Assembly (NCBI GenBank): GCA_902801465.1
Contig: CADCIH010000004.1
Coordinates: forward strand, 58,252 to 122,251
Direction: 5' to 3'
From: an uncultured Bacteroidia bacterium
GTDB lineage: Bacteria; Bacteroidota; Bacteroidia; Bacteroidales; F082
Length of the DNA: 64,000 bases
In this document: in pieces, positions 1 to 64,000 of the stretch
Position numbering within the stretch: the stretch's first letter is position 1
Layout of the letters: the number at the start of each line of letters is the position of its first letter
The notes under the pieces: generated by a model
The model's database searches: none
Told to the model about the DNA's origin: nothing
The model's input: the letters and a program-made list of their open reading frames with translations, nothing else
Position numbers and translations under genes: made by a program

Positions 1-1
1 C

Positions 2-853
2 CAGAAAAACGTCGATAGCCTGACCCTCCTAAACAAAGAGCTTGAGGGACAGGTGAAAAAGCTTGAGCAGCAGCTGGAGCGCCTTGAGGAGAAGCAGAAG
101 TTTTATGAAGAGAAGGAATCGTTTTATAAGGTCGAGATGATGCGCGACCTTCGTGAAACCAACGAGCAGCTTCTCACCGAGAAGGAGAAATACCAACGCA
201 TGACCGACTCGTTGCGAAACAGCCTCATCGAAGCCGAGAAGACCATCATTCGCAACAACGAGGAGCTCAAATACACCCAGCAGCGCGCCCGTGACGCCGA
301 AGCCAAGGTGAACGCCGCCACCAATAAAAAGAAAAAGGTGTGCGCCATCCAAGGCATCGCCATGAAGACCTTCAGGACTCCTAACTGGTCCATCGCCCCC
401 GACAAGATCGAAGACGGTACCATAGTTTACCGTATTGTCAACAAGAACGGGGGAGACGTGGAGTTCGACTACACCGCAGGCGCTTACGTGATGCTCTGGG
501 ACCTCACCAAAAAGCGTGACGCCATCGTCAACGACACGGTAAGCAAAAAACACCTGGAAATCAAGAAGTTCGACCAAGATTTCTCTTATAGCCTTGGTCT
601 TTATGTAGGCTTTGGCGGTAGCAACCTCTTCAAGAACTTCTATGTGGGACCCTCGTTCAAGTTCCTCGATTTCTTCCATCTCTCAGCAGGTTTCAACGTG
701 TGCGAGTATGAGATGCTCACCGGCAACTTCCAGGAGGGTGACATCTTGCCCGTCGGCCTCTCGCTCACCGACCAAATCTCCAAGGTCTGGAAAGCCAAAC
801 CCTTTGTGAGTCTTTCCTTCGACCTCGACTTCATCTCCTACATCAAGAAATAA
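2..853 (+). CDS. Coiled-coil envelope protein, 3' part only
   Basis: The reading frame is open to the left edge, so the true start lies outside the window. The visible part begins with about 100 residues of Glu/Lys/Gln-rich heptad-like sequence (predicted coiled coil). It then has a basic patch (KKKKV) and a C-terminal half with alternating hydrophobic/aromatic segments and glycines (for example LGLYVGFGG), resembling an outer-membrane barrel or beta-rich domain. The last residues are ISYIKK. No named family was recognised. The stop codon is followed at once by a class A repeat forming a long hairpin. An envelope role is inferred from composition only. Confidence 0.6.
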   Translation, partial: QKNVDSLTLLNKELEGQVKKLEQQLERLEEKQKFYEEKESFYKVEMMRDLRETNEQLLTEKEKYQRMTDSLRNSLIEAEKTIIRNNEELKYTQQRARDAEAKVNAATNKKKKVCAIQGIAMKTFRTPNWSIAPDKIEDGTIVYRIVNKNGGDVEFDYTAGAYVMLWDLTKKRDAIVNDTVSKKHLEIKKFDQDFSYSLGLYVGFGGSNLFKNFYVGPSFKFLDFFHLSAGFNVCEYEMLTGNFQEGDILPVGLSLTDQISKVWKAKPFVSLSFDLDFISYIKK

Positions 854-911
854 CGGAAAACGGAGAACGGAAAACTGAAAACTTTCCGTTCTCCGTTTTC
901 CGTTCTCCACT
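852..911. repeat. Class A repeat (GGAAAACGGAGAAC type), long inverted repeat
   Basis: Units of the form CGGAAAACGGAGAACGG run forward from the stop codon and then return as the reverse complement. Bases 855-873 pair perfectly with 883-901, giving a 19-bp stem with a 9-base loop. It lies between the convergent gene 1 and tRNA-Thr and could act as a bidirectional terminator or 3'-end stabiliser. Related copies occur across the window. Confidence 0.85.
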
Positions 912-917
912 CCCAAG

Positions 918-990
<73 letters not shown>

Positions 991-1002
991 TTTTTTGCGG
1001 CT

Positions 1003-1011
1003 GCAAAGATA
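1003..1011 (-). promoter_or_regulatory. Bacteroidetes -7 promoter box for tRNA-Thr
   Basis: TATCTTTGC on the minus strand, 12 bases before the tRNA 5' end. A TTTGC at about 1034-1038 sits at -33 spacing. Confidence 0.7.
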
Positions 1012-1070
1012 CAAACTTTTTTAAAACTATGCGCCGCAAATCTGATTTTTCATTGAACCGTTTTCCGTTT

Positions 1071-1099
1071 CTACCGATATTTAAGCCCTACGGGCTTTT
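1071..1099. repeat. Class D REP-like element (CTACCGAT + CCC-TAC-GGG hairpin)
   Basis: CTACCGAT is followed by a hairpin AAGCCC-TAC-GGGCTT and a T run on the plus strand. On the minus strand the same bases encode the last residues of RNase R (ARRA) and its stop codon. Related copies are near 6167, 32494 and 34181. Confidence 0.7.
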
Positions 1100-3348
1100 T
1101 TCCTTTTCCCGTTCTCCGTTTTCCGTTTTCCACTTTCCGTTCTCCGTTTTACCTCCCGTTTGGTCGGTGAGCCCTTCGGGGTTCCACTCCCCAAAATAAG
1201 CTCAAAGTCCATCTGGCGTTTCAGCAGGTTCACGTTCTTCACCATCACCTTCACCTCATCGCCGAGCTGAAGCACCCGGCCCGACTGCTGGCCGATGACA
1301 CGGAAATTCTCCTCGTCGAGGTAATAATAGTCGCCAGGCATCTCCGAATAACGCACCAGGCCCTCGCATTTGCTGCCCTTCAGCTCCACATACAAACCCC
1401 ATTTGCTCACGCCCGAGATCAAGCCCTCGAACACCTGCCCAATCTTGTCCTGCAAGTATTCGGCCTGCTTGTACTTCACGCTTTGGCGCTCCATCTCCTC
1501 GGCCTGCTTCTCCATCTCGCTGGTATGGACGCAGTATTCGTCAAACTCCTTCTTGTTCACCGACTCTTTGTCCTCAAGCAGATAGCGTGTGATGAGCCGA
1601 TGCACCATCAGATCGGGATAACGGCGGATAGGGGAGGTGAAGTGGGTGTAATAGTCGAAGGAGAGGCCGTAGTGCCCGATGTTCTCAGTGCTATACACAG
1701 CCTTGGCCATGGTACGGATGGCCACCGTCTCAATCAGGTTCTTCTCTCCCTTGCCCTCCACGTCGGTGAAGAGCTTGTTGTACGACTTCACCAACTTGGA
1801 ACGGGTACTGATATCCATAGTATAGCCTAGTCGTGAGATCAGGTGCAGGAAGTTGTTCAACTTCTCGGGGTTGGGCTCGTCGTGAACACGATACACAAAG
1901 GTGTGGTTGCGCCATTTGCTTCCGGGCTCGCCGAAGGTCTCGGCTACGGTGCGGTTGGCCAACAGCATGAAGTCCTCGATGAGTTCGTGGCTCTCGTTTT
2001 GCACACGGATGTAGGTGTCGATGGGCTTGCCTTTCTCGTCAAGGATGAACTTTACCTCCTCCGAATGGAAGTTGAGGCTGCCATCAGCCATGCGGCGTTC
2101 GCGCAGCTTGGTGGCCAGACGGTGGAAGGTGAGGATCTCTTCCTTGTAATCGCCCTCACCGCCTTCGATCATCGCCTGCACCTCTTCATAATTATAGCGG
2201 CGGCATGATTTGATGACCGTTCTTCCAATCCAGTGGCTCAGCACATTCGCTTCGTCGTCCATCTCAAACACCGCTGAGAAGGTGAGTTTCTCCTCATTGG
2301 GACGGAGCGAACAGACGTTGTTGCACAGCTTCTCGGGAAGCATCGGGATGGTGCGATCCACCAGATACACCGAGGTGCCGCGGCTGTAGGCCTCCTCGTC
2401 GATGGCCGAACCAGGTTTGACGTAATACGAAACGTCGGCGATATGCACGCCTACCTCCCAGTGACCGTTGGACAGTTTCTGCAACGAGATGGCGTCGTCG
2501 AAGTCCTTGGCGTCGGCCGGGTCGATGGTGATGGTGAATACCTCACGATAGTCCTTGCGGTTTCTGATTTCCGACTTCTGTATCCTTGAAGGAATCTTCG
2601 CCGCTTCTTTTTCAACTTCCTCGGGGAACTCCAAGGGATAGTCGTGGGCCAGCAGGATGGACTCCATCTCCACGTCGTTGTCGCCGGGGTTGCCGAGCAC
2701 CCTGATGATCTCCCCGAAGGGGTTACCCGACTTCTCGGGCCAGTCCACCAGATGAACTACCACCTTCTGTCCGTTCTTCGCCCCGTGGACTTCGCCCTTG
2801 GGCACGAAGATGTCGACCGGTATCGATTCCTGGTCGGGGGTCACGAACACGTAGCCGTGCGAGATGTGCAAGATGCCGACGACGTCGGTGATCTTCCGTT
2901 TCAGAACCTCCACAATCTCGCCCTCAGGCTTGTGTCCCTTGCGCTGGGGGAACATAGCCACCTTGACGCGGTCGCCGTGTAAGGCATGACCCGTGTTGGC
3001 CGCGGAGATGAACACGTCCTCACCCTCCTCGTCGTCCAAAATCACGTAAGCCTTGCCTGTCGACTTCATGTCGACCGTGCCTTCCACATACTGTTTCTTG
3101 GGACCGTATTCCTCCAGATAGGCCGGGTTGAGCACATAACGGAAGGGGCGTTCCTCTATCAGGATGCCCTGTTCGTGCAAGTCGATTAATATATGATACA
3201 CCACGTCTTTCCCTGCTGCATCCCTGATAGCCAGTATCTTGCAAATCTGTTTATAGTTCATCGGCTTGAAGGGATTCTCACCGTAAATGCTCAAGATAGC
3301 GTTGGTAAAAACACTTAATTTATTTTCAATTTTCTTTTTCTTTCCCAT
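1081..3348 (-). CDS. rnr: Ribonuclease R
   Basis: 755-residue 3'-to-5' exoribonuclease of the RNB/RNase II family, which degrades structured RNA in the cytoplasm. Order of domains: basic N-terminus with winged-helix-like segment (about 10-75), two cold-shock OB domains (about 85-240), RNB catalytic domain starting about 258 with the metal-binding motif DPADAKDFDD at 276-285, and an S1 domain at about 635-720. The length fits the family. The last 35 or so residues are unusual: they are encoded by short repeats (class E gives GTPKGSPTKREVK, class A gives KRKTENGKRK, class D gives ARRA and the stop). RNase R often has a basic tail, so the repeat may supply a functional one. A TATTTTTGC promoter box lies about 50 bases upstream. 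Confidence 0.95.
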   Translation of the reverse strand: MGKKKKIENKLSVFTNAILSIYGENPFKPMNYKQICKILAIRDAAGKDVVYHILIDLHEQGILIEERPFRYVLNPAYLEEYGPKKQYVEGTVDMKSTGKAYVILDDEEGEDVFISAANTGHALHGDRVKVAMFPQRKGHKPEGEIVEVLKRKITDVVGILHISHGYVFVTPDQESIPVDIFVPKGEVHGAKNGQKVVVHLVDWPEKSGNPFGEIIRVLGNPGDNDVEMESILLAHDYPLEFPEEVEKEAAKIPSRIQKSEIRNRKDYREVFTITIDPADAKDFDDAISLQKLSNGHWEVGVHIADVSYYVKPGSAIDEEAYSRGTSVYLVDRTIPMLPEKLCNNVCSLRPNEEKLTFSAVFEMDDEANVLSHWIGRTVIKSCRRYNYEEVQAMIEGGEGDYKEEILTFHRLATKLRERRMADGSLNFHSEEVKFILDEKGKPIDTYIRVQNESHELIEDFMLLANRTVAETFGEPGSKWRNHTFVYRVHDEPNPEKLNNFLHLISRLGYTMDISTRSKLVKSYNKLFTDVEGKGEKNLIETVAIRTMAKAVYSTENIGHYGLSFDYYTHFTSPIRRYPDLMVHRLITRYLLEDKESVNKKEFDEYCVHTSEMEKQAEEMERQSVKYKQAEYLQDKIGQVFEGLISGVSKWGLYVELKGSKCEGLVRYSEMPGDYYYLDEENFRVIGQQSGRVLQLGDEVKVMVKNVNLLKRQMDFELILGSGTPKGSPTKREVKRRTESGKRKTENGKRKKARRA
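1101..1150. repeat. Class A repeat inside the rnr 3' end
   Basis: Runs of TTCCGTTCTCCGTTTTCC on the plus strand. Read on the minus strand in the rnr frame they give RRTESGKRKTENGKRK. Confidence 0.85.
1151..1185. repeat. Class E repeat, copy 1
   Basis: A roughly 35-base unit that recurs almost identically at 15502-15535. It contains a CCC-TTC-GGG mini-hairpin. On the minus strand it is translated in rnr as GTPKGSPTKREVK. Confidence 0.8.
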
Positions 3349-3399
3349 TTGTTTTGTTAATTTATTTTAACTTTAATCCCGTTTGTTAAAAACCTAATT

Positions 3400-3408
3400 G
3401 CAAAAATA
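3400..3408 (-). promoter_or_regulatory. -7 promoter box for rnr
   Basis: TATTTTTGC on the minus strand, matching TAnnTTTG, about 50 bases before the rnr start. Confidence 0.6.
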
Positions 3409-3491
3409 ATGAAATCAGCCGATTAGATTGTTGATATTTTTGTTGATATATAATTATACTCAAATGCTTTTTTTCTAGCCTGAAAAACTTC

Positions 3492-3500
3492 TAACTTTGC
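3492..3500 (+). promoter_or_regulatory. -7 promoter box for nrdDG
   Basis: TAACTTTGC on the plus strand, about 68 bases before the nrdD ATG. The rest of the 220-base rnr-nrdD gap is AT-rich. Two TGTTGATAT words at about 3429 and 3440 could be protein-binding sites, but no NrdR box was recognised. Confidence 0.6.
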
Positions 3501-3568
3501 AAAGACCGTTGGAAACGGGAAATCACGAGATACATTTTATTGCAACCAATTGATAACGAGCACATTAT

Positions 3569-5680
3569 ATGAGCAACGGCGGATTGTACATTAAAAAAAG
3601 AGACGGCAGCGAGGAACCCTTCTCTGTTGAAAAAATCAAAGTCGCCATCAGCAAGGCCTTTTTGGCCTCGGGATTCTATGCCACTGACGACGACCTCAAT
3701 TCCATCCTCAGCAGGGTGCGCATCACCAGTGGCATCACCGTGGAGGAAATCCAAAACCAGGTGGAGACTGCCTTGATGGCAGAACAATACTACACCGTGG
3801 CGAAGAATTACATCCTTTATCGGCAAAAGCACACTGAGGACCGTGAAATCCGCGAGAAGATCGACTTTCTGAGCAACTACGTCAATGCCTCGAACGCGGC
3901 CACCGGCTCCAAGTTCGACGCCAACGCCAACGTGGAGAAGAAAAACATCGCCACGCTGATGGGCGAGCTGCCCAAGTCGAGCTTCATCCGCATCAACCGT
4001 CGCCTGCTGACCGACCGCATCAAGGAGGTCTATGGCAAGGAACTCGCCGACCGTTACATCTACCTGCTCACCAACCATTTCATCTACAAGAACGACGAGA
4101 CCTCGCTCGCCAACTACTGTGCGTCCATCACCATGTACCCCTGGCTCAACGAAGGCACCTCGTCGATTGGAGGCAACTCCACCGCTCCCACCAAGCTGCG
4201 CTCGTTCTGCGGCGGCTTCATCAACATGGTGTTCATGGTCTCCTCGCAACTCTCCGGCGCCTGCGCCACCCCAGAATTCCTGATGTACATGAACTATTTC
4301 ATCGGCCTCGACTACGGCAAGGACTACTACAAACGAGCCGACGAGGTCGTTGACCACTCTATCAAGCCGCGCACGTTGGACAAGGTGATCACCGACTGCT
4401 TCCAGCAAATCGTGTATTCGCTCAACCAACCCGCAGGAGCCCGCAACTACCAGTCGGTGTTCTGGAACATCGCCTATTACGACCGTTATTACTTTGAGTC
4501 GTTGTTCGGCAACTTCTACTTCCCCGACGGGTCGCAACCCGACTGGGAGGGCCTGTGCTGGCTGCAGAAACGTTTCATGAAATGGTTCAACGCCGAGCGC
4601 CTGAAGAGCGTGCTCACCTTCCCCGTCGAGACCATGGCACTGCTGTCGAAGGATGGCGATGTCATCGACAAGGAATGGGGCGACTTCACCGCCGAGATGT
4701 ATGCCGAAGGACACTCGTTCTTCACCTACCTCAGCGACAACGCCGACTCGCTCTCATCATGCTGCCGTCTGCGCAACGAGATTCAGGACAATGGCTTCAG
4801 TTACACCCTTGGCGCAGGTGGCGTGTCCACAGGTTCCAAGAGCGTGCTCACCATCAACCTCAACCGATGCGTCCAATACGCCTCGCGCAACAACATGCAC
4901 TACCTGACCTTCCTTGAAGAGATCGTCGACCTCTGCCATAAGGTACAGATCTGCTACAACGAGAACCTTAAGGCCCTCCAAGCCAAAGGCATGTTGCCGT
5001 TGTTCGACGCCGGCTACATCAACTTGGGCCGCCAATACCTCACCATCGGCGTCAACGGCCTCGTCGAAGCCGCCGAGTTCCTCAAGATTCCGATCACCGA
5101 CAACCCCGATTACGAGCATTTCGTACAGGATGTTCTGGGCCTCATCGAACGCTATAACAAGAAGTACTACTCGAAGAAGGACGGCCTCATGTTCAACTGC
5201 GAGATGATCCCCGCCGAGAACGTGGGCGTGAAACATGCCAAGTGGGACAAGGAAGACGGCTATGAGGTGCATCGCGACTGCTACAACAGCTATTTCTACA
5301 TCGTGGAAGACCCGAACACCAACGTATTGGACAAGTTCCGCCTGCACGGCGAAAAGTACATCAAACACCTGACCGGCGGCTCGGCGCTGCACTGCAACCT
5401 GGAGGAACACCTCAGCAAGGAACAGTACCGCCAACTCCTCCGAGTGGCCGCCCGCGAAGGCTGCAACTATTTCACCTTCAACATCCCCAACACCGTCTGC
5501 AACGACTGTGGACATATCGACAAGCGTTACCTCAAGGAATGCCCCGTATGCCACAGCACCAATATAGATTACCTTACCCGAATCATCGGATATCTGAAAC
5601 GAATAAGCAATTTCTCCGAAGCACGACAGGAAGAGGCGGCAAGAAGGCATTACAGCAAAAAGGAGATCGATAGATGCTAA
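3569..5680 (+). CDS. nrdD: Anaerobic ribonucleoside-triphosphate reductase, class III
   Basis: 703-residue oxygen-sensitive glycyl-radical enzyme that reduces NTPs to dNTPs. The N-terminus is an ATP-cone allosteric domain (IKKRDGSEEPFSVEKI, about residues 7-95). The catalytic barrel follows, then a C-terminal zinc site (CNDC...CPVC, about 640-660). The radical loop RIIGYLKR places the radical glycine at about residue 674. The stop codon overlaps the start of nrdG by 7 bases, so the two are one operon and probably coupled. Its presence indicates anaerobic growth. Confidence 0.97.
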   Translation: MSNGGLYIKKRDGSEEPFSVEKIKVAISKAFLASGFYATDDDLNSILSRVRITSGITVEEIQNQVETALMAEQYYTVAKNYILYRQKHTEDREIREKIDFLSNYVNASNAATGSKFDANANVEKKNIATLMGELPKSSFIRINRRLLTDRIKEVYGKELADRYIYLLTNHFIYKNDETSLANYCASITMYPWLNEGTSSIGGNSTAPTKLRSFCGGFINMVFMVSSQLSGACATPEFLMYMNYFIGLDYGKDYYKRADEVVDHSIKPRTLDKVITDCFQQIVYSLNQPAGARNYQSVFWNIAYYDRYYFESLFGNFYFPDGSQPDWEGLCWLQKRFMKWFNAERLKSVLTFPVETMALLSKDGDVIDKEWGDFTAEMYAEGHSFFTYLSDNADSLSSCCRLRNEIQDNGFSYTLGAGGVSTGSKSVLTINLNRCVQYASRNNMHYLTFLEEIVDLCHKVQICYNENLKALQAKGMLPLFDAGYINLGRQYLTIGVNGLVEAAEFLKIPITDNPDYEHFVQDVLGLIERYNKKYYSKKDGLMFNCEMIPAENVGVKHAKWDKEDGYEVHRDCYNSYFYIVEDPNTNVLDKFRLHGEKYIKHLTGGSALHCNLEEHLSKEQYRQLLRVAAREGCNYFTFNIPNTVCNDCGHIDKRYLKECPVCHSTNIDYLTRIIGYLKRISNFSEARQEEAARRHYSKKEIDRC

Positions 5681-6162
5681 AATACGCCAATTTTGATATA
5701 GTATTTCAGGAAGTGCCTGATGAGGTGACCTTGGCCATCAACATCAGCAACTGTCCCAACCAATGCGTGGGCTGCCACAGCAAATACCTTTGGGAAGACA
5801 GGGGAGAGGTGCTTGACAAGGAAGCCCTCGACCGGCTGATCGACGAGTACCAAACCGGTATCACCTGTGTCTGTTTCATGGGTGGCGACGCCGAGCCTTA
5901 CGATGTGGCCAACCTCGCCATGCATGTCAAAAACAAATATAAGACCATCAAAACCGCTTGGTATTCGGGACGTAACGAACTCCCGAAAGCCTTCCATGCG
6001 GAGACTTTCGACTACATTAAGACAGGGCGTTACGAGGAAAAACTGGGCGCCTTGGATTCCATCACCACCAACCAACGCATGGTGAAACGCCTGGCCGATG
6101 GCCGCATGAAGGATATCACCAACAGATTCCAAAAACAAACCGAGAAGACAATGTTGCTTTAA
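5674..6162 (+). CDS. nrdG: Anaerobic ribonucleotide reductase activating protein
   Basis: 162-residue radical-SAM activase that installs the glycyl radical on NrdD. The cluster-binding motif CX3CX2C is present at Cys27, Cys31 and Cys34 (NCPNQCVGCHS), and MGGDAEP is consistent with the SAM-binding loop. The ATG lies inside the last codons of nrdD. A strong terminator follows. Confidence 0.95.
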   Translation: MLKYANFDIVFQEVPDEVTLAINISNCPNQCVGCHSKYLWEDRGEVLDKEALDRLIDEYQTGITCVCFMGGDAEPYDVANLAMHVKNKYKTIKTAWYSGRNELPKAFHAETFDYIKTGRYEEKLGALDSITTNQRMVKRLADGRMKDITNRFQKQTEKTMLL

Positions 6163-6166
6163 CCGC

Positions 6167-6190
6167 GAACACTCGGGTGTCCTACCGGTA
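6167..6190. repeat. Diverged class D REP-like element
   Basis: ACAC-TCGG-GTGT mini-hairpin followed by CCTACCGGTA, between the nrdG stop and the terminator. It is weaker than the copies at 1071, 32494 and 34181. Confidence 0.4.
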
Positions 6191-6191
6191 A

Positions 6192-6236
6192 AAACAAACA
6201 GGGCTGCCACAATGAAGTGACAGCCCTGTTTGTTTT
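6192..6236. terminator. Bidirectional intrinsic terminator
   Basis: AAACAAACAGGGCTG pairs perfectly with CAGCCCTGTTTGTTT across a 14-base loop, with A and T runs on the two sides. It separates nrdG from the convergent T9SS gene and can stop both transcripts. Confidence 0.9.
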
Positions 6237-6250
6237 AAAAGAGTTGGTGG

Positions 6251-8521
6251 TTATTTCACCATCAGCTTTCTGGTTTCCATCGAACCATTCTGGTTCTTGA
6301 TGTTCACCAGATACATGCCTTTGTTCCAGTTGGAGGCGTCCACACTAATAACATCACCTTGGGCTTCGTAAACCTTCTGGCCAACGAGGTTGTAGATTTC
6401 AACCTGAGCCATGTTGGCGTTTTCGATAACAAAGCTTCCGGTAGTCGGGTTAGGATAGATGGCGGTTGTCATCTCGGTCTCTTCCACGGCATCGAACAGC
6501 CATTCGAAATCAACAGTAGCCATTTGTGATTCACCGTCTTCATAAACAGCAACAATACCAATGGTATAGGTTCCGTTATGTTCGCCCTCGAAACCGATGA
6601 AGATCGGTTGATCGCCAGCCGTACCTAAAAGCTCATCGTCCACATAAACCTTGTAGGCAGTGGCACCTTCAGGGTTGGTCCAAGTGACCAATGCACCACG
6701 GCTACCTTCGTGCTCGTAGGGTTCAGCAGCAAGGTCGGTCACAGGAGCGTAAACTGTGGGAGCGCCGCCAAATGAAGCGGCCATCTTCACCGAGGTCATG
6801 TCGTCAGCGTAGACGGCTTGGACTTCCACCACGTTGAAATCTGCTGTCACTGTGGTGTTGTACTCATAACCCGTGACGGTTTCAACCAATTCGCCGTTGA
6901 CAAAGACGTTGTAGGCTTGGGCGTTGCCCCCTTCAGGAGCCGACCAAGTAGCGGTCAGGTTGCCTCCGTCCACCGTAACGGCAAGATCTTGCACCGGATA
7001 AGGATGGATGTCGGTGTATTCATACAAGAAGTGGCTGTTGAGCATCTCCTTGCTGCCATATTCCTGCAGCCAAGCCGACACTTCAAGGTCGCTCATCTCT
7101 TCAACATGGGTACCTGACAAATCTTGGGTGAACTCGAAGTGCTGGTAGCCACCTGCGGGAATATTCACCTCATTGCCCGAAGGCGAGGTCAAGAACTTCA
7201 TGAAAATATGGTGGAATGAAGTCTCACCATTAGAGCCAACGTTGTTGTGGGTCTCTTTTTCATTCACGGTGACGAATGCTTTGGCAGTATTCAAGTCATA
7301 GTAAGACATGAAGTCAACCTTCACGGTGATGGTGTTGCCACTTACATTGAAAGAACCTCTGACTTCGGTGAAAGCAGGTGAGTCATACACATTGTTGATG
7401 ACGGTTTGGGCTTGGCCAGCTGATTTTTCTTGTGCTTCGATGAAAATCGCAGGAACGGCATTCACGCTGTAGTATTGTCTTCTAACACCACCTTCTTCGG
7501 TGTAATACGGGTCGCCGTTGCCGGGCCAGTTCATCTGATATTTAGTGTAGGTGAACTTGCCGGGATTGTTGTTGGTGACATTCAGCATCTGAGTGTTGGG
7601 TTGGACGCAGGGACCGCATGTTGAACTAGAAAAATGCTCAATCATGGCGATTTTCTGTGTCGAGCCAAGCGTTATCGATATGGGTTTGACAATGGTGTTG
7701 TTGGCTTCATCGTCATCGGGAGTGCCATTGACAGAGGTGATGCTAACTGTAAGAGTATAGCTTCCGGGAAGGAGCACCGTAGGCTGTACAAAAGTGAGTT
7801 GTTCCGAAGCCAGGGAGGCCAGGTTGACAGCGAAGGTTTCCTCAACAGCATCAAATCCCTCAAACTGATAGGTCATGACCACTTGGTTCACTGTCTCAAG
7901 ACCTTTGTTTTGAACGGTGAAAGCAATGTCCTTTGATCCTGCAGCCGATACACTGCTCAGATCAACCGACAATAATGAAAGGTCAAGGTTCTCTTGCGAG
8001 AAAATCTCGATGTCGTCGAAATACCAGTCGTTGATGTTGTAACTGTTACCTGTATAGAATAAGCAGAATTGAACGTTACTGTTGCCCATGTCGGGGGTGG
8101 TGAAAGACTGTGTGACAGCCCAGGAGTTGCTGCTGTTATAGTTTTGTTGCCAGCCCACATTCCAGGTGGTGCCATTGTCAGATGATGTGGCAAAACCTAT
8201 CGTATGGGAACCCGAATAATTGTTGAGCGCATGTTTGAAACTCACCACCACAGAAGTGACGCCTGTAAGGTCGACGGCAGGCATGACCACACGTGAAGTT
8301 CCATTGAATTGGGGACTCCAAGCCAGATGAAGTTCATTAGCGGCTCCACCGGCGTTTTGTGACCCAGAGATGCTCCAGTTGTTAATTCCACTTCCAGCGA
8401 TTTGCCAACCTGCAGGCATTGTCATACTGTCAAAATGCTCGTTGACAAAGGTTGCTTTTGTTTGGGCAAATACTGATACAGATATCAGAATTGCCGCAAA
8501 AAAGAGTAATGTTTTTTTCAT
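6251..8521 (-). CDS. Omp28-like secreted protein with T9SS sorting domain
   Basis: 756 residues. Signal peptide 1-19 ends VFA and is followed by Gln. Residues about 20-175 resemble a choice-of-anchor/MAM-like beta-sandwich. An Ig-like segment follows at about 180-285. An Omp28-related thioredoxin-like region starts about 288 and contains a CGPC pair (SSSTCGPCVQPN) and the typical NAVPAIFI segment. Two fibronectin-type-III-like domains lie at about 500-670. The C-terminus is a T9SS type A domain (IYPNPTTGSF ... ETRKLMVK). It is predicted to be exported by Sec, moved across the outer membrane by T9SS and anchored at the surface. The CGPC motif suggests a redox or structural thioredoxin-fold role; substrates are unknown. 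Confidence 0.85.
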   Translation of the reverse strand: MKKTLLFFAAILISVSVFAQTKATFVNEHFDSMTMPAGWQIAGSGINNWSISGSQNAGGAANELHLAWSPQFNGTSRVVMPAVDLTGVTSVVVSFKHALNNYSGSHTIGFATSSDNGTTWNVGWQQNYNSSNSWAVTQSFTTPDMGNSNVQFCLFYTGNSYNINDWYFDDIEIFSQENLDLSLLSVDLSSVSAAGSKDIAFTVQNKGLETVNQVVMTYQFEGFDAVEETFAVNLASLASEQLTFVQPTVLLPGSYTLTVSITSVNGTPDDDEANNTIVKPISITLGSTQKIAMIEHFSSSTCGPCVQPNTQMLNVTNNNPGKFTYTKYQMNWPGNGDPYYTEEGGVRRQYYSVNAVPAIFIEAQEKSAGQAQTVINNVYDSPAFTEVRGSFNVSGNTITVKVDFMSYYDLNTAKAFVTVNEKETHNNVGSNGETSFHHIFMKFLTSPSGNEVNIPAGGYQHFEFTQDLSGTHVEEMSDLEVSAWLQEYGSKEMLNSHFLYEYTDIHPYPVQDLAVTVDGGNLTATWSAPEGGNAQAYNVFVNGELVETVTGYEYNTTVTADFNVVEVQAVYADDMTSVKMAASFGGAPTVYAPVTDLAAEPYEHEGSRGALVTWTNPEGATAYKVYVDDELLGTAGDQPIFIGFEGEHNGTYTIGIVAVYEDGESQMATVDFEWLFDAVEETEMTTAIYPNPTTGSFVIENANMAQVEIYNLVGQKVYEAQGDVISVDASNWNKGMYLVNIKNQNGSMETRKLMVK

Positions 8522-8563
8522 AGGATAATTATTAATTGGTTGATCATTATATTAATAGTGATG

Positions 8564-8572
8564 GCAAAGATA
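8564..8572 (-). promoter_or_regulatory. -7 promoter box for the Omp28-like gene
   Basis: TATCTTTGC on the minus strand, about 43 bases before the start codon. Confidence 0.65.
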
Positions 8573-8578
8573 AATAAA

Positions 8579-10300
8579 TCACTCAATTCCAGGTAATGCT
8601 GCAATTAATTTTTTTGTGTAATTGTTTTTTGGGTGGTCGAAGAGTTCGTCGGCGTCGTTGTATTCCACGGGTTTGCCGTTGTACATCACAAGCACACGGT
8701 CGCTCATAAAACGAACTACGCTCAGGTCGTGGGAAATAAAGATATAAGTCAAATTCCGTTCCTTTTTCAACCGGTTGAGCAAGTTCAACACCTGGGCCTG
8801 CACCGACACATCAAGAGCCGACACCGACTCGTCGCAGATAACCAGCCTAGGGTTCACCGCCAAGGCGCGAGCGATGCAGATGCGTTGCCTTTGACCTCCA
8901 GAGAACTCATGGGGATACCGGTCGTATTGCGTTGCTTCCAGCCCCACTTGTTCCAGCAATTCGCAAACCATTTGCCGACATTTCTTCCGATCGGTCTCGA
9001 TGCCATGCACTTTCAAAGGTTCAGCGATGGCTTCACCTATTCTGATTCTGGGATTCAATGAGGAGTAGGGGTCTTGAAATACAATTTGGGCTTGTTTCCG
9101 AAACGCTCGCAAATCAGCCTTATTGAGCGCCGTCACCTCCATACCGTCGAACCAGACCTTGCCTCCAGTAGGCTCCTGCAGCCTCAAGATGCTCCGACCG
9201 AGGGTTGTTTTTCCACATCCCGACTCGCCCACCAAGCCAAGGGTTTCACCTTCATAAACCTCCAAGCTGACATCGTCAACAGCCTTCACGTGGTCGTAGA
9301 CACGCCCGAAGATACCTTTCTTTAAAGGATACCAGGTCTGAAGACCCTCCACTTTTAATATGGGATCGTGCGAATACAGTTCCTTCAGGTGCTGTTGCCG
9401 CTGTTCATCGGTGATTTGAAGCTCACGCAAGATTTGTTCCTTGCCACCTTTCCATTGTCCATCGAGGAATTCCTTCACGATGGGCAGTTTTTTGAGACGG
9501 ATCTTCATCGGTGGCCGACAGGCTAGTAAACCTTGTGTATAAGGATGTTGGGGATGTTCCAAAACTTGAGACACCTCCCCCCGTTCCAAAATCTCGCCAT
9601 TGTGCATCACCACCACGTCGTCGGCAATTTCGGCTACCACTCCCAGGTCGTGAGTGATGAACACCATGCCCATACCGGTTTCCTGCTGGAGTTTTCTTAA
9701 TAGGTGAAGAATCTCTTTCTGGACGGTTACATCGAGGGCTGTGGTGGGCTCGTCCGCAATGAGTATTTTTGGGCTGCAGGCAATGGCCATGGCAATCATA
9801 ACGCGCTGTTTCTGTCCCCCGCTGAGCTCATGGGGGTAGCTGTCGAAGATTGCTTCAGGCCGCGGCAACATCACCTGACGGAACAAGGAGATCGCCCGGT
9901 CGCGAGCGGCCTTTTTTGTCACCTTTTCATGTTGAAGGATCATTTCGGTAACTTGTTGACCGCACCGATACACGGGATTGAGCGAAGTCATTGGCTCTTG
10001 GAAAATCATGGCGATGCGTTTGCCTCGTACCTCAGCCATCCGCTTCTCGTTGAAGTCTTTGATATCCACCCCTTCCATTAATATGGCATCTGCTTTCACC
10101 TTGCTGACCTTGGGGTTTAGAAGGTGCATCACCGCGAGATTGCTCACCGACTTTCCCGAGCCCGACTCTCCCACAATGCCCAACGTGCGTCCGGCCATCA
10201 CGTCGAAGTCGATGCCATGAACGACTTCATGCCATTCATCATCGCTAAGGAAATTGATTCGCAGGTTTTTTATTTCTAAAAGAGGTTGAGGCATCTTCAT
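8579..10300 (-). CDS. ABC transporter ATP-binding protein, two fused ATPase domains (oligopeptide type)
   Basis: 573 residues holding two complete ABC ATPase domains, like a DppD-DppF fusion (YejF-like). The first has Walker A GESGSGKS, signature LSGGQKQR and the Walker B segment [12 protein letters not shown]. The second has [16 protein letters not shown] and [11 protein letters not shown]. Oligopeptide/dipeptide-type spacers follow each half. It should power import of peptides or a related solute, but no permease or binding protein lies next to it here. It has its own promoter box. The specificity is inferred from family only. Confidence 0.9.
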
Positions 10301-10312
10301 TATTATTTTGAA

Positions 10313-10321
10313 GCAAAAATA
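10313..10321 (-). promoter_or_regulatory. -7 promoter box for the ABC ATPase gene
   Basis: TATTTTTGC on the minus strand, 12 bases before the ATG, so the leader would be very short. Confidence 0.55.
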
Positions 10322-10332
10322 AGAATAAATGC

Positions 10333-11022
10333 CTATTCTTTAAGGTTTTTTATCTCTTTCAGTAACTCAGATATGGTTTTGCGTAGTTCTGAGTTTTCCT
10401 TTTGCAAAACAGCAATCCCTTGATTAGCTGCTTCCAAAGCTTGGTTCTGTTGATTTCGATAATTGAGTCGAACAGCGGTCATTCTTTCCTTTATACCTCC
10501 TTCCATAATAAACTCTTTTTCTTTTTTCTTTTGATAAGTCATTAACATCTTATCCACCATTCGACATAGGCTAATGCCAATATTACACATTTCCTCGTTA
10601 GTCCATTTATTAAAAAAAGGATCGTAATCTGAAAGAAGATTATGGCTACGACAAAAAGTTAACATTCCATTAAAGCGTGGATGATCCTTAGTCCATTTTA
10701 TTAATTTATGGCTTATTATATAGTCTTCGTAATCCTCCAATAGTTCTTGAATACTGGCTCGTGCAACATTGAGCAACTTTAGTTCCATTTCCGTTGAAGT
10801 CACACCATCCGCAGAGCCCTCAACAATATTCTGTTTTCCCGATCGGGCTGCCTGAACCATTTGATCAACGGTTCTATCCCCATAAATGGGTAAAAATCTT
10901 TTCGTAAAGACATAAGTCATCTGATATAGCACGACTGCTTTTTGGTAAAACCACAAGTTCTTCCAATTCGTTTGTGTTTTTAATACTGATTCTATTCTTT
11001 TTACTGGGTTTTTATAAATCAT
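10333..11022 (-). CDS. Four-helix-bundle (S23/IVP-like) protein with C-terminal coiled coil
   Basis: 229 residues from the ATG at 11022, chosen because it begins MIYKNPVKR and is preceded by AAGAAGAA. An upstream TTG at 11046 is less likely. Residues about 20-150 match the four-helix-bundle family related to proteins encoded in 23S rRNA intervening sequences (WFYQKAVVLYQMTYVFTKRF, then ARSGKQNIVEGSAD). The C-terminus is a Gln/Glu/Leu coiled coil ending in ISELLKEIKNLKE. It is free-standing, with no rRNA nearby. The gene is visibly more AT-rich than its neighbours, which may indicate recent arrival. Function unknown. Confidence 0.75.
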   Translation of the reverse strand: MIYKNPVKRIESVLKTQTNWKNLWFYQKAVVLYQMTYVFTKRFLPIYGDRTVDQMVQAARSGKQNIVEGSADGVTSTEMELKLLNVARASIQELLEDYEDYIISHKLIKWTKDHPRFNGMLTFCRSHNLLSDYDPFFNKWTNEEMCNIGISLCRMVDKMLMTYQKKKEKEFIMEGGIKERMTAVRLNYRNQQNQALEAANQGIAVLQKENSELRKTISELLKEIKNLKE

Positions 11023-11048
11023 AATGTTCTTCTTTTTTATTTTCAATT

Positions 11049-11067
11049 AATCTAGAAGTTCTAGATT
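11049..11067. promoter_or_regulatory. 19-base perfect palindrome between comF and the four-helix gene
   Basis: AATCTAGAA-G-TTCTAGATT, perfectly symmetric around 11058. It lies upstream of the four-helix-bundle gene and downstream of comF on the same strand. There is no following T run, so an operator is more likely than a terminator. The binding protein is unknown. Confidence 0.4.
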
Positions 11068-11084
11068 ATCTAGTATAGCAAATT

Positions 11085-11780
11085 TCACCGCCCAGCACAT
11101 GCAGCCGTAGCGCAGCCAATGGTGATGCCTTGTACCACAGACAACCTCAAGGCACAGGCTTCCAAGGTGGCCCCCGTGGTCAACACATCATCGATAAGCA
11201 ATACGTATTTACCTTCAAGCTGAGCCGCTTTCCTTAATTCAAAAATATCCTTTACGTTTAGCCAGCGCTCCTCTTTGCCCTTGTGCGTCTGAGTGGAAGT
11301 GTTCACCGAACGCACCAGAAAACCTTCGCCAATCGGGATTCCCGTCACATCAAAAACACCTTGGGCAATCATCATGCTCTGGTTGTAGCCTCGTTCCTTC
11401 TCTCGTTTGGGATGCAACGGCACCGGGATCAAAAAATCAAGCCCCTGAAACAGTGGCGCTTCCTTAATGCTCTTGCCCAACTCCTGGCCCAGAAAAACAC
11501 CCGCCTCGGCATTACCCTTGTATTTCAGTTCATGAATAAGATGTTGAACCTTGCCTTCCTTGGAAAAGAAAAAGCACGAGGTCACAGCCTTCAACCGCAC
11601 TTTGCCGTAAAACAAACGTGCCAAAGGATTGTCTTCGTTAAGTTCATATCCGGTTTTGGGCAACAAACTTCGGCAACGGGTGCAAACCAGCTTTTCCCAC
11701 CGGAACAATGGTGTACCACAAGCGGCGCACACAGTAGGATACATTAATCCTATAATAGAATTAATAAAATTAAATTTCAT
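11085..11780 (-). CDS. comF: ComF family phosphoribosyltransferase-like protein
   Basis: 231 residues. The N-terminus has a zinc-binding Cys quartet (CAAC ... CTRC). A PRTase fold follows, with IPVPLHPKREKERGYNQS and the PRPP-binding loop VLLIDDVLTTGAT near residue 195. ComF proteins are linked with DNA uptake or recombination, though many bacteria with no known competence carry one. A TATATTTGC promoter box lies 18 bases upstream. Confidence 0.92.
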   Translation of the reverse strand: MKFNFINSIIGLMYPTVCAACGTPLFRWEKLVCTRCRSLLPKTGYELNEDNPLARLFYGKVRLKAVTSCFFFSKEGKVQHLIHELKYKGNAEAGVFLGQELGKSIKEAPLFQGLDFLIPVPLHPKREKERGYNQSMMIAQGVFDVTGIPIGEGFLVRSVNTSTQTHKGKEERWLNVKDIFELRKAAQLEGKYVLLIDDVLTTGATLEACALRLSVVQGITIGCATAACAGR

Positions 11781-11798
11781 TTATAGTCAAATTTGACT

Positions 11799-11807
11799 GC
11801 AAATATA
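11799..11807 (-). promoter_or_regulatory. -7 promoter box for comF
   Basis: TATATTTGC on the minus strand, 18 bases before the ATG, in the short gap after the preceding gene. Confidence 0.6.
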
Positions 11808-11812
11808 GAAAT

Positions 11813-12508
11813 TTAATTTATTGTATCATAAATATAAAAATTATATTCCACCGAATAATCCATCGAATCGGGAAGCAGTTCGTCCGTTCGTCCCTGCTCG
11901 CGCAAGATTTCGTTGAACATTCGTCTGTTACGAAGCAGCTTGTTCTGTCGTCGGACGCTAGGATTGAAATGGTCGTACATATATTGTATCGGGCTCGCCG
12001 TAAAACCACCATTCTCAAAATTAAAATACGGATCACGTTTCCTGCCGCTCTGCATACCAGCCAGTTCTTCATTAAGTTTTTGTATTTCACGAGGAACGGG
12101 CTTGGAGGGCATGTCGATAATCATCTGTTTGAAAGTCTTGTAATCGTAGAAGGGAAACACCGTGACTTCTTTCAACATGATAGTATCGCGTTCCAATACA
12201 ATCTGCATTGTGTCGACCTCCAAGGTTGAATCCACGGGGATCAGTTTTCTGGCATAACCCAAACAGCTGACCCAGAGTGTATCCACCATCCTTGCGGGAA
12301 TCAGAAACACCCCATCGCGATTCGAAATGGTGCCACAATGCCCCATCTTGCTGATTACGTGGGTGTTGCTAATTGGAAGAAGACTATCGGAAGTAACTAT
12401 CTTTCCCAATATCGGCATCCTTTTCTCCACATTCAAAACATCATCTCCTTGGGCGAAAAGCCTAAGGACCGAAAAAAACATTGCCAATATGAAAAGATAA
12501 CGTTTCAC
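11813..12508 (-). CDS. Exported protein with carboxypeptidase-regulatory-like domain
   Basis: 231 residues. Signal peptide ends LFA before Gln. Residues about 30-115 form a CarboxypepD_reg-like beta-sandwich (ILGKIVTSDSLLPISNTHV ... GVFLIPA ... LGYARKLIPV), a fold common at the N-terminus of TonB-dependent receptors. The C-terminal half (KEVTVFPFYDYKTFKQMI onward) is shared by many Bacteroidetes proteins of unknown function. It is probably periplasmic or at the inner face of the outer membrane. It follows DUF3109 after 9 bases, so the two are probably one operon. Confidence 0.8.
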   Translation of the reverse strand: MKRYLFILAMFFSVLRLFAQGDDVLNVEKRMPILGKIVTSDSLLPISNTHVISKMGHCGTISNRDGVFLIPARMVDTLWVSCLGYARKLIPVDSTLEVDTMQIVLERDTIMLKEVTVFPFYDYKTFKQMIIDMPSKPVPREIQKLNEELAGMQSGRKRDPYFNFENGGFTASPIQYMYDHFNPSVRRQNKLLRNRRMFNEILREQGRTDELLPDSMDYSVEYNFYIYDTIN

Positions 12509-12517
12509 TAAAACCCT

Positions 12518-13087
12518 TTAACGTTGTTCTCCTTGAATTATTATCTCCAATCTTCGGTACCAGTCCTCACCGAACTTGCGAATCATGGGTCCTTTGAGGA
12601 ATTTCCAAAGCGGGATACCTTCTTTCTCGCCTTTGCGCTTGGCAGGGACGCAGACACTCCATTCATGGTAGAGGATGTGGGTGAGGCCATCCTTTTCCAC
12701 CAAGCGGATAGGGTAGAGGTGGCATGAAATGGGCTTCCAGAAATCGCATTTGCCCTCTAGATAGGCCTTTTCGATGGCGCAGAGGGCCGTACCGTTCTCG
12801 TGGAAATAGACGAAAGCGCATTCCGCACCATTTACCAATGGCGTGACAAGTTCGCCCGTTTCGTCATAATCGTAGACATCGTTTTCTTCTATTACTTTGA
12901 TGCCTTCGGGCCTCATATAGGGTTTGATGGCTTCGAGGTTTTCTTCAATCTGTTCTATCTCAGAGGCTTCCAAAGGAGCTCCGGCATCACCTTCGACGCA
13001 ACACCAGCCTTTGCAACGAGGAAGGTCGCAGCAAAACTTGGCGTTCAGGAATTCGTCGGATATAACTATGTTGTCTAAAATAATCAT
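12518..13087 (-). CDS. DUF3109 family protein
   Basis: 189 residues from the ATG at 13087 (MIILDNIVISDEFLNAKF), the usual family start. The frame is open further upstream, but that part overlaps the promoter. Conserved Cys-rich motifs include CCDLPRCKGWCC, ECAFVY, CAIEKAYLEGKCDFWKPISCHLYPI, suggesting metal or Fe-S binding. The family is typical of Bacteroidetes and has no assigned reaction. The -7 box ends 4 bases before the ATG, so the mRNA is probably leaderless or nearly so. Confidence 0.88.
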   Translation of the reverse strand: MIILDNIVISDEFLNAKFCCDLPRCKGWCCVEGDAGAPLEASEIEQIEENLEAIKPYMRPEGIKVIEENDVYDYDETGELVTPLVNGAECAFVYFHENGTALCAIEKAYLEGKCDFWKPISCHLYPIRLVEKDGLTHILYHEWSVCVPAKRKGEKEGIPLWKFLKGPMIRKFGEDWYRRLEIIIQGEQR

Positions 13088-13091
13088 GTTT

Positions 13092-13100
13092 GCAAAGATA
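13092..13100 (-). promoter_or_regulatory. -7 promoter box for DUF3109, interlocked with the argF promoter
   Basis: TATCTTTGC on the minus strand. Its complement GCAAAGATA overlaps TTTGC at 13089-13093, which is the likely -33 element for argF on the other strand. Confidence 0.65.
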
Positions 13101-13113
13101 AAAGAAAAATGAC

Positions 13114-13122
13114 TAATTTTGC
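13114..13122 (+). promoter_or_regulatory. -7 promoter box for argF
   Basis: TAATTTTGC on the plus strand, 20 bases after TTTGC (13089-13093), the classic Bacteroidetes -33/-7 layout. A short TTAATTCTAAATTC run fills the leader. Confidence 0.75.
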
Positions 13123-13181
13123 ACCCGAATTCCAAAAGGAATCTCTTAATTCTAAATTCATCATTCTAAATTAATAAAAAC

Positions 13182-14183
13182 ATGGCTTTTAACCTCAGAA
13201 ACAGAAACTTCCTGAAGTTGTTGGACTTCACTCCGGAAGAGATCAAGTTTTTCCTGAAGCTGGCCGCCGACCTTAAGGCCGCCAAGTATGCAGGCACCGA
13301 ACAACCCCACCTCACGGGCAAGAACATCGCCCTGATTTTCGAAAAGACCTCGACACGCACCCGTTGCGCTTTTGAAGTCGCCGCCAAGGACCAGGGTGCA
13401 CACGTCACCTACCTCGGCCCCACTGGCTCACAGATCGGCGTCAAGGAATCGATGAAGGACACCGCCCGCGTTTTGGGTCGCATGTTCGACGGCATCGAGT
13501 ACCGTGGCTTCGAGCAGACCATCGTTGAAGAACTTGCTCAATACGCTGGCGTGCCGGTTTGGAACGGCCTCACCAACGAGTTCCACCCCACCCAGATCCT
13601 CGCCGACTTCCTCACCATGATGGAACACAGCGACAAACCCCTCAACCAGGTCACCTTCGCCTACTGCGGTGATGCCCGTTTCAACATGGGTAACTCACTG
13701 ATGGTGGGTGGTGCCAAGATGGGCATGGACGTCCGCATCGTGGCTCCAAAACAACTCCAACCCAGCAAGGAACTCATCGACACTTGCAAGAAGATCGCCA
13801 AGGAAACCGGCGCCAAGGTCACTGTGACCGACGATGTGAAGAAGGGCGTCAAGGGCTGCGACTTCCTTTACACCGACGTGTGGGTATCAATGGGTGAACC
13901 CGATGAAGTTTGGAAACAGCGCATCGACCTCCTCATGCCTTACCAGGTGAACAAAGAAATGATGAAGGCCACTGGCAACCCGAACTGCAAGTTCATGCAC
14001 TGCCTGCCCGCTTACCATAACCTTGAGACCAAGGTCGGTCGCGACGTACATCAGAAGTTCGGTTTGAACGGCATCGAAGTCACCGAAGATGTGTTCGAGA
14101 GCAAGAACAGCATCGTCTTTGACGAAGCCGAGAACCGCATGCACACCATCAAGGCCGTCATGGTGGCCACGTTGGGAGACTAA
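13182..14183 (+). CDS. argF: Ornithine carbamoyltransferase
   Basis: 333 residues. Transfers the carbamoyl group from carbamoyl phosphate to ornithine to give citrulline in arginine synthesis. Carbamoyl-phosphate motif STRTRCAFE is at about residues 56-64, HPTQILAD at about 133-140, and the ornithine-side motif HCLPAYH near 271. The HPTQ and HCLPA pattern favours a true ornithine enzyme over the N-succinyl- or N-acetylornithine transcarbamylases known in some Bacteroidetes, though substrate needs testing. No other arg gene is adjacent. The stop is followed by a class B inverted repeat. Confidence 0.93.
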
Positions 14184-14279
14184 CTTTAATTAAGAATTAA
14201 GAATTCGGAATTAAGAATTTAGAGGGAGCTCTCTGTTAATTCTTAATTCCGAATTCCGAATTCTTAATTCTTAATTTAT
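14184..14279. repeat. Class B repeat (TTAAGAATTCGGAATTAAG type), inverted
   Basis: AATTAAGAATTAAGAATTCGG units run to about 14220. After a short GAGGGAGCTCTC palindrome the reverse complement returns to 14279. The block lies between convergent argF and the M28 peptidase gene, whose stop codon (TAA within AATTAAG) is part of it. It probably forms a long hairpin acting on both transcripts. Confidence 0.85.
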
Positions 14280-15485
14280 CACCACTTTCTCAGTTAAGAG
14301 ATTGTTGTCGGTGCTTAATACCCGAACGAAATAAACCCCAGGAACCAAAAAACCTACATCAAGCACACATTCCTCGCCAAAACAGGAATGTGAAGTTTTT
14401 CTTTGCCCCAACAAATCATAGATTTCAACCTGCCGCATCGGAATGCCTCCAATTACAAGTGTTCCCGATGAGGGATTGGGGTAAACCTTCAAGTGGTCGT
14501 CGGCATCATCGTCTACCCCGTTGGAAATCAATCCTGCGAGAGTGGCCACCAAACCCAGGTTGAGTTCGGTGAACCGCTTGACTTGGTCCATGTTGTTGAC
14601 ACTGACACCGAGGAGGTCGTTGGGCGTATGGATGAAGGGTGAGCTATGGTGCGTGTTTTCAAAAGGATGCACGGCGGCATAACCATTGCGGTTGAACGAG
14701 GAATAGTCGCTGTCGCCCCAAGTGAGCCAGTCCTGCCAAATAGGCATTTCAGGAAAATAGACATGGCTGAAGTTAAACACATAGTCACCAATGATGGAGT
14801 CGCGCGTGGTAAACATCAAATTGACGTGAATATCGGAGCCTGGCTCAAGATAGCCGATCATGTCGAGATTGAAATACCCCACAATGTCGAGCCTTTGGTC
14901 GGCACAATCCTTGGCGAAAGCTGCACTGCCTTTCAACCCAACTTCCTCGGCGGCCCAGCCGCAATAAATGATGGATCGTTCAAAGGTGCAGTGGCTGAGC
15001 AATCGGGCCGTCTCAATAATACCCGACGAACCCGAGGCGTTGTCGTCGGCCCCTGGAGCGCGTAACGAATCGGGGTGACCCGGACTGTTGTTATATGAGT
15101 CGTAATGCGCCCCACATACGACATATTCATCAGGATAGACCAATCCCCGTTGAATGGCGATCACATTGTCGGATGTCTCATAAACCGTGTCGTGATGGGT
15201 GAATTGGAAGTCATGCAAAAAAACGGAATCGAAACCCATGTCACGATAAGTTTCATAGAGCCAGTCCTGCACTTCGTAAACCATCCGGCTGTCCCACCGG
15301 CGGGTATGATACGACTGCATGTGGTCGATGGTCGCTTCCAAGCTGTCTTTCGACACCTGGTTCATCAATTGCCTCACCCGAACATCCTCCTCCTGAATCA
15401 TAGGATAGGAGTGTTCAAACAGGTGCTGCGCCTGACCCAAAAAGGCAGACATTACAAAAAACACCCCCAATAAAAACCTCTTCAT
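14271..15485 (-). CDS. M28 family peptidase with T9SS sorting domain
   Basis: 404 residues from the ATG at 15485 (MKRFLLGVFFVMSAFLG), a clear signal peptide followed by Gln. The open frame continues 34 codons upstream, but that part is only class A/E repeat. Two-zinc aminopeptidase ligands are visible: GAHYDS, APGADDNASG, AAEEVG, LDMIGY and HTPNDLL. A T9SS type A domain ends the protein (VYPNPSSGTLVI ... LTEKVVIN). It probably trims peptides at the cell surface. It follows tsaB on the same strand, and the 85-base gap is filled by repeats. Confidence 0.9.
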   Translation of the reverse strand: MKRFLLGVFFVMSAFLGQAQHLFEHSYPMIQEEDVRVRQLMNQVSKDSLEATIDHMQSYHTRRWDSRMVYEVQDWLYETYRDMGFDSVFLHDFQFTHHDTVYETSDNVIAIQRGLVYPDEYVVCGAHYDSYNNSPGHPDSLRAPGADDNASGSSGIIETARLLSHCTFERSIIYCGWAAEEVGLKGSAAFAKDCADQRLDIVGYFNLDMIGYLEPGSDIHVNLMFTTRDSIIGDYVFNFSHVYFPEMPIWQDWLTWGDSDYSSFNRNGYAAVHPFENTHHSSPFIHTPNDLLGVSVNNMDQVKRFTELNLGLVATLAGLISNGVDDDADDHLKVYPNPSSGTLVIGGIPMRQVEIYDLLGQRKTSHSCFGEECVLDVGFLVPGVYFVRVLSTDNNLLTEKVVIN

Positions 15486-15487
15486 CT

Positions 15488-15570
15488 TAACTTTCCGTTT
15501 TACCTCCCGTTCGGTCGGTGAGCCCTTCGGGGTTCCGTTCTCCGTTTTCCGTTCTCCGTTTTCCACTCCC
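15488..15570. repeat. Class A repeats flanking a class E unit
   Basis: TTTCCGTTTT and TTCCGTTCTCCGTTTTCC runs surround the class E unit at 15502-15535. The block fills the gap between the tsaB stop and the M28 start. Confidence 0.85.
15502..15535. repeat. Class E repeat, copy 2
   Basis: Nearly identical to 1151-1185, with one base change near the centre. Read in the frame upstream of the M28 gene it gives GTPKGSPTEREVK, almost the same peptide as the RNase R tail. Confidence 0.8.
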
Positions 15571-16296
15571 TCACAGTCCTTTGACATGCGGCTTTCCAGC
15601 TACAAAATCCTTCAGATAAAACGGCTCAAAATAAGCCACATCCACATAATCACCCGATTTCAAAGCCTGGTCGGAAAGTGCAGCCATATAGGATGCAGAT
15701 GGAGTAAAGTCATCAATTATATTAATATTAGGACTATTGCCAAACAATGATTTCAGTTTGGGAGCGCCATCGCCGAAAAGCCAGAAATGGGGGTCGGAAG
15801 AAGGAACCCCGCAGGGCTCACCGTCAGGATGAGAGATAAAACGGAAGTTTTCGTCGAAAACAACGGCTTCCGTGTCTTTTTTCCTGTTGAGGTTTGCGTC
15901 AAAAACAGCGCAATAAGCTTCCATCCTGCGGGCGTCGATCATCGGCACCAGCAAGTCGTTCGGTTGAAGTTTATTGCCCAGCCGGTCTTTCATCCCGGAT
16001 GCCATGGCCTCCAAGGTATCAACGGCCAGCAAAGGCAGTCCGGCGGCATAACAAACACCCTTGGCCGTGCTCACGCCAATGCGCAAACCCGTGTAGGAGC
16101 CTGGTCCCTTGCTTACCGCAACGGCGTCCAACTGTGAATAGCCGATGCCCACCTCGTCCATCACCTCCTTGATGAAAATGGTGATTTTCTCCGAATGGGC
16201 GTTCTGTCCCTGACACTCGCGCAAAGCCAGGGTCTTCACCCCGTCGTTTAAGGCAACGGAACATGTTGAGGTGGCTGTTTCAAGACATAGTATCAT
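15571..16296 (-). CDS. tsaB: tRNA threonylcarbamoyladenosine biosynthesis protein TsaB
   Basis: 241 residues from the ATG at 16296 (MILCLETATSTCSVAL). The longer open frame would run through the promoter. The ASKHA-fold start ILCLETAT and the segment KGPGSYTGLRIGVSTAKG are diagnostic. TsaB is the non-catalytic partner of TsaD/TsaE in making t6A37 on ANN-reading tRNAs. Divergent from galE with interlocked promoters. Confidence 0.92.
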   Translation of the reverse strand: MILCLETATSTCSVALNDGVKTLALRECQGQNAHSEKITIFIKEVMDEVGIGYSQLDAVAVSKGPGSYTGLRIGVSTAKGVCYAAGLPLLAVDTLEAMASGMKDRLGNKLQPNDLLVPMIDARRMEAYCAVFDANLNRKKDTEAVVFDENFRFISHPDGEPCGVPSSDPHFWLFGDGAPKLKSLFGNSPNINIIDDFTPSASYMAALSDQALKSGDYVDVAYFEPFYLKDFVAGKPHVKGL

Positions 16297-16312
16297 TTTG
16301 GTAATTTTTTTT

Positions 16313-16321
16313 GCAAAAATA
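16313..16321 (-). promoter_or_regulatory. -7 promoter box for tsaB
   Basis: TATTTTTGC on the minus strand, 16 bases before the ATG. It overlaps the TTTGC that serves as the -33 element of galE. Confidence 0.6.
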
Positions 16322-16331
16322 AGAAATTTTG

Positions 16332-16340
16332 TATCTTTGT
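16332..16340 (+). promoter_or_regulatory. -7 promoter box for galE
   Basis: TATCTTTGT on the plus strand, 17 bases after TTTGC (16310-16314) and 20 bases before the galE ATG. Confidence 0.7.
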
Positions 16341-16360
16341 AGGTTCTAAAATGGAATAAT

Positions 16361-17380
16361 ATGCGAATTTTAGTCACCGGAGGCTCCGGTTATATCGGCT
16401 CCCACACTTTGATTGAGCTGCATCAGGCCGGACACGAGACCGTGGTCGTTGACAACCTTTCCAACTCCAACCCTGTCTCGTTGAATCGAGTTGAAGAGAT
16501 CATCGGAAAAAAGATACCTTTTCATCAAGTCGATATCCGTGACCGCGAAGGTCTCAACCAAGTGATGGACCAATATCATTTCGACGCTTGCATCCATTTT
16601 GCGGGACTGAAAGCTGTTGGCGAAAGTGTCGAGAAACCCTGGGAATATTATGAGAACAACATCGGCGGCACCCTTGTCCTGCTTGATGTCATGCGCCAAC
16701 ACGGTTGCAAAAACATCATCTTTTCCTCGTCGGCTACGGTGTATGGCGACCCGGCTGTCATCCCCATCACAGAAGAATGCCCGAAAGGCCATTGCACCAA
16801 CCCTTATGGACAGACCAAAAGCATGCTTGAGGAGATCCTTATGGACATGCAACGCGCCGACAAGGAATGGAATATCGTGCTGTTGCGCTATTTCAACCCC
16901 ATCGGAGCCCACCCGAGCGGCAGGATAGGGGAGAACCCCAACGGCATCCCCAACAACCTGATGCCTTACGTCACCCAAGTGGCCGTAGGCAAACGTCCCG
17001 AACTAGGCGTGTTCGGCGATGACTATCCCACCCCTGACGGTACCGGCGTGCGCGACTTCATCCATGTGGTCGACCTTGCCAAAGGCCATGTGGCCGCACT
17101 CAAAGCCATTGAGCGAAACTGCGGATGCGCCATCTATAACCTTGGCACAGGTCAAGGCTATTCGGTACTCCAACTGGTCAAGACCTTCGAAAAAGTCAAC
17201 GGTATCAAGATCCCCTATAGCATCAAACCCAGAAGAGCCGGCGACATCGCCACATGCTACTCCAATCCCGCCAAAGCGGAACGCGAACTAGGATGGAAAG
17301 CGCAGTATGGACTGGAGGAGATGTGCAGAGACGCATGGAACTGGCAGAAGAAGAACCCGGAGGGGTATGGGGAGAGATAA
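16361..17380 (+). CDS. galE: UDP-glucose 4-epimerase
   Basis: 339-residue extended short-chain dehydrogenase. Interconverts UDP-glucose and UDP-galactose, and often the GlcNAc forms, with bound NAD. NAD-binding GGSGYIGSH at about residues 7-15, SSSATVYG at about 123, catalytic Tyr/Lys in NPYGQTK at about 150, and the [12 protein letters not shown] substrate segment. First gene of a plus-strand glycan-precursor run. Its last codons (AGA TAA) merge into a class C repeat. Confidence 0.95.
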
Positions 17381-17446
17381 AAGATAAAAGATAAGAGATA
17401 AAAGATAAAAGATAAGAGATAAAAGATAAAAGATAAAATTTGCGCG
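17375..17446. repeat. Class C repeat (AGATAAAAGATAAG type)
   Basis: About nine tandem GATAAAA/GATAAGA units beginning with the Arg codon and stop of galE (AGA TAA). The same repeat occurs reversed at 42205-42236, again at a gene's AGA TAA end. Confidence 0.85.
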
Positions 17447-17460
17447 TAAATAATAAATAA

Positions 17461-19668
17461 ATGGACAAAGTAACCTTACTTCCTTACGACCGGATTTACA
17501 AGAACTTCATCGAAGAGAAGTATCTTCACGATGGTCACAACGAGTATTACTACCGTGACCAACAAGTGAAGAAGCCGGTCAATGGTTGGCGTCATCTTCA
17601 TTCCGACGAGATTGAACGTCTGGTGAAGAACAGCAACACGGCGACCAACTGGGACGAGATCATGGTGACCGACGAGTTCGACACCAACATGATCCGCAAC
17701 AACCACTTCTTCGGTTTATGCCGCATTGGACGCGTGGCCAACGAGATCCTCCAGTACCACGACCTCCGTGTCCCCGTGGGCATCACCGACAGCAGTATCA
17801 TCTCATGCGACATCGGCGACAACGTGGCCATCCACGATGTGCATTACTTGGCCAACTACATCATCGGCGACAAGTGCATCTTGTTCAACATCCAGGAGAT
17901 CAGCACCACCGACCACTCCAAGTTCGGTAACGGCATCATCAAAGAGGGCGAACCTGAAGACGTTCGCGTGTGGCTCGAGGTGATGAACGAGAACGGTGGT
18001 CGAAAAATCCTGCCCTTCGACGGCATGATCACCGCCGATGCCTATCTCTGGGCCAAGTACGTCGATGACAAACCCCTGCAACAGCGTCTGTTCGACATCA
18101 CCAACGAGGCTTTCGACAAGCACCGAGGCTATTATGGCACCATCGGCGAATGCTCCGTCATCAAGAATTGTTGGATCCTGAAAGATGCCAAGATCGGTCC
18201 CTATTGCTACATCAAAGGCGCCAGCAAGCTCAAGAACATCACCATCAACTCTTCCGAAGAGGAGCCTTCACAGGTAGGCGAGGGCGTCATCATGGTGAAT
18301 GGCATCACCGGCTACGGCTGCCACATCTTCTACTCGGTGGTGGCTATCCGCTTCGTGCTGGGCGACAACTGCAATCTCAAGTACGGCGCCCGTCTGATCT
18401 ATTCGGTGCTGGGCGACAACTCCACCATCTCGTGCTGCGAGGTGTTGAACAACCTCATCTTCCCTTCGCACGAACAGCATCACAACAACTCATTCCTGAT
18501 CTCAGCCTGCGTGATGGGCCAGAGCAACATGGCTGCCGGCGCCACCTTGGGCTCCAACCACAACAGCCGAGCCACCGACGGCGAGATTGTCGCCAGCCGC
18601 GGCTTCTGGCCAGGACTCTGCTCCAGCATCAAGCACTCCTCCAAGTTCGCCTCGTTTACCCTGCTCTCAAAGGCAGACTACCCCAACGAGATGAATATCA
18701 CCATGCCGTTCTGCCTGGTCAACAACAACACCAAGACCAACGAACTCGAGATCATGCCTGCCTACTGGTGGATGTACAACATGTTCGCCATCGCCCGCAA
18801 CACCTCTAAATACCAGAAACGCGACACCCGCAAGCGCAAGATCCAAAACATCGAGTTTGAGACCTTCGCCCCCGACACCATGGAGGAGACCATTGAGGCA
18901 CGCAAACTGCTTGAAGTGTGGGTGGCCAAAGCCTACCTGCGCTCCAAAGGCGAAGACCCTGACACACATGAGTACTACGACCTCCGCGCCATGGGCAAAA
19001 ACCTGCTCGACAACGAACCTGAGACCTGCAAGAAGCTGGAGGTGTTCGGCGAAAACGTCGAGAAGAGCAAACGCCGCGTCCGTATCCTGAAGGCCTATCA
19101 AGCCTATCACGCCTACGGTGACATGATCGTGTATTACGCCGTGAAAAACATCGTCCACTACCTCGAAAACCACGAGGAAGCCAGCATCGAGAACCTTTCG
19201 ATGATGATGAAAGGCAAACGCCTCCGCAAATGGATCAACCTCGGAGGACAGACCATGCCCGAGGAAGATGTCGACCAGTTGCGCGAAGACATCAAGACCG
19301 GCGTGCTCAACAGCTGGCAGGAGATCCACGACCGCTACAACGACCTCTGGAAACGCTACCGCATGGAGAAACTCCGTCACGCCTACTTCTCGCTGATGTT
19401 CCTCTATAAGGACGAGACCGACGTGCTGACCCCAGAGATGTGGAAGGAATGCCTCGACAAGGCCATCCAAATCCAGCAATATATCTGCGACCAGGTGTTC
19501 GAGTCGCGCAAGAAAGACTACGACAACCCCATCCGCAGCGCCACCTTCCGCAACGAAGCCGAGAAGATCGCCGTGGTCGGTAAGATCGAAGACGTCTCCT
19601 TCGTCAAACAAATCAAGAAGGAAACCGATGAATTCATCGCCTCCATTAATAAAATCTCTAAATTCTAA
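17461..19668 (+). CDS. DUF4954 family protein, predicted left-handed beta-helix
   Basis: 735 residues. Residues about 105-420 contain hexapeptide-like repeats ([57 protein letters not shown]), as in left-handed beta-helix acyl- or nucleotidyltransferases. The C-terminal 300 residues are mostly charged helices. It matches the Bacteroidetes-restricted DUF4954 family. No signal peptide, so cytoplasmic. Placed between galE and nagB, it may act on sugar nucleotides, but no catalytic residues could be named. Confidence 0.8.
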
Positions 19669-19688
19669 ATTAATAATTCTAAATTTAT
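19666..19688. repeat. Short class B repeat
   Basis: TTCTAAATTAATAATTCTAA, containing the DUF4954 stop codon and filling the gap before nagB. Confidence 0.5.
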
Positions 19689-19693
19689 ACCTC

Positions 19694-20485
19694 ATGAGAG
19701 TAATCATTGAACCGAACTATGACAAGATGTCCCGCTGGGCAGCCAACCATATTGTAGAACGCATCAAGGCCTTCAAGCCGACTGCAAAGAAACCTTTCAT
19801 CCTGGGCCTTCCCACGGGTTCCACCCCGATAGGCACCTACAAGGAGCTGGTGAAGCTTTACAAGAAAGGCCAGGTCTCCTTCAAGAACGTGGTGACCTTC
19901 AACATGGATGAATACGTGCAGATTCCCGAAGACCATCCGGAGAGCTACCACAGCTTCATGTGGAACAACTTCTTCAGCCACATCGACATCAAGAAAGAGA
20001 ATGTGAACATCCTCAACGGCAACGCCAAGGACCTTGAGGCCGAGTGCGCCCGCTATGAGGAAAAGATAAAGAGCTACGGCGGCATCGACCTGTTTATGGG
20101 CGGCATCGGTCCCGACGGCCACATCGCCTTCAACGAACCCGGCAGCTCCCTGACCTCACGCACCCGTGTCAAATCCCTCACCACCGACACCATCATCGCC
20201 AACTCACGCTTCTTCGAGAACGACATCAACAAGGTCCCGAAGACCGCTTTGACCGTGGGTGTCGGCACCGTTATGGACAGCCGCGAGGTGATGATTCTTG
20301 CCAACGGCCACGGAAAGGCCCGCGCCCTGGCACACGCCATCGAAGGCGCCGTCAGCCAGATGTGGACCGTCAGCGTACTCCAAATGCATCCCAAAGGCAT
20401 CATCGTCTGCGACGACGCAGCCTGCGACGAGATGACCTATGGCACCGTAAAATATTTTAAAGACATCGAGAAAGACAATCTTTGA
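19694..20485 (+). CDS. nagB: Glucosamine-6-phosphate deaminase
   Basis: 263 residues from the ATG at 19694 ([13 protein letters not shown]). Upstream ATGs in the same frame overlap DUF4954 and the repeat. Converts glucosamine-6-phosphate to fructose-6-phosphate and ammonia. [15 protein letters not shown] is the phosphate loop, NMDEYV carries the catalytic Asp, and [17 protein letters not shown] holds the proton-relay His/Glu segment. The gap to the next gene is only 6 bases. Confidence 0.95.
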
Positions 20486-20491
20486 TTTTTA

Positions 20492-21463
20492 ATGAAAAAT
20501 TTTGCCCTCATTGGCGTGGGGGGTTACATCGCCCCACGCCACCTGAAAGCCATCAAAGACACAGGCAATGACCTGGTCTCCGCCTACGACAAGAGCGATA
20601 GCGTAGGCATCATGGACAGTTATTTTCCAAAAACCGCTTTTTTCACCGAACAGGAACTGTTCGACAGACACAACACCAAAATGATCACGTCGGGCAACCG
20701 TATCGACTTCGTCAGCGTGTGCACCCCCAATTACCTCCACGATGCTCACATCCGATACGGACTGCGTCTCGGCGCCAATGTCATCTGCGAGAAGCCCGTC
20801 GTGCTCAATCCATGGAACATCGACGCCCTCGAAAAAGTGGAGCAGCGCGAAGGACACGAGGCCTATACCATCCTTCAACTGCGACACCATGAAGCCATCG
20901 TCGCCCTCAAGAAGAAGATCGAGAATGGACCTAAGGACAGGATCTACGACATCGACCTGACTTACATCACTTCAAGAGGCAACTGGTATTACGCATCGTG
21001 GAAAGGCGACGTGCACAAGAGCGGAGGCATCGCCACCAATATCGGCGTGCATTTCTACGACATGCTTTGCTGGATCTTCGGCGAAGTCAAACAGAGCGTC
21101 ATCCATATCTCCACACACGACAGAGTGGCTGGTTTCCTGCAGCTGAAAAACGCCAACGTGCGCTATTTCCTCAGCATCGACGGCGACACGCTACCGAAAG
21201 AGGTGGCCGAAAAAGGAGGGAGAAGCTACCGCTGCCTCATGATCGACGGCGAGGAGTTCGAGTTCACCAACGGTTTCACCGACCTTCACACCGTCAGCTA
21301 CCAAAAGATTCTCAACGGAGAAGGCTTCAGGATCAGCGAGTCGAGAAACGCCATCAACACCGTCTATAATATCCGTAACGCACAACCCATAGGACTCGTG
21401 GGCGACTACCATCCTCTGGCCCGACTTGAATGTAAAACCCATCCTTTCAAATGGACCATCTAA
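20492..21463 (+). CDS. wbpB: WbpB/WlbA-like UDP-2-acetamido-2-deoxyglucuronate 3-dehydrogenase
   Basis: 323-residue Gfo/Idh/MocA oxidoreductase. The N-terminus [20 protein letters not shown], the CEKPVVLNP motif, [24 protein letters not shown] and [16 protein letters not shown] match the WbpB/WlbA subfamily closely, as recalled from the Pseudomonas and Bordetella proteins. Those enzymes oxidise the 3-OH of UDP-GlcNAcA on the way to UDP-2,3-diacetamido uronic acids of O-antigens. The expected partners (WbpA, WbpE, WbpD) are not next to it, so the pathway would have to be completed elsewhere. The next gene starts right after its stop. Confidence 0.87.
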
Positions 21464-21464
21464 G

Positions 21465-21911
21465 ATGATGCGACTGCGAAAACTCATATTCCTTAACTTA
21501 CAACACCTGCCCATGCCTTCGCTGGGATGGCGGGCAAGAGTATGCAAATGGGGTGGAGTTAACATCATTAATCCGAAAAAAACCGAAATAGGAACCAACG
21601 TGGTGTTCGATACCTTGGCACCCGAAAACATCACTATTGAAGAAGGCGTCATCGTCTCCACCGGCTGCAAGATCATCAGCCATTACTTGGATCCCTCCAC
21701 GATGACGCCCGAAGACCGGCTGGCCAACCGTTATCCTGTCGGGAATGTGTTAATAAAAAAGAATGCTTTTATAGGAATGGGTTCTATGATAATAAAACCC
21801 GTCACCATCGGAGAAAACGCCGTTGTCGGCGCCGGTTCCGTCATTACCCACGACATTCCCGACAACGAAGTCTGGGCAGGAAACCCCGCCAGACGCATCC
21901 AACCCCTTTAG
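21465..21911 (+). CDS. Hexapeptide-repeat acyltransferase
   Basis: 148 residues. Left-handed beta-helix repeats are clear ([55 protein letters not shown]) with the C-terminal NPARRIQPL typical of sugar O- or N-acetyltransferases. Start taken at the ATG one base after the preceding stop; the next codon but one is also ATG-adjacent, so the start is uncertain by one residue. It probably acetylates a sugar of the surface glycan. Whether it is the WbpD step cannot be decided; it is shorter than WbpD. Confidence 0.85.
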
Positions 21912-21913
21912 GA

Positions 21914-22714
21914 ATGAGACCCGATTACCTCCTTTATAGAAATGCTTGGCGCTTCGCTGGTCCGCCCCATTTGGAACAACAGCTACAGACCGATGAATAC
22001 CGTTCATTGTTAAAAGAAGGAGGTTATTTCGTCAGAAACACCTATGACTTTGATTGTGAGAAAGAAACGTCTTTTTGGAGTATCATCAAAGACCATTTTG
22101 GAGGATTGGAGGAACTTTCGGGCAACACCAGAAAAAAAGTAAGGCGTTCCTTAGAACATTTCGAATTCAAGTTTGTCGATCTGAAGCTTATTCGAAAAGA
22201 AGGATATCCCATCTTGAAGGCCACCTATGAGGATTATGCCGTCAGCGATCGCACAATGAACGCCAGGACCTTTAATGCTTTTTTGGACCTTTGTGAACAG
22301 TACAATTATGAATGTTGGGGCGTTTTTGACCGAGACAACAACACTCTGGTTGGTTTTTGCCTCAATCATGTTTGGCCCGATTCATGCGAATATGGGGTAG
22401 TGGGAATCCTGCCTAAATACAAACGCAAAAGCACCACTTATCCTTACTATGGACTGTACTATAGCATGAACCAATACTATTTACAGGAAAAGGGCTTGCT
22501 ATATGTCACTGATGGCACGCGTAGCATCACTGAACATTCCAACATCCAGCCGTTTTTGGAGGAAAAGTTCCATTTTCGCAAGGCGTATTGCCACCTGAAG
22601 ATCCATTATAATTGGTGGATGCGCATCGCTGTAAAGCTGCTATATCCGCTCCGAAAAAACATAAGGATTCCCCAAGTAAAGGCTGTTTTGAACATGGAGG
22701 CGATGACCAAATGA
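21914..22714 (+). CDS. Unknown protein, acyltransferase-like (GNAT/FemAB-type fold suspected)
   Basis: 266 residues without signal peptide. Segments such as LVGFCLNHVWPDSCEYGVVGILPKYKRKST resemble the beta4-helix acetyl-CoA loop of GNAT proteins, and TRKKVRRSLEHFEFKF recalls FemAB-like proteins in glycan clusters. The assignment is weak. It lies 2 bases after the acyltransferase stop and overlaps the next gene by 4 bases (ATGA), so it belongs to the same operon. Base composition is more AT-rich than upstream genes. Confidence 0.6.
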   Translation: MRPDYLLYRNAWRFAGPPHLEQQLQTDEYRSLLKEGGYFVRNTYDFDCEKETSFWSIIKDHFGGLEELSGNTRKKVRRSLEHFEFKFVDLKLIRKEGYPILKATYEDYAVSDRTMNARTFNAFLDLCEQYNYECWGVFDRDNNTLVGFCLNHVWPDSCEYGVVGILPKYKRKSTTYPYYGLYYSMNQYYLQEKGLLYVTDGTRSITEHSNIQPFLEEKFHFRKAYCHLKIHYNWWMRIAVKLLYPLRKNIRIPQVKAVLNMEAMTK

Positions 22715-24168
22715 AAAAAAATCAAATTATTTTCCTGTTTTTTGTCTCGTTTTTGTTTGTCACATTGTTTTCACGAGCCACCTCTTTTTTGTATGTGTTT
22801 GAAGGAGCCGACCCGTCTGTTTTCAAGCAAATGGGGCTGGCTTTGTTGAAAGGAAAATTGTTGTATATCGACTATTTCGACAACAAGGGCTGTCTGCTGT
22901 ATTTTCTCCACGCCCTCGCCTTAAGACTTGGCGGCGACTTCTTCCTGATGCTGTTTCAAACCATTTCCCTTTTCTTCACCATGCTCATGTGGAGTGGAAT
23001 GCTGGATCTATACCACAACGCACGGATTCGCAACCTTTGCCTAGGGATCACTTTAGTACTATTGCTAGGATTTTATTGTAGCGGCGACCAAAGCCAGGAA
23101 TGGTGCTTACCCTTTATCACCTATCCATTACTAGTATATTTCAAGTCTTATAAGACAAAAAACGACATTCGACCCATACAAATGCTACTAATCGGGGTGT
23201 GCGTCGGCATTATCACCTTTATCCAAGTCAATAACGCCTGTGTGGTTTTGGGATTTTATGGCTTTCTTTGGTTGCACATCTTGCTGAAAAAAGAGTTCAG
23301 AAGGTTTTTCACCAGTTTAGCTTATTTTATTTTAGGTTGGCTCTTGGTGGCATCGCCTTGTGTCATGTATTTCTATTTGGTGTCGGGCTGGCACGGTGTT
23401 TATGAAATGGTTTATGCCTCGTTTCTCTCCAATCTGGAATACATCGGTGCAGGATTTCATATCCGACTATTTTTATTCATTCCTTACGTCATCATGCTTC
23501 TCTCATTGACAATACTCACTTGGGTAAACTCACGCAATGAAAAAGAAGTTTTAATACCTGTATTGCTGTCCATCGTGATTTTTGCCCTTACCTTTGGCAA
23601 ATTAGGAAACATGTACTATTTGATGGCTATTTTATCGCTTTTCGTGATTACCATGATGACATTCAACTTTGTTGAACATAAAAAACTCAAACGAGTCGTC
23701 TGCGGTATAATGGCGGTATGCTTGCTTTATTATCTGTGCGATCCCATGTTGCATTTCGGAAACGACTTGCTTTTGCGAAAGGAGAAAGAGTTGGTCATCT
23801 ACGACCAGTTTCACCATTGCATCGAAAAGATTCCTGAAAACGAGAGGGATTCCATTTACAACTACAATTTATATAGCATCGGAACCAGCATGATGCACCA
23901 TGAAAACTTGCTTCAAAGCAACAGGGTGCTGTTCACCTCGCTAGGTTTTACCTTGCCTACCTTAAAAAAAGAAGAAGCCGAAAAACCTTTTATTCCACCA
24001 AAATGGATTTTGTTGACGACTGACAAATACATAGAACCGAACGACGCCAAATACATTGAAAGCAACTACGTGATAGCTTATTCGTTTCAATACGACAAAC
24101 TATATTTCCCCAAGCCTAAAATTGGCGAGTTGTTGCAAGTGTATCTACTAAAACGAATTGAGGAATAA
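22711..24168 (+). CDS. Polytopic membrane protein, GT-C (family 39-like) glycosyltransferase suspected
   Basis: 485 residues from the ATG overlapping the previous stop (ATGA). About ten hydrophobic segments are visible. The first loop contains an acidic motif (EGADPSVFKQMG, DYFDNKG) in the position where GT-C transferases place a catalytic Asp. A soluble C-terminal tail follows the last helix. It probably transfers a lipid-linked sugar on the periplasmic side. It is the last gene of the run that starts at galE. AT-rich compared with galE-nagB, as expected for variable surface-glycan genes. Confidence 0.7.
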   Translation: MKKNQIIFLFFVSFLFVTLFSRATSFLYVFEGADPSVFKQMGLALLKGKLLYIDYFDNKGCLLYFLHALALRLGGDFFLMLFQTISLFFTMLMWSGMLDLYHNARIRNLCLGITLVLLLGFYCSGDQSQEWCLPFITYPLLVYFKSYKTKNDIRPIQMLLIGVCVGIITFIQVNNACVVLGFYGFLWLHILLKKEFRRFFTSLAYFILGWLLVASPCVMYFYLVSGWHGVYEMVYASFLSNLEYIGAGFHIRLFLFIPYVIMLLSLTILTWVNSRNEKEVLIPVLLSIVIFALTFGKLGNMYYLMAILSLFVITMMTFNFVEHKKLKRVVCGIMAVCLLYYLCDPMLHFGNDLLLRKEKELVIYDQFHHCIEKIPENERDSIYNYNLYSIGTSMMHHENLLQSNRVLFTSLGFTLPTLKKEEAEKPFIPPKWILLTTDKYIEPNDAKYIESNYVIAYSFQYDKLYFPKPKIGELLQVYLLKRIEE

Positions 24169-24200
24169 AAAAAGTAGGACCCCGATAACGAACTCCTACT
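24166..24200 (-). terminator. Intrinsic terminator for tRNA-Asn (minus strand)
   Basis: AGTAGGA (24173-24179) pairs with TCCTACT (24194-24200). Read on the minus strand the hairpin is followed by TTTTTTTATT. On the plus strand the T run is missing, although the GT-C gene ends here. Confidence 0.75.
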
Positions 24201-24223
24201 CAAAAAATTAATAACATGAAACG

Positions 24224-24297
24224 CGCCCCCTTCAGGACTTGAACCTGAGACCCCCTGATTAACAGTCAGATGCTCTAACCAACTGAGCTAAGGAGGC
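24224..24297 (-). tRNA. tRNA-Asn(GTT)
   Basis: Complete cloverleaf on the minus strand: acceptor GCCTCCT/AGGGGGC, anticodon loop CTGTTAA (anticodon GTT), T-arm TCAGG-TTCAAGT-CCTGA, discriminator G. CCA is not encoded. TACTTTTGC promoter box upstream and terminator downstream. Confidence 0.95.
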
Positions 24298-24307
24298 ATT
24301 TGCGGCT

Positions 24308-24316
24308 GCAAAAGTA
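24308..24316 (-). promoter_or_regulatory. -7 promoter box for tRNA-Asn
   Basis: TACTTTTGC on the minus strand, 10 bases before the tRNA 5' end. Confidence 0.7.
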
Positions 24317-24367
24317 CAACTATTTTTTGAATGTGCAAGAAAAATTTTACAGAATTTTTATTTTTCT

Positions 24368-24376
24368 TAAATTTGC
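24368..24376 (+). promoter_or_regulatory. -7 promoter box for the PfkB kinase gene
   Basis: TAAATTTGC on the plus strand, 22 bases before the ATG. Confidence 0.65.
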
Positions 24377-24398
24377 ACCCGATTAAACCTATTGAATT

Positions 24399-25382
24399 AT
24401 GGCACAGAACAACATTCTCGGCATCGGCAACGCCCTTGTCGACATCCTCACACAAATACCTGACGACGACATCTTGGAACAGCTTCACCTGCCCAAGGGT
24501 TCCATGCACCATGTCGATGCCGAGACATCCATCCGTTACGGCGAGATATTGAAACAATACGGCAGCGCTATGGCCGCCGGCGGTTCCACCGCGAACACCA
24601 TGAGCGGCGCTTCCAAGCTAGGCGTGGAGACCGGTTACATCGGCAAGGTGGGTCGCGACGAGCGTGGACGTTTCTTTGAAAACGCCATGCGGGAGACCAA
24701 CGTGAAACCCATGATGCTCACCACCGAAACGCCCACGGGTTGCGCCGAAGCCATCATCTCGAAGGATGGTGAACGCACCTTTGCCACTTACCTTGGAGCA
24801 GCTCTTGAGCTCAACGCCGATGATATTCGTCCCGAGATGTTCGACGGATGGGACATCTTTTACGTGGAAGGCTACCTTGTACAAAACCATGCGTTGCTCG
24901 ACACGGCCTTGCCGATGGCCAAGGCCAAAGGCCTGAAGATCGCCCTCGACATGGCCAGCTTCAACGTGGTGGAAGACAACCGCGACTACCTGCGTAAACT
25001 CACCAAGGATTATCTCGACATCGTATTCGCCAACAAGGAAGAGGCCTTGGCTTTCACCCACCTCGACACCCCTGAGGCCGCCCTTGCCGATATCGCTTCG
25101 ATGTGCGACATCGCCATCGTGAAACTCGGCGCCGAGGGTTCGCTCATCCAACGAGGCAACGAAATCGTGACCATTGGCCCTATCCCCGCCAAGGTCGTCG
25201 ACACTACCGGCGCGGGCGATTTATGGGCTTCCGGCTTCATGGCAGGCCTCGTCCAAGGCAAGACCCTCGAGCAATGCGGCAAGATGGGCGCCACTGTCGC
25301 AGCCAACATCATCGAGGTCGTTGGAGCCAAGATGGATGAAAAAAGATGGCAAAAAATAATTGATGCGTTAAAAGTATTGTAA
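24399..25382 (+). CDS. PfkB family kinase, adenosine-kinase-like
   Basis: 327 residues. Ribokinase-family features: GIGNALVDILTQIPDD at the N-terminus, GGSTANTMSG (substrate loop), and the C-terminal anion-hole/catalytic motif DTTGAGDLWASGF with the catalytic Asp. Overall architecture resembles the Bacteroidetes adenosine-kinase-like PfkB proteins, which phosphorylate adenosine or a related sugar/nucleoside with ATP. Exact substrate is not determined by sequence. Single gene with its own promoter. Confidence 0.88.
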   Translation: MAQNNILGIGNALVDILTQIPDDDILEQLHLPKGSMHHVDAETSIRYGEILKQYGSAMAAGGSTANTMSGASKLGVETGYIGKVGRDERGRFFENAMRETNVKPMMLTTETPTGCAEAIISKDGERTFATYLGAALELNADDIRPEMFDGWDIFYVEGYLVQNHALLDTALPMAKAKGLKIALDMASFNVVEDNRDYLRKLTKDYLDIVFANKEEALAFTHLDTPEAALADIASMCDIAIVKLGAEGSLIQRGNEIVTIGPIPAKVVDTTGAGDLWASGFMAGLVQGKTLEQCGKMGATVAANIIEVVGAKMDEKRWQKIIDALKVL

Positions 25383-25389
25383 TTTTTCG

Positions 25390-25398
25390 TACCTTTGC
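25390..25398 (+). promoter_or_regulatory. -7 promoter box for the EF-G paralog
   Basis: TACCTTTGC on the plus strand, about 50 bases before the ATG. Confidence 0.7.
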
Positions 25399-25447
25399 AG
25401 GCTGATTTAAGAAAAAGTATATCAATAAATTAGACAATAAATAAACA

Positions 25448-27583
25448 ATGAAGGAATTCAAGACCAACGAAATCCGGAACATCGCCCTCATCGGCGCTGC
25501 CAAGTCCGGCAAGACCACCCTCGCTGAGAACATGCTCTTCGAAGGCAAGGTCATCAACAGAAAAGGAAGCACGGAAGAAAAGAACACGGTTTCCGACTAT
25601 CGCCAAATCGAGATGGAGCGTCAGATCTCTGTTCACGCCACCATCATGAACACCGTCATCAACGACCGTAAGATCAACATCCTCGACGCCCCCGGTTTCA
25701 CCGATTTCTCAGGTGACATCGTGTCGTGCCTCTCGGCTGCCGATACCGCGGTGCTGACCGTCAACGCCCAGTCGGGTGTCGAAGCCACCACCGAGAACGC
25801 CTGGCGTCAAGCCGCCCGCACCAACAAACCCGTGGTGTTCTTCCTCAACCAGCTCGACCACAGCAACGCCAACTTCGACAACGCCATCCGCAGCTTGAAG
25901 GAATACTTTGGCGACAAAGTCACCCCGATCCAGTACCCTGTGAGCACTGGTGAGGACTTCAACGCCGTCATCGACCTCATCCTCATGAAGATGTTGGTCT
26001 TCAAGAATGGCAACGGAGCTCCCGAGATCCAGGACATCCCCGCCGCTGAGATGGACAAAGCCGAAGAGATGCACAACAGCCTCATCGAGCATGCCGCTGA
26101 AGGTGAAGAAGCCCTCATGGAGAAGTTCTTCGAGGAGATGACCCTCAACGAGGAAGACATGGAGCGTGGTATCCGCATGGGTATCATCAACCGTGAGATG
26201 TTCCCCGTGATCTGCGGCGCTGCCAAACGCGGTGTCGGCGTGTATCGCCTCTGCGAATTCCTCATCAACGCTTGCCCGAGCCCGGCTGACGTCCCCGCCA
26301 TCAAGGCTGAGAACGGCACCGAGTTCCACAACAGCAACGACGATCCCACCGCCCTCCAGATCTTCAAGGTCACCACTGAGCAGAACCTCGGCGACGTGGC
26401 TTGGATGCGCCTCTACGGCGGCACCTTGACCAAGAGCCAGGACCTCGTGAACCCGCGCACCGGCAACAAGGAGCGCATCTCACAGCTCCTCTCGTTCCGC
26501 GGCAAGAACCGTGAGGAAGTCGAGAAAGTCAACGCTGGTGACATCATCTGCACCATCAAGCTGAAGGACGGCCGTGTGGGCGACACCCTCGTCGACGCCA
26601 AAGTCGCCGAAGCCGCTTTCGCTCCCATCCCGTTCCCGGAACCCATCTTCCAAATCGCCATCAAGGCCGCCAACTCACAGGAAGACGAGAAGCTGGGTGG
26701 CATCCTCAACGATATGCACAAGACCGACCCCACCGTCATCGCCGGCATGTCGCGTGAGCTCCGCCAGAACATCCTCCAGTGCCAAGGCGAATATCACCTC
26801 AACACCTTGAAGTGGTACTTCGACAACGTCTATAAGATCGGCGTTGAGTTCAGCACCCCGAAGGTTCCGTATCGTGAGACCATCACCAAGTCGGCCAAGG
26901 CTGACTACCGTCACAAGAAACAATCAGGTGGTAGCGGTCAGTTCGGTGAGGTTCACATGATGCTGGCTCCTTACTTCGAAGGCTACACCGATCCCGAAGA
27001 GTTTGCCGTGCGCGACAAGCAAGAGTACGAACTGCCTTGGGGCGGTAAGCTCATCTTCGCCAACTGCGTCGTCGGTGGTGCCATCGACGCCCGCTTCATG
27101 CCCGCCATCCTGAAGGGTATCAACGAGCGTCTGGAGCAGGGTCCTCTGACCGGTTCCTATGCACGCGACATCATCTGCTACATCTATGATGGTAAGATGC
27201 ACCCCGTTGACTCCAACGAAATGGCCTTTAAGATCGCCGGTCGTATGGCCTTCTCTATGGCCTTCAAGAACGCCGGTCCCAAGATCATGGAACCCATCTA
27301 CGACCTCGACGTGCGCATGCCCGCCGACCTCATGGGTGCTGTGATGACCGACCTCCAGGGCCGTCGTGGCATCGTGATGGGCATGGATAGCGATCACGGC
27401 TACCAGACCATCCACGCCAAGGTCCCGTTCGCCGAGATGGACCGTTACTCCACCACCCTCAGCTCACTCACCTCGGGCCGTGGCACCTTCACCATGAAGT
27501 ACGCCGAATACGCCCAGGTTCCTGCCGACGTGCAACAGCGCCTGCTGAAGGAATACGAAGAGAGCCAGAAGGAGGAAGAGTAA
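25448..27583 (+). CDS. Elongation factor G paralog (EF-G2-like), catalytic His replaced
   Basis: 711 residues with the full five-domain EF-G layout. Walker A GAAKSGKTT is at 16-24, the switch I region is TVSDYRQIEMERQI, and G3 reads DAPGF (80-84) where canonical EF-G has DTPGH. The His that activates the hydrolytic water is therefore Phe84. G4 is NQLD (134-137) instead of NKMD. Domain IV has the usual HKKQSGGSGQFGEV start. Some gut Bacteroides have an EF-G2 reported to translocate ribosomes without GTP hydrolysis and to help in starvation; this protein may be that type. Own promoter; two terminators follow. Codon use looks highly biased, suggesting strong expression. Confidence 0.9.
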   Translation: MKEFKTNEIRNIALIGAAKSGKTTLAENMLFEGKVINRKGSTEEKNTVSDYRQIEMERQISVHATIMNTVINDRKINILDAPGFTDFSGDIVSCLSAADTAVLTVNAQSGVEATTENAWRQAARTNKPVVFFLNQLDHSNANFDNAIRSLKEYFGDKVTPIQYPVSTGEDFNAVIDLILMKMLVFKNGNGAPEIQDIPAAEMDKAEEMHNSLIEHAAEGEEALMEKFFEEMTLNEEDMERGIRMGIINREMFPVICGAAKRGVGVYRLCEFLINACPSPADVPAIKAENGTEFHNSNDDPTALQIFKVTTEQNLGDVAWMRLYGGTLTKSQDLVNPRTGNKERISQLLSFRGKNREEVEKVNAGDIICTIKLKDGRVGDTLVDAKVAEAAFAPIPFPEPIFQIAIKAANSQEDEKLGGILNDMHKTDPTVIAGMSRELRQNILQCQGEYHLNTLKWYFDNVYKIGVEFSTPKVPYRETITKSAKADYRHKKQSGGSGQFGEVHMMLAPYFEGYTDPEEFAVRDKQEYELPWGGKLIFANCVVGGAIDARFMPAILKGINERLEQGPLTGSYARDIICYIYDGKMHPVDSNEMAFKIAGRMAFSMAFKNAGPKIMEPIYDLDVRMPADLMGAVMTDLQGRRGIVMGMDSDHGYQTIHAKVPFAEMDRYSTTLSSLTSGRGTFTMKYAEYAQVPADVQQRLLKEYEESQKEEE

Positions 27584-27589
27584 GTTTGA

Positions 27590-27648
27590 ATTAAGAATTA
27601 TGAATGCGGAATTCCGCATTCCGCATTCCGCATTCCGCATTCTAAATT
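27590..27648. repeat. Class B repeat with GCATTCCGCATTCC units
   Basis: GAATTAAGAATTATGAATGCGG then its partial reverse complement as tandem ATTCCGC units, placed between the EF-G2 stop and the terminator. Confidence 0.8.
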
Positions 27649-27651
27649 CCT

Positions 27652-27683
27652 AAAAAATCCCGTCAGCGATGGCGGGATTTTTT
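27652..27683 (+). terminator. Intrinsic terminator after the EF-G paralog
   Basis: AAAAAATCCCG pairs with CGGGATTTTTT across a 10-base loop and is followed by T-rich sequence. Confidence 0.85.
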
Positions 27684-27744
27684 ATTATTTTTGAACATCA
27701 AGCAGCTTCATGGGTACGGATTAATATTCTGAATAGTTTTCAAC

Positions 27745-27779
27745 AATCCCGCCTTATCGGACGGGATTTTGTTTTTTTA
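27745..27779 (+). terminator. Second ATCCCG/CGGGAT terminator
   Basis: AATCCCG and CGGGATT form a hairpin followed by TTGTTTTTTT. It lies 62 bases after the first one, just before the next promoter. The 62 bases between hold no gene that I can see. Confidence 0.75.
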
Positions 27780-27783
27780 TTAC

Positions 27784-27792
27784 TACTTTTGC
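27784..27792 (+). promoter_or_regulatory. -7 promoter box for the 27.8-32.5 kb operon
   Basis: TACTTTTGC on the plus strand, 47 bases before the first ATG. Confidence 0.7.
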
Positions 27793-27839
27793 AATTACAA
27801 TCGTGAAATAGAGTTATAACAAAGTCAAACAATACCATT

Positions 27840-28484
27840 ATGAAAAACAAAATCACAACCGTAATGCTGCTCCTCCTGGCCGCTTTCATCACCATCGGGG
27901 GCAACACCAGCTGCAAAAGCAAGAAGAGACTCGCCAAAGAAGCCGCCGAAGCCGAATACAAAGCCCGCGTGGCTGAAGCCGTGAGAGACCTCACCGCCAT
28001 CCTCGACGACGAGACCACTTGGACCCTCGAAGAAAAAGAACACCGCGTACAGACCATTAAGGACTGGAACCTCCAAAACGCAGAAGTCGACGACCTGCTC
28101 TTCCAAGTAGAAAAGAAACTCTCACGTGAGCGCGCCCAAGCCGCACAAAGAGCCGAAGAAGAACGTCGCGCCGCCGAAGAGGCCGCCAGAGCACAACAAC
28201 CCAAAAACGTGCTCGAACGCAACCTCGCCAGCATCGCCTCCGCCTCAAGCACCACACAAGCCAACCGCCTCATCAACGAAACCCTCCAACTGTTCGCAAA
28301 CAACAACGTCCCCGTGCTCATCATCATCACACAAGCAGGCGGATTCAACGACTACGACAAACCAACCACCATCGAGAACTACCTCAACTACGTCAAAGAC
28401 CAAAAAGTGAACCGCAACAAGGTCAACGACCTTAAATTCAATGACGCAGGCAAAATCACCGAAGTCGAACTCATCAAAAGATAA
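27840..28484 (+). CDS. Putative lipoprotein with coiled coil
   Basis: 214 residues. Hydrophobic N-terminus followed by Cys25 (GGNTSC), a poor but possible lipobox. Residues about 30-130 are Ala/Glu/Arg-rich and likely coiled coil. The C-terminal part (NVPVLIIITQAGGFNDYDKP onward) is compact and may be globular. Unrecognised family. First gene of a four-gene operon of exported proteins; the next gene starts 9 bases after the stop. Confidence 0.7.
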   Translation: MKNKITTVMLLLLAAFITIGGNTSCKSKKRLAKEAAEAEYKARVAEAVRDLTAILDDETTWTLEEKEHRVQTIKDWNLQNAEVDDLLFQVEKKLSRERAQAAQRAEEERRAAEEAARAQQPKNVLERNLASIASASSTTQANRLINETLQLFANNNVPVLIIITQAGGFNDYDKPTTIENYLNYVKDQKVNRNKVNDLKFNDAGKITEVELIKR

Positions 28485-28493
28485 GAAACAACC

Positions 28494-29069
28494 ATGAAAA
28501 AGATATTAGCAACATTGGCCCTCGTCGTGCTGGTAGCCGGCGCAGCCATGGCACAAGACGAACTGAGCTTCGAACGTAAACAAGCCATCGACAGCCTCGC
28601 ACTCGAAAAAGTGCGCGACCTGAGCAAATACATCAAAATCGTCGGATCCAAAGAAACCGCCTGGAGCGAAGCCAACCGCGTCATCGACCGCGCCGAGGAA
28701 CTCTTCATGAGCAACGCCGAAATAGGCGTCTCCTCCATCGCATCCAACAAAATCAAATACTATAAGGTGCGCCCCTACTTCGAACACCTTATGCGCCTTA
28801 ACTACGACCGCGTCGAAATCGAATGGTACAACATCGAATACGTCTCCGACCTCCAACGCCAACCCGACGGCACCTACGTGGGCGTCATCACCATCTTCCA
28901 GACCTTCCGCGGATACGACAAAGAAGGCAACCTCGCCTATAAAGACACCACCAAAAAAGACATCACCGTCTATGTCAAACGCAAAGAAACCCAAATCGGC
29001 GGCCGCATGATCGGCTTCTGGGATGTGATGCTGGGCGACATGAGAGTGAAAGAGACAGCGAATAAATGA
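28494..29069 (+). CDS. Exported protein of unknown function
   Basis: 191 residues. Signal peptide ending AMA before Gln. Mixed alpha/beta sequence rich in charged and aromatic residues (EIEWYNIEYVSDL, TYVGVITIFQTFRGY). No family recognised. Probably periplasmic. The last 4 bases overlap the next gene (ATGA), so the two are co-translated. Confidence 0.75.
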   Translation: MKKILATLALVVLVAGAAMAQDELSFERKQAIDSLALEKVRDLSKYIKIVGSKETAWSEANRVIDRAEELFMSNAEIGVSSIASNKIKYYKVRPYFEHLMRLNYDRVEIEWYNIEYVSDLQRQPDGTYVGVITIFQTFRGYDKEGNLAYKDTTKKDITVYVKRKETQIGGRMIGFWDVMLGDMRVKETANK

Positions 29070-29896
29070 GTAAAAAGCTTTTGATTCTGGTCCTGGCCCT
29101 GTGCTTCGGGATTCTGCCCATGAGAGCACAGTCGATCGGCAACGTGCAAATGGACGAAGCCAACCTCTATGCCATGACCAAGCAGATGGGACAGTTCATC
29201 CGCCGATTCAACTACGAGGAAGACCAGTTCGGCAACCAAATCAACCCGAAAGACCCCTCGTACCGCAACACCGAAAAACGCCGACAGTCCATGGCCATCC
29301 TCTTCGACCAACAGACCTACGGCAACCAACCCGACCTGCAACGCTATTTCATCGAGGACGTCACCTCCAACGACTCCACCTTCATGACCTTCCTCGGGGG
29401 ACGCTGGTACTCCGAAGTGTCAGCCTCCTTCAAATACAAAGGCAAAAACGTCAGCATCATCATGATCCTCGGCGTCGAAAAAGAAGGCCTCGGCTCCAAA
29501 TGGGTGCTCAACAACATCTATTTCTCCGAGTTCAACAAACTCTTCCCCACCGGCGAAATCGCCGAAAAGGAAAAACACTTCCTGCACCCCATGAGCCATG
29601 AACTCGACTTCATGAACATCTACAAGATCTTCAAAGAACCCGAAGTCATCGAATACTACGCCTCCAAACGCTTCGAACCCGACTACCTCACACTCTTCTT
29701 CTACGAAATCAAGAAAGGCAACCTGGTGTTCCAAGAAGTGGAATCAGTCAAATTCCACGTGTTCCAAATCAAGGACTGGTACTTCGAAGTGTCGTGGTTC
29801 AACCGCATGGGAAGCAACTCGGGATGGCTCATTTCTAACCTGATTTATATCTCTGAAAAAGAGAAAAAAGACCTCATCAAATTTTACGAACCATGA
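29066..29896 (+). CDS. Exported protein of unknown function
   Basis: 276 residues. Signal peptide ending MRA before Gln. The sequence suggests an alpha/beta fold with many aromatics (ILGVEKEGLGSKWVLNNIYF). FPTGEIAEKEKHFLHPMSHELDFMNIYKIF recurs in Bacteroidetes hypothetical proteins, but no family name is recalled. Overlaps the LRR gene by 4 bases (ATGA). Likely acts with its operon partners in the periplasm. Confidence 0.72.
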   Translation: MSKKLLILVLALCFGILPMRAQSIGNVQMDEANLYAMTKQMGQFIRRFNYEEDQFGNQINPKDPSYRNTEKRRQSMAILFDQQTYGNQPDLQRYFIEDVTSNDSTFMTFLGGRWYSEVSASFKYKGKNVSIIMILGVEKEGLGSKWVLNNIYFSEFNKLFPTGEIAEKEKHFLHPMSHELDFMNIYKIFKEPEVIEYYASKRFEPDYLTLFFYEIKKGNLVFQEVESVKFHVFQIKDWYFEVSWFNRMGSNSGWLISNLIYISEKEKKDLIKFYEP

Positions 29897-32493
29897 GTAA
29901 ACGGAAAACGGAAAACGAAAAACGGAAAGTTTTTCTTCTTTTGCTGCTTCTTATAACCATCACAGCACCCGCTCAGAAAAAGAACCAAAACAAAGGTCTC
30001 ACCAAAGAGGAATTGGCGACCTACGAGACCGAGATCACCAAAATGGTGAACTACCTCCAAGAGACATTGAACTTCATCGGCGACCCAGACCAGACCGCAC
30101 AAGAAAAGGAAATCGTGTTCTCCCAGAGCTACACCAAAATCTTCCAAAACAATAAAGTGCAGATCGAAGACGACCTCGACACCAAACGCAACGCCAACCT
30201 CACCAAGGACGTCCAAGCCTACCTCCGCGATATCGACTTCTTCTTCCAATATGCGACGTTCACCTTCGACATCCAAAACATCGCCAACCTCACCAAAGAC
30301 GACGGAGCGCCTTACTTCAAAGTCACCCTCAACCGGAAACTTGTCGGCAAGACCGTCACCAACGACTCCATCAACGAAGTCAAGAAACGCTATATCGAGA
30401 TTAATCTCGACAAGGTGAAGAACGACCTGAAGATCGCCAGCATCTACACCACCAAAGTGAACGAACGCGAGTCGCTCAGCCACTGGTGGAACTCCATGCC
30501 CAGCACCTGGAAGAACTATTTCGGCGGAGAACTTCGTATCAACCAAAACATTCCACTCAAGTCAGTGATGCAAGTCAACGCCACCGATTTCATCTACTCC
30601 TATCCCCAACTTGAAGTCATCGATGGCGACACCGTGGCCACCGACTGGAAAGAAGTGGTGGTAAAAGAAGGCCTCGACGAGGTCTATGCCAAACTCAAAG
30701 GCCTGGTGATGATGCAAACCATCGACGTCAGCAACACCAAGACCATCACCACCTTGGAACCGCTCAGCGAACTGTCGGAACTCCAAACGCTCAATATCTC
30801 CGGAACCAACATCAACGACCTTACCCCGCTCCGTAACGCCAACAAACTGAAAGTACTGAAAGCCGCCAACACCCGTATCGACGACCTCAGCCCATTGAAA
30901 TACGACATCATGCTCGAGGAACTCGACGTGGCCAACACAGACGTCAGCGACCTCTCCGTGCTCGAGATCCTCAGCAACCTCGAGAAACTCAACATCTCAC
31001 ACACCAAGGTCAACACCCTCGAACAAGTGACCAGCTGCCCGGCGCTGGCTTACCTCTACGCCGAAGGCACCCAAATCAACACACTGTCGCCACTCAGCGG
31101 ATTGGAAGGCATCGTCTCCCTTAACGTCAACAACACCACCATCAGCGACCTCAGCCCGTTGAGCCAGATGACCTCGCTGCAAAGCCTGAAGATATCACAG
31201 ACCCGAGTCAACAACCTGTATGCACTAGGGGAGATGAAATCACTGAAAGAACTCTATTGCAGCAACACCGGCATCAGCGACCTCAGCCCGCTTAAGAGCC
31301 ACCGCATGCTGAGCAAGGTCTATTGCGACAACACCCGCATCGACGTGCAACAGGCCAGCGAGTTCACCAAAGAAAACCCGTTCACCCTGGTGATCTACGA
31401 TACCAACGCCCTCGAACAATGGTGGAACAACCTGCCCATCTACTGGAAAGCCGTGTTCTCGAAACAAACTTCCATTGAAGGCGAACCCACCACCGAACAA
31501 CTTCACGAGGTCATTAATATGACCGACCTCGACCTCTCAGGCAATCCCTACCTGCAAGACCTCCTTCCCGTGAGCCGTCTCACCAACCTGGTCAACCTCA
31601 ACATCTCCAACACCGAGATCAACCACCTTTTGCCTTTGACCGGCATGACCAATTTAGAGAATATTAATTTAGAACACACTTTTGTTGAAAGTTTAAAACC
31701 CCTTGCCGGCATGAACCGCCTCAAGGTGCTCAACATAAGCAACACTCCGGTGAGCGACTTGGAGCCGCTTACCACCGACTCGCATCTGGAGATTGTTTGG
31801 GCCGAGAACAGTGGGGTAGGCAAACAACAGGTTGAAAGCCTCAAAAACGCCGTTCCCGATGTCACCGTGGTATATCAAACCGCCGACTTGCAGACCTGGT
31901 GGAGCAACCTTGACGGCACCTGGAAATCGCTCCTGTTAGCCCAGATCGGAAGCCACAGCTACGAGCCCACACCTTTGGAGCTGCAACAAATCCTGAACCT
32001 TAAAACCGTTAACATCGAACAAGAGAACGTGGTACAGACGTTGGAACCCTTGAGAGACTTTGCTTGGCTCGAAAAGGTAAGCATCACCAACCAAGGCATC
32101 CGCGACATCAAACCGCTCGCCAACAAGGTCCATCTCACCGAGTTGCTGCTACAGAACAACCCCATCACCGACCTCTCGCCGCTTGAGTCGGACACCCTCA
32201 TCAGCGTGCTCAACATCGAGAACACGCAGGTCTCCGATCTCGGCAAACTCGAGAAACTGCATCACCTGCGCACCCTCAACGCCGGCGGCACCAACGTGAA
32301 ATCACTCAAACCCCTTTCGAAACTCAACGAACTCGAAGAACTGCTTGTCAACAACACCAACGTGAAGAGCCTTTCACCCATCGAGAACCTTCCTTCGTTG
32401 AAACTGCTCAAAATCTACAACACACGCGTGAAGAGCAAAACCGTCAGCAAGCTGCAACAGAAACGATTCGACCTGAACATCGTTTATTATTAA
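29893..32493 (+). CDS. Modular leucine-rich-repeat exported protein with three WW..WK motifs
   Basis: 866 residues. The only possible start gives a signal peptide whose basic n-region (SKRKTENEKRK) is encoded by a class A repeat; the hydrophobic core and APA cleavage site before Gln follow. After an N-terminal domain (about 30-190) come SDS22/internalin-like LRRs (LxxLxxLNISxTxIxDLxPL) in three blocks: about 265-485, 540-645 and 700-855. Each block is preceded by a WW motif at about residues 198, 510 and 669 (HWWNSMPSTWK, QWWNNLPIYWK, TWWSNLDGTWK). No T9SS or lipobox was found. LRR blocks usually bind protein or glycan ligands. Last gene of the operon, followed by a class D element. Confidence 0.85.
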   Translation: MSKRKTENEKRKVFLLLLLLITITAPAQKKNQNKGLTKEELATYETEITKMVNYLQETLNFIGDPDQTAQEKEIVFSQSYTKIFQNNKVQIEDDLDTKRNANLTKDVQAYLRDIDFFFQYATFTFDIQNIANLTKDDGAPYFKVTLNRKLVGKTVTNDSINEVKKRYIEINLDKVKNDLKIASIYTTKVNERESLSHWWNSMPSTWKNYFGGELRINQNIPLKSVMQVNATDFIYSYPQLEVIDGDTVATDWKEVVVKEGLDEVYAKLKGLVMMQTIDVSNTKTITTLEPLSELSELQTLNISGTNINDLTPLRNANKLKVLKAANTRIDDLSPLKYDIMLEELDVANTDVSDLSVLEILSNLEKLNISHTKVNTLEQVTSCPALAYLYAEGTQINTLSPLSGLEGIVSLNVNNTTISDLSPLSQMTSLQSLKISQTRVNNLYALGEMKSLKELYCSNTGISDLSPLKSHRMLSKVYCDNTRIDVQQASEFTKENPFTLVIYDTNALEQWWNNLPIYWKAVFSKQTSIEGEPTTEQLHEVINMTDLDLSGNPYLQDLLPVSRLTNLVNLNISNTEINHLLPLTGMTNLENINLEHTFVESLKPLAGMNRLKVLNISNTPVSDLEPLTTDSHLEIVWAENSGVGKQQVESLKNAVPDVTVVYQTADLQTWWSNLDGTWKSLLLAQIGSHSYEPTPLELQQILNLKTVNIEQENVVQTLEPLRDFAWLEKVSITNQGIRDIKPLANKVHLTELLLQNNPITDLSPLESDTLISVLNIENTQVSDLGKLEKLHHLRTLNAGGTNVKSLKPLSKLNELEELLVNNTNVKSLSPIENLPSLKLLKIYNTRVKSKTVSKLQQKRFDLNIVYY
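29901..29930. repeat. Class A repeat inside the LRR gene start
   Basis: ACGGAAAACGGAAAACG and related units begin 9 bases after the ATG and encode the charged n-region of the signal peptide. Confidence 0.85.
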
Positions 32494-32531
32494 TCCCTCC
32501 GCATCCCGTAGGGATGCCCTATCGGTAGAAA
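32494..32531. repeat. Class D REP-like element
   Basis: GCATCCC-GTA-GGGATGC hairpin followed by CTATCGGTAGAAAA, immediately after the LRR stop codon and just before the next ATG. Confidence 0.75.
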
Positions 32532-32533
32532 AA

Positions 32534-33553
32534 ATGATCAAAAAATTAATTCCCATTATTTTGGTATTGTTGTTTTTCGCCTGCGGCCAGAATAAGCCTG
32601 GGAAAACGGAAAACGGAGAACGGAAAACGGAAAACGGAGAACTTTCCACGCTCCACTTTCCACTTTTCAATGCCGACTCCGCCTATGCCTTTGTGAAGGC
32701 CCAGACCGACTTCGGTCCGAGGGTACCCAACACCGAGGCGCATGAACAATGTGCGGCCTGGCTGGTCGAAAAGCTTACCGAATACGCCGATACCGTGATG
32801 GTGCAGGAGTTCCGCACCCGTTTGTACAACAACAAGGGTATCGATGGAAAAAACATCATCGCTTCGTTCAACCCCAAGGCAGGTAAACGCATCATCCTCT
32901 GCGCTCACTGGGATTCTCGTCCATACGCCGACCACGACCCTGACGAGGCCAACTGGAACACACCCATCGACGGTGCCAACGACGGCGCCAGCGGGGTAGG
33001 GGTTCTTGTCGAGGCCGCCCGTTGTTTCCATAGCCAACCCCTGCCCGAAAAACTGGGCATTGACATCATCTTGTTCGATTTGGAAGACTACGGTCCACGG
33101 TTCGACCAGTCGGAGCAGTATTACGACGACCGCCGCAACCACTGGGCGCTGGGATCTCAGTTTTGGGCCTCGCAGCATCACATCCGCGGCTATCAGGCCA
33201 GCTTCGCCATCCTTTTGGACATGGTGGGCGGACCCAATCCCAGTTTCAGGAAAGAGTATTACTCACAGGGTTATGCCGCCTGGCTGAGCAACAAAGTATG
33301 GCGCACGGCGCAAGATCTCGGCTATGGCCGTTATTTCATTAATGAACTGGGCGACCCCATCAGTGACGACCATCTGCCGCTGAACGAGATTGCCGGAATC
33401 CCTTCCATCGACATCATCGACCTCAACCCCAACAGCAGCAACCAATGCTTCCCCGAAGTGTGGCACACTTTGAACGACAACATCGATAATATCGATAAAA
33501 ATACGTTGAAAATGGTTGGAGAGGTATTGATACACTCCGTTTATCAAGAATAG
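32534..33553 (+). CDS. Glutaminyl-peptide cyclotransferase-like M28 lipoprotein
   Basis: 339 residues. Lipobox FFAC with Cys17, so anchored by lipid. The M28 fold has AHWDSRP, IDGANDGASG (Asp150), DLEDYG (Glu184), LDMVGG, DDHLPLNE and WHTLND, the pattern of bacterial glutaminyl cyclases rather than peptidases. It should convert N-terminal Gln of exported proteins to pyroglutamate. Fifteen signal peptides in this window end before Gln, giving it obvious substrates. Residues about 22-44 (KTENGERKTENGEL) come from a class A repeat lying between lipobox and catalytic domain, a tolerated linker. No promoter box was seen; it may be read through from the LRR operon. Confidence 0.88.
   Translation: MIKKLIPIILVLLFFACGQNKPGKTENGERKTENGELSTLHFPLFNADSAYAFVKAQTDFGPRVPNTEAHEQCAAWLVEKLTEYADTVMVQEFRTRLYNNKGIDGKNIIASFNPKAGKRIILCAHWDSRPYADHDPDEANWNTPIDGANDGASGVGVLVEAARCFHSQPLPEKLGIDIILFDLEDYGPRFDQSEQYYDDRRNHWALGSQFWASQHHIRGYQASFAILLDMVGGPNPSFRKEYYSQGYAAWLSNKVWRTAQDLGYGRYFINELGDPISDDHLPLNEIAGIPSIDIIDLNPNSSNQCFPEVWHTLNDNIDNIDKNTLKMVGEVLIHSVYQE
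32601..32668. repeat. Class A repeat inside the cyclotransferase gene
   Basis: GGAAAACGGAAAACGGAGAAC units followed by CTTTCCACGCTCCACTTTCC, in frame just after the lipobox codons. Confidence 0.85.
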
Positions 33554-33590
33554 TTGATAACTATTTTTTGTTTTTTAGAGAAAAAGACAC

Positions 33591-33599
33591 TACTTTTGC
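33591..33599 (+). promoter_or_regulatory. -7 promoter box for the small barrel gene
   Basis: TACTTTTGC on the plus strand, 59 bases before the ATG. Confidence 0.65.
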
Positions 33600-33658
33600 C
33601 TTATTGAATACGAGAATAACACAATTAACTAATTATTAATCACTAAAAACAAACTAAC

Positions 33659-34120
33659 ATGAAAAAAGTATTACTCATTTTAGTCGCTGTGATGGGCTTG
33701 ACCTTTGCAGCCAATGCTCAGTACAACGGCAAGGCCATCGGTCTCCGCCTGAACGGTGGTAATCACTACAACGGTGGTGAAATCTCCTATCAGACTCCTG
33801 TGGGTGCCAACCGTTTTGAAATCAACGCTGGTTGGGCTAACTCCGACTTTGCCAGCCTGACTGGTATCTATCAGTGGCTTGGTAACATCACTGGTGACTT
33901 TGGTTGGTTTGCCGGTCCTGGTGTCAACCTCGGTTATTGCATCAACCACGGTTTTGGCGTCGCTGCCGCTCTCGAAGGTGGTGTTGAATGGAATCCGCAA
34001 GGCATTCCTTTCCAATTCACGTTGGATGTCCGTCCGATGTGGGACTTCATCAAGAGAGAGGGTTGCGCTTATAATGGTTTTGCCATCGGCGGTGCTCTTG
34101 GTATCCGTTACAAGCTCTAA
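33659..34120 (+). CDS. Small outer-membrane beta-barrel protein
   Basis: 153 residues. Signal peptide ending NA before Gln. The mature part has eight or so alternating strands rich in Gly and aromatics (GKAIGLRLNGGNHYNGGEISYQ to GFAIGGALGIRYKL), ending in an aromatic/basic terminal strand typical of small OmpA/OmpX-size barrels. No specific family. Codon use suggests good expression. Strong terminator downstream. Confidence 0.8.
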   Translation: MKKVLLILVAVMGLTFAANAQYNGKAIGLRLNGGNHYNGGEISYQTPVGANRFEINAGWANSDFASLTGIYQWLGNITGDFGWFAGPGVNLGYCINHGFGVAAALEGGVEWNPQGIPFQFTLDVRPMWDFIKREGCAYNGFAIGGALGIRYKL

Positions 34121-34143
34121 TCCAACAACGATTATTTGAAATG

Positions 34144-34180
34144 AAAGGCCCGCTGGATTTCAGCGGGCCTTTTCGTTTTT
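34144..34180. terminator. Bidirectional intrinsic terminator
   Basis: AAAGGCCCGCTG pairs perfectly with CAGCGGGCCTTT around GATTT, followed by TTCGTTTTT. It ends the barrel gene and can also stop the convergent PNGase operon. Confidence 0.9.
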
Positions 34181-34212
34181 CCTACCGATGTGGCACCCCG
34201 ATGGGGTGCTTT
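34181..34212. repeat. Class D REP-like element
   Basis: CCTACCGAT followed by the hairpin GCACCCC-GAT-GGGGTGC. Confidence 0.75.
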
Positions 34213-34242
34213 AATCTCTAAATTCTTAATTCTTAATTATTT
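34208..34242. repeat. Class B repeat at the end of PNGase-like paralog A
   Basis: TCTAAATTCTTAATTCTTAATT; on the minus strand it encodes the terminal IIKN and stop of paralog A. Confidence 0.75.
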
Positions 34243-36826
34243 TCCTAGTTACCACTTTGCCTCCGATGACATTCACAAAGTAAACGCCTGAGGGAAGGTC
34301 GCTCACATCAATGGTGGCTTGCTTGTCCATGGCAAAGCTTCGGACATCCACGCCATAGGCGTTTACGATGTGGACGCTTAAGCGACCAAGCTCGTAATCT
34401 GTACGGATAGTCAGCCTATCCTTGGCAGGATTGGGCATTAACTCAAGCGTGAACGGATCCTTCTCCACATCGGGATAAGTCTTTACGCCCACCAACACAC
34501 TGGTGGTGTTGGAGTGGTTCACCATCATGCCCGAAACCCTAAGAATCGGGTTGTCGGGGTTGGAACAAAGGATACAAGCGTTCTGTCCATCGTGGCAATC
34601 GGGATAGTTGGGGTGGCATTGGTCGATGTAATTGGGGTCGAACTGATAGAACAGATGGGCCCCGCCTTGAGGCAGATACGCCGTCATGTCATAGTTCCAC
34701 ACCAAGCCCATGCTACCCGGACACCAACCGCTACGAGGATAAGTCCAAGTGCCGCTTTGTGGCTGGCAACCCGAAGGGTTGGGGGTGCATTCGCGCCAGA
34801 GATGTTGGTCGAACTTCAACGCATTGTTGACATATACATGATGCGTGGCTTCGTAGAACTCGGCGGCATTGCCTGTATTGTAGGCGTTGTTGCTTGAGTT
34901 GCTCCAGTTATGCCCCGTTGTGATAAGCTTCAGATGGGCTTCCTCGGCGCCTTCGGCAAACTCAATGTCACATTCGGGAACCGGCTGTTGGTTGAGATAA
35001 TCGCCAAATTCATACTTGCCGAACCAAATCGGTTGTATATCGGAATAGAGATAGTCTGGCGTCCCTTTTCGCATATTGAAGGTGAGTATCGGGTTGAAAC
35101 TCCAACCATGCCATATCTCATAATACACCTCAAACTCCACCAAACCTTGCAGGATGGAAGTATAGTCGGTAACATCGACATCGGCTTCACAAGCCACACC
35201 GAATGGTGAACAATAGCGGAACAGCTCCACCCATTCGCCACGGTGGTTTTTCACACGGACATAGCCGATATGGTCATAGGGATCGCAACTGTTGTTAAAA
35301 CACTGGTGATCGTAATGCGCGTTGATGGAGTCGAAGGCACCTACATGCGACGGCAGGGCATATTCTCCATGAACCGTCTGGTTGGCTGACGTCACCACCA
35401 AATCGCCGTTCATGGCTACCGCATCCACATCGTTGAAATTGTTGGTCACGATAAAATGGTTGCTGGCGGTCGTGGTCTTGCCACCCGACTGGGTAATGGA
35501 GGCTGTCATGCTGAAATCGCCAAAACCAGTAGGTTCCCAAGTACCGAACCAATAGCCGTTATCGGGGTTATTGGGATAGGCGGTCTGCAGCTGCACCGTT
35601 TGACCATTGATCTCGCAATGCACATCGTTGAACTTGATGACATCGCCATGCTCCACATAGGCACTCAAAACAAGCGTCATCGGCTTCAACTCAGGCATAT
35701 AAACGTTCAAATTGTCGTATGGTCTACGAATGGTGATCTCAGGGGTGTAATTGTTGGGGTTCACCACCTCAAAAGTACGGTTCACCGAAGGTGCAGGTTG
35801 CCATTGGGTACCGTCGCCAGGCTGTGAGGCACGTATCTTCACCATCCCTTCCTGACCGGTCAACGACACCGTATTTCCGTTTAAAGTGGCGTATTCAGAG
35901 CCTTCCATAATCTCAAACTGCACCGGTAACCCTGAGGTGGCGGTGGCATTCAAGTCAAAAGGAGCATCGAAGACCAGTTTGTCGGGGATGGCCTCAAACT
36001 CGATGAATTGTGAAGCAAGACCGGCAGGAGTATGACGCACCACAATGTTGTCGAAACCACCATGGGAGCTGCTCAGGAAGAACACGCCGTCCCACATCGC
36101 CGGGTCGAAACGGTCTCCGCTACCAGGCGTGAGACCGGCGTTCAAGCCTTGGATTTCAGGAATGGGCTCATATTCACCAGTGCAGCCATGGTCGGCGAAA
36201 AGCGAGACTGAACCGGCACCGCCATTGGCTTCCAAATCAATCATGATCTTCCATCGCGTCCAAGAGCCGTAGGGATTGTCGTAGTCGAAATCCACGGGCA
36301 TGGTATTGTCGGGCAGCACGATGCCATTGACAAAGCTGGGACGTGGATCCTGGCCTGTGGTGACGAAATAGATGCCTCCATCCTGAGTGGGCAAGTTGGG
36401 GTTGGGGCAGGTAGCCTCATAGCTCATCGGGGGCAACACCGAACCGTCGCCATCGGCATCGTAACCAACGCCGAAGCAGGTACCCCACCAATTGCGGAAC
36501 AGGTCCAATTCAATCTCGATGGTGCCACCTGTGGAGAAGTCAAATTCGAACTCGGAAGTCGATTTGTGGGTAGCCACCTCACCGAAGTTGGTGTTGGCAT
36601 TGTCGAAGAAAACCCCCATGGTCTCGTCGGGAGTGGTCTGGCCTCCACCGCCAAGATATTCAGTCTTGAGCTGACCGCCACCGGCGCTGTGGGCACGTGC
36701 CACCCAGCCATGTTGGCCGTTCAAAGGAGCGTTTTCCGTGAAATTGTTGAAGTCGTATGAGGCCTCGGTCTGGGCATAACCGATAAGACCTAAAGCCAAG
36801 AACAATAATAATAATGTTTTTTTCAT
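34226..36826 (-). CDS. PNGase F-like secreted enzyme, paralog A (last of four)
   Basis: 866 residues. Signal peptide 1-19, LamG/concanavalin-like sandwich about 20-268, two Ig-like domains (271-355, 360-462), PNGase F-like catalytic region about 468-770, T9SS type A domain about 795-866 (MPNPAKDRLTI ... VTRKIIKN). Alignment by eye with Flavobacterium PNGase F puts Asp60, Glu118 and Glu206 at Asp518, Glu570 and Glu656. The PNGase F disulfides 51-56 and 231-252 match Cys509-Cys514 and Cys680-Cys702; the 204-208 disulfide is absent. Arg61 is His519 here, and the GWCPG motif with its preceding Arg is kept. Expected reaction: hydrolysis of the GlcNAc-Asn amide of N-glycoproteins at the cell surface. 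Variation near the active site suggests altered glycan preference. Confidence 0.87.
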   Translation of the reverse strand: MKKTLLLLFLALGLIGYAQTEASYDFNNFTENAPLNGQHGWVARAHSAGGGQLKTEYLGGGGQTTPDETMGVFFDNANTNFGEVATHKSTSEFEFDFSTGGTIEIELDLFRNWWGTCFGVGYDADGDGSVLPPMSYEATCPNPNLPTQDGGIYFVTTGQDPRPSFVNGIVLPDNTMPVDFDYDNPYGSWTRWKIMIDLEANGGAGSVSLFADHGCTGEYEPIPEIQGLNAGLTPGSGDRFDPAMWDGVFFLSSSHGGFDNIVVRHTPAGLASQFIEFEAIPDKLVFDAPFDLNATATSGLPVQFEIMEGSEYATLNGNTVSLTGQEGMVKIRASQPGDGTQWQPAPSVNRTFEVVNPNNYTPEITIRRPYDNLNVYMPELKPMTLVLSAYVEHGDVIKFNDVHCEINGQTVQLQTAYPNNPDNGYWFGTWEPTGFGDFSMTASITQSGGKTTTASNHFIVTNNFNDVDAVAMNGDLVVTSANQTVHGEYALPSHVGAFDSINAHYDHQCFNNSCDPYDHIGYVRVKNHRGEWVELFRYCSPFGVACEADVDVTDYTSILQGLVEFEVYYEIWHGWSFNPILTFNMRKGTPDYLYSDIQPIWFGKYEFGDYLNQQPVPECDIEFAEGAEEAHLKLITTGHNWSNSSNNAYNTGNAAEFYEATHHVYVNNALKFDQHLWRECTPNPSGCQPQSGTWTYPRSGWCPGSMGLVWNYDMTAYLPQGGAHLFYQFDPNYIDQCHPNYPDCHDGQNACILCSNPDNPILRVSGMMVNHSNTTSVLVGVKTYPDVEKDPFTLELMPNPAKDRLTIRTDYELGRLSVHIVNAYGVDVRSFAMDKQATIDVSDLPSGVYFVNVIGGKVVTRKIIKN

Positions 36827-36841
36827 TTTACCAATCTAGTG

Positions 36842-36893
36842 TAAATTCCGCATTCCTAATTCTTAATTCTTAATTCTTAATTCTTAATTACCT
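36842..36893. repeat. Class B repeat between paralogs A and B
   Basis: Tandem TTCTTAATTCTTAATT fills the gap and encodes the terminal IKN and stop of paralog B on the minus strand. It is a direct repeat of the blocks at 34208 and 39512. Confidence 0.8.
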
Positions 36894-39498
36894 TCCTCGT
36901 TACCATCTTCCCACCAAGAACCTGAACGAAATAAATCCCTGCCGGAAGGTCGCTCATGTCAACCGTGGCGGTTCCCAGCATGTTGAATCCCCTGACCTTG
37001 ACACCTTGTGCGTTGAGGATGTGTACGCCGGTGCGGCCTTTGTCATAATCGGTCGTGATGGTCAAGGTGTTATTGACCGGATTGGGGGTAAGTGTCACTT
37101 GGAACGGTTCTTCGTCCGCGTCGGGACGTTCCGTAACCTCGGTCACCACGATTTCGCTCCTATGGCTATAGGTCACGATCTTGCCCGAAACCACAAGGAT
37201 GGGGTTGTCGGAATCCTGACAGTTGGGGCAGTTATTCTGTCCGGTCACGCAATCGGGATAGTTGGGGTGGCATTCGTCAACGTATTCAGGATCAAACTCA
37301 TACAACAACTCAGAGATGCCGTTCGAGAGATAGTTGTCGAGGCTGTAGTTCCACACTATAGGCATGCTGCCCGGACACCAGCCGGCGCGGGAATAGGCCC
37401 AAGTGCCGTTTTGGGGCTGGCATCCCGCGGGATTGGGAGAACAGGTGCGCCACAAATGTTGCGTGCCGATAAGAGCTCCGTCGACTTTGATGTTATGGGT
37501 GGCTTCGTAGAACTCGGCGGCATTGCCAGTGTTGTAGTTGCCGTTGGTACCACTGCTCCAGTGATGACCCGAAGTCACCAGATTAAGTTTGGCCTTCTCA
37601 ACGGTCGGGTCAAACACAATGTTGCGTGTCGGTACGGGACAGCGGTTTTCGTAATCGCCAAAGTCATAGCTGCCGAACCAAATCTCATTGAGATCGACAT
37701 AGGGGTATTCGGGCGTGCCCTTGGTATATTCAAAGATGGCGGTTGGGTTGTATCCCTGACCGCTGTTGTCCCACATTTCGCAATGCAGTTCAAACTCAAC
37801 CAGTCCTTGCAGCACGGTGGTGAAGTCGGTCACGTCGAGGTTGTCCTCGCATTCCACTCCGAATGGCGTGGTGTAGCGGCAGAGTTCCACCCATTCGCCA
37901 CGGTAGTTTTTCACACGGCAACGACTCACGTGGTCGTATGGGGGACAGCTTCCGTTCACACAATTGTGCAGATAATGGAGGTTGATGGAGTCGAAAGCAT
38001 TGACATGGGTCGGGAAGGCAAATTCGCCGTAGTCGGTAAACACTGTCTTGCTTACCACCAGCTCTCCGTTAAGTGCAGAGACCGTCATGTCGTTGTAGTT
38101 GGTGGTCACCTCGAATGTATTGGACACCGAAGTGACTTTGCCGCCTGATTGGGTGATGCTGGCTGTCATGTTGTAGGTGCCTTCGCCCGAAGGAGTCCAA
38201 GTGGTGTACCAATAGCCGTTTTCGGGCTTGTCGGGATAGTCGGTCTTCAACAGCAGTTCTTGTCCGTCGACGGTACATTTTACCTCTTCGAACTTGATGA
38301 CGTTGCCATGGTCAACGTATGCGCTCAGAACAAGCAATACGGGATTATCGAAATTGGGCATATACACCTTGGTGCCTTCGTAGGGGCGACGAATGGTGAT
38401 TTCCGGAGTATAGTTCTCGGGGTCGGCCACATAGAAGGAACGGGTCACGGCAGGGGCGGATTGCCATTGGGTGCCGTCGCCAGGTTGGATGGCGCGCACT
38501 TTCACGGTGCCTTCTTCGCCAGTAAGTGTGAGCACGTTGCCTTCAATGGTGGCAGGACCTTGGGTGACCTCAAAAGACACGGGAAGACCCGAAGTGGCCG
38601 TAGCTTGAAGGGTAATGGGGTCGTTGAACGACAGTTGGTCGGGGATGTTGGCGAAGTTGATGAACTGGGCTGCCAAACCTCCCGGCATGTGACGTACGGT
38701 GAAGTTGTCGAAACCGCCGTAGCCGCTATTGAGCAAAAAGATGTAGTTCCACATGGCAGGGTCGAATTTGTCGCCGCTGCCAGGGGTAAGACCCGCATTG
38801 ATGCCTTGTATTTCGGGCACGGGCTCGTATTCACCGCTGTTGGGATCGTCCATCTTGAACAGCGTGACAGCACCGGCACCGTCGTTGGCATCAAGATCGA
38901 TGCTGACTTTCCAGCGGTACCATTGCTGATGGGGCTCAAACGAGAAGGTGTTTGCAAATTGGTTGTTGGGTAGCACCACACCGTTCTTGAAGTTGGCATT
39001 GTTGGGATTCACACCTGTGGTCAACATGTAAATGCCTCCGTCGGGAAGGGTGCTGTTGACGTTGGGAACAATAGGCTCATAGTTTCCTTGAATAGGTGGT
39101 TGCACAAAGCCGTCGCCGTTGCCGTCATAGCCGATGCCGAAGAGGTCGCCCCACCATTCGCGCCACATGTCGCATTCGATTTCGATGACACCTCCCGAGG
39201 AGAAGTCGAAGCCGTATTCGGTAAGGCTGTGGGTGGCGATGTCGCCATAGCTTGTGCCGGAGCAAGTGCTGAACACGGCGATGGTTTCGTCGGCCGAGGT
39301 CATGTCACGCGGGCCAAGATAACCTGTATAGAGCGGACGTCCACCGTTACCGGAACTGTGTACCCGAACAACCCATCCATGTTGTCCGTTGAGGGGTTGG
39401 TCTTCTGCAAAATCGTTGAAGTCGATGGTGGCCTCGGTCTGAGCAAAACCGCAAAGTCCTAAAGCCCAGAACAATAATATTATTAGTGCTTTTCTCAT
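36877..39498 (-). CDS. PNGase F-like secreted enzyme, paralog B
   Basis: 873 residues with the same layout as paralog A: signal peptide (ends GFA before Gln), LamG-like about 21-275, Ig-like 278-360 and 363-465, PNGase-like about 470-785, T9SS about 800-873. Catalytic equivalents are Asp522, Glu574 and Glu662. It is clearly closest to paralog C over its whole length, including GLTPGSGDKFDPAMWN and NTGNAAEFYEATHNIK, so B and C are the latest duplication. Position 61 of PNGase F is His here too. The insert DECHPNYPDC ... NCPNC after the catalytic region is Cys-rich and shared by all four paralogs but not by PNGase F. Confidence 0.87.
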   Translation of the reverse strand: MRKALIILLFWALGLCGFAQTEATIDFNDFAEDQPLNGQHGWVVRVHSSGNGGRPLYTGYLGPRDMTSADETIAVFSTCSGTSYGDIATHSLTEYGFDFSSGGVIEIECDMWREWWGDLFGIGYDGNGDGFVQPPIQGNYEPIVPNVNSTLPDGGIYMLTTGVNPNNANFKNGVVLPNNQFANTFSFEPHQQWYRWKVSIDLDANDGAGAVTLFKMDDPNSGEYEPVPEIQGINAGLTPGSGDKFDPAMWNYIFLLNSGYGGFDNFTVRHMPGGLAAQFINFANIPDQLSFNDPITLQATATSGLPVSFEVTQGPATIEGNVLTLTGEEGTVKVRAIQPGDGTQWQSAPAVTRSFYVADPENYTPEITIRRPYEGTKVYMPNFDNPVLLVLSAYVDHGNVIKFEEVKCTVDGQELLLKTDYPDKPENGYWYTTWTPSGEGTYNMTASITQSGGKVTSVSNTFEVTTNYNDMTVSALNGELVVSKTVFTDYGEFAFPTHVNAFDSINLHYLHNCVNGSCPPYDHVSRCRVKNYRGEWVELCRYTTPFGVECEDNLDVTDFTTVLQGLVEFELHCEMWDNSGQGYNPTAIFEYTKGTPEYPYVDLNEIWFGSYDFGDYENRCPVPTRNIVFDPTVEKAKLNLVTSGHHWSSGTNGNYNTGNAAEFYEATHNIKVDGALIGTQHLWRTCSPNPAGCQPQNGTWAYSRAGWCPGSMPIVWNYSLDNYLSNGISELLYEFDPEYVDECHPNYPDCVTGQNNCPNCQDSDNPILVVSGKIVTYSHRSEIVVTEVTERPDADEEPFQVTLTPNPVNNTLTITTDYDKGRTGVHILNAQGVKVRGFNMLGTATVDMSDLPAGIYFVQVLGGKMVTRKVIKN

Positions 39499-39511
39499 TT
39501 TACCAAATATT

Positions 39512-39556
39512 ATAAATTCCTAATTCTTAATTCCTAATTCCTAATTCTTAATTATC
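39512..39556. repeat. Class B repeat between paralogs B and C
   Basis: CCTAATTCTTAATTCCTAATT units. They encode the IIKN end and TAG stop of paralog C on the minus strand. Confidence 0.8.
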
Positions 39557-42192
39557 TTCCTCGTGACCATCTTTCCGCCAAGCATTTGAACGAAATAGAC
39601 GCCTGCCGGGAGATCGCTCATGTCGATGGTGGCGGTGCCCTCCACACCAAAAGCTTTTACATGGACTCCTTGCGAATTGATCACACGGACGCTGACCCGA
39701 CCTTTGTCGTAGTCGGTGGTGACGGTCAGGGTATTTTTCACCGGGTTAGGGGTAAGGGTCACATGGAAGGGCTCCTCGTTGGCGTCGGGGCGTTCCGTCA
39801 CTTCGGTCACAACGATATTGCTTTGATGGCTGTAGGTCACCAACATGCCCGACACAATCAAGATGGGGTTGTTGGAATCCAGACAGTTGATACAACCGTT
39901 CTGTCCAGTGACACAATCAGGGTAGTTGGGATGGCATTCGTCAACATACGTGGGGTCGAATTCATAAAGCAACTCTGGAATGCCACTGTTGAGGTAGTTG
40001 TCGAGGCTGTAGTTCCACACGATCGGCAAGCTGCCCGGACACCAACCGGAGCGGGAATAGGCCCAAGTGCCGTTTTGGGGCTGGCATCCCGCAGGATTGG
40101 GGCTGCAGGTTCGCCACAGATGTTGTGTAAAGGTGGTGTTGCCGTTGATCTTGATATTGTGTGTGGCTTCGTAGAACTCGGCGGCATTTCCGGTGTTATA
40201 GGCGCCATGTTCGGTATCACTCCAGTGATGACCCGAGGTCACCAAGCGCAGATTGGCTTTCTCCACGGTGGGATCAAAGGTGATGTTGCGAGGCGGCACC
40301 GGGCAAAGGTTTTCGTAATCGCCGAAGCTGTAACTGCCGTACCAAATTTCATTGAGGTCGACGTATGGATAGACGGGTGTGCCTTTGGTATATTCAAAGA
40401 GAATGGTCGGACAATAGCCCTCACCAGCCTGTTCATACATCTCACAACTGTATTCGAATTCAACAAGCCCTTGCAGTAAGGTCGTGAAGTCTGTCACATC
40501 CAAGTCATCCTCGCATTCCACACCAAACGGAGTGGTGTAACGGCAAAGTTCCACCCATTCACCACGATAGTTTTTCACACGGACGCTGCTCACATGATCG
40601 TACGACTTGCAGTTGCCGTTCAAGCAGTTGTGTAGGTAATGCATGTTAATGGAATCAAAAGCGTTGACATGGGTGGGGAACGGAAATTCACCATAACTGG
40701 TAAACTGCTGGTTGGTTGCCACCAGCTCGCCGTTGAGTGCGGAAACCGTGATATCATTGTAGTTGGTGGTGACCTCGAAGGTATTGCTCACTGTGGTCAC
40801 CTTGCCTCCGGTTTGGGTGATGCTGGCCGTCATATTGTAGGTACCTTCGCCCGAAGGGGTCCAGGTGGTGTACCAATAGCCATTATCTGGCTTGTTGGGA
40901 TAATCGGTCTTCAACACCAATTCCTGACCGTCAACAAGGCATTTCACTTCCTCGAACTTCAGTACCTCGGGATGGTCGATATAAGCGCTCAGCACCACCA
41001 ACACGGGGTTATCGAAATCGGGCATGTACACTTGGGTACCCTCATAGGGACGGCGAATGGTGATTTCTGGGGTATAGTTCTCGGGATCCACCACAAAGAA
41101 GGTACGGGTCACTGTCGGGGCGGGCTGCCAATTGGTGCCGTCGCCCGACTGGATGGCACGGACTTTTACAGTGCCTTCCTCGCCAGTAAGCGTGAGGATG
41201 TTCCCTTCGAGTGTAGCGGGGCCTTGGGCGATTTCAAAGGTCACGGGAAGGCCGGAGCTTGCCGTGGCTTGGAGCTCAATGGGCTCGCTATAGACCAGTT
41301 GGTCACCGATCTCCGGAAAATCGATGAATTGTGCCGCCAAGCCTCCGGCCATGTGACGCACGTTGAAATTGTCGAAACCACCCATGCCGTTGTTGAGCAT
41401 GAACATGCTGTTCCACATGGCGGGATCGAATTTGTCGCCACTGCCTGGGGTAAGACCGGCATTCACACCCTGGCACTCGGGAACGGGTTCCCATTCACCG
41501 TTGTTGGGATCATCCATCCGATAAAGGGTGACGGCGCCTTGGCCGTTGTTGGCATCGAGGTCGATGGAAATCTTCCAACGGAACCAGCAATCCATCGTCG
41601 TGGCAGGTTGGAAATTGCAAGCCATTGTGTTGTTGGGCAACACCGGACCATATTGGAAATAAGGATCGGTGGGACGGTATCCTGTCGACAGCAAATAAAT
41701 GCCGCCTTCGGCAGAGGTGCTATTCGGATCGGGAATCAACGGTTCCGTGAGATTATGGCCTGGTGCGGTATAAAAAGGAGGAACCACAAAACCATCGCCG
41801 TCAGCGTCATAGCCGATGCCAAAAAGATGGCCCCAAAGCCCGCGGTAGATGTCGCATTCTACCTCAATGACACCACCCGTTGAAAAGTCGAAACCGTATT
41901 CGGCAAGGCTATGGGTGGCCACATCGCCATGGGCTGTGCCCGAAGCATGGGAAAACACGCCCATAGTCTCATCCATGGTCGGTGAGGGGTCTCCCTTCCA
42001 AAAATGTCCGATGTAACCTGTGTACATGGGGATGCCGCCGTTGCTTGAGGTATGCGGACGGGTAATCCATCCGCCTTGTCCGTTCAGGGGCTCCTCTTCA
42101 AGATAATCGTTAAAACTGAAGAGGGCTTCCGTTTGGGCTTTCAAGCCGAATGAGAAAGCCAACATGACTAAAATTGTGAATACTTTCTTCAT
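39541..42192 (-). CDS. PNGase F-like secreted enzyme, paralog C
   Basis: 883 residues, the longest of the set. Signal peptide ends LKA before Gln; LamG-like about 21-285 with a short extra loop near 135-150; Ig-like 288-370 and 373-475; PNGase-like about 480-800; T9SS about 810-883. Catalytic equivalents are Asp532, Glu584 and Glu672. The Trp that follows Glu118 in PNGase F is Tyr here (CEMYE), and the position after the catalytic Asp is His. Closest to paralog B. The same terminal VTRKIIKN as in A. Confidence 0.87.
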   Translation of the reverse strand: MKKVFTILVMLAFSFGLKAQTEALFSFNDYLEEEPLNGQGGWITRPHTSSNGGIPMYTGYIGHFWKGDPSPTMDETMGVFSHASGTAHGDVATHSLAEYGFDFSTGGVIEVECDIYRGLWGHLFGIGYDADGDGFVVPPFYTAPGHNLTEPLIPDPNSTSAEGGIYLLSTGYRPTDPYFQYGPVLPNNTMACNFQPATTMDCWFRWKISIDLDANNGQGAVTLYRMDDPNNGEWEPVPECQGVNAGLTPGSGDKFDPAMWNSMFMLNNGMGGFDNFNVRHMAGGLAAQFIDFPEIGDQLVYSEPIELQATASSGLPVTFEIAQGPATLEGNILTLTGEEGTVKVRAIQSGDGTNWQPAPTVTRTFFVVDPENYTPEITIRRPYEGTQVYMPDFDNPVLVVLSAYIDHPEVLKFEEVKCLVDGQELVLKTDYPNKPDNGYWYTTWTPSGEGTYNMTASITQTGGKVTTVSNTFEVTTNYNDITVSALNGELVATNQQFTSYGEFPFPTHVNAFDSINMHYLHNCLNGNCKSYDHVSSVRVKNYRGEWVELCRYTTPFGVECEDDLDVTDFTTLLQGLVEFEYSCEMYEQAGEGYCPTILFEYTKGTPVYPYVDLNEIWYGSYSFGDYENLCPVPPRNITFDPTVEKANLRLVTSGHHWSDTEHGAYNTGNAAEFYEATHNIKINGNTTFTQHLWRTCSPNPAGCQPQNGTWAYSRSGWCPGSLPIVWNYSLDNYLNSGIPELLYEFDPTYVDECHPNYPDCVTGQNGCINCLDSNNPILIVSGMLVTYSHQSNIVVTEVTERPDANEEPFHVTLTPNPVKNTLTVTTDYDKGRVSVRVINSQGVHVKAFGVEGTATIDMSDLPAGVYFVQMLGGKMVTRKIIKN

Positions 42193-42204
42193 AACAATAA
42201 ACTT

Positions 42205-42236
42205 TTATCTATTAACTCTTATCTTTTATCTAATAA
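42205..42236. repeat. Class C repeat between paralogs C and D
   Basis: TTTTATCTATTAACTCTTATC and related units. On the minus strand it starts with AGA TAA, the last Arg codon and stop of paralog D, exactly as at the end of galE. Confidence 0.8.
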
Positions 42237-44766
42237 CCAGCTTCTCCGTCACCAACCTACCGCCCAGGAATTGGAGCGTGTAGATTCCCGCGGGCAATGC
42301 ACTCACATCAATGGTGCGCTCGCCTTCAACGGTGAAATACATCACCATCTGACCCATTGCATTGAGCATCATCACGCTGACGGCGCCATGCTCGTAATCG
42401 GTGCTGATGGTGACTTGACCTTTGGCGGGATTGGGATAAACCTGTGTTGTAAAGGGCGGTTCCGAAGTTACTTGATGAACCTCGGTAAACACGTTTTCGT
42501 CGTTGCTGTAGGAGACTACCTTACCTGAAACCTTCAAAATCGGGTTGTCGGGGGCGGCACACTCCGTGCAGGTGACTCCGCTCACGCAATCGGGATGGTT
42601 GGGATGGCAGAGGTCGAGATAGGTGGGATCGAACTGGTAGAACAGTTCCGAATGACCTTCTGGCATATATTCGGTGAGATCGAAATTCCACACCATACCT
42701 ATGGAGCCGGGGCACCAGCCGCTACGCGAATAGGTCCATGTGCCGCTTTGGGGTTGGCAGCCTGCGGGATTGGGAGTGCAGGTGCGCCAAAGATGTTGGT
42801 CGTATTTGTTTTCTCCGTTAACGAAGATATGGTGTGTGGCTTCGTAGAACTCGGCGGCGTTGCCGGTATTGTAGCTATTGTTGTTGCCGCTGCTCCAATT
42901 ATGTCCGGTGGTGGTGATTTTCAACTTGGCACGCTCTGCTTTTTTCCTGAATTCATAATCCACCACGGGAACGGGCTGCTGATTGGCATAATCGCCGAAA
43001 CTATAGGTGTCGAACCAAATTTCGTCGACATCGACATAAAGATACTCAGGTGTGCCTTTGGTAAACGTAAACGTCAGATTGGGATTGGAGCCGCTACCAT
43101 TCCAAAGCTCCAGATACAACTCCATTTCCACCAGTCCCTGAAGCAACGAGGTATAGTCGCTCACGTCGACATTGTCGCTGCACTCCACCCCGAACGGGGT
43201 GATGTAACGGAACAGTTCCACCCACTCGCCGCGGTAGTTGCGGACTCTCACTCCGCCCGCACGGTCGTAGGTGTCGCAATTGCCATCGACGCAGTTGTAC
43301 TCGAAATACGCCACGATGTTGTTGAAGGCTCCGACATGGGTTGGAAACACATACTCACCCTGTTTGCTATGTTGGGTAGGAGTACACACCAAATCGCCGT
43401 GCATGGTGGTCACTTCCACTGTGTTCTCCGTCTGGTTCTTGACTTCAAACTGGTTGGTCACCGTGGTAGTCTTGCCTCCCGTCTGGGTGACACTGACTGT
43501 CATGGTATAGTCGCCGAAAGTCGCAGGCGTCCAATAACCAAAATAATAGCCGTTCTCTGGATCGTCCGGATAATCGGTATTTAAAACGATATCTTCGCCA
43601 TTGATGGTAGCCTTGACTTGGTTGAACTTGATCACTTCGGGATGCTCGATGTACGCTGAGACCACTATCAACACCGGATGAAGCGCATCCAAATAAACCT
43701 TGGTGTCATTGTAGGGACGGCGCAAAGTGATTTCGGGAGTATAAAGATCGGGATCGACCACCTCGAAGGTCTTGATCACATCAGGGGCGGGGAGCCATGA
43801 ACTGTTGCCTGCTTGGGTAGCTTTCAACCTGACCACACCCGTTTCGCCTGTCAAGGTAAGGATGTTGCCGTTGATGGTGGCAGGACCTTCTATCAACTCA
43901 AACGTGACAGGAAGCCCTGAAGAAGCCGTGGCTTCCAAGGTAATGGGATCGTTGAAGACCAACTGGTTGGGGATGTCGGCCATCTCGATAAGTTGGGCGT
44001 TGCCGTCGGGTTGTTGGCGCACCAGCAGGTTGTCGAATCCCCCCGTTCCGCCTTGGGAGTGGAAGAAGATGCCGTCCCAAACGTGATAGTCGTTCTTGTC
44101 GCCCGAACCCGGGGTGAGATGCATATTAATATTGGTAGCTGCGGCCTGTTGAATCCATTCGCCTTCGCAACCGGGCTGCACAAACACGGTCACCGAACCT
44201 TCGCCGTTGAAGGCGGTGAAGTCGAACGACATCTTGTAGCGGTTCCATCCGCCTTGGTCGAAGTCAAAATCCACCGAGGTGCCGTTGGGCAGATGCAACT
44301 GGGCGTGGCCGCTGTCGCCCTGGCCTTTGCAGGACAAATAAACACCGCCGTCAGCATCGGTCATGCCTGGCAGAATGCATCCGTCACCGTCGCTGTCGAA
44401 ACCTACACCGAAGAAGTTGCCCCACCAAGTGCGGTTCATGTCCATCTCCAAGTCCATGATGCCTCCCTGTTGGAAGCTGAAATTGAAGTTGGATGAGGCC
44501 TTGCGGGTAGCGGTGCGACCCACGCCTGAACCACCGTAGGGATACCACACGGCAATGGATTCGTCGGGCGCCATGTCGGAACCGCAAACATAGTCCACAT
44601 TAAAATCCTGTGATGCTGGCGCCGTCTGATAATGCGTCACCCACCCGTCCTGACCGTTGAGGTTCTGGCTTCCCGTGGTCAAATTGTTAAAGTCATATAG
44701 GTATTCCACCTGAGCTCTCGCCCAAAAAGAAACCATTAAGGTAATAATTAGCAATATTCTCTTCAT
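42226..44766 (-). CDS. PNGase F-like secreted enzyme, paralog D (first after susD)
   Basis: 846 residues and the most PNGase F-like of the four. Signal peptide ends ARA before Gln. LamG-like about 20-255, Ig-like 258-337 and 341-443, PNGase-like about 450-760, T9SS about 770-846 (VYPNPAKGQVTI ... VTEKLVIR). Catalytic equivalents are Asp501 (CDTYDRAG, with Arg61 kept as Arg502), Glu553 (LYLELW, with Trp120 kept) and Glu639 (NAAEFYEATHH). FRYITPFG and DVSDYTSLLQG match FITPYW and DVTDFKSLLSG of PNGase F. Expected activity: peptide-N4-(N-acetylglucosaminyl)asparagine amidase. The N-terminal sandwich may bind glycans. It is the most divergent from A-C, so probably the oldest split. Confidence 0.88.
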   Translation of the reverse strand: MKRILLIITLMVSFWARAQVEYLYDFNNLTTGSQNLNGQDGWVTHYQTAPASQDFNVDYVCGSDMAPDESIAVWYPYGGSGVGRTATRKASSNFNFSFQQGGIMDLEMDMNRTWWGNFFGVGFDSDGDGCILPGMTDADGGVYLSCKGQGDSGHAQLHLPNGTSVDFDFDQGGWNRYKMSFDFTAFNGEGSVTVFVQPGCEGEWIQQAAATNINMHLTPGSGDKNDYHVWDGIFFHSQGGTGGFDNLLVRQQPDGNAQLIEMADIPNQLVFNDPITLEATASSGLPVTFELIEGPATINGNILTLTGETGVVRLKATQAGNSSWLPAPDVIKTFEVVDPDLYTPEITLRRPYNDTKVYLDALHPVLIVVSAYIEHPEVIKFNQVKATINGEDIVLNTDYPDDPENGYYFGYWTPATFGDYTMTVSVTQTGGKTTTVTNQFEVKNQTENTVEVTTMHGDLVCTPTQHSKQGEYVFPTHVGAFNNIVAYFEYNCVDGNCDTYDRAGGVRVRNYRGEWVELFRYITPFGVECSDNVDVSDYTSLLQGLVEMELYLELWNGSGSNPNLTFTFTKGTPEYLYVDVDEIWFDTYSFGDYANQQPVPVVDYEFRKKAERAKLKITTTGHNWSSGNNNSYNTGNAAEFYEATHHIFVNGENKYDQHLWRTCTPNPAGCQPQSGTWTYSRSGWCPGSIGMVWNFDLTEYMPEGHSELFYQFDPTYLDLCHPNHPDCVSGVTCTECAAPDNPILKVSGKVVSYSNDENVFTEVHQVTSEPPFTTQVYPNPAKGQVTISTDYEHGAVSVMMLNAMGQMVMYFTVEGERTIDVSALPAGIYTLQFLGGRLVTEKLVIR

Positions 44767-44798
44767 AGTTTTCCGTTTTCCACTTTCCGTTTTCCGTT
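44767..44798. repeat. Class A repeat between susD and paralog D
   Basis: TTTTCCGTTTTCCACTTTCC units fill the 30-base gap, starting on the minus strand right at the TAA of the SusD gene. Confidence 0.85.
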
Positions 44799-46494
44799 AT
44801 TTTGTCATCCACCAAACCTTCGTCTGCCTCGTATCCCCATGCGACATCCTAGCCAATTCAGTGACATAATTATCATAATTATATTCTATTTCTTTCTGAG
44901 GATACTCTAACCTGTAGGAAGTCAGCTTGGCATGGTCGGTAGTAGTAGGCGTGGCCATCGTGCGACGGGCCAGTGCCCAGGCTTCCCAAGGCTGGCGGAA
45001 GAGGTTCAGCCAACGTTGCTGATAGATCATCTTCAAGTAGAACTCTTGGCTGCCGTCGTATTCAGGATTCATCCATACGGCATAGTTCATCACGTTGGCC
45101 GCCATGTTGTTGCCCAAGGCCCAAATGTCAAGGTTTCCAGCATAGCTGGTGTATTGCGGATAGAGATAAGTCCAACGGCTGGTTTGGTTCGGGATATGCG
45201 CCCAAAACAGGCAGGATTGGTAAACACCCTGACGGATGGACTCGTCGGCATTTAGGGGCGGGGTGATTCCGCCAATGTTCCTTACCTCGATCTCAGCCTT
45301 CATGAACAGCACGTCAGCGTAGGTCACCAGAATTTGAGGCACATAGCGTTCGTCTCTGGTCAGATAATAATTAAAGGGGGAGAACAAGCACGAGGGGCCT
45401 TTGAAGGTGTAGCTGCCGTCGCGCGACTGGGCGTAGGGCGAGCCGCCTTCGACAGGTGTCTCGGCGGTATGGATCTGCGGATAAGGTCTCCAGGCGCCAT
45501 CGGGGAAGCTGTCGGTCTTATGGTTGGTGTCGAAGAACAGGAAGGTGCGATAGTCGAAGATGCCGCTGCCATCCATGTCGTCGGTCGAAGAGAGGCAACT
45601 CCAGATGGTCTCGCCCATACGGAGGTGCTTGTGCTCACGGAACGACCAGTTGGTGTCCCAGTTGGTTCCCAGCAGGCTAGGCCACAAGCAGATGCCTCCA
45701 CCGGTAGCTGTGCCGCCTGAAGCATTCATCGCGGTATAGATGAAGTTGTAGGCATCCACCAGCAAAGGCGTGGCGTAGTCGGGATCCTTGTCGTACATGC
45801 GCAGGCCGTGGCGCAGGATCAACGAGTTGGCGAACTCGGCCCAGAGGGTGTAGTTGTTGTTGAGCAGCACATCGTAAGGCAGCTTGTAATAGTCGTTGCC
45901 GCTTGCGGTGGTGGCTGAGTCGGCATGTAGGAGATCGCGCGACCAAACCAACTCTTCCAACAGCGATTTATAGATGCTCTCTTGGGTGTCCCATTCGGGT
46001 TTCATGGTCTCTTGCGAGGAGGCGTTCTCCCAAATACGGGCGGCCTGGGTGTAAGGCATATCGCCGAAGATATCCGTCACTTTAAAGGTCTGATAGGCCT
46101 TCATTATGTTGAGTTGGGCACGCACCTTGTCGCACACGGCCCTATCGCCTTGTTCCTCGACATAAGCGTCGAAATGCCTTTCCAGTTCACGAATGTTGGC
46201 AAGCATGGCGTAATAATTGGTCCAGACCTCCGAGATGCCGATTTGCGAGTTACCCCACGACTCAGAGGTCAAAGCCCCCAGCTCGGTCTCGGGATACCAA
46301 ATTTCGTTTTGCAGGTAAAACTGCTCGTTCATGCTCTGCTGCAAGGAGCTCACCACGCCGTTGAACAACCCCTCAATGGTGGTTCCGGGAGGCGAGAACG
46401 GCGCCTGGTTCATTTCTTCGAAGCCTTTGGTGCAACCGACGAAAGCCATTGCAAGCGACGCCCAGCATATTACTTTGTATAAAATCCGTCTCAT
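44797..46494 (-). CDS. SusD/RagB-like surface lipoprotein
   Basis: 565 residues. Lipobox FVGC with Cys21. The SusD-like_2 type pattern is clear: LNIMKAYQTFKVTDIFGDMPYTQA, WAEFANSLILRHGLRM, the long helical N-terminal TPR-like part, and a C-terminal YQQRWLNLFRQPWEAWALARRT. SusD proteins cap the SusC transporter and bind the incoming ligand, usually an oligosaccharide or glycopeptide. Genetic context predicts N-glycans or glycopeptides released by the four PNGase-like enzymes encoded downstream. It follows susC after 68 bases. Confidence 0.92.
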   Translation of the reverse strand: MRRILYKVICWASLAMAFVGCTKGFEEMNQAPFSPPGTTIEGLFNGVVSSLQQSMNEQFYLQNEIWYPETELGALTSESWGNSQIGISEVWTNYYAMLANIRELERHFDAYVEEQGDRAVCDKVRAQLNIMKAYQTFKVTDIFGDMPYTQAARIWENASSQETMKPEWDTQESIYKSLLEELVWSRDLLHADSATTASGNDYYKLPYDVLLNNNYTLWAEFANSLILRHGLRMYDKDPDYATPLLVDAYNFIYTAMNASGGTATGGGICLWPSLLGTNWDTNWSFREHKHLRMGETIWSCLSSTDDMDGSGIFDYRTFLFFDTNHKTDSFPDGAWRPYPQIHTAETPVEGGSPYAQSRDGSYTFKGPSCLFSPFNYYLTRDERYVPQILVTYADVLFMKAEIEVRNIGGITPPLNADESIRQGVYQSCLFWAHIPNQTSRWTYLYPQYTSYAGNLDIWALGNNMAANVMNYAVWMNPEYDGSQEFYLKMIYQQRWLNLFRQPWEAWALARRTMATPTTTDHAKLTSYRLEYPQKEIEYNYDNYVTELARMSHGDTRQTKVWWMTK

Positions 46495-46529
46495 TTTATA
46501 TTATATATTTATTTAATTTGTCTTAATTA

Positions 46530-46562
46530 AAACTTTCCGTTTTCCGTTCTCCGTTCTCCGTT
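46530..46562. repeat. Class A repeat between susC and susD
   Basis: ACTTTCCGTTTTCCGTTCTCC units beginning on the minus strand at the susC stop codon. Confidence 0.85.
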
Positions 46563-49500
46563 TTAAAGGTTTACCTTCAACGATAACATAACGGATCTCG
46601 TTCCCGGATACGAACCGTACTCCAATCCCTGGGCGTTGCCTGAACCTTGGGTACCTTCGGGGTTGATGTTGTCGGGCAAGGTCTTGTAGAAATAAAACAG
46701 GTCGCGACCCACCAGGGAGATGGATGCCTGTTTGAAGAAGTTCTGCTTGTCCAAAAGCTTACGCGGGAAGTCGTAGGTCAACGAGAGCTCACGCATCTTG
46801 ATCCAAGTGTTGTCGACGATGCCCGGGGTGGAGATGATCTTTCCCCAGCCGCCGTAGTTGGGCATGTATTTGTAGAGGTAATGCACTACGTTCTCGTTTT
46901 CATGGGCCTCGCCGGTCTCGGTATTGATGCAATAGCCTGGCAAAATCACGCCATAGTCGCCAAGATACTCATCGTTTTCGTAATAGGGCAGGCCATTGCC
47001 TTCGCGTTCGTAAAGCGTTGCAGGACTCTGGCCGGTCTGCATGCCCACCACATAGGAGGCGCAGTAAATCTGACCGCCCAGCTTGGCATCGACCAAGGCG
47101 TAGAGTGACCAGTTCTTGTAGGAAGCCCTAAGGTTGACACCTCCTGTGACCAAGGGAGCGCAGTTGCCTACCGGCACACGGTTGTTGGTAATCAGGTATT
47201 CCGTGCCCGACTCGTTGATCAAAGGCATCGGTTTGCCGTCGGCGTCATAGAAAGGACCTACCACTGTGCCGTCGGGCATGGTGTATTCGTACACATAATC
47301 CCAACCGTAGATGGTACCATATTCTTCGCCTTCTTCCACTGCGATGGCGGGACCGTTAGAGCCCCAAATCTCGGAGAGGAGGTACATATTGGCACCCGAA
47401 AGGTCAACAATTTTGTTCTTGTTGCGGGCGAAGTTCAAGCCCACTTGCACGCCGTGATCCTTGCCGTTGGTGATGTCGTAGGTCATGATAGCCTCGATAC
47501 CCTTGTTGGTCACCACACCCGTGTTGATGGTCACGTTGGACGCGCCTGACGAAGGAGCCAGGGGCGAGGAGAGGATTTGGTCCCACGAATAGATGTCGTA
47601 ATAGGTGAAGTCCATGTTGAAACGGGCACCCAAACCCAGGTCGAAGCCAGCCTCAAAAGCGCGCTGGCGTTGGGGCTTCAGCTCCAGAGGCGGTACCGTG
47701 CTCGGCAGCGACGACGACAGTTGGTGACCGAACGAACCGGTGTTGTAGGTGTAGTTCAGCTGGTACGGCTCAGTGTCGCTGGCGGTTTGTGCCCACGACC
47801 CTCTCAGCTTGAGGTAGTTCACCGGACCCCAGTTCAAGTTCTTGAAGGCGGAAGTCGGCACAAAGCTCAAGGTCGCCGAGGGGTAGAAGTAGCTGTTGTT
47901 GGTGATGGGCAGGGTCGACGACCAGTCGTTACGGCCTGTTACATCCAAAAACATCCAGTCGCTGTAGCTCAAGTTCAGGAAGGCATACACCGAGTTTACT
48001 TGTTTCTCCCATTTCGACTCGCCAAAGGTGCGTTCGGTGGCCGAGGAGTAGTTGTAGATGGTGTAGAGGTTGGCGTAGGCCCAGGTGCCTGATGTGCCGT
48101 TGAGTCCGTCGCGGTAGCCGTGGTATTGTTCGCCACCCACCGAGAAGCGGAAGTTGAAATTAGAGCCGAATATCTTGTCTTTGTAAGCCGTCAGCAGGAA
48201 GTCCATGTCGCGGGTCATCGAGGTCGACTTGCTCTTGTAGTAATAGCCGCCTGCCATGCCGTCCAAGGTGGTGGGCTTGTTTTTGGTGATGTAGTTGTCG
48301 TTGGTCCAGTCCAGGGCGACCTTACCGGTGGCGGTCAACCAGGGAGTGATATCATACATCATGCGCACCGAGCCGAACATCTTGTCGCGGTCCAAGGTAG
48401 TGTTGTGGTTGTAGAACGACCAGAACGTGCTGCTGTAGATATACATATAGGGATAGCCGTCAAACTGGTTCATGGTGCCGTCGGGGTTCTCGTAGGAATT
48501 CACTTCGAGGCCTTTCCAGCTACGGGGCCAGCTATAGAGCAAACCTTTGTTGAAGTTGCTGTTCGACTCACCGATTTCGGGGGAGTTCAGTCGGTAGTAG
48601 TCCAGATAGGTGAAGGCCACGTCGACCTTGATCTTGTCGGAGACATTAATGAGCGAACCCACGTTGACGGTAGTTTGTTTCAGGTTGCAGTTGTCGATGA
48701 TGGCGTTGGTCCTTGAGTCGGTGAACGACACGCGGATGCTGCCGAAGTCGCCGGCGTTTTGCAACGAGACGTTGTTGTTGATGGTATGTCCGGGATGAAA
48801 CAGCATCTTGAGGTTGTCGGGTTGCGGGTCGTATTTGCGCACCACGCCGTCCCACCAGAGCACGCTCTCGCCGTTCATCGCAGGGCCCCAGCTTTGGGCG
48901 CCGCCATAGTAGCCGAAGGTGGTGTTGGTAGGTTCGCCTGCCGGACCGTCGTCAACGCTATAGATACCGGGATATTCATATACCTGGTTGCCGTCTTCAT
49001 CGAACATCCCCTCGATGGGCGTGAGGGTAGGGGTATGGAAGGTGATGGGGCCGCCAGCGCCGTATTTGTTTTGCACGCTGCGGTAGAGGTAGGGCTGTGT
49101 AAACTTGTAGCTGGCGGAGTAGCTGATGCCCAGACCGCGTTGCTTGCTGCCCTTCTTGGTGGTGATGAGCACCACGCCGTTACCGCCACGTGAGCCGTAC
49201 AGAGCCGCTGCGGTGGGACCTTTCAGGATGTCGATATTCTCTATATCCTCTTGGTTGATGTTGTTGAGTGCCGTACCCCAGTCGCGACCGCCGCTCCATT
49301 CGGTGACGCCGCCTTCGTTGGTCATGGGCACGCCGTCCACCACAATCAGAGGTTGGTTGTCGCCGAAGATGCTGTTGTTGCCGCGGATGGTGATACGTGA
49401 CGAGCCGCCGTCGACGCCGTTGGGGTTGATGATCTGTACACCTGCTGAGCGTCCGCTGAGGGCGCTAATCACGCTGCCTGAGCCCGACTTGGCGATGAGA

Positions 49501-49889
49501 TCGCCTCCGATCTCTTCGGTGGCGTAACCCAATTCACGTTTCTGGCGTTTGATGCCCAAGGCGGTCACCACCACGTCGTCGAGCATCTGCGCATCTTGGT
49601 CCATGGTGACATTGATCTTGTTTCGACCATTCACCTTGATTTCCTGTGTGGTGAATCCCACAAAGCTGAATACCAGGGTACCTTTGGAGTCCACTCCGAT
49701 GCTGTAATTGCCGTCAATATCGGTGACGGTGCCAGCAGCTTCGCCTTTGATGGTGACGGTAACGCCTGGCAGTCCAAAGCCATCGTCGCTCGAGACCACC
49801 TTACCTTGCACCATGATGCTTTGGGCGTTCAATCCCAAGGGAAGCAACATCATGGCAATGATAAAGAAAAGTAGATGTTTTTTATTCAT
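46563..49889 (-). CDS. SusC/RagA-like TonB-dependent outer-membrane transporter
   Basis: 1108 residues. Signal peptide ends LNA before Gln. Carboxypeptidase-regulatory domain about 28-105 (VQGKVVSSDDGFGLPGVTVTIKG ... GFTTQEI), TonB-box region MLDDVVVTALG, plug with QPLIVVDGVPM and KGPTAAALYGSRGGNGVVLITTKKG, then a 22-strand barrel ending in LSLKVNL. There is no N-terminal STN domain, so no direct anti-sigma signalling is expected. It imports the ligand held by the SusD partner. First gene of a 15.7-kb operon with a single promoter at 49939. Confidence 0.95.
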   Translation of the reverse strand: MNKKHLLFFIIAMMLLPLGLNAQSIMVQGKVVSSDDGFGLPGVTVTIKGEAAGTVTDIDGNYSIGVDSKGTLVFSFVGFTTQEIKVNGRNKINVTMDQDAQMLDDVVVTALGIKRQKRELGYATEEIGGDLIAKSGSGSVISALSGRSAGVQIINPNGVDGGSSRITIRGNNSIFGDNQPLIVVDGVPMTNEGGVTEWSGGRDWGTALNNINQEDIENIDILKGPTAAALYGSRGGNGVVLITTKKGSKQRGLGISYSASYKFTQPYLYRSVQNKYGAGGPITFHTPTLTPIEGMFDEDGNQVYEYPGIYSVDDGPAGEPTNTTFGYYGGAQSWGPAMNGESVLWWDGVVRKYDPQPDNLKMLFHPGHTINNNVSLQNAGDFGSIRVSFTDSRTNAIIDNCNLKQTTVNVGSLINVSDKIKVDVAFTYLDYYRLNSPEIGESNSNFNKGLLYSWPRSWKGLEVNSYENPDGTMNQFDGYPYMYIYSSTFWSFYNHNTTLDRDKMFGSVRMMYDITPWLTATGKVALDWTNDNYITKNKPTTLDGMAGGYYYKSKSTSMTRDMDFLLTAYKDKIFGSNFNFRFSVGGEQYHGYRDGLNGTSGTWAYANLYTIYNYSSATERTFGESKWEKQVNSVYAFLNLSYSDWMFLDVTGRNDWSSTLPITNNSYFYPSATLSFVPTSAFKNLNWGPVNYLKLRGSWAQTASDTEPYQLNYTYNTGSFGHQLSSSLPSTVPPLELKPQRQRAFEAGFDLGLGARFNMDFTYYDIYSWDQILSSPLAPSSGASNVTINTGVVTNKGIEAIMTYDITNGKDHGVQVGLNFARNKNKIVDLSGANMYLLSEIWGSNGPAIAVEEGEEYGTIYGWDYVYEYTMPDGTVVGPFYDADGKPMPLINESGTEYLITNNRVPVGNCAPLVTGGVNLRASYKNWSLYALVDAKLGGQIYCASYVVGMQTGQSPATLYEREGNGLPYYENDEYLGDYGVILPGYCINTETGEAHENENVVHYLYKYMPNYGGWGKIISTPGIVDNTWIKMRELSLTYDFPRKLLDKQNFFKQASISLVGRDLFYFYKTLPDNINPEGTQGSGNAQGLEYGSYPGTRSVMLSLKVNL

Positions 49890-49938
49890 AAATATATTAA
49901 TTGTTTCTAATATAGTTATTCCATTTCCATTTTACGGT

Positions 49939-49947
49939 ACAAATATA
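49939..49947 (-). promoter_or_regulatory. -7 promoter box for the susCD-PNGase operon
   Basis: TATATTTGT on the minus strand, about 50 bases before the susC ATG. It touches the T run of the terminator at 49948-49975. No SARP, hybrid two-component or anti-sigma gene lies beside the operon. Confidence 0.6.
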
Positions 49948-49975
49948 AAAAAATCCCGTTTATTTGACGGGATTT
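49948..49975 (-). terminator. Intrinsic terminator after the broken T9SS gene
   Basis: AAATCCCGT and ACGGGATTT pair around TTATTTG. Read on the minus strand the hairpin is followed by TTTTTTTATATTT. Confidence 0.8.
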
Positions 49976-50004
49976 AGAAATTCTAATCAATATGTATTGA
50001 CTAT

Positions 50005-50432
50005 TTAATACTCTTTGACAAACCTCTTGACTATCTTGTTGCCATCGGATGTTTTGATTCTCAGCAGGTAGCATCCTGGCGACAAGCAACTGACGTTGAT
50101 GGTTCCCGTTGATTCGGTCGCTGTTATCAACCGGCCATCCATAGTATTGACCTATACATTTCCGACCAATAATCGTTTTTCACAACACGGTTCTCTTCAT
50201 CGTAAAAGAAGTATTGATCCGAAAAAACCACATTGGGGACCACGCTTGTTACTATTGTTTTGATTTCCGTACAATTCCATCGATCGTCGTACGAAAACAG
50301 ATCCTTTGCTTCGTCACCATAACAAACGCTATCCAACTTATGAGTATAGTTGTTGATTTCCTGCGCCGAAACTTTTGTAAACGTGGATGCTACCAACAGG
50401 AACAGAAAGAAGAGTTTTGATGTTTTTTTCAT
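50005..50432 (-). pseudogene. Broken gene for a small secreted protein with T9SS tail
   Basis: The intact N-terminal part is 101 residues: signal peptide ending VSA before Gln, then LDSVCYGDEAKDLFSYDDRWN and YFFYDEENRVVKN, as in small RHS-like exported proteins. The frame stops at 50127. In another frame, after a stop at about 50154, the sequence continues as VNTMDGRLITATES ... NVSCLSPGCYLLRIKTSDG ... IVKRFVKEY, which is a clear end of a T9SS type A domain. The middle of that domain (PNP motif) is missing. A deletion plus frameshift is the simplest reading. A correct short protein without sorting domain cannot be excluded. Confidence 0.75.
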
Positions 50433-50444
50433 GGTGTGATCGTT

Positions 50445-51038
50445 TTATAACTGATGTTCGTAACCGACTTTAAGCAACCAATGAAGTTCATAATAACCTA
50501 TCAAGCCATAGTTTTGTCGGTTTTGCAAAGTGCAGCCTAAAGAAGTGAGCACGCCGATGCGCAAATAATCCTGGTTGCTGAGTTTAAAACGACCTCCATG
50601 TTCGAGATCGAGACCCACAAGCATGAACTCATAATTGTCGGTCATTTTGCCGAAACCCTTCTCCAGATAAGGTCCAACTGCCACATAATAACTTTTGTTT
50701 TCGTATTCCATATGTACTGGCAAACGGAGATAATGGCCTGTAAATTTCTTATAATATGGAACTTCGCCGACACCACCGTGTCCATAGATCTTGGTTTCGT
50801 CGTAGCGGAACTGGTAATCCAATCCCACCATTAGTGACCATTTGTCGGTCAAACCGATCTTTGTTTCGGCGCCGACAACCCCAATCCAATGCGATATTGA
50901 GCTGGCTGATTTTTCGGGAAAACCGCCCCAGCCAACACTAAAGTGCGGAATGATGGAAATGGGCCGCCCGCCATTTTGCGCGGCAGCGAACAGCGGCATG
51001 AGGACCGCTAATGAAAGTAAAATGATTGTTTTTTTCAT
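50445..51038 (-). CDS. Outer-membrane beta-barrel protein
   Basis: 197 residues. Signal peptide ending AAA before Gln. The mature part alternates strands with glycine and aromatics (ISIIPHFSVGWGGFP, IGVVGAETKIGLTDKWSLMVGLDYQFRYDE, YYVAVGPYLEKGFGKM) and ends LHWLLKVGYEHQL. This resembles the PorT/OMP_b-brl_2-type barrels of Bacteroidetes. It sits 12 bases upstream of the broken T9SS gene and probably forms an operon with it. Confidence 0.82.
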   Translation of the reverse strand: MKKTIILLSLAVLMPLFAAAQNGGRPISIIPHFSVGWGGFPEKSASSISHWIGVVGAETKIGLTDKWSLMVGLDYQFRYDETKIYGHGGVGEVPYYKKFTGHYLRLPVHMEYENKSYYVAVGPYLEKGFGKMTDNYEFMLVGLDLEHGGRFKLSNQDYLRIGVLTSLGCTLQNRQNYGLIGYYELHWLLKVGYEHQL

Positions 51039-51073
51039 GGGTAAGTGGTTTTGAATGACAACGTTTTATTGGT

Positions 51074-51082
51074 GCAAATTTA
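51074..51082 (-). promoter_or_regulatory. -7 promoter box for the barrel gene
   Basis: TAAATTTGC on the minus strand, 35 bases before the ATG. Divergent from the box at 51106. Confidence 0.65.
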
Positions 51083-51105
51083 ATAGGTTTTTCGAAATAA
51101 ATTGG

Positions 51106-51114
51106 TAAATTTGC
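51106..51114 (+). promoter_or_regulatory. -7 promoter box for the zinc-ribbon gene
   Basis: TAAATTTGC on the plus strand, 24 bases before the ATG. Same 9-mer as the divergent box on the other strand. Confidence 0.65.
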
Positions 51115-51138
51115 TCCTGAAATCAAAACGCTACTACT

Positions 51139-52239
51139 ATGTCAGATATGTCAGACTTTGAATTACCCACACAGGAAGTCACCGAACGTGAAACCGACAA
51201 GAAATGCCCCAACTGCGGCGCCACTATCACCTACAATCCCGCATCAGGCATGATGCACTGTGACTACTGTGGCTATGAACGCGAACTTCCCAAAGCCGAC
51301 ACCGAAAACCAAGTCTGCGAACTGGATTTTGAAGCTGCCGTGAACACCGAAAGTTGCGAATGGGGTGCCGAAAAGAAATCAGTGGAATGCAAGAACTGTG
51401 GCGCAGTGAGCATCTACGACGCCCTCGAGACAGCCGCGGTATGCCCCTTCTGCGGCTCCACCCAAGTGATGCCCGCCGCTACCAATAAGACCATCGCCCC
51501 CGGCGGCGTGTGCCCCTTCGAAGTCACCAAGAAACAGGCAGGAGCCAGCTTCACCAAATGGCTCAAACGCAAATGGTTCACACCCAAAAAAGCCAAACAA
51601 AGCGCCAACCCCGAGGCTTTCAAAGGAGTCTATCTTCCTTATTGGACCTTCGACGCACAAACCACCAACAATTACACCGCCAGAGCCGGCTACGACCGCA
51701 AGGTTAGGAAAAAAGACGGTTCCTATGAAACCCAAACCACCTGGCGTTACGTCAGCGGAATATATCAAGAGTTTTTCGACGACGAGACCGTGATGGCATC
51801 AAAACGTCAAGAGGACTCGGGAGTGCAAGAGTGTGAGCCCTTCAAACTCAACAAAGTGGTGCCCTACGATCCCAAATACCTCGCCGGATTTGTGGCCGAA
51901 CGCTATTCCATCGGTTTGAAGGATGGCTGGGAAATAGCCCAGACCTCCATCCACCAGAAACTGAGAAGCAGCGTCGATACCTATATCAAGAGCGAATGGC
52001 GTTGCGACCGTACCTCAAGTGTCAATTTCTCGACAATCTATAGCAACATCACCTATAAATATTTGCTGGTGCCAGCATGGATATCCTCGTTCAAATACAA
52101 GGATAAGACCTACCAGTTTGCCGTCAACGGACAAACAGGCAAAGTGGGCGGCAAAGCACCCGTCTCGGCACTACGTGTCATCATTGGCATCCTAATCGGT
52201 ATCGGAATTATCGCCGGCATCTGCCTACTGGCTGGATAA
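51139..52239 (+). CDS. Zinc-ribbon protein with C-terminal membrane anchor
   Basis: 366 residues. Two zinc ribbons: CPNC...CDYC at about residues 23-43 and CKNC...CPFC at about 84-103. A central domain of about 200 residues follows (FKGVYLPYWTFDAQTTNNYTARAGY ... VPAWISSFKYKDKTYQFAVNGQTGKVGGKAPVS), and one C-terminal membrane helix (about 340-364). The family occurs widely in Gram-positive and Bacteroidetes genomes and is often listed as a TFIIB-type zinc-ribbon protein. It is not a transcription factor by evidence. The tail anchor places the ribbons in the cytoplasm. Role unknown. Confidence 0.85.
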   Translation: MSDMSDFELPTQEVTERETDKKCPNCGATITYNPASGMMHCDYCGYERELPKADTENQVCELDFEAAVNTESCEWGAEKKSVECKNCGAVSIYDALETAAVCPFCGSTQVMPAATNKTIAPGGVCPFEVTKKQAGASFTKWLKRKWFTPKKAKQSANPEAFKGVYLPYWTFDAQTTNNYTARAGYDRKVRKKDGSYETQTTWRYVSGIYQEFFDDETVMASKRQEDSGVQECEPFKLNKVVPYDPKYLAGFVAERYSIGLKDGWEIAQTSIHQKLRSSVDTYIKSEWRCDRTSSVNFSTIYSNITYKYLLVPAWISSFKYKDKTYQFAVNGQTGKVGGKAPVSALRVIIGILIGIGIIAGICLLAG

Positions 52240-52298
52240 ACGGAAAACGGAAAACGGAAAGTGGAAAGTTTTCCGTTCTCAGTTTTCCGTTTTACTCA
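52240..52298. repeat. Class A repeat between convergent genes, inverted
   Basis: ACGGAAAACGGAAAACGG after the zinc-ribbon stop, then TTTTCCGTTCTCAGTTTTCC. The second arm encodes the final KTEN and the stop of the lutB-like gene on the minus strand. Confidence 0.85.
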
Positions 52299-53631
52299 TC
52301 TGGTTGAACGATTTCGGAGCCAACTCCGGCATCATACGCTTGGTGAAATTGTTTTTGTTAACCAACTGCTTTACTTCCACTTTCTTAAGCCATTGTGGGC
52401 AGTCCATTTTCTTGCGTGACTTGCAATGGCCTATCAAAGTCTTCACCAAAGAATCGTAACGTGTATCACCCACACGCTCCTCAGCAACGATGCGACGGTT
52501 TTCAATCATCAGGTCCTCTATCGGAATCTTCACGGGACAGACCTCCGTACAACGACCGCAAAGCGAACATAACGAAGCCAGATGGGCGTATTCCTCCAGA
52601 TCGTACATCAAAGGTGTCATCACCGTTCCGATGGGACCGATATAAGGAGTGCCGTAAGCATAACCTCCGATGTTCTTGTAAATGGGACAAACGCTGACGC
52701 AAGCACCGCAATGCGTGCATGACAACGACTGACGAATCACCTCGTTCTCAAGGATGTCGGTTCGACCATTATTCAACAGAATCACATACATGCGCCCGTC
52801 GTCTCCCGAAGGTCCCATGGTGATGGAATTGACCGAAGTCATTCCGCTACCCGTGGCATGAGCCGAAGTCAAAGGAATAAGGATGCTCAGATCTTCGACC
52901 GAAGATATCACCTTGTCGATGCCCGCCACCACAATATGAATATTGGCCGAAGCACACGATTTGACGATGTTGCCTTCGTTCTCGGAAAGCACCACACCAC
53001 CCATGTCGGCCAACAAATAGTTCGCACCGGTGATGCAAATCTGCGTCTTGGGCAGATCCTGGTTCACCTGATGACGCACAAAATTAACCAACTGCTTGGT
53101 GGTACTGTCGGCCTTCAATTTGAACTGCTTGTTCAAAACTTGGCCTATTTCCTCCTTCGAGAGATTCAAGGCGGGGTAAACCGGATGGTAAGGTTCCTTG
53201 CCGGCCACCTTTAATATATAACGGCCAATCGAAGAATCATACACCTGAACGCCTTTCTGCTTGAGATAATCGTCGATACCTATCTCATCGAGAACCACCG
53301 AGTTGGAACGGGAAACACTATTGTTGCTGCGTTTGCCGATAATATCCCAAATCATCTGCAAGGCATCGTCAGCATCGCAAGCCCATAACACCTGGCCTCC
53401 GTTGTCCTTGAAACGAGTCTCAAAGTCGACCAACAACTTCTCCATGTTGAGCAGTGACTTGTTTCGCAACAGGAAAGCACGCTCACGCTCCAGTTCGACA
53501 TTGCGATAGTTGTTTCGGCTATTGGCAAAACGTTTCTCATAGCAGCCGGTGTTATAGTTCATCTTCTGCCAATGCTCTTCGTTGAAGGCAATCTCACTAT
53601 CGTACTTGAATTTTCTCAGACTGTCATTCAT
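52279..53631 (-). CDS. lutB: LutB/LldF-like iron-sulfur lactate oxidation protein
   Basis: 450 residues. DUF162/LUD-type N-terminal domain (about 60-290) followed by two 4Fe-4S ferredoxin motifs: CTHCGACVSVCP and CSLCGRCTEVCP. LutB works with LutA and LutC to oxidise L-lactate to pyruvate. Neither lutA nor lutC is beside it; instead rpiB lies 4 bases upstream on the same strand. The final residues SKTEN and the stop codon are supplied by a class A repeat. Orphan LutB proteins are common in Bacteroidales, so a different electron donor is possible. Confidence 0.88.
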   Translation of the reverse strand: MNDSLRKFKYDSEIAFNEEHWQKMNYNTGCYEKRFANSRNNYRNVELERERAFLLRNKSLLNMEKLLVDFETRFKDNGGQVLWACDADDALQMIWDIIGKRSNNSVSRSNSVVLDEIGIDDYLKQKGVQVYDSSIGRYILKVAGKEPYHPVYPALNLSKEEIGQVLNKQFKLKADSTTKQLVNFVRHQVNQDLPKTQICITGANYLLADMGGVVLSENEGNIVKSCASANIHIVVAGIDKVISSVEDLSILIPLTSAHATGSGMTSVNSITMGPSGDDGRMYVILLNNGRTDILENEVIRQSLSCTHCGACVSVCPIYKNIGGYAYGTPYIGPIGTVMTPLMYDLEEYAHLASLCSLCGRCTEVCPVKIPIEDLMIENRRIVAEERVGDTRYDSLVKTLIGHCKSRKKMDCPQWLKKVEVKQLVNKNNFTKRMMPELAPKSFNQMSKTEN

Positions 53632-53635
53632 GGTA

Positions 53636-54076
53636 TTAATCTAAGCGTTCAATTTTCTCGACTCTGCGTGTATGTCTGCCACCTTCGAACGGGGTGGTCA
53701 AAAACAACTGAACCATACGCCAAGCCTGGTCGAACGGAATGAAACGACCTGGCAACGACAAGATGTTGGCATCGTTATGCTGACGAGCCAACTTGGCCAA
53801 CTCCTCATTCCAACACAAGGCAGCCCTCACATGAGGATGCTTGTTGGCAGTCATCTGGGCTCCGTTGCCACTGCCACATAAAATAATTCCAAGAGGATAT
53901 TCACCCGTCTCAATGGCCTTCGCCAAAGGATGAATCATATCGGGATAGTCAACACTTTCGGTTCCATAGGTTCCAAAGTCCTTGACTTCATAACCCGATT
54001 CACGCAATTTTTCAATCAAAAACTGCTTCATTTCGTAACCACCATGGTCCGACGCTATAGGAATAATTTGGTTCAT
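53636..54076 (-). CDS. rpiB: Ribose-5-phosphate isomerase B
   Basis: 146 residues from the ATG at 54076 (MNQIIPIASDHGGYEMKQF), preferred because AGAGG lies 8 bases upstream and it fits the family start. ATGs at 54091 and 54130 would add 5 or 18 residues. Interconverts ribose-5-phosphate and ribulose-5-phosphate. SDHGGYEMK is the phosphate-binding start and GIILCGSGNGAQMTANK holds the catalytic Cys region. RVALCWNEE-type segment is present as RAALCWNEE. First gene of an rpiB-lutB pair. Confidence 0.93.
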   Translation of the reverse strand: MNQIIPIASDHGGYEMKQFLIEKLRESGYEVKDFGTYGTESVDYPDMIHPLAKAIETGEYPLGIILCGSGNGAQMTANKHPHVRAALCWNEELAKLARQHNDANILSLPGRFIPFDQAWRMVQLFLTTPFEGGRHTRRVEKIERLD

Positions 54077-54100
54077 TTTACCTCTGTTCATAAATATTTG

Positions 54101-54109
54101 GCAAAGGTA
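54101..54109 (-). promoter_or_regulatory. -7 promoter box for rpiB-lutB
   Basis: TACCTTTGC on the minus strand, 24 bases before the rpiB ATG at 54076. Confidence 0.65.
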
Positions 54110-54130
54110 GTTCTTTAAATCAGAATTCAC

Positions 54131-54508
54131 AATAACAACCCTTTATTTATGAGCCTTTTAACTTTTTTAAATAATCCCTCTATTAATTATAAATTCTTAA
54201 TTCTCAATTAATTACAAACTTATCAACATTTCATCTGTTGATAAATTCTTATAAAGGAGCAAAGCTGTTACAAGGGTTGTTCATTTCTTTTTTTGAACTC
54301 ATTTTTCAACCTCTTTCAGATGAGTTATCAACAAAAAGTGCTGAACGTAAAAACATGTTAATTGGCTATAAAACAATTTCTAAAAAAAAGTTTTGAAACA
54401 ATTCACAGCCTATTAATTAACCAACCATCAAAATTTTCAATTAAAAATTAATGGTTGTTGAATGGTAGGCGGTTGAAAAAATGGGGGTTGCGGCACTTGC
54501 TTTTTTAT
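54131..54508. other. AT-rich gene-free region with TTATCAACA boxes, possible replication origin
   Basis: The longest gene-free stretch of the window (54110-54508). It is strongly AT-rich and lies between divergent gene sets. Three copies of TTATCAACA, one mismatch from the DnaA box TTATCCACA, are at 54220-54228 (+), 54236-54244 (reverse) and 54325-54333 (+). The first two form an inverted pair 7 bases apart. A further stem-like pair ACCAACCAT/ATGGTTGTT spans about 54421-54460. dnaA and dnaN are not nearby. A regulatory region is the alternative. Confidence 0.35.
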
Positions 54509-54517
54509 TAGTTTTGC
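54509..54517 (+). promoter_or_regulatory. -7 promoter box for the MORN-like gene
   Basis: TAGTTTTGC on the plus strand, ending 3 bases before the ATG, so transcription should begin at or next to the start codon. Confidence 0.65.
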
Positions 54518-54520
54518 ATC

Positions 54521-56005
54521 ATGAAATTTTTACGGGAAACGATATTGTTTTTGTTGCTGGCGGTACTATGCAAAGTGGGCTTCAGTCAGACTGAATACAA
54601 AGTATTTAGGTATGCCAACGACAGCGTCTCAAGCGAAGGCACCATGCGCGACGGTAAGCCTGATGGCTACTGGAAGACGTATTACGAAAACGGCCAGCTC
54701 AAGTCGGAAGGCAACCGCGTGAACTTCCTTTTGGAGGGTTTGTGGGTGTTCTATTCGGAAGAAGGCGACACCACTTTGGCAGTCAACTACCATAACGATC
54801 TGAAAAACGGTTTGCGGCGGGTGTATCTCTCCGATGAGATACAAGAAGACCAATTTGAAAACGAAGTCAGAGTGAATCAAAGTCGCCGCTATGACCGCCG
54901 CTATCATCTGCTTCAGGTAATACCCATCAAAGACGGTTACGAGCATGGCATCTCGCCTGTTTATGACACTACGGGTCGATTAATTGAAATCATTACCTAT
55001 AAAAAAGGTTTTCTTAACACCCGTGAAGTGCTCAACCGCTACGACTCGCAAGGTCGTAGAAATGGCTACTGGAAAGCTTTCTATGATAACTTCGAGCTGA
55101 AATGGGAGCAATATTACAAGCACGGTCTGCGTGATGGTTATTATAAGGAATACGATGAGAAAGGCAATCTGAAGAAGATTGTGAAGTATGTGAACGATGT
55201 GGAGCAGATTGTAGAAAGCGAGACGCAGCCGCTCCAGATGCAGCATGAGTATTACCCCAACGGTCGCGTGAGACGCGAAGCCTCGTTCCGTGGTGGCAAA
55301 CGTGAAGGCACCTGGCGTGAATTCGACGAGGAGGGCAATGTTATTAATTCGCAAGTCTATCAAAACGGTCGCTTGGTCCAGTCGGGCATCATGGATACCG
55401 ACGGCACCCGTCGTGGCGAATGGGTGGAGCTATACCCCGACAGCACCTTGCGCGCCAAAGGCCTATTCATTAATGGTAAGCGCTCCGGCGAGTGGAAGTT
55501 CTATTTCCCTGGTGAGGTGCTGGAGCAGGTGGGCAATTACAAGGAAGGCAAATACGACGGCACCTGGACATGGTATTTCCCTAATGGCAAGATTCAGAAA
55601 CAGGAGGACTTTTTCGATGGCTTGCCCGAAGGCAAATATGTTGAGTACGACGAAGACGGAGTGATCATCGCCTCAGGTTCCTATTTCGAAGGCTTGAAAT
55701 CGGGCAAATGGAAAGAAGTCTCAGGCGATGTGACCTCTGAAGGTGAGTACCGCAACGACCGTCAGGTAGGGGAGTGGACTTCCTATTACGCCAACGGCAA
55801 GCCGGCTTTCAAGGGATCCTTCAAAGGCGGCTATCCCGATGGGGAGCATTATTATTACTATCAAAACGGTCGCCTTCGTGAGATCCAGTCCTACTCTGGA
55901 GGCATCCGAAACGGCGTCTGGAAGAAATTCCTTGATACCGGCGAGATGTTCTTCGAAGAGAAATATGAACAGGATAAAGACGAGGTTATTAATTCGGAAT
56001 TATGA
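54521..56005 (+). CDS. Exported MORN-like (YwqK-type) repeat protein
   Basis: 494 residues. Signal peptide ending GFS before Gln. About 14 MORN-variant repeats of roughly 22-24 residues follow (GxWKxYYxNGxLKxExxYxxGxxxG; for example DGYWKTYYENGQLKSEG, GTWTWYFPNGKIQKQED). Such repeats form extended beta-hairpin scaffolds in Bacteroidetes surface proteins; some are listed as YwqK antitoxin family, a name without functional support here. Its last codons and stop lie in a class B repeat that also carries the start of the next gene. Confidence 0.85.
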   Translation: MKFLRETILFLLLAVLCKVGFSQTEYKVFRYANDSVSSEGTMRDGKPDGYWKTYYENGQLKSEGNRVNFLLEGLWVFYSEEGDTTLAVNYHNDLKNGLRRVYLSDEIQEDQFENEVRVNQSRRYDRRYHLLQVIPIKDGYEHGISPVYDTTGRLIEIITYKKGFLNTREVLNRYDSQGRRNGYWKAFYDNFELKWEQYYKHGLRDGYYKEYDEKGNLKKIVKYVNDVEQIVESETQPLQMQHEYYPNGRVRREASFRGGKREGTWREFDEEGNVINSQVYQNGRLVQSGIMDTDGTRRGEWVELYPDSTLRAKGLFINGKRSGEWKFYFPGEVLEQVGNYKEGKYDGTWTWYFPNGKIQKQEDFFDGLPEGKYVEYDEDGVIIASGSYFEGLKSGKWKEVSGDVTSEGEYRNDRQVGEWTSYYANGKPAFKGSFKGGYPDGEHYYYYQNGRLREIQSYSGGIRNGVWKKFLDTGEMFFEEKYEQDKDEVINSEL

Positions 56006-56024
56006 ATGCTGAATGCGGAATTAA
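55988..56024. repeat. Class B repeat joining two genes
   Basis: TTAATTCGGAATTATGAATGC then GAATGCGGAATTAA. It holds the end of the MORN-like gene, the ATGA overlap and the first codons of the S66 peptidase gene (MNAECGI). Confidence 0.8.
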
Positions 56025-56880
56025 AAAAATAGCCATTGCTGCACCGGCCCGTAAAGTATCTCCCGAAGAAATGGAATACGCCATCCACTGGCTTCACGAC
56101 AATGGTTTCGAATCCGTTTTCGACGAACGTTTGTATTCTGTTGAAAACATCGCTGCCGGCAGCGACGCACTCCGTGCTTCCATCATCCAAGAGTACATGG
56201 ATCGTGACGACATCGACGCCATCTGGATGGCCCGTGGCGGTTATGGCAGCATCCGTATCATCGACAGGCTCGACTTCACGAAGTTTGTGAAACACCCCAA
56301 ACCCATCATAGGTTTCAGCGATGTCACCGTGTTTCATGGCAAGCTGAGCCGTCTTGGCATCCCGTCCATTCATGCCTCCATGCCTCATATCCTGGCCAAC
56401 AAAACTCCCGAGGCGCTTCAATCGTTGATCGACGCCTTGACAGGAAAACACTTGCATTATGAATGGCGGGAGCGTGGCAACACAACCTGCACTATCAATG
56501 GCCTCATCGTCGGTGGCAACCTGTCAGTTTTATGTGGCATGCTAGGCTCCAATTCCTTCCCCGAAACCGATGGCAGAATTCTCTTCATAGAGGAAGTCGA
56601 CGAATACATCTACCACGTGGAGCGCATGATGTACGCCCTGAAACGTGCCGGCAAGCTCCAAAACCTGAAAGCATTAATAGTAGGTGGTCTGACGGATATC
56701 CACGACAACCCCGATCCTTTCGGCAAGCCTGTTGAGCAAGCCATCTTCGACGTGGTAAAGGATTACAATTACCCTGTGATTTTTGGCTTTCCCGCCGGCC
56801 ATCAACCCGACAACCGAGCCATCATTCTCGGAAAGGAGGCTCGTTTTACCATAGGTGAGACAAACGTTTTTGAACAATGA
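56002..56880 (+). CDS. LD-carboxypeptidase (peptidase family S66)
   Basis: 292 residues. Removes the terminal D-Ala from tetrapeptides during peptidoglycan recycling (LdcA/MccF family). Start IAIAAPARKVSPEE, nucleophile Ser in GFSDVT, Glu in FIEEVDE and His in FGFPAGHQPDN make the Ser-Glu-His triad. No signal peptide, hence cytoplasmic. The only usable start codon lies in a class B repeat, so residues 1-7 (MNAECGI) are repeat-encoded. The ATG overlaps the stop of the upstream gene (ATGA). Confidence 0.9.
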   Translation: MNAECGIKKIAIAAPARKVSPEEMEYAIHWLHDNGFESVFDERLYSVENIAAGSDALRASIIQEYMDRDDIDAIWMARGGYGSIRIIDRLDFTKFVKHPKPIIGFSDVTVFHGKLSRLGIPSIHASMPHILANKTPEALQSLIDALTGKHLHYEWRERGNTTCTINGLIVGGNLSVLCGMLGSNSFPETDGRILFIEEVDEYIYHVERMMYALKRAGKLQNLKALIVGGLTDIHDNPDPFGKPVEQAIFDVVKDYNYPVIFGFPAGHQPDNRAIILGKEARFTIGETNVFEQ

Positions 56881-56956
56881 AACAGGTTTACAGTTGTTTT
56901 TTTGCCGACGGACAAGTTGTGGCGGTACATGTTGACATTTGCCTTCGTCCGCGGTT

Positions 56957-58150
56957 TCACCCTCTGGCAATCTTCACCATCTTGCCGAACTCTTTCTTCA
57001 GTTTCTCCGGATGGGTCAGGCAATCGTAATCCAAGAAGTTGATATTCATATATTGGGCCACCTTTTTCAAATCCCCGGTCGGGTCCTTCTTCAATGAGAA
57101 AATATAGGAATGACAGTCAATGCCGAGCAGCACTTCCTTCAAGGCGCAGACCTTGTAGACAATTTCGTTGAACATGCTGTCGGTCTTGATGCCACTCTTG
57201 CACTCAATCACAAACAGCTGGTTGTTCCTGATGAAAACCACATCGAGTTCGTTGTTATGCTTGATCTCGGTGCATCCGTCGATATGCACCCCAATGGCGA
57301 TATCGTCCGGCTGAAGCACCGCTTTGACTAGGTAATACACATATTCCTCAAACCATCCACCAGTCAGATAATCCAACTCCTCACGGTCCAACAAACCCTC
57401 CTCGGCAGGATCGAACTTAATGTAATTCAAGAACTTACTCAAGTTAGGAATGGGTGTCAAACGACCATCTATATTATTTTCTACATCAAAAATATTAATA
57501 TAGTTTAAACCGCGATATTTTTCACGGAGGATATCCAGTACCTTATAGTCGGCGTTGTTCAGCCGATGATTCGCAAACAAGTCAAACATCTGCTTGGCCT
57601 TCGCCTCGTCGCTGATCAAATCCTTCGGTTGGTCAAGGTCGTTCGACAATCCATACGCCTCGAAGTACTCTGCCAACGACATCTTGTAACGGATAGGGAT
57701 AATCACGTCATCGTTGTCGTAAATACTATTGTCGAAAATAGTCTTGACAATGAGGTTTTCGTGGGTTTGGATATAGAAAAAAGTGCTGTTGTAATTGGAG
57801 AAAACATGTTGAACCGAAAGCGCCATGTATCGGCTTCCTCCGGCCAGATTGACATAATAGTCCGTCTGGGGATCCAATTTACTATTAATGGTGCGACAAA
57901 TACGCTCGTAGGTGTATTTGTCAGCATCGCGCCGCAGCACGATACGCTCTACGTCGTTAGCTGAAAAAGCCTTTTCTCCGTCATGGTGAGGGAGAAACGA
58001 CTGAAGCAGTCCAACCAAGGGTGTAATATGCACAAAATCCTCGTTGGCGGCAATGAAAAGCAGCCTGTCGCCTGGCTCAAACATCTCTTGGATGAAAAGA
58101 TAAGCGGCGACAGGATGCTCCGGATCAATGATGTTGACAAGGGTCTTCAT
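56957..58150 (-). CDS. DUF1887 family CARF nuclease (Card1/Can2-like)
   Basis: 397 residues from the ATG that shares its first base with the pgk stop (TGATG); a GTG one codon earlier is less likely. The N-terminal half has a CARF-like Rossmann domain with YVNLAGGSRYMAL (about 99-111), matching the ligand-binding NxxGGT/S-K/RxM motif. A winged-helix-like linker follows. The C-terminal PD-(D/E)XK nuclease has GGWFEEYVY (about 264-272) and ELDVVF...FVIECKSG with Asp303, Glu316 and Lys318. Card1 and Can2 are cyclic tetra-adenylate-activated nucleases of type III CRISPR. No cas10, other cas gene or array lies in this window. It is translationally coupled to pgk, an odd partner. Confidence 0.88.
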   Translation of the reverse strand: MKTLVNIIDPEHPVAAYLFIQEMFEPGDRLLFIAANEDFVHITPLVGLLQSFLPHHDGEKAFSANDVERIVLRRDADKYTYERICRTINSKLDPQTDYYVNLAGGSRYMALSVQHVFSNYNSTFFYIQTHENLIVKTIFDNSIYDNDDVIIPIRYKMSLAEYFEAYGLSNDLDQPKDLISDEAKAKQMFDLFANHRLNNADYKVLDILREKYRGLNYINIFDVENNIDGRLTPIPNLSKFLNYIKFDPAEEGLLDREELDYLTGGWFEEYVYYLVKAVLQPDDIAIGVHIDGCTEIKHNNELDVVFIRNNQLFVIECKSGIKTDSMFNEIVYKVCALKEVLLGIDCHSYIFSLKKDPTGDLKKVAQYMNINFLDYDCLTHPEKLKKEFGKMVKIARG

Positions 58151-59403
58151 CACTTTTTGATGGCTGCGATGCCGGGCAGTTCCTTGCCTTCGATGGCCTC
58201 AAGCAAGGCGCCGCCACCAGTGCTCACGTAACTCACACGGTCGGCGAGACCGAACTTGTTGATACAAGCCACCGAGTCGCCACCGCCAATGAGCGAGAAG
58301 GCTCCGTTCTGTTCAGTGGCTTCAACAATGGCTTCGGCAATGGCTTTGGAGCCCTCGGCGAACTTGTCGAACTCGAACACGCCGCAGGGTCCGTTCCAAA
58401 GGATGGTCTTCGACTGTTTGATGATGCCAGCGTAGAACTTACGGCTCTCGGGACCGCAGTCCATGCCTTCCCAACCGTCGGGCACGTTCATCGGGTCGAC
58501 GACCATGGTGTTGGCGTCGTTGGAGAACTTGTCGCCCGCCACCACGTCGAACGAGAGGTAGAGGTTGACGCCTTTTTCCTTGGCTTTGGCCAAAATGTCA
58601 AGAGCCAGGTCGAGCTTGTCCTCCTCGCAGATGGAATTGCCGGTCTTGCCGCCCAAGGCACGCTTGAAGGTATAGGTCATGCCACCGCAAAGAATCAGGT
58701 TGTCGACCTTGGTGAGCAGGTTCTCGATAATCTCAATCTTGGTGGAGACCTTCGAGCCACCCATGATGGCGGTGAAAGGATGTTGAATTTCATTCATCAC
58801 TTTGTTGACAGCGGCCACTTCCTTGCCCATCAGGTAACCGAACATCTTGTGCTCCGAATCGAAATAATCTGCGATTAATGCGGTTGAAGCATGAGCACGG
58901 TGGGCGGTGCCAAAAGCGTCATTAATGTAATACTCGCCATAGCCTGCCAAAGTCTTGGTGAACTCTTTCTGCGAGGCTTTGATAGCCTTCTTGGCTTCGT
59001 CGTAACCCTCTTCGCCTTTCTCGATGCCACGCGGCTTGCCTTCTTCCTCGGCATAGAAGCGGAGGTTCTCGAGCACCAGCACTTCACCGGGTTTCATGGC
59101 GGCCACCTGGTCGGCAGCTTTCATGCAGTCCTCGGCAAATTGCACGGGACGGCCCAGCAACTCTTCCAGATGCTTGATGATGGGCTTGATGGAGAACTTC
59201 GGATCAGGGTTCTTTTTCGGGCGACCGAGGTGTGACATGAGGACCACCATGCCTTTGTCGTTCAATACCTTGTTGATGGTGGGCAAAGCGGCACGCATAC
59301 GGGTATCGTCGGTGATGTTGAAATTGTCGTCCAACGGAACGTTGAAATCCACGCGGATCACCACGCGCTTGTTTTCGAAATTAATTTGATCAATGTTAAC
59401 CAT
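58150..59403 (-). CDS. pgk: Phosphoglycerate kinase
   Basis: 417 residues. Glycolytic enzyme forming ATP and 3-phosphoglycerate from 1,3-bisphosphoglycerate. [10 protein letters not shown] near the start, MSHLGRPKK, the basic-patch region, [10 protein letters not shown] and the ATP-side [13 protein letters not shown] and [14 protein letters not shown] are all present. Length is usual for Bacteroidetes. A nuclease gene overlaps its stop by one base. No promoter box was recognised in the short gap from the lipid kinase gene, so it may be read through from there. Confidence 0.97.
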
Positions 59404-59425
59404 AGCAATTATTATTTAAGTTTAT

Positions 59426-60445
59426 CTAGTTTTCCGTTCTCCGTTCTCCGTTTTCCGTTTTCCGTTCTCCGTTTTCCGTTCCCCCCGGCACAACCATGTT
59501 AATGGCTTTCGGCAACATCTCAAAATCGAAAGGAGAATTCGTCAAAGTCTCACCTTCGGTCTCGAGCAAAAGTTGGTGGGCGGGGATGGAGGTGATTCTG
59601 ATTTTCTTTCCTCTGAAAAGCGACACTTCCTTGATGGTGTCGACAAAAGAGCCATCGTATATGTGCTTGATGTTGGCGGCAAATTTCAACATCCCCACTT
59701 TTTTCACTACCGTGATGTCGAAAAGACCGTCGTCAGGAATGGCTTGCGGCATCATCATCATGCCACCTCCGTTATATTTTCCGTTGCCGATGGAGATGCT
59801 TAGGATATCGTCTTCCATGACCTCCTGTCCGTCAACCTCAAGCTTTACATGGACGCAATTGAAGCTGAACAGACAAAAAGCCGTGCTGAGCATGTAACGC
59901 ACAGCACCTCCTTTGCCTTCTGATTTCAGTCTGTTGGTGCGTTTGCATACCATCTCGTTCAACCCTGTGCCAGCGGCGTTCAGGAAATAACGAACCTTGG
60001 TGTCGCCATGGTTGTAGTACACTACCTTACCTATGTCGTGAGGAAAGATTCTGCCGTTTTTGATGACATCCACGATCTGTTGATAGCTCTCAGGAATGTT
60101 GAAAGTGCGCCGCCAGTCGTTCCCAGTCCCTACAGGGATAATACCCACCGTAATCTCATTGGAGGGAAAACGGTTTTGGGTGAAAATGCCATTAATAACT
60201 TCATTATTGGTTCCGTCGCCGCCGACAGAGACGATCTTCTTGTATCCTTTTTCAGTGATGCTGTCCCTTACCAGTTCGATGGCGTGTCCATAACGCTCAG
60301 TCAACACAAAATCAAAATCCAAACCACTTTCAGTGAGCAAATCCTTGATGACAGGCCAGTCTTTTTCACCCTTTCCAATGGATGCTTTGGGGTTTACCAC
60401 AACCAGCCATTTATTGTTTTCTTCGTTCATTAAACTCGTTTTCAT
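59426..60445 (-). CDS. YegS/DagK-like lipid kinase
   Basis: 339 residues. Diacylglycerol-kinase catalytic domain with NPKASIGKG, SVGGDGTNNEVING and GTGNDWRRTF, and the C-terminal sandwich segment ending near LPKAINMVV. It phosphorylates a lipid such as diacylglycerol at the inner membrane; the exact lipid is unknown. Start at 60445 is supported by GGAG 9 bases upstream. The last 18 or so residues (TENGERKTENGERRTEN) are repeat-encoded and have no counterpart in the family. Confidence 0.9.
   Translation of the reverse strand: MKTSLMNEENNKWLVVVNPKASIGKGEKDWPVIKDLLTESGLDFDFVLTERYGHAIELVRDSITEKGYKKIVSVGGDGTNNEVINGIFTQNRFPSNEITVGIIPVGTGNDWRRTFNIPESYQQIVDVIKNGRIFPHDIGKVVYYNHGDTKVRYFLNAAGTGLNEMVCKRTNRLKSEGKGGAVRYMLSTAFCLFSFNCVHVKLEVDGQEVMEDDILSISIGNGKYNGGGMMMMPQAIPDDGLFDITVVKKVGMLKFAANIKHIYDGSFVDTIKEVSLFRGKKIRITSIPAHQLLLETEGETLTNSPFDFEMLPKAINMVVPGGTENGERKTENGERRTEN
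59429..59484. repeat. Class A repeat in the lipid kinase 3' end
   Basis: Seven or so TTCCGTTCTCC/TTCCGTTTTCC units, translated as the terminal TENGERKTENGERRTEN of the lipid kinase. Confidence 0.88.
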
Positions 60446-60455
60446 AAAAATTGCT

Positions 60456-60464
60456 CCAAAGGTA
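60456..60464 (-). promoter_or_regulatory. -7 promoter box for the lipid kinase-pgk-DUF1887 run
   Basis: TACCTTTGG on the minus strand, 10 bases before the ATG. Confidence 0.5.
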
Positions 60465-60477
60465 AGAAGAAAAGTTG

Positions 60478-60486
60478 TATCTTTGA
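60478..60486 (+). promoter_or_regulatory. -7 promoter box for the lipoprotein gene at 60511
   Basis: TATCTTTGA on the plus strand, 24 bases before the ATG; divergent from the box at 60456. Confidence 0.6.
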
Positions 60487-60510
60487 CGGCTTTTAGTAAT
60501 TATCATAAAA

Positions 60511-61530
60511 ATGAAAAGATTAATATTACCGCTGATATCGGCTTGCGCATTCCTCTTTATGTTCAACGCTTGCAGCACCGATGTTGACTTATACGCTGAT
60601 TATAAGGATATTACAGTAGTTTATGGCTTGCTCGACAGCGGAGCGGACACCAATTTCATCAAAATCAACAAGGCTTTTTTGGGTCCCGGCAACGCCTATG
60701 ACATCGCCCTGATCGACGATTCATGCAACTACCCCGGCAAGCTCGATGCCAAACTCATCGAGTACCGCTCCTCCACCTCGACGAACAATTACCAAAAAAC
60801 AGCGGAGTTCCCTCTCGATACACTTACAGTACACAATAAGGAATTGGGCCTTTTCTATGCTCCCGACCAATTGGTGTATTATACCACAAAACGGATCAAA
60901 ACCAACGACAGCCAGTACAAATACCGCTACGAGCTTCAAATCGACAAAGGCGACACGATTGTCAGCGCCGTTACCAATATTGTGGGCGGAGGCTCCTTCT
61001 TCATTCCTCAGGCTACAATGAACCTCTCTGCCTACACAGGCTCCATCTCCTGGTCGCCCAGCCCCTACGCCGCCATCTATGAAGTGGTGCTTAAATTCAG
61101 CTTCATCGAAGTCGGCCCCAATAACGACTCTGTCGTACGTTGCATGACTTGGCCGCTGGGAGCTCACCCAGAACATCAACTCACCATAGAGAACAATATT
61201 TACACCCTGCCGTTTAAACCGAACCTGTTCTTCTACAACATGGCGGCCTTCCTGGGTAATGATACACTCAACAATAATGTGGAACGTCTAGTTACCGATT
61301 ATCCGCTTGAAGTATCAATCGCCGCAGGTGGAGATGAACTCTATAACTTCATCTCCGTCAACGCCCCATCGAACAGTATTGTGCAAAACCTTCCCGAATA
61401 TACCAACGTCAGCGGCGGCTACGGTGTCCTTTCATCACGCGTCATGCTTAACAAACGCATGCGTATCTCCGGCAATACCCTCCCCGACTTGATGAAACAC
61501 GATCATTGGCATTTCAGACAAGCAAAATAA
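60511..61530 (+). CDS. Lipoprotein, DUF4249-like suspected
   Basis: 339 residues. Lipobox FNAC with Cys21. The first domain (DITVVYGLLDSGADTNFIKINKAFLGPGNAYD) looks like the beta-sandwich start of DUF4249-type Bacteroidetes lipoproteins, often found near TonB-dependent receptors. A second sandwich with TGSISWSPSPYAAIYEVVLKF resembles fibronectin type III. The family name is tentative. 24 bases before mutA on the same strand, so it may share a transcript with it. Confidence 0.65.
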   Translation: MKRLILPLISACAFLFMFNACSTDVDLYADYKDITVVYGLLDSGADTNFIKINKAFLGPGNAYDIALIDDSCNYPGKLDAKLIEYRSSTSTNNYQKTAEFPLDTLTVHNKELGLFYAPDQLVYYTTKRIKTNDSQYKYRYELQIDKGDTIVSAVTNIVGGGSFFIPQATMNLSAYTGSISWSPSPYAAIYEVVLKFSFIEVGPNNDSVVRCMTWPLGAHPEHQLTIENNIYTLPFKPNLFFYNMAAFLGNDTLNNNVERLVTDYPLEVSIAAGGDELYNFISVNAPSNSIVQNLPEYTNVSGGYGVLSSRVMLNKRMRISGNTLPDLMKHDHWHFRQAK

Positions 61531-61554
61531 TCATACAAACAATTCACTAAATAT

Positions 61555-63405
61555 ATGGAAAATTTTGAAAAAATCTTTGAGGAATTTCCACCGGTGAGCA
61601 CCCAAGAATGGGAAGCTGTCATCGAGAAAGACCTTAAAGGTGCCGACTACAACAAGAAACTGGTTTGGCGCACCGCCGAAGGCTTCCAAGTGAGACCTTA
61701 CTACCGCGCCGAAAACCTTGCCGACATCCCTTGGACCGGGCAGAATCCCAATGAATTCCCCTACGTCCGCGGCAACAAATCCGAAGGCAACGAATGGCTC
61801 GTTCGTCAAGACGTCACCGTGAAGGATGTCACCGAAGCCAACAAAGTGGCTCTGAACGCCTTGAGCCGTGGTGCCAACAGCATCGGCTTCAAGCTGGAGT
61901 ACGACAAGGCCTACACCGCCATCGAGATCTCCACCCTGCTCAATGGCATCGACCAGAAAGCCGTGGAAATCAACCTCTACAACAACAAGTACCATTTGCC
62001 CCTCCTGGAGATGCTCTCCAAAATCCCGGGCGTGAAAGGTTCCTTGAACTATGACCCGCTGACCCGCTACCTGCGTCGCGGCACCTGGTTCGTGACCGAA
62101 AACACCGACATGGAGCTGGCCTACATCATGGTGAAAGCTGAGATGCCTGAGTTCCAGACCATCGGCGTCAACGGCCATGTGTTCACCAACGCTGGCGCCA
62201 CCATCGTCCAAGAGATGGCCTTCAGCCTCGCCGTGGGTGCCGAATACCTCGACAAACTCACCGAGAAAAAGCTCACCATCGATGAGATCGCACCCAAGAT
62301 GCGCTTCAACCTCGCCATCGGGCAGAACTACTTCATGGAGCTGGCCAAACTGCGCGCCTACCGCCTGTTGTGGGCCAACATCGTGAAAGCCTACGGCGGC
62401 AAGGAAGAAAACGCCAAGATGCATATCCACGCCACCAACGCCGAACTCGGCATGAGCCTCTACGACGCTTACGTCAACATGCTGCGTACCACCACAGGAA
62501 CAATGTCAGCAGTCCTCGGCGGTGTCGACTCCTTCGCTGTGATGCCGTTCGACACACCGTTTGAAGTCCCCACCGACTTCGCCGACCGTATCGCCCGCAA
62601 CCAACAGCTCATCCTCAAGGAAGAAGCCCACTTCGACAAAGTGGCCGACCCCGCTGCAGGTTCCTACTACATCGAGAACCTCACCGAGAGCCTCGCCGCT
62701 GCCGCTTGGGAGCTCTTCAACAAGATTCAGGACGAAGGCGGTTACCTCGAAGCCGTCCGCAAGGGCATGATCCAAGGCCTCATCAAGGAAAGCGCCGCCA
62801 AGAAGTTCAGCAACGTGGCTACCCGCCGCGAGACCATCCTCGGCACCAACCAGTTCCCGAACTTCACCGAGACGATGAAGCTGAACCCACAACCTTGGGT
62901 GTTCGAGGCCGATGACCGTCGCGATGAGAATGCCGAAATCGAGACCATCGTCACCTTCCGCGCCGCCCAACAGTTCGAGAAGCTGCGCTTCGCCACCGAC
63001 GTCTATGCCCAAGACCATAAACGTCCTACCGCTTGGATGTTCACCTACGGCAACCTCGCCATGCGTAAGGCCCGCGCCAACTTCGCATCGAACTTCTTCG
63101 CCTGTGCAGGCTTCGAAGTCGTGGACAACCCAGGCTTCAAGACATTGGATGAAGGCATCGCCACCGCCCGCCAGGTGAAACCCGAGATACTGGTCATCTG
63201 CTCCTCCGACGAGGAATATGGTGAAGGCAACGCCCTGAAGATCTACGAGGAGTTGAAGAACGACACCATCGTGGTGCTCGCCGGTAACCCCGAAGGCACC
63301 GCCGACATCCTCAAAGAAGCTGGCCTGAAGTACTTCATCCACGTCAAGAGCAACGTGCTTGAGACCTTAACGGAGTTCCAACATCAATTAGGTATAACAA
63401 AATGA
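61555..63405 (+). CDS. mutA: Methylmalonyl-CoA mutase small subunit
   Basis: 616 residues. Non-catalytic partner of MutB in converting succinyl-CoA and methylmalonyl-CoA, the propionate route of Bacteroidales. PPVSTQEWEAVIEKDLKGADY start, mutase barrel segments (RTTTGTMSAVLGGVDSFAVMPFD, LKEEAHFDKVADPAAGSYYIE), then a degenerate C-terminal cobalamin-binding domain (KTLDEGIATARQVKPEILVICSSDEEY) without the DxHxxG cobalt-ligand motif, as expected for the small subunit. Its stop codon TGA lies at the start of a class B repeat. No cobalamin riboswitch is upstream; the gap is only 24 bases. Confidence 0.96.
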   Translation: MENFEKIFEEFPPVSTQEWEAVIEKDLKGADYNKKLVWRTAEGFQVRPYYRAENLADIPWTGQNPNEFPYVRGNKSEGNEWLVRQDVTVKDVTEANKVALNALSRGANSIGFKLEYDKAYTAIEISTLLNGIDQKAVEINLYNNKYHLPLLEMLSKIPGVKGSLNYDPLTRYLRRGTWFVTENTDMELAYIMVKAEMPEFQTIGVNGHVFTNAGATIVQEMAFSLAVGAEYLDKLTEKKLTIDEIAPKMRFNLAIGQNYFMELAKLRAYRLLWANIVKAYGGKEENAKMHIHATNAELGMSLYDAYVNMLRTTTGTMSAVLGGVDSFAVMPFDTPFEVPTDFADRIARNQQLILKEEAHFDKVADPAAGSYYIENLTESLAAAAWELFNKIQDEGGYLEAVRKGMIQGLIKESAAKKFSNVATRRETILGTNQFPNFTETMKLNPQPWVFEADDRRDENAEIETIVTFRAAQQFEKLRFATDVYAQDHKRPTAWMFTYGNLAMRKARANFASNFFACAGFEVVDNPGFKTLDEGIATARQVKPEILVICSSDEEYGEGNALKIYEELKNDTIVVLAGNPEGTADILKEAGLKYFIHVKSNVLETLTEFQHQLGITK

Positions 63406-63468
63406 ATGCGGAATGCGGAATTAGGAATGCGGAATTCCGAATTCCGAATTCATAATTCCGAATTAACA
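63402..63468. repeat. Class B repeat between mutA and mutB
   Basis: AATGAATGCGGAATGCGGAA followed by its inverted form (AATTCCGAATTCCGAATTC). It contains the mutA stop and can fold into a hairpin. Confidence 0.85.
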
Positions 63469-63484
63469 ATGAAAGGAAATAGTT

Positions 63485-64000
63485 ATGAGACCCAATTATA
63501 AAGATATCAACATCAACGCTATACCTAATCACAACGGTATCATCCTGCCGAATGGCGAAAACTGGGAGACTGCTGAGCATATCATGGTGAAGCCCGCCTA
63601 TACTGAGAAAGACCTCGAAGGCATGGAACACCTCAACTATGCCGCTGGCATCGCCCCCTTCCTCCGTGGACCTTATTCAACCATGTACGTGATGCGTCCC
63701 TGGACCATCCGTCAATATGCCGGTTTCTCCACCGCCGAAGAGTCAAACGCCTTCTACCGCCGTAACATCGCCGCCGGTCAGAAAGGTCTGTCAGTGGCCT
63801 TCGACTTGGCCACTCACCGTGGCTACGACGCCGACCACGAGCGCGTCATGGGTGACGTGGGTAAGGCTGGCGTGAGCATTTGCTCCGTCGAGGATATGAA
63901 AGTCCTGTTCGACCAGATCCCGCTGAACAAAATGTCCGTCTCCATGACCATGAACGGCGCCGTGTTGCCGATCCTGGCCTTCTACATCGTCGCCGCCTTG
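63485..64000 (+). CDS. mutB: Methylmalonyl-CoA mutase large subunit, 5' part
   Basis: 172 residues before the window ends. Start ATG at 63485 preceded by AAGGA. The catalytic subunit start is clear: [50 protein letters not shown], then [20 protein letters not shown] and [19 protein letters not shown]. This part binds CoA and lines the substrate channel with Tyr/Arg/His residues; the cobalamin domain is outside the window. Operon partner of mutA, 79 bases apart, with the gap filled by repeat. Confidence 0.95.

Follow-up and report, generated by a model that had tools for sequence, protein, structure and literature searches.

An operon of a SusCD pair and four PNGase F-like paralogs with T9SS tails in a gut Bacteroidales genome, a candidate system for glycoprotein feeding

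The stretch of Bacteroidales DNA analysed here (64,000 nucleotides, referred to as the window) contains an operon in which a SusC/SusD pair is encoded together with four consecutive PNGase F-like proteins, P1 to P4, each carrying a C-terminal sorting domain of the type IX secretion system (T9SS). We consider it probable, at roughly two chances in three, that these proteins belong to a cell-surface apparatus for feeding on glycoproteins. According to this proposal, P1-P4 would be exported by the T9SS and positioned on the outer surface, where they would cut N-glycoproteins by hydrolysis at the amide bond between Asn and GlcNAc, so that the N-glycan is set free and Asp remains. The substrates would be plant, fungal, protozoal or host glycoproteins of the gut. 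C25 (gingipain-type) T9SS peptidases encoded elsewhere would cleave the unmasked protein, the sole SusCD pair would import the product, whether peptides/glycopeptides, free N-glycans or both, and GH92, GH20 and GH29 enzymes would complete the breakdown of the glycan. The elements of the proposal that can be read from sequence or from a structural model are the operon, the fold of P4, the catalytic residues, the export tails, the single SusC, the co-occurrence of genes within the genus, and the proteolytic and glycosidase genes of the genome.

The operon and its PNGase F-like proteins

All six open reading frames are encoded on the minus strand and have the coordinates first assigned to them (Table 1), and the intergenic gaps of the operon measure 30-68 nt. 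Together with the profile matches, this bears out the initial annotation, which had described SusC, SusD and four tandem PNGase F-like T9SS paralogs as one operon. SusC scores 564.5 bits against the TIGR04056 cut-off of 368.25, and the SusD-like protein encoded next to it scores 118.7 bits against the PF12771 cut-off of 27, so the two constitute a SusCD pair. Terminator-like sites over the whole region are in no excess (18, versus 17.9 in shuffles). The motif TTTG-n-TAnnTTTG, which we take to be the Bacteroidales-type promoter motif, is absent upstream of SusC and occurs three times in the window against 1.4 expected, while sigma-70-like sites in the promoter scan of the region are at chance level. 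A profile scan of the operon proteins agreed with the earlier statement that the operon holds no glycosidase; neither the operon nor the ten flanking ORFs scanned encode a glycoside hydrolase or other CAZyme, and the locus is therefore not classed as a PUL. An M28 gene adjoining the operon (32534-33553) was considered as the peptidase of the system and dropped, since most of the solved structures closest to it bear the name glutamine cyclotransferase.

Table 1. Features of the operon and its borders (window positions)
Feature	Position	Strand	Description
Terminator-like hairpin, 3' of P1	34143..34173	.	
P1	34226..36826	-	866 aa PNGase F-like T9SS protein; signature His61/Glu118/Trp120
P2	36877..39498	-	873 aa PNGase F-like T9SS protein; signature His/Glu/Trp; late split from P3
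P3	39541..42192	-	883 aa PNGase F-like T9SS protein; signature His/Glu/Tyr
P4	42226..44766	-	846 aa PNGase F-like T9SS protein; signature Arg/Glu/Trp, as in PNGase F
SusD-like protein	44797..46494	-	PF12771, E 3.8e-34
SusC	46563..49889	-	TIGR04056, E 5.7e-169; nearest solved relative BT_2264
Terminator-like hairpin, interval between upstream broken gene and SusC	49951..49975	-	

The domain plan proposed at the outset held at its two ends. The N-glycanase_C domain (PF09113, curated cut-off 25 bits) is above cut-off in all four paralogs (E 1.4e-13, 2.6e-10, 1.2e-12 and 1.6e-15), as is the T9SS sorting domain by both PF18962 and TIGR04183, confirming a PNGase F-like domain and an export tail on each. 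The profile scan of P1-P4 gave a weak PF09112 match in P4 alone (E 0.067). By phmmer, P3 aligns with PNGase F (3pms) from chain residue 26 onward with an E-value of 1.9e-26. Structure prediction, suggested earlier as a check and carried out for P4 as the sole paralog modelled, returned the PNGase F double jelly-roll (1pnf; Foldseek E 6.3e-20, target TM 0.81, rmsd 3.3) in a model that is beta-rich over its entire length. The 'LamG-like' domain found no Pfam support in P1-P4, and the two Ig-like domains are reflected only in sub-cut-off Big_1 matches in P2 and P3, with nothing above cut-off. PF22252 (NBL) has no match in P1-P4, which are thus not of the PNGF-II type. Judged by sequence and model, P1-P4 are likely to act as amidases on N-glycoproteins, and their T9SS tails predict a location on the outer surface.

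Active sites, paralog lineages and known relatives

Conservation was counted over an alignment of 108 homologs, our own four included, of which 47 were aligned with P4 at identities down to 45%. The counterparts of PNGase F Asp60, Glu206, Trp191, Arg248 and Trp251 and four cysteines are unchanged in 108 of 108, while Glu118 is kept in 89 and replaced in 19. As originally claimed, all four paralogs have the counterparts of Asp60, Glu118 and Glu206 and keep two of the three PNGase F disulfides (the cysteines of C51-C56 and C231-C252); C204 and C208 have become Ala and Tyr. Further, Trp59 is Tyr and Trp207 is Phe throughout P1-P4, and Arg61 is His in P1-P3. For Ngly2, a distant homolog, excerpts of PMC12753239 describe the counterparts of Asp60 and Glu206 as essential. 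Glu118 is reported to block core alpha-1,3-fucose, and group 2 PNGases have Gly at this position (PMC9522356, in part). Because Glu118 is kept, a negative outcome should be predicted for P1-P4 on substrates with core alpha-1,3-fucose. Between the paralog lineages the active site varies at positions 61, 118 and 120, and therefore substrates are probably divided among them.

Recent amplification of one gene is ruled out as the origin of the array: in the tree of homologs P1, P4 and P2/P3 form separate, strongly supported clades, only P2 and P3 having split late. The four paralogs are thus three old lineages. Tree and labels disagree for five rows (L018, L019, L043, L074 and L078), which are P1 by best BLAST hit and yet fall outside the P1 clade. 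Among the 77 loci fetched, all four paralogs stand in a row in one. SusC or SusD is present in 39 of these loci, and in 37 of them the gene directly after SusD is PNGase-like. The view that PNGase F enzymes are usually single genes is only partly sustained: seven of the 13 PNGase-bearing Bacteroides species in PMC9522356 have two genes, and paired adjacent PF09113 matches are present in other Bacteroidales families.

P1-P4 share with PNGase F of Elizabethkingia (1pnf, 1pgs, 3pms) the fold, as judged from the P4 model, together with Asp60, Glu118, Glu206, Trp191, Arg248, Trp251 and two disulfides. They differ from it in their length of 846-883 aa with extra N-terminal, Ig-like and T9SS parts, in Tyr59, Phe207 and (in three of four) His61, in lacking C204-C208, and in forming four genes inside a SusCD operon. 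With PNGF-II and the Bacteroides group 2 PNGases (4r4z, 7zgn) they have the PNGase catalytic fold in common; unlike these, P1-P4 lack PF22252, keep Glu118 where the others have Gly, carry T9SS tails and stand four in a row. The acid PNGase Ngly2 of zebrafish (9lwg) uses the same catalytic Asp and Glu but is eukaryotic and homodimeric and has a protease-associated domain, as described in the consulted portion of PMC12753239; the match to it is weak in sequence (E 0.08) and clear in fold (E 1.5e-11).

The SusCD pair, its genome and competing explanations

The SusC of the operon is the only one above cut-off in the genome. Within the genus, divergent PF09113 matches occur in all 53 genomes with a SusC match and in one of 22 without (Fisher p 1e-17, genomes being counted without correction for shared descent). 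Among 74 sampled genomes from other genera of the family, 72 have a SusC match and 45 any PF09113 match. The co-occurrence of SusC with divergent PNGase-like genes does not carry over from the genus to the family. Eight C25 proteins were scanned: six are peptidases with a T9SS tail and a C25 propeptide and two are PorU, and by its gene content the genome is strongly proteolytic. It also contains matches to GH92 (four), GH20 (three) and GH29 (three), and, away from the operon, a gene resembling PNGF-II (L083:8660-10540, E 1.9e-133), which argue that N-glycans can be consumed too. A search of the genome with one sialidase model, BNR_2, and with GH18 gave no match; GH85 aside, the absence of GH18 favours PNGases as the enzymes that release the glycan.

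What the SusCD pair carries may be peptides in place of, or in addition to, N-glycans. Compared with solved structures, SusC is nearest to BT_2264 (251.6 bits; next 154.7; RagA 116.3), whose SusCD complex is described as a peptide complex in the part of PMC7782687 seen. The SusD model is of low confidence (pLDDT 65); it best resembles a mixed group of glucan, chitin, LacNAc and unknown binders together with BT2263, and it was set aside as a guide to cargo. Neither the likeness of SusC to BT_2264 nor the SusD model would decide the cargo.

One competing explanation is a classical N-glycan utilisation locus, in which the glycan, once released by the surface PNGases, is the main nutrient taken in through SusCD. 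A precedent is the Gpd complex of Capnocytophaga canimorsus, likewise a SusCD pair in one operon with a surface N-deglycosylation enzyme, as excerpted from PMC3128124. There the enzymes are an endo-beta-N-acetylglucosaminidase lipoprotein and the SiaC sialidase, whereas here they are PNGase-like T9SS proteins in a genome with neither a GH18 nor a BNR_2 match. Some Bacteroides group 2 PNGase genes also adjoin SusC/D pairs in what are read as N-glycan loci, B. sartorii having a SusC/D pair alone (PMC9522356, in part), and the GH92, GH20 and GH29 matches and the chitin- and LacNAc-binding SusDs among the SusD matches fit this explanation as well. However, the operon has no glycosidase, the stretches fetched around three GH92 matches, all but the one on C32, hold no SusC or SusD match, the genome is highly proteolytic and, among solved structures, SusC comes closest to the peptide-binding BT_2264; we regard the explanation as tenable but improbable. 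The opposite case, to which we give the same limited credence, is a RagAB-like importer of peptides or glycopeptides in which the PNGases serve only to expose protein to proteases, the glycan being a by-product. It is favoured by the likeness to BT_2264 and by a single SusC beside six C25 peptidases, which may recall the asaccharolytic Porphyromonas gingivalis (PMC8048996, in part), a species with gingipains and RagAB (also PMC11817032, in part); PNGase genes are part of the operon here, in distinction from BT_2263/2264 and RagAB. In four relatives (L018, L019, L043 and L073) a T9SS-tailed M28 gene adjoins a PNGase-like gene, and the one compared with solved structures, that of L018, is leucyl-aminopeptidase-like. 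Yet the glycosidase matches argue for glycan consumption, the SusD evidence is neutral, and what PMC7782687 describes, in the part seen, is a peptide complex, short of peptide carriage by BT_2263/2264 in life.

A role of the PNGase-like domains in binding or adhesion, or in cutting another bond, with no amidase activity, is unlikely. The altered Trp59, Arg61 and Trp207, the lost disulfide and the large extra beta-rich parts of the P4 model would suit such a role, but the five active-site counterparts that are invariant in all 108 homologs (Asp60, Glu206, Arg248, Trp191 and Trp251) speak against it. The same substitutions, with the missing C204-C208, the replacement of Glu118 in some homologs and a co-occurrence that is uncorrected for shared descent and does not reach the family level, also weigh against the glycoprotein-feeding proposal as a whole, which we nevertheless prefer.

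PNGase genes beside SusC/D pairs have already been published for Bacteroides, as the accessible part of PMC9522356 indicates, and the T9SS array is the variant described here. The literature surveyed, which covers few subscription journals, showed us neither a PNGase exported by the T9SS nor an array larger than two. The two Bacteroides PNGases studied are predicted to be periplasmic, a prediction that the authors allow may err (PMC9522356, in part). A bolder generalisation, which we hold only tentatively and with slightly more doubt than either importer explanation above, is that a gut Bacteroidales lineage has tied a single SusCD in a RagAB-like setting to a set of surface PNGases whose active sites are of three old types, forming with T9SS C25 peptidases a glycoprotein 'utilisome' that would strip N-glycans outside and import the unmasked peptides.

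P1-P4 would offer enzymes with altered active sites for N-glycan release, and a genome with a single SusCD is a natural case for asking what SusCD carries without a competing SusCD. If the proposal is true, a surface PNGase set tied to the sole SusCD would mean that, in the rumen and guts like it, feeding on protein begins with N-deglycosylation outside the cell, in contrast to the Bacteroides PNGases with their predicted periplasmic location.

Operon structure and PNGase F likeness

The six genes lie on the minus strand where the initial annotation had placed them, as the ORF positions confirm, with intergenic gaps of 30-68 nt and the transcription order SusC, SusD, P4, P3, P2, P1. The operon is bounded by two terminator-like hairpins, the first preceding SusC and the second following P1; across the region as a whole, such sites occur at chance level. 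The T9SS tail ascribed to each P protein scored over the cut-off in 4/4, as did N-glycanase_C; the LamG label found no Pfam support. Read by eye, Gln follows the signal peptide in all of P1-P4, which fits the Q-rule as described in excerpts of PMC10653852. BLAST homologs of the window's M28-family protein occur in 30/77 fetched loci; in 29 of these, the homolog and the PNGase-like gene lie on opposite strands.

Coordinates of the features discussed
Feature	Location	Strand	Remarks
Large leucine-rich-repeat protein	window 29893-32493	+	
M28-family protein	window 32534-33553	+	lipoprotein-like start; nearest are glutamine cyclotransferases (4fuu, 1.6e-92)
SusC/SusD operon with P1-P4	window 34226-49947	-	
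Relic-like small T9SS protein	window 50005-50432	-	immediately upstream of SusC; signal-peptide ORF and T9SS-tail-like stretch in different frame (read by eye)
MORN-repeat protein	window 54521-56005	+	
Card1-like nuclease with CARF domain	window 56957-58153	-	
PNGF-II-like gene, own genome	L083:8660-10540		E 1.9e-133
Fic-domain genes flanking it	L083:7756-8832 and 10595-11782		
Three C25 peptidase genes in tandem	G000 (own genome) C2:63730-71966		
Two PorU genes in tandem	G000 C1:189692-194145		

Three routes, through sequence and a model of P4, identify P1-P4 as PNGase F-like. PNGase F (3pms) is found by the P3 sequence alone at E 1.9e-26 and by a profile built from all four proteins at 8e-36. 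The structure prediction proposed initially was borne out for P4, the sole paralog modelled (AlphaFold2, 47 sequences, mean pLDDT 82.7, pTM 0.61), whose first four Foldseek matches are all PNGase F entries (best E 6.3e-20, target TM 0.81). We aligned the own four with 104 ORFs from fetched loci whose best BLAST match spanned >=600 query residues, leaving out shorter ORFs. In all 108 proteins, Asp60, Glu206, Trp191, Arg248, Trp251, Cys51, Cys56, Cys231 and Cys252 are invariant, so that the catalytic acids Asp60 and Glu206 and two of the three disulfides are kept as first described, with C204/C208 lost. Tyr replaces Trp59 and Phe replaces Trp207 throughout, and Glu118 is present in 89/108 (otherwise Gln 11, Asp 5, Val 3). 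According to passages of PMC12753239, PNGase F holds the chitobiose core with help from Trp59, Arg61 and Trp191, and counterparts of the catalytic Asp and Glu are essential in Ngly2. Amidase activity of P1-P4 is likely.

Paralog lineages and related loci

In a maximum-likelihood tree (n=108), the window's P1, its P4 and its P2/P3 pair each fall into a supported clade of their own, the P2/P3 split being late and close to the window's own lineage. The four paralogs are three lineages, and these clades rule out a single recent amplification as their origin. Counted by BLAST label rather than tree clade (five rows called P1 by BLAST fall outside the P1 clade), the 61/118/120 signature is Arg/Glu/Trp in 38/39 P4 rows, His/Glu/Tyr in 38/48 P2 or P3 rows, and His/Glu/Trp (8), Arg/Gln/Trp (11) or Arg/Val/Trp (2) in 21 P1 rows; the window's P4 retains the PNGase F set. 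Core alpha-1,3-fucose is, according to PMC9522356, blocked by Glu118, and all four paralogs are therefore predicted to reject plant complex N-glycans bearing that fucose. A candidate for these substrates is the own genome's PNGF-II-like gene, in which PF22252, PF09112 and PF09113 are each over the cut-off and near which lie two POT-family transporters.

A scan of genome contigs gave 131 related stretches, the best 80 of which were retained as 77 loci, all titled Bacteroidales/Bacteroidia, bacterium F082 or Lentimicrobiaceae bacterium, with many ruminant-gut and few horse-faeces sample names. Since contig ends truncate many of the loci, counts are lower bounds: SusC or SusD lies within the fetched stretch in at least 39/77, and in at least 37 of those SusD is followed directly (<600 nt) by a PNGase-like gene. 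Three consecutive PNGase-like genes are seen in L017 and L024, and four in L006 only. Best-segment identity of 37 related SusC matches to the window's SusC is 82-91% in 33 and 48-66% in four. Among the matches listed, further Bacteroidales families likewise show neighbouring PF09113 pairs (G187, G254, G498).

The lone SusC and its cargo

Of 16 candidates scored in the own genome, which is 2.46 Mb long and 97.9% complete, the operon's SusC alone exceeded the cut-off, at 564 bits, the next candidate reaching 85.7. In a draw of 80 genus genomes, for each of which up to nine candidates were scored, 58 had a single match with E no worse than 1e-60 (56 over the cut-off), 22 had no match and 0 had two. 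In a family draw, with at most five scored, 52/53 SusC-bearing genus members had one match (that of G122 partial and under the cut-off) and G060 two; in other genera, 71 of 72 genomes with a match had two or more. Divergent PF09113 matches, a class set by E alone (worse than 1e-40) and not by P1-P4 kind, were present in 53/53 genus genomes with SusC but in only 1/22 without (Fisher p 1e-17, shared descent ignored; zero SusC for G145 and G146 taken from the genus draw), the exception, G133, being an assembly of 460 contigs. This link is absent outside the genus, where a PF09113 match of any kind is present in just 45 of the 74 sampled genomes, against 72 for SusC. The 22/75 sampled genus members lacking a SusC match (e.g. 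G014, G041) include 18 in which a high-scoring PF09113 gene stands alone and three without a PF09113 match.

We conclude that the system probably acts on glycoproteins, and the cargo of SusCD is evenly balanced between peptides and glycans. SusC is nearest to BT_2264 (251.6 bits; next 154.7), and a Bt2263/64-peptide complex is spoken of in a portion of PMC7782687. SusD does not settle the matter: 6dk2 leads by sequence, and glucan, chitin and unknown binders rank ahead of BT2263 by fold. In L018, the PNGase-like gene is directly adjoined by a T9SS-tailed M28 gene that resembles leucyl aminopeptidases; homologs of this M28 gene lie next to the PNGase-like gene in L019, L043 and L073. The own genome has 10 Peptidase_C25 matches. 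The full ORFs of eight were scanned, and these comprise two PorU sortases and six proteins with a C25 propeptide and T9SS tail, both over the cut-off. Its glycosidase matches are 4 GH92 (one partial), 3 GH20 (one weak) and 3 GH29, with no match to GH18 or BNR_2. The C25 and PorU tandems share the style of the PNGase array, that of tandem paralogs.

Known analogues

As a working system, the Gpd complex (PMC3128124) comes closest. It likewise joins SusCD to a surface N-deglycosylation enzyme, although that enzyme is an endoglycosidase, accompanied by a sialidase. Genetically, the closest parallel lies in the Bacteroides group 2 PNGase loci: PMC9522356 describes some of these genes as adjoining a SusC/D pair, which in B. 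sartorii is all that accompanies the gene. However, a periplasmic location is predicted for both enzymes studied in that work, whereas P1-P4 carry T9SS tails. What differs here is the predicted T9SS export, the copy number and the genome's lone SusCD. The domains and the type of partnership are known, the arrangement is new and its genomic setting is striking.
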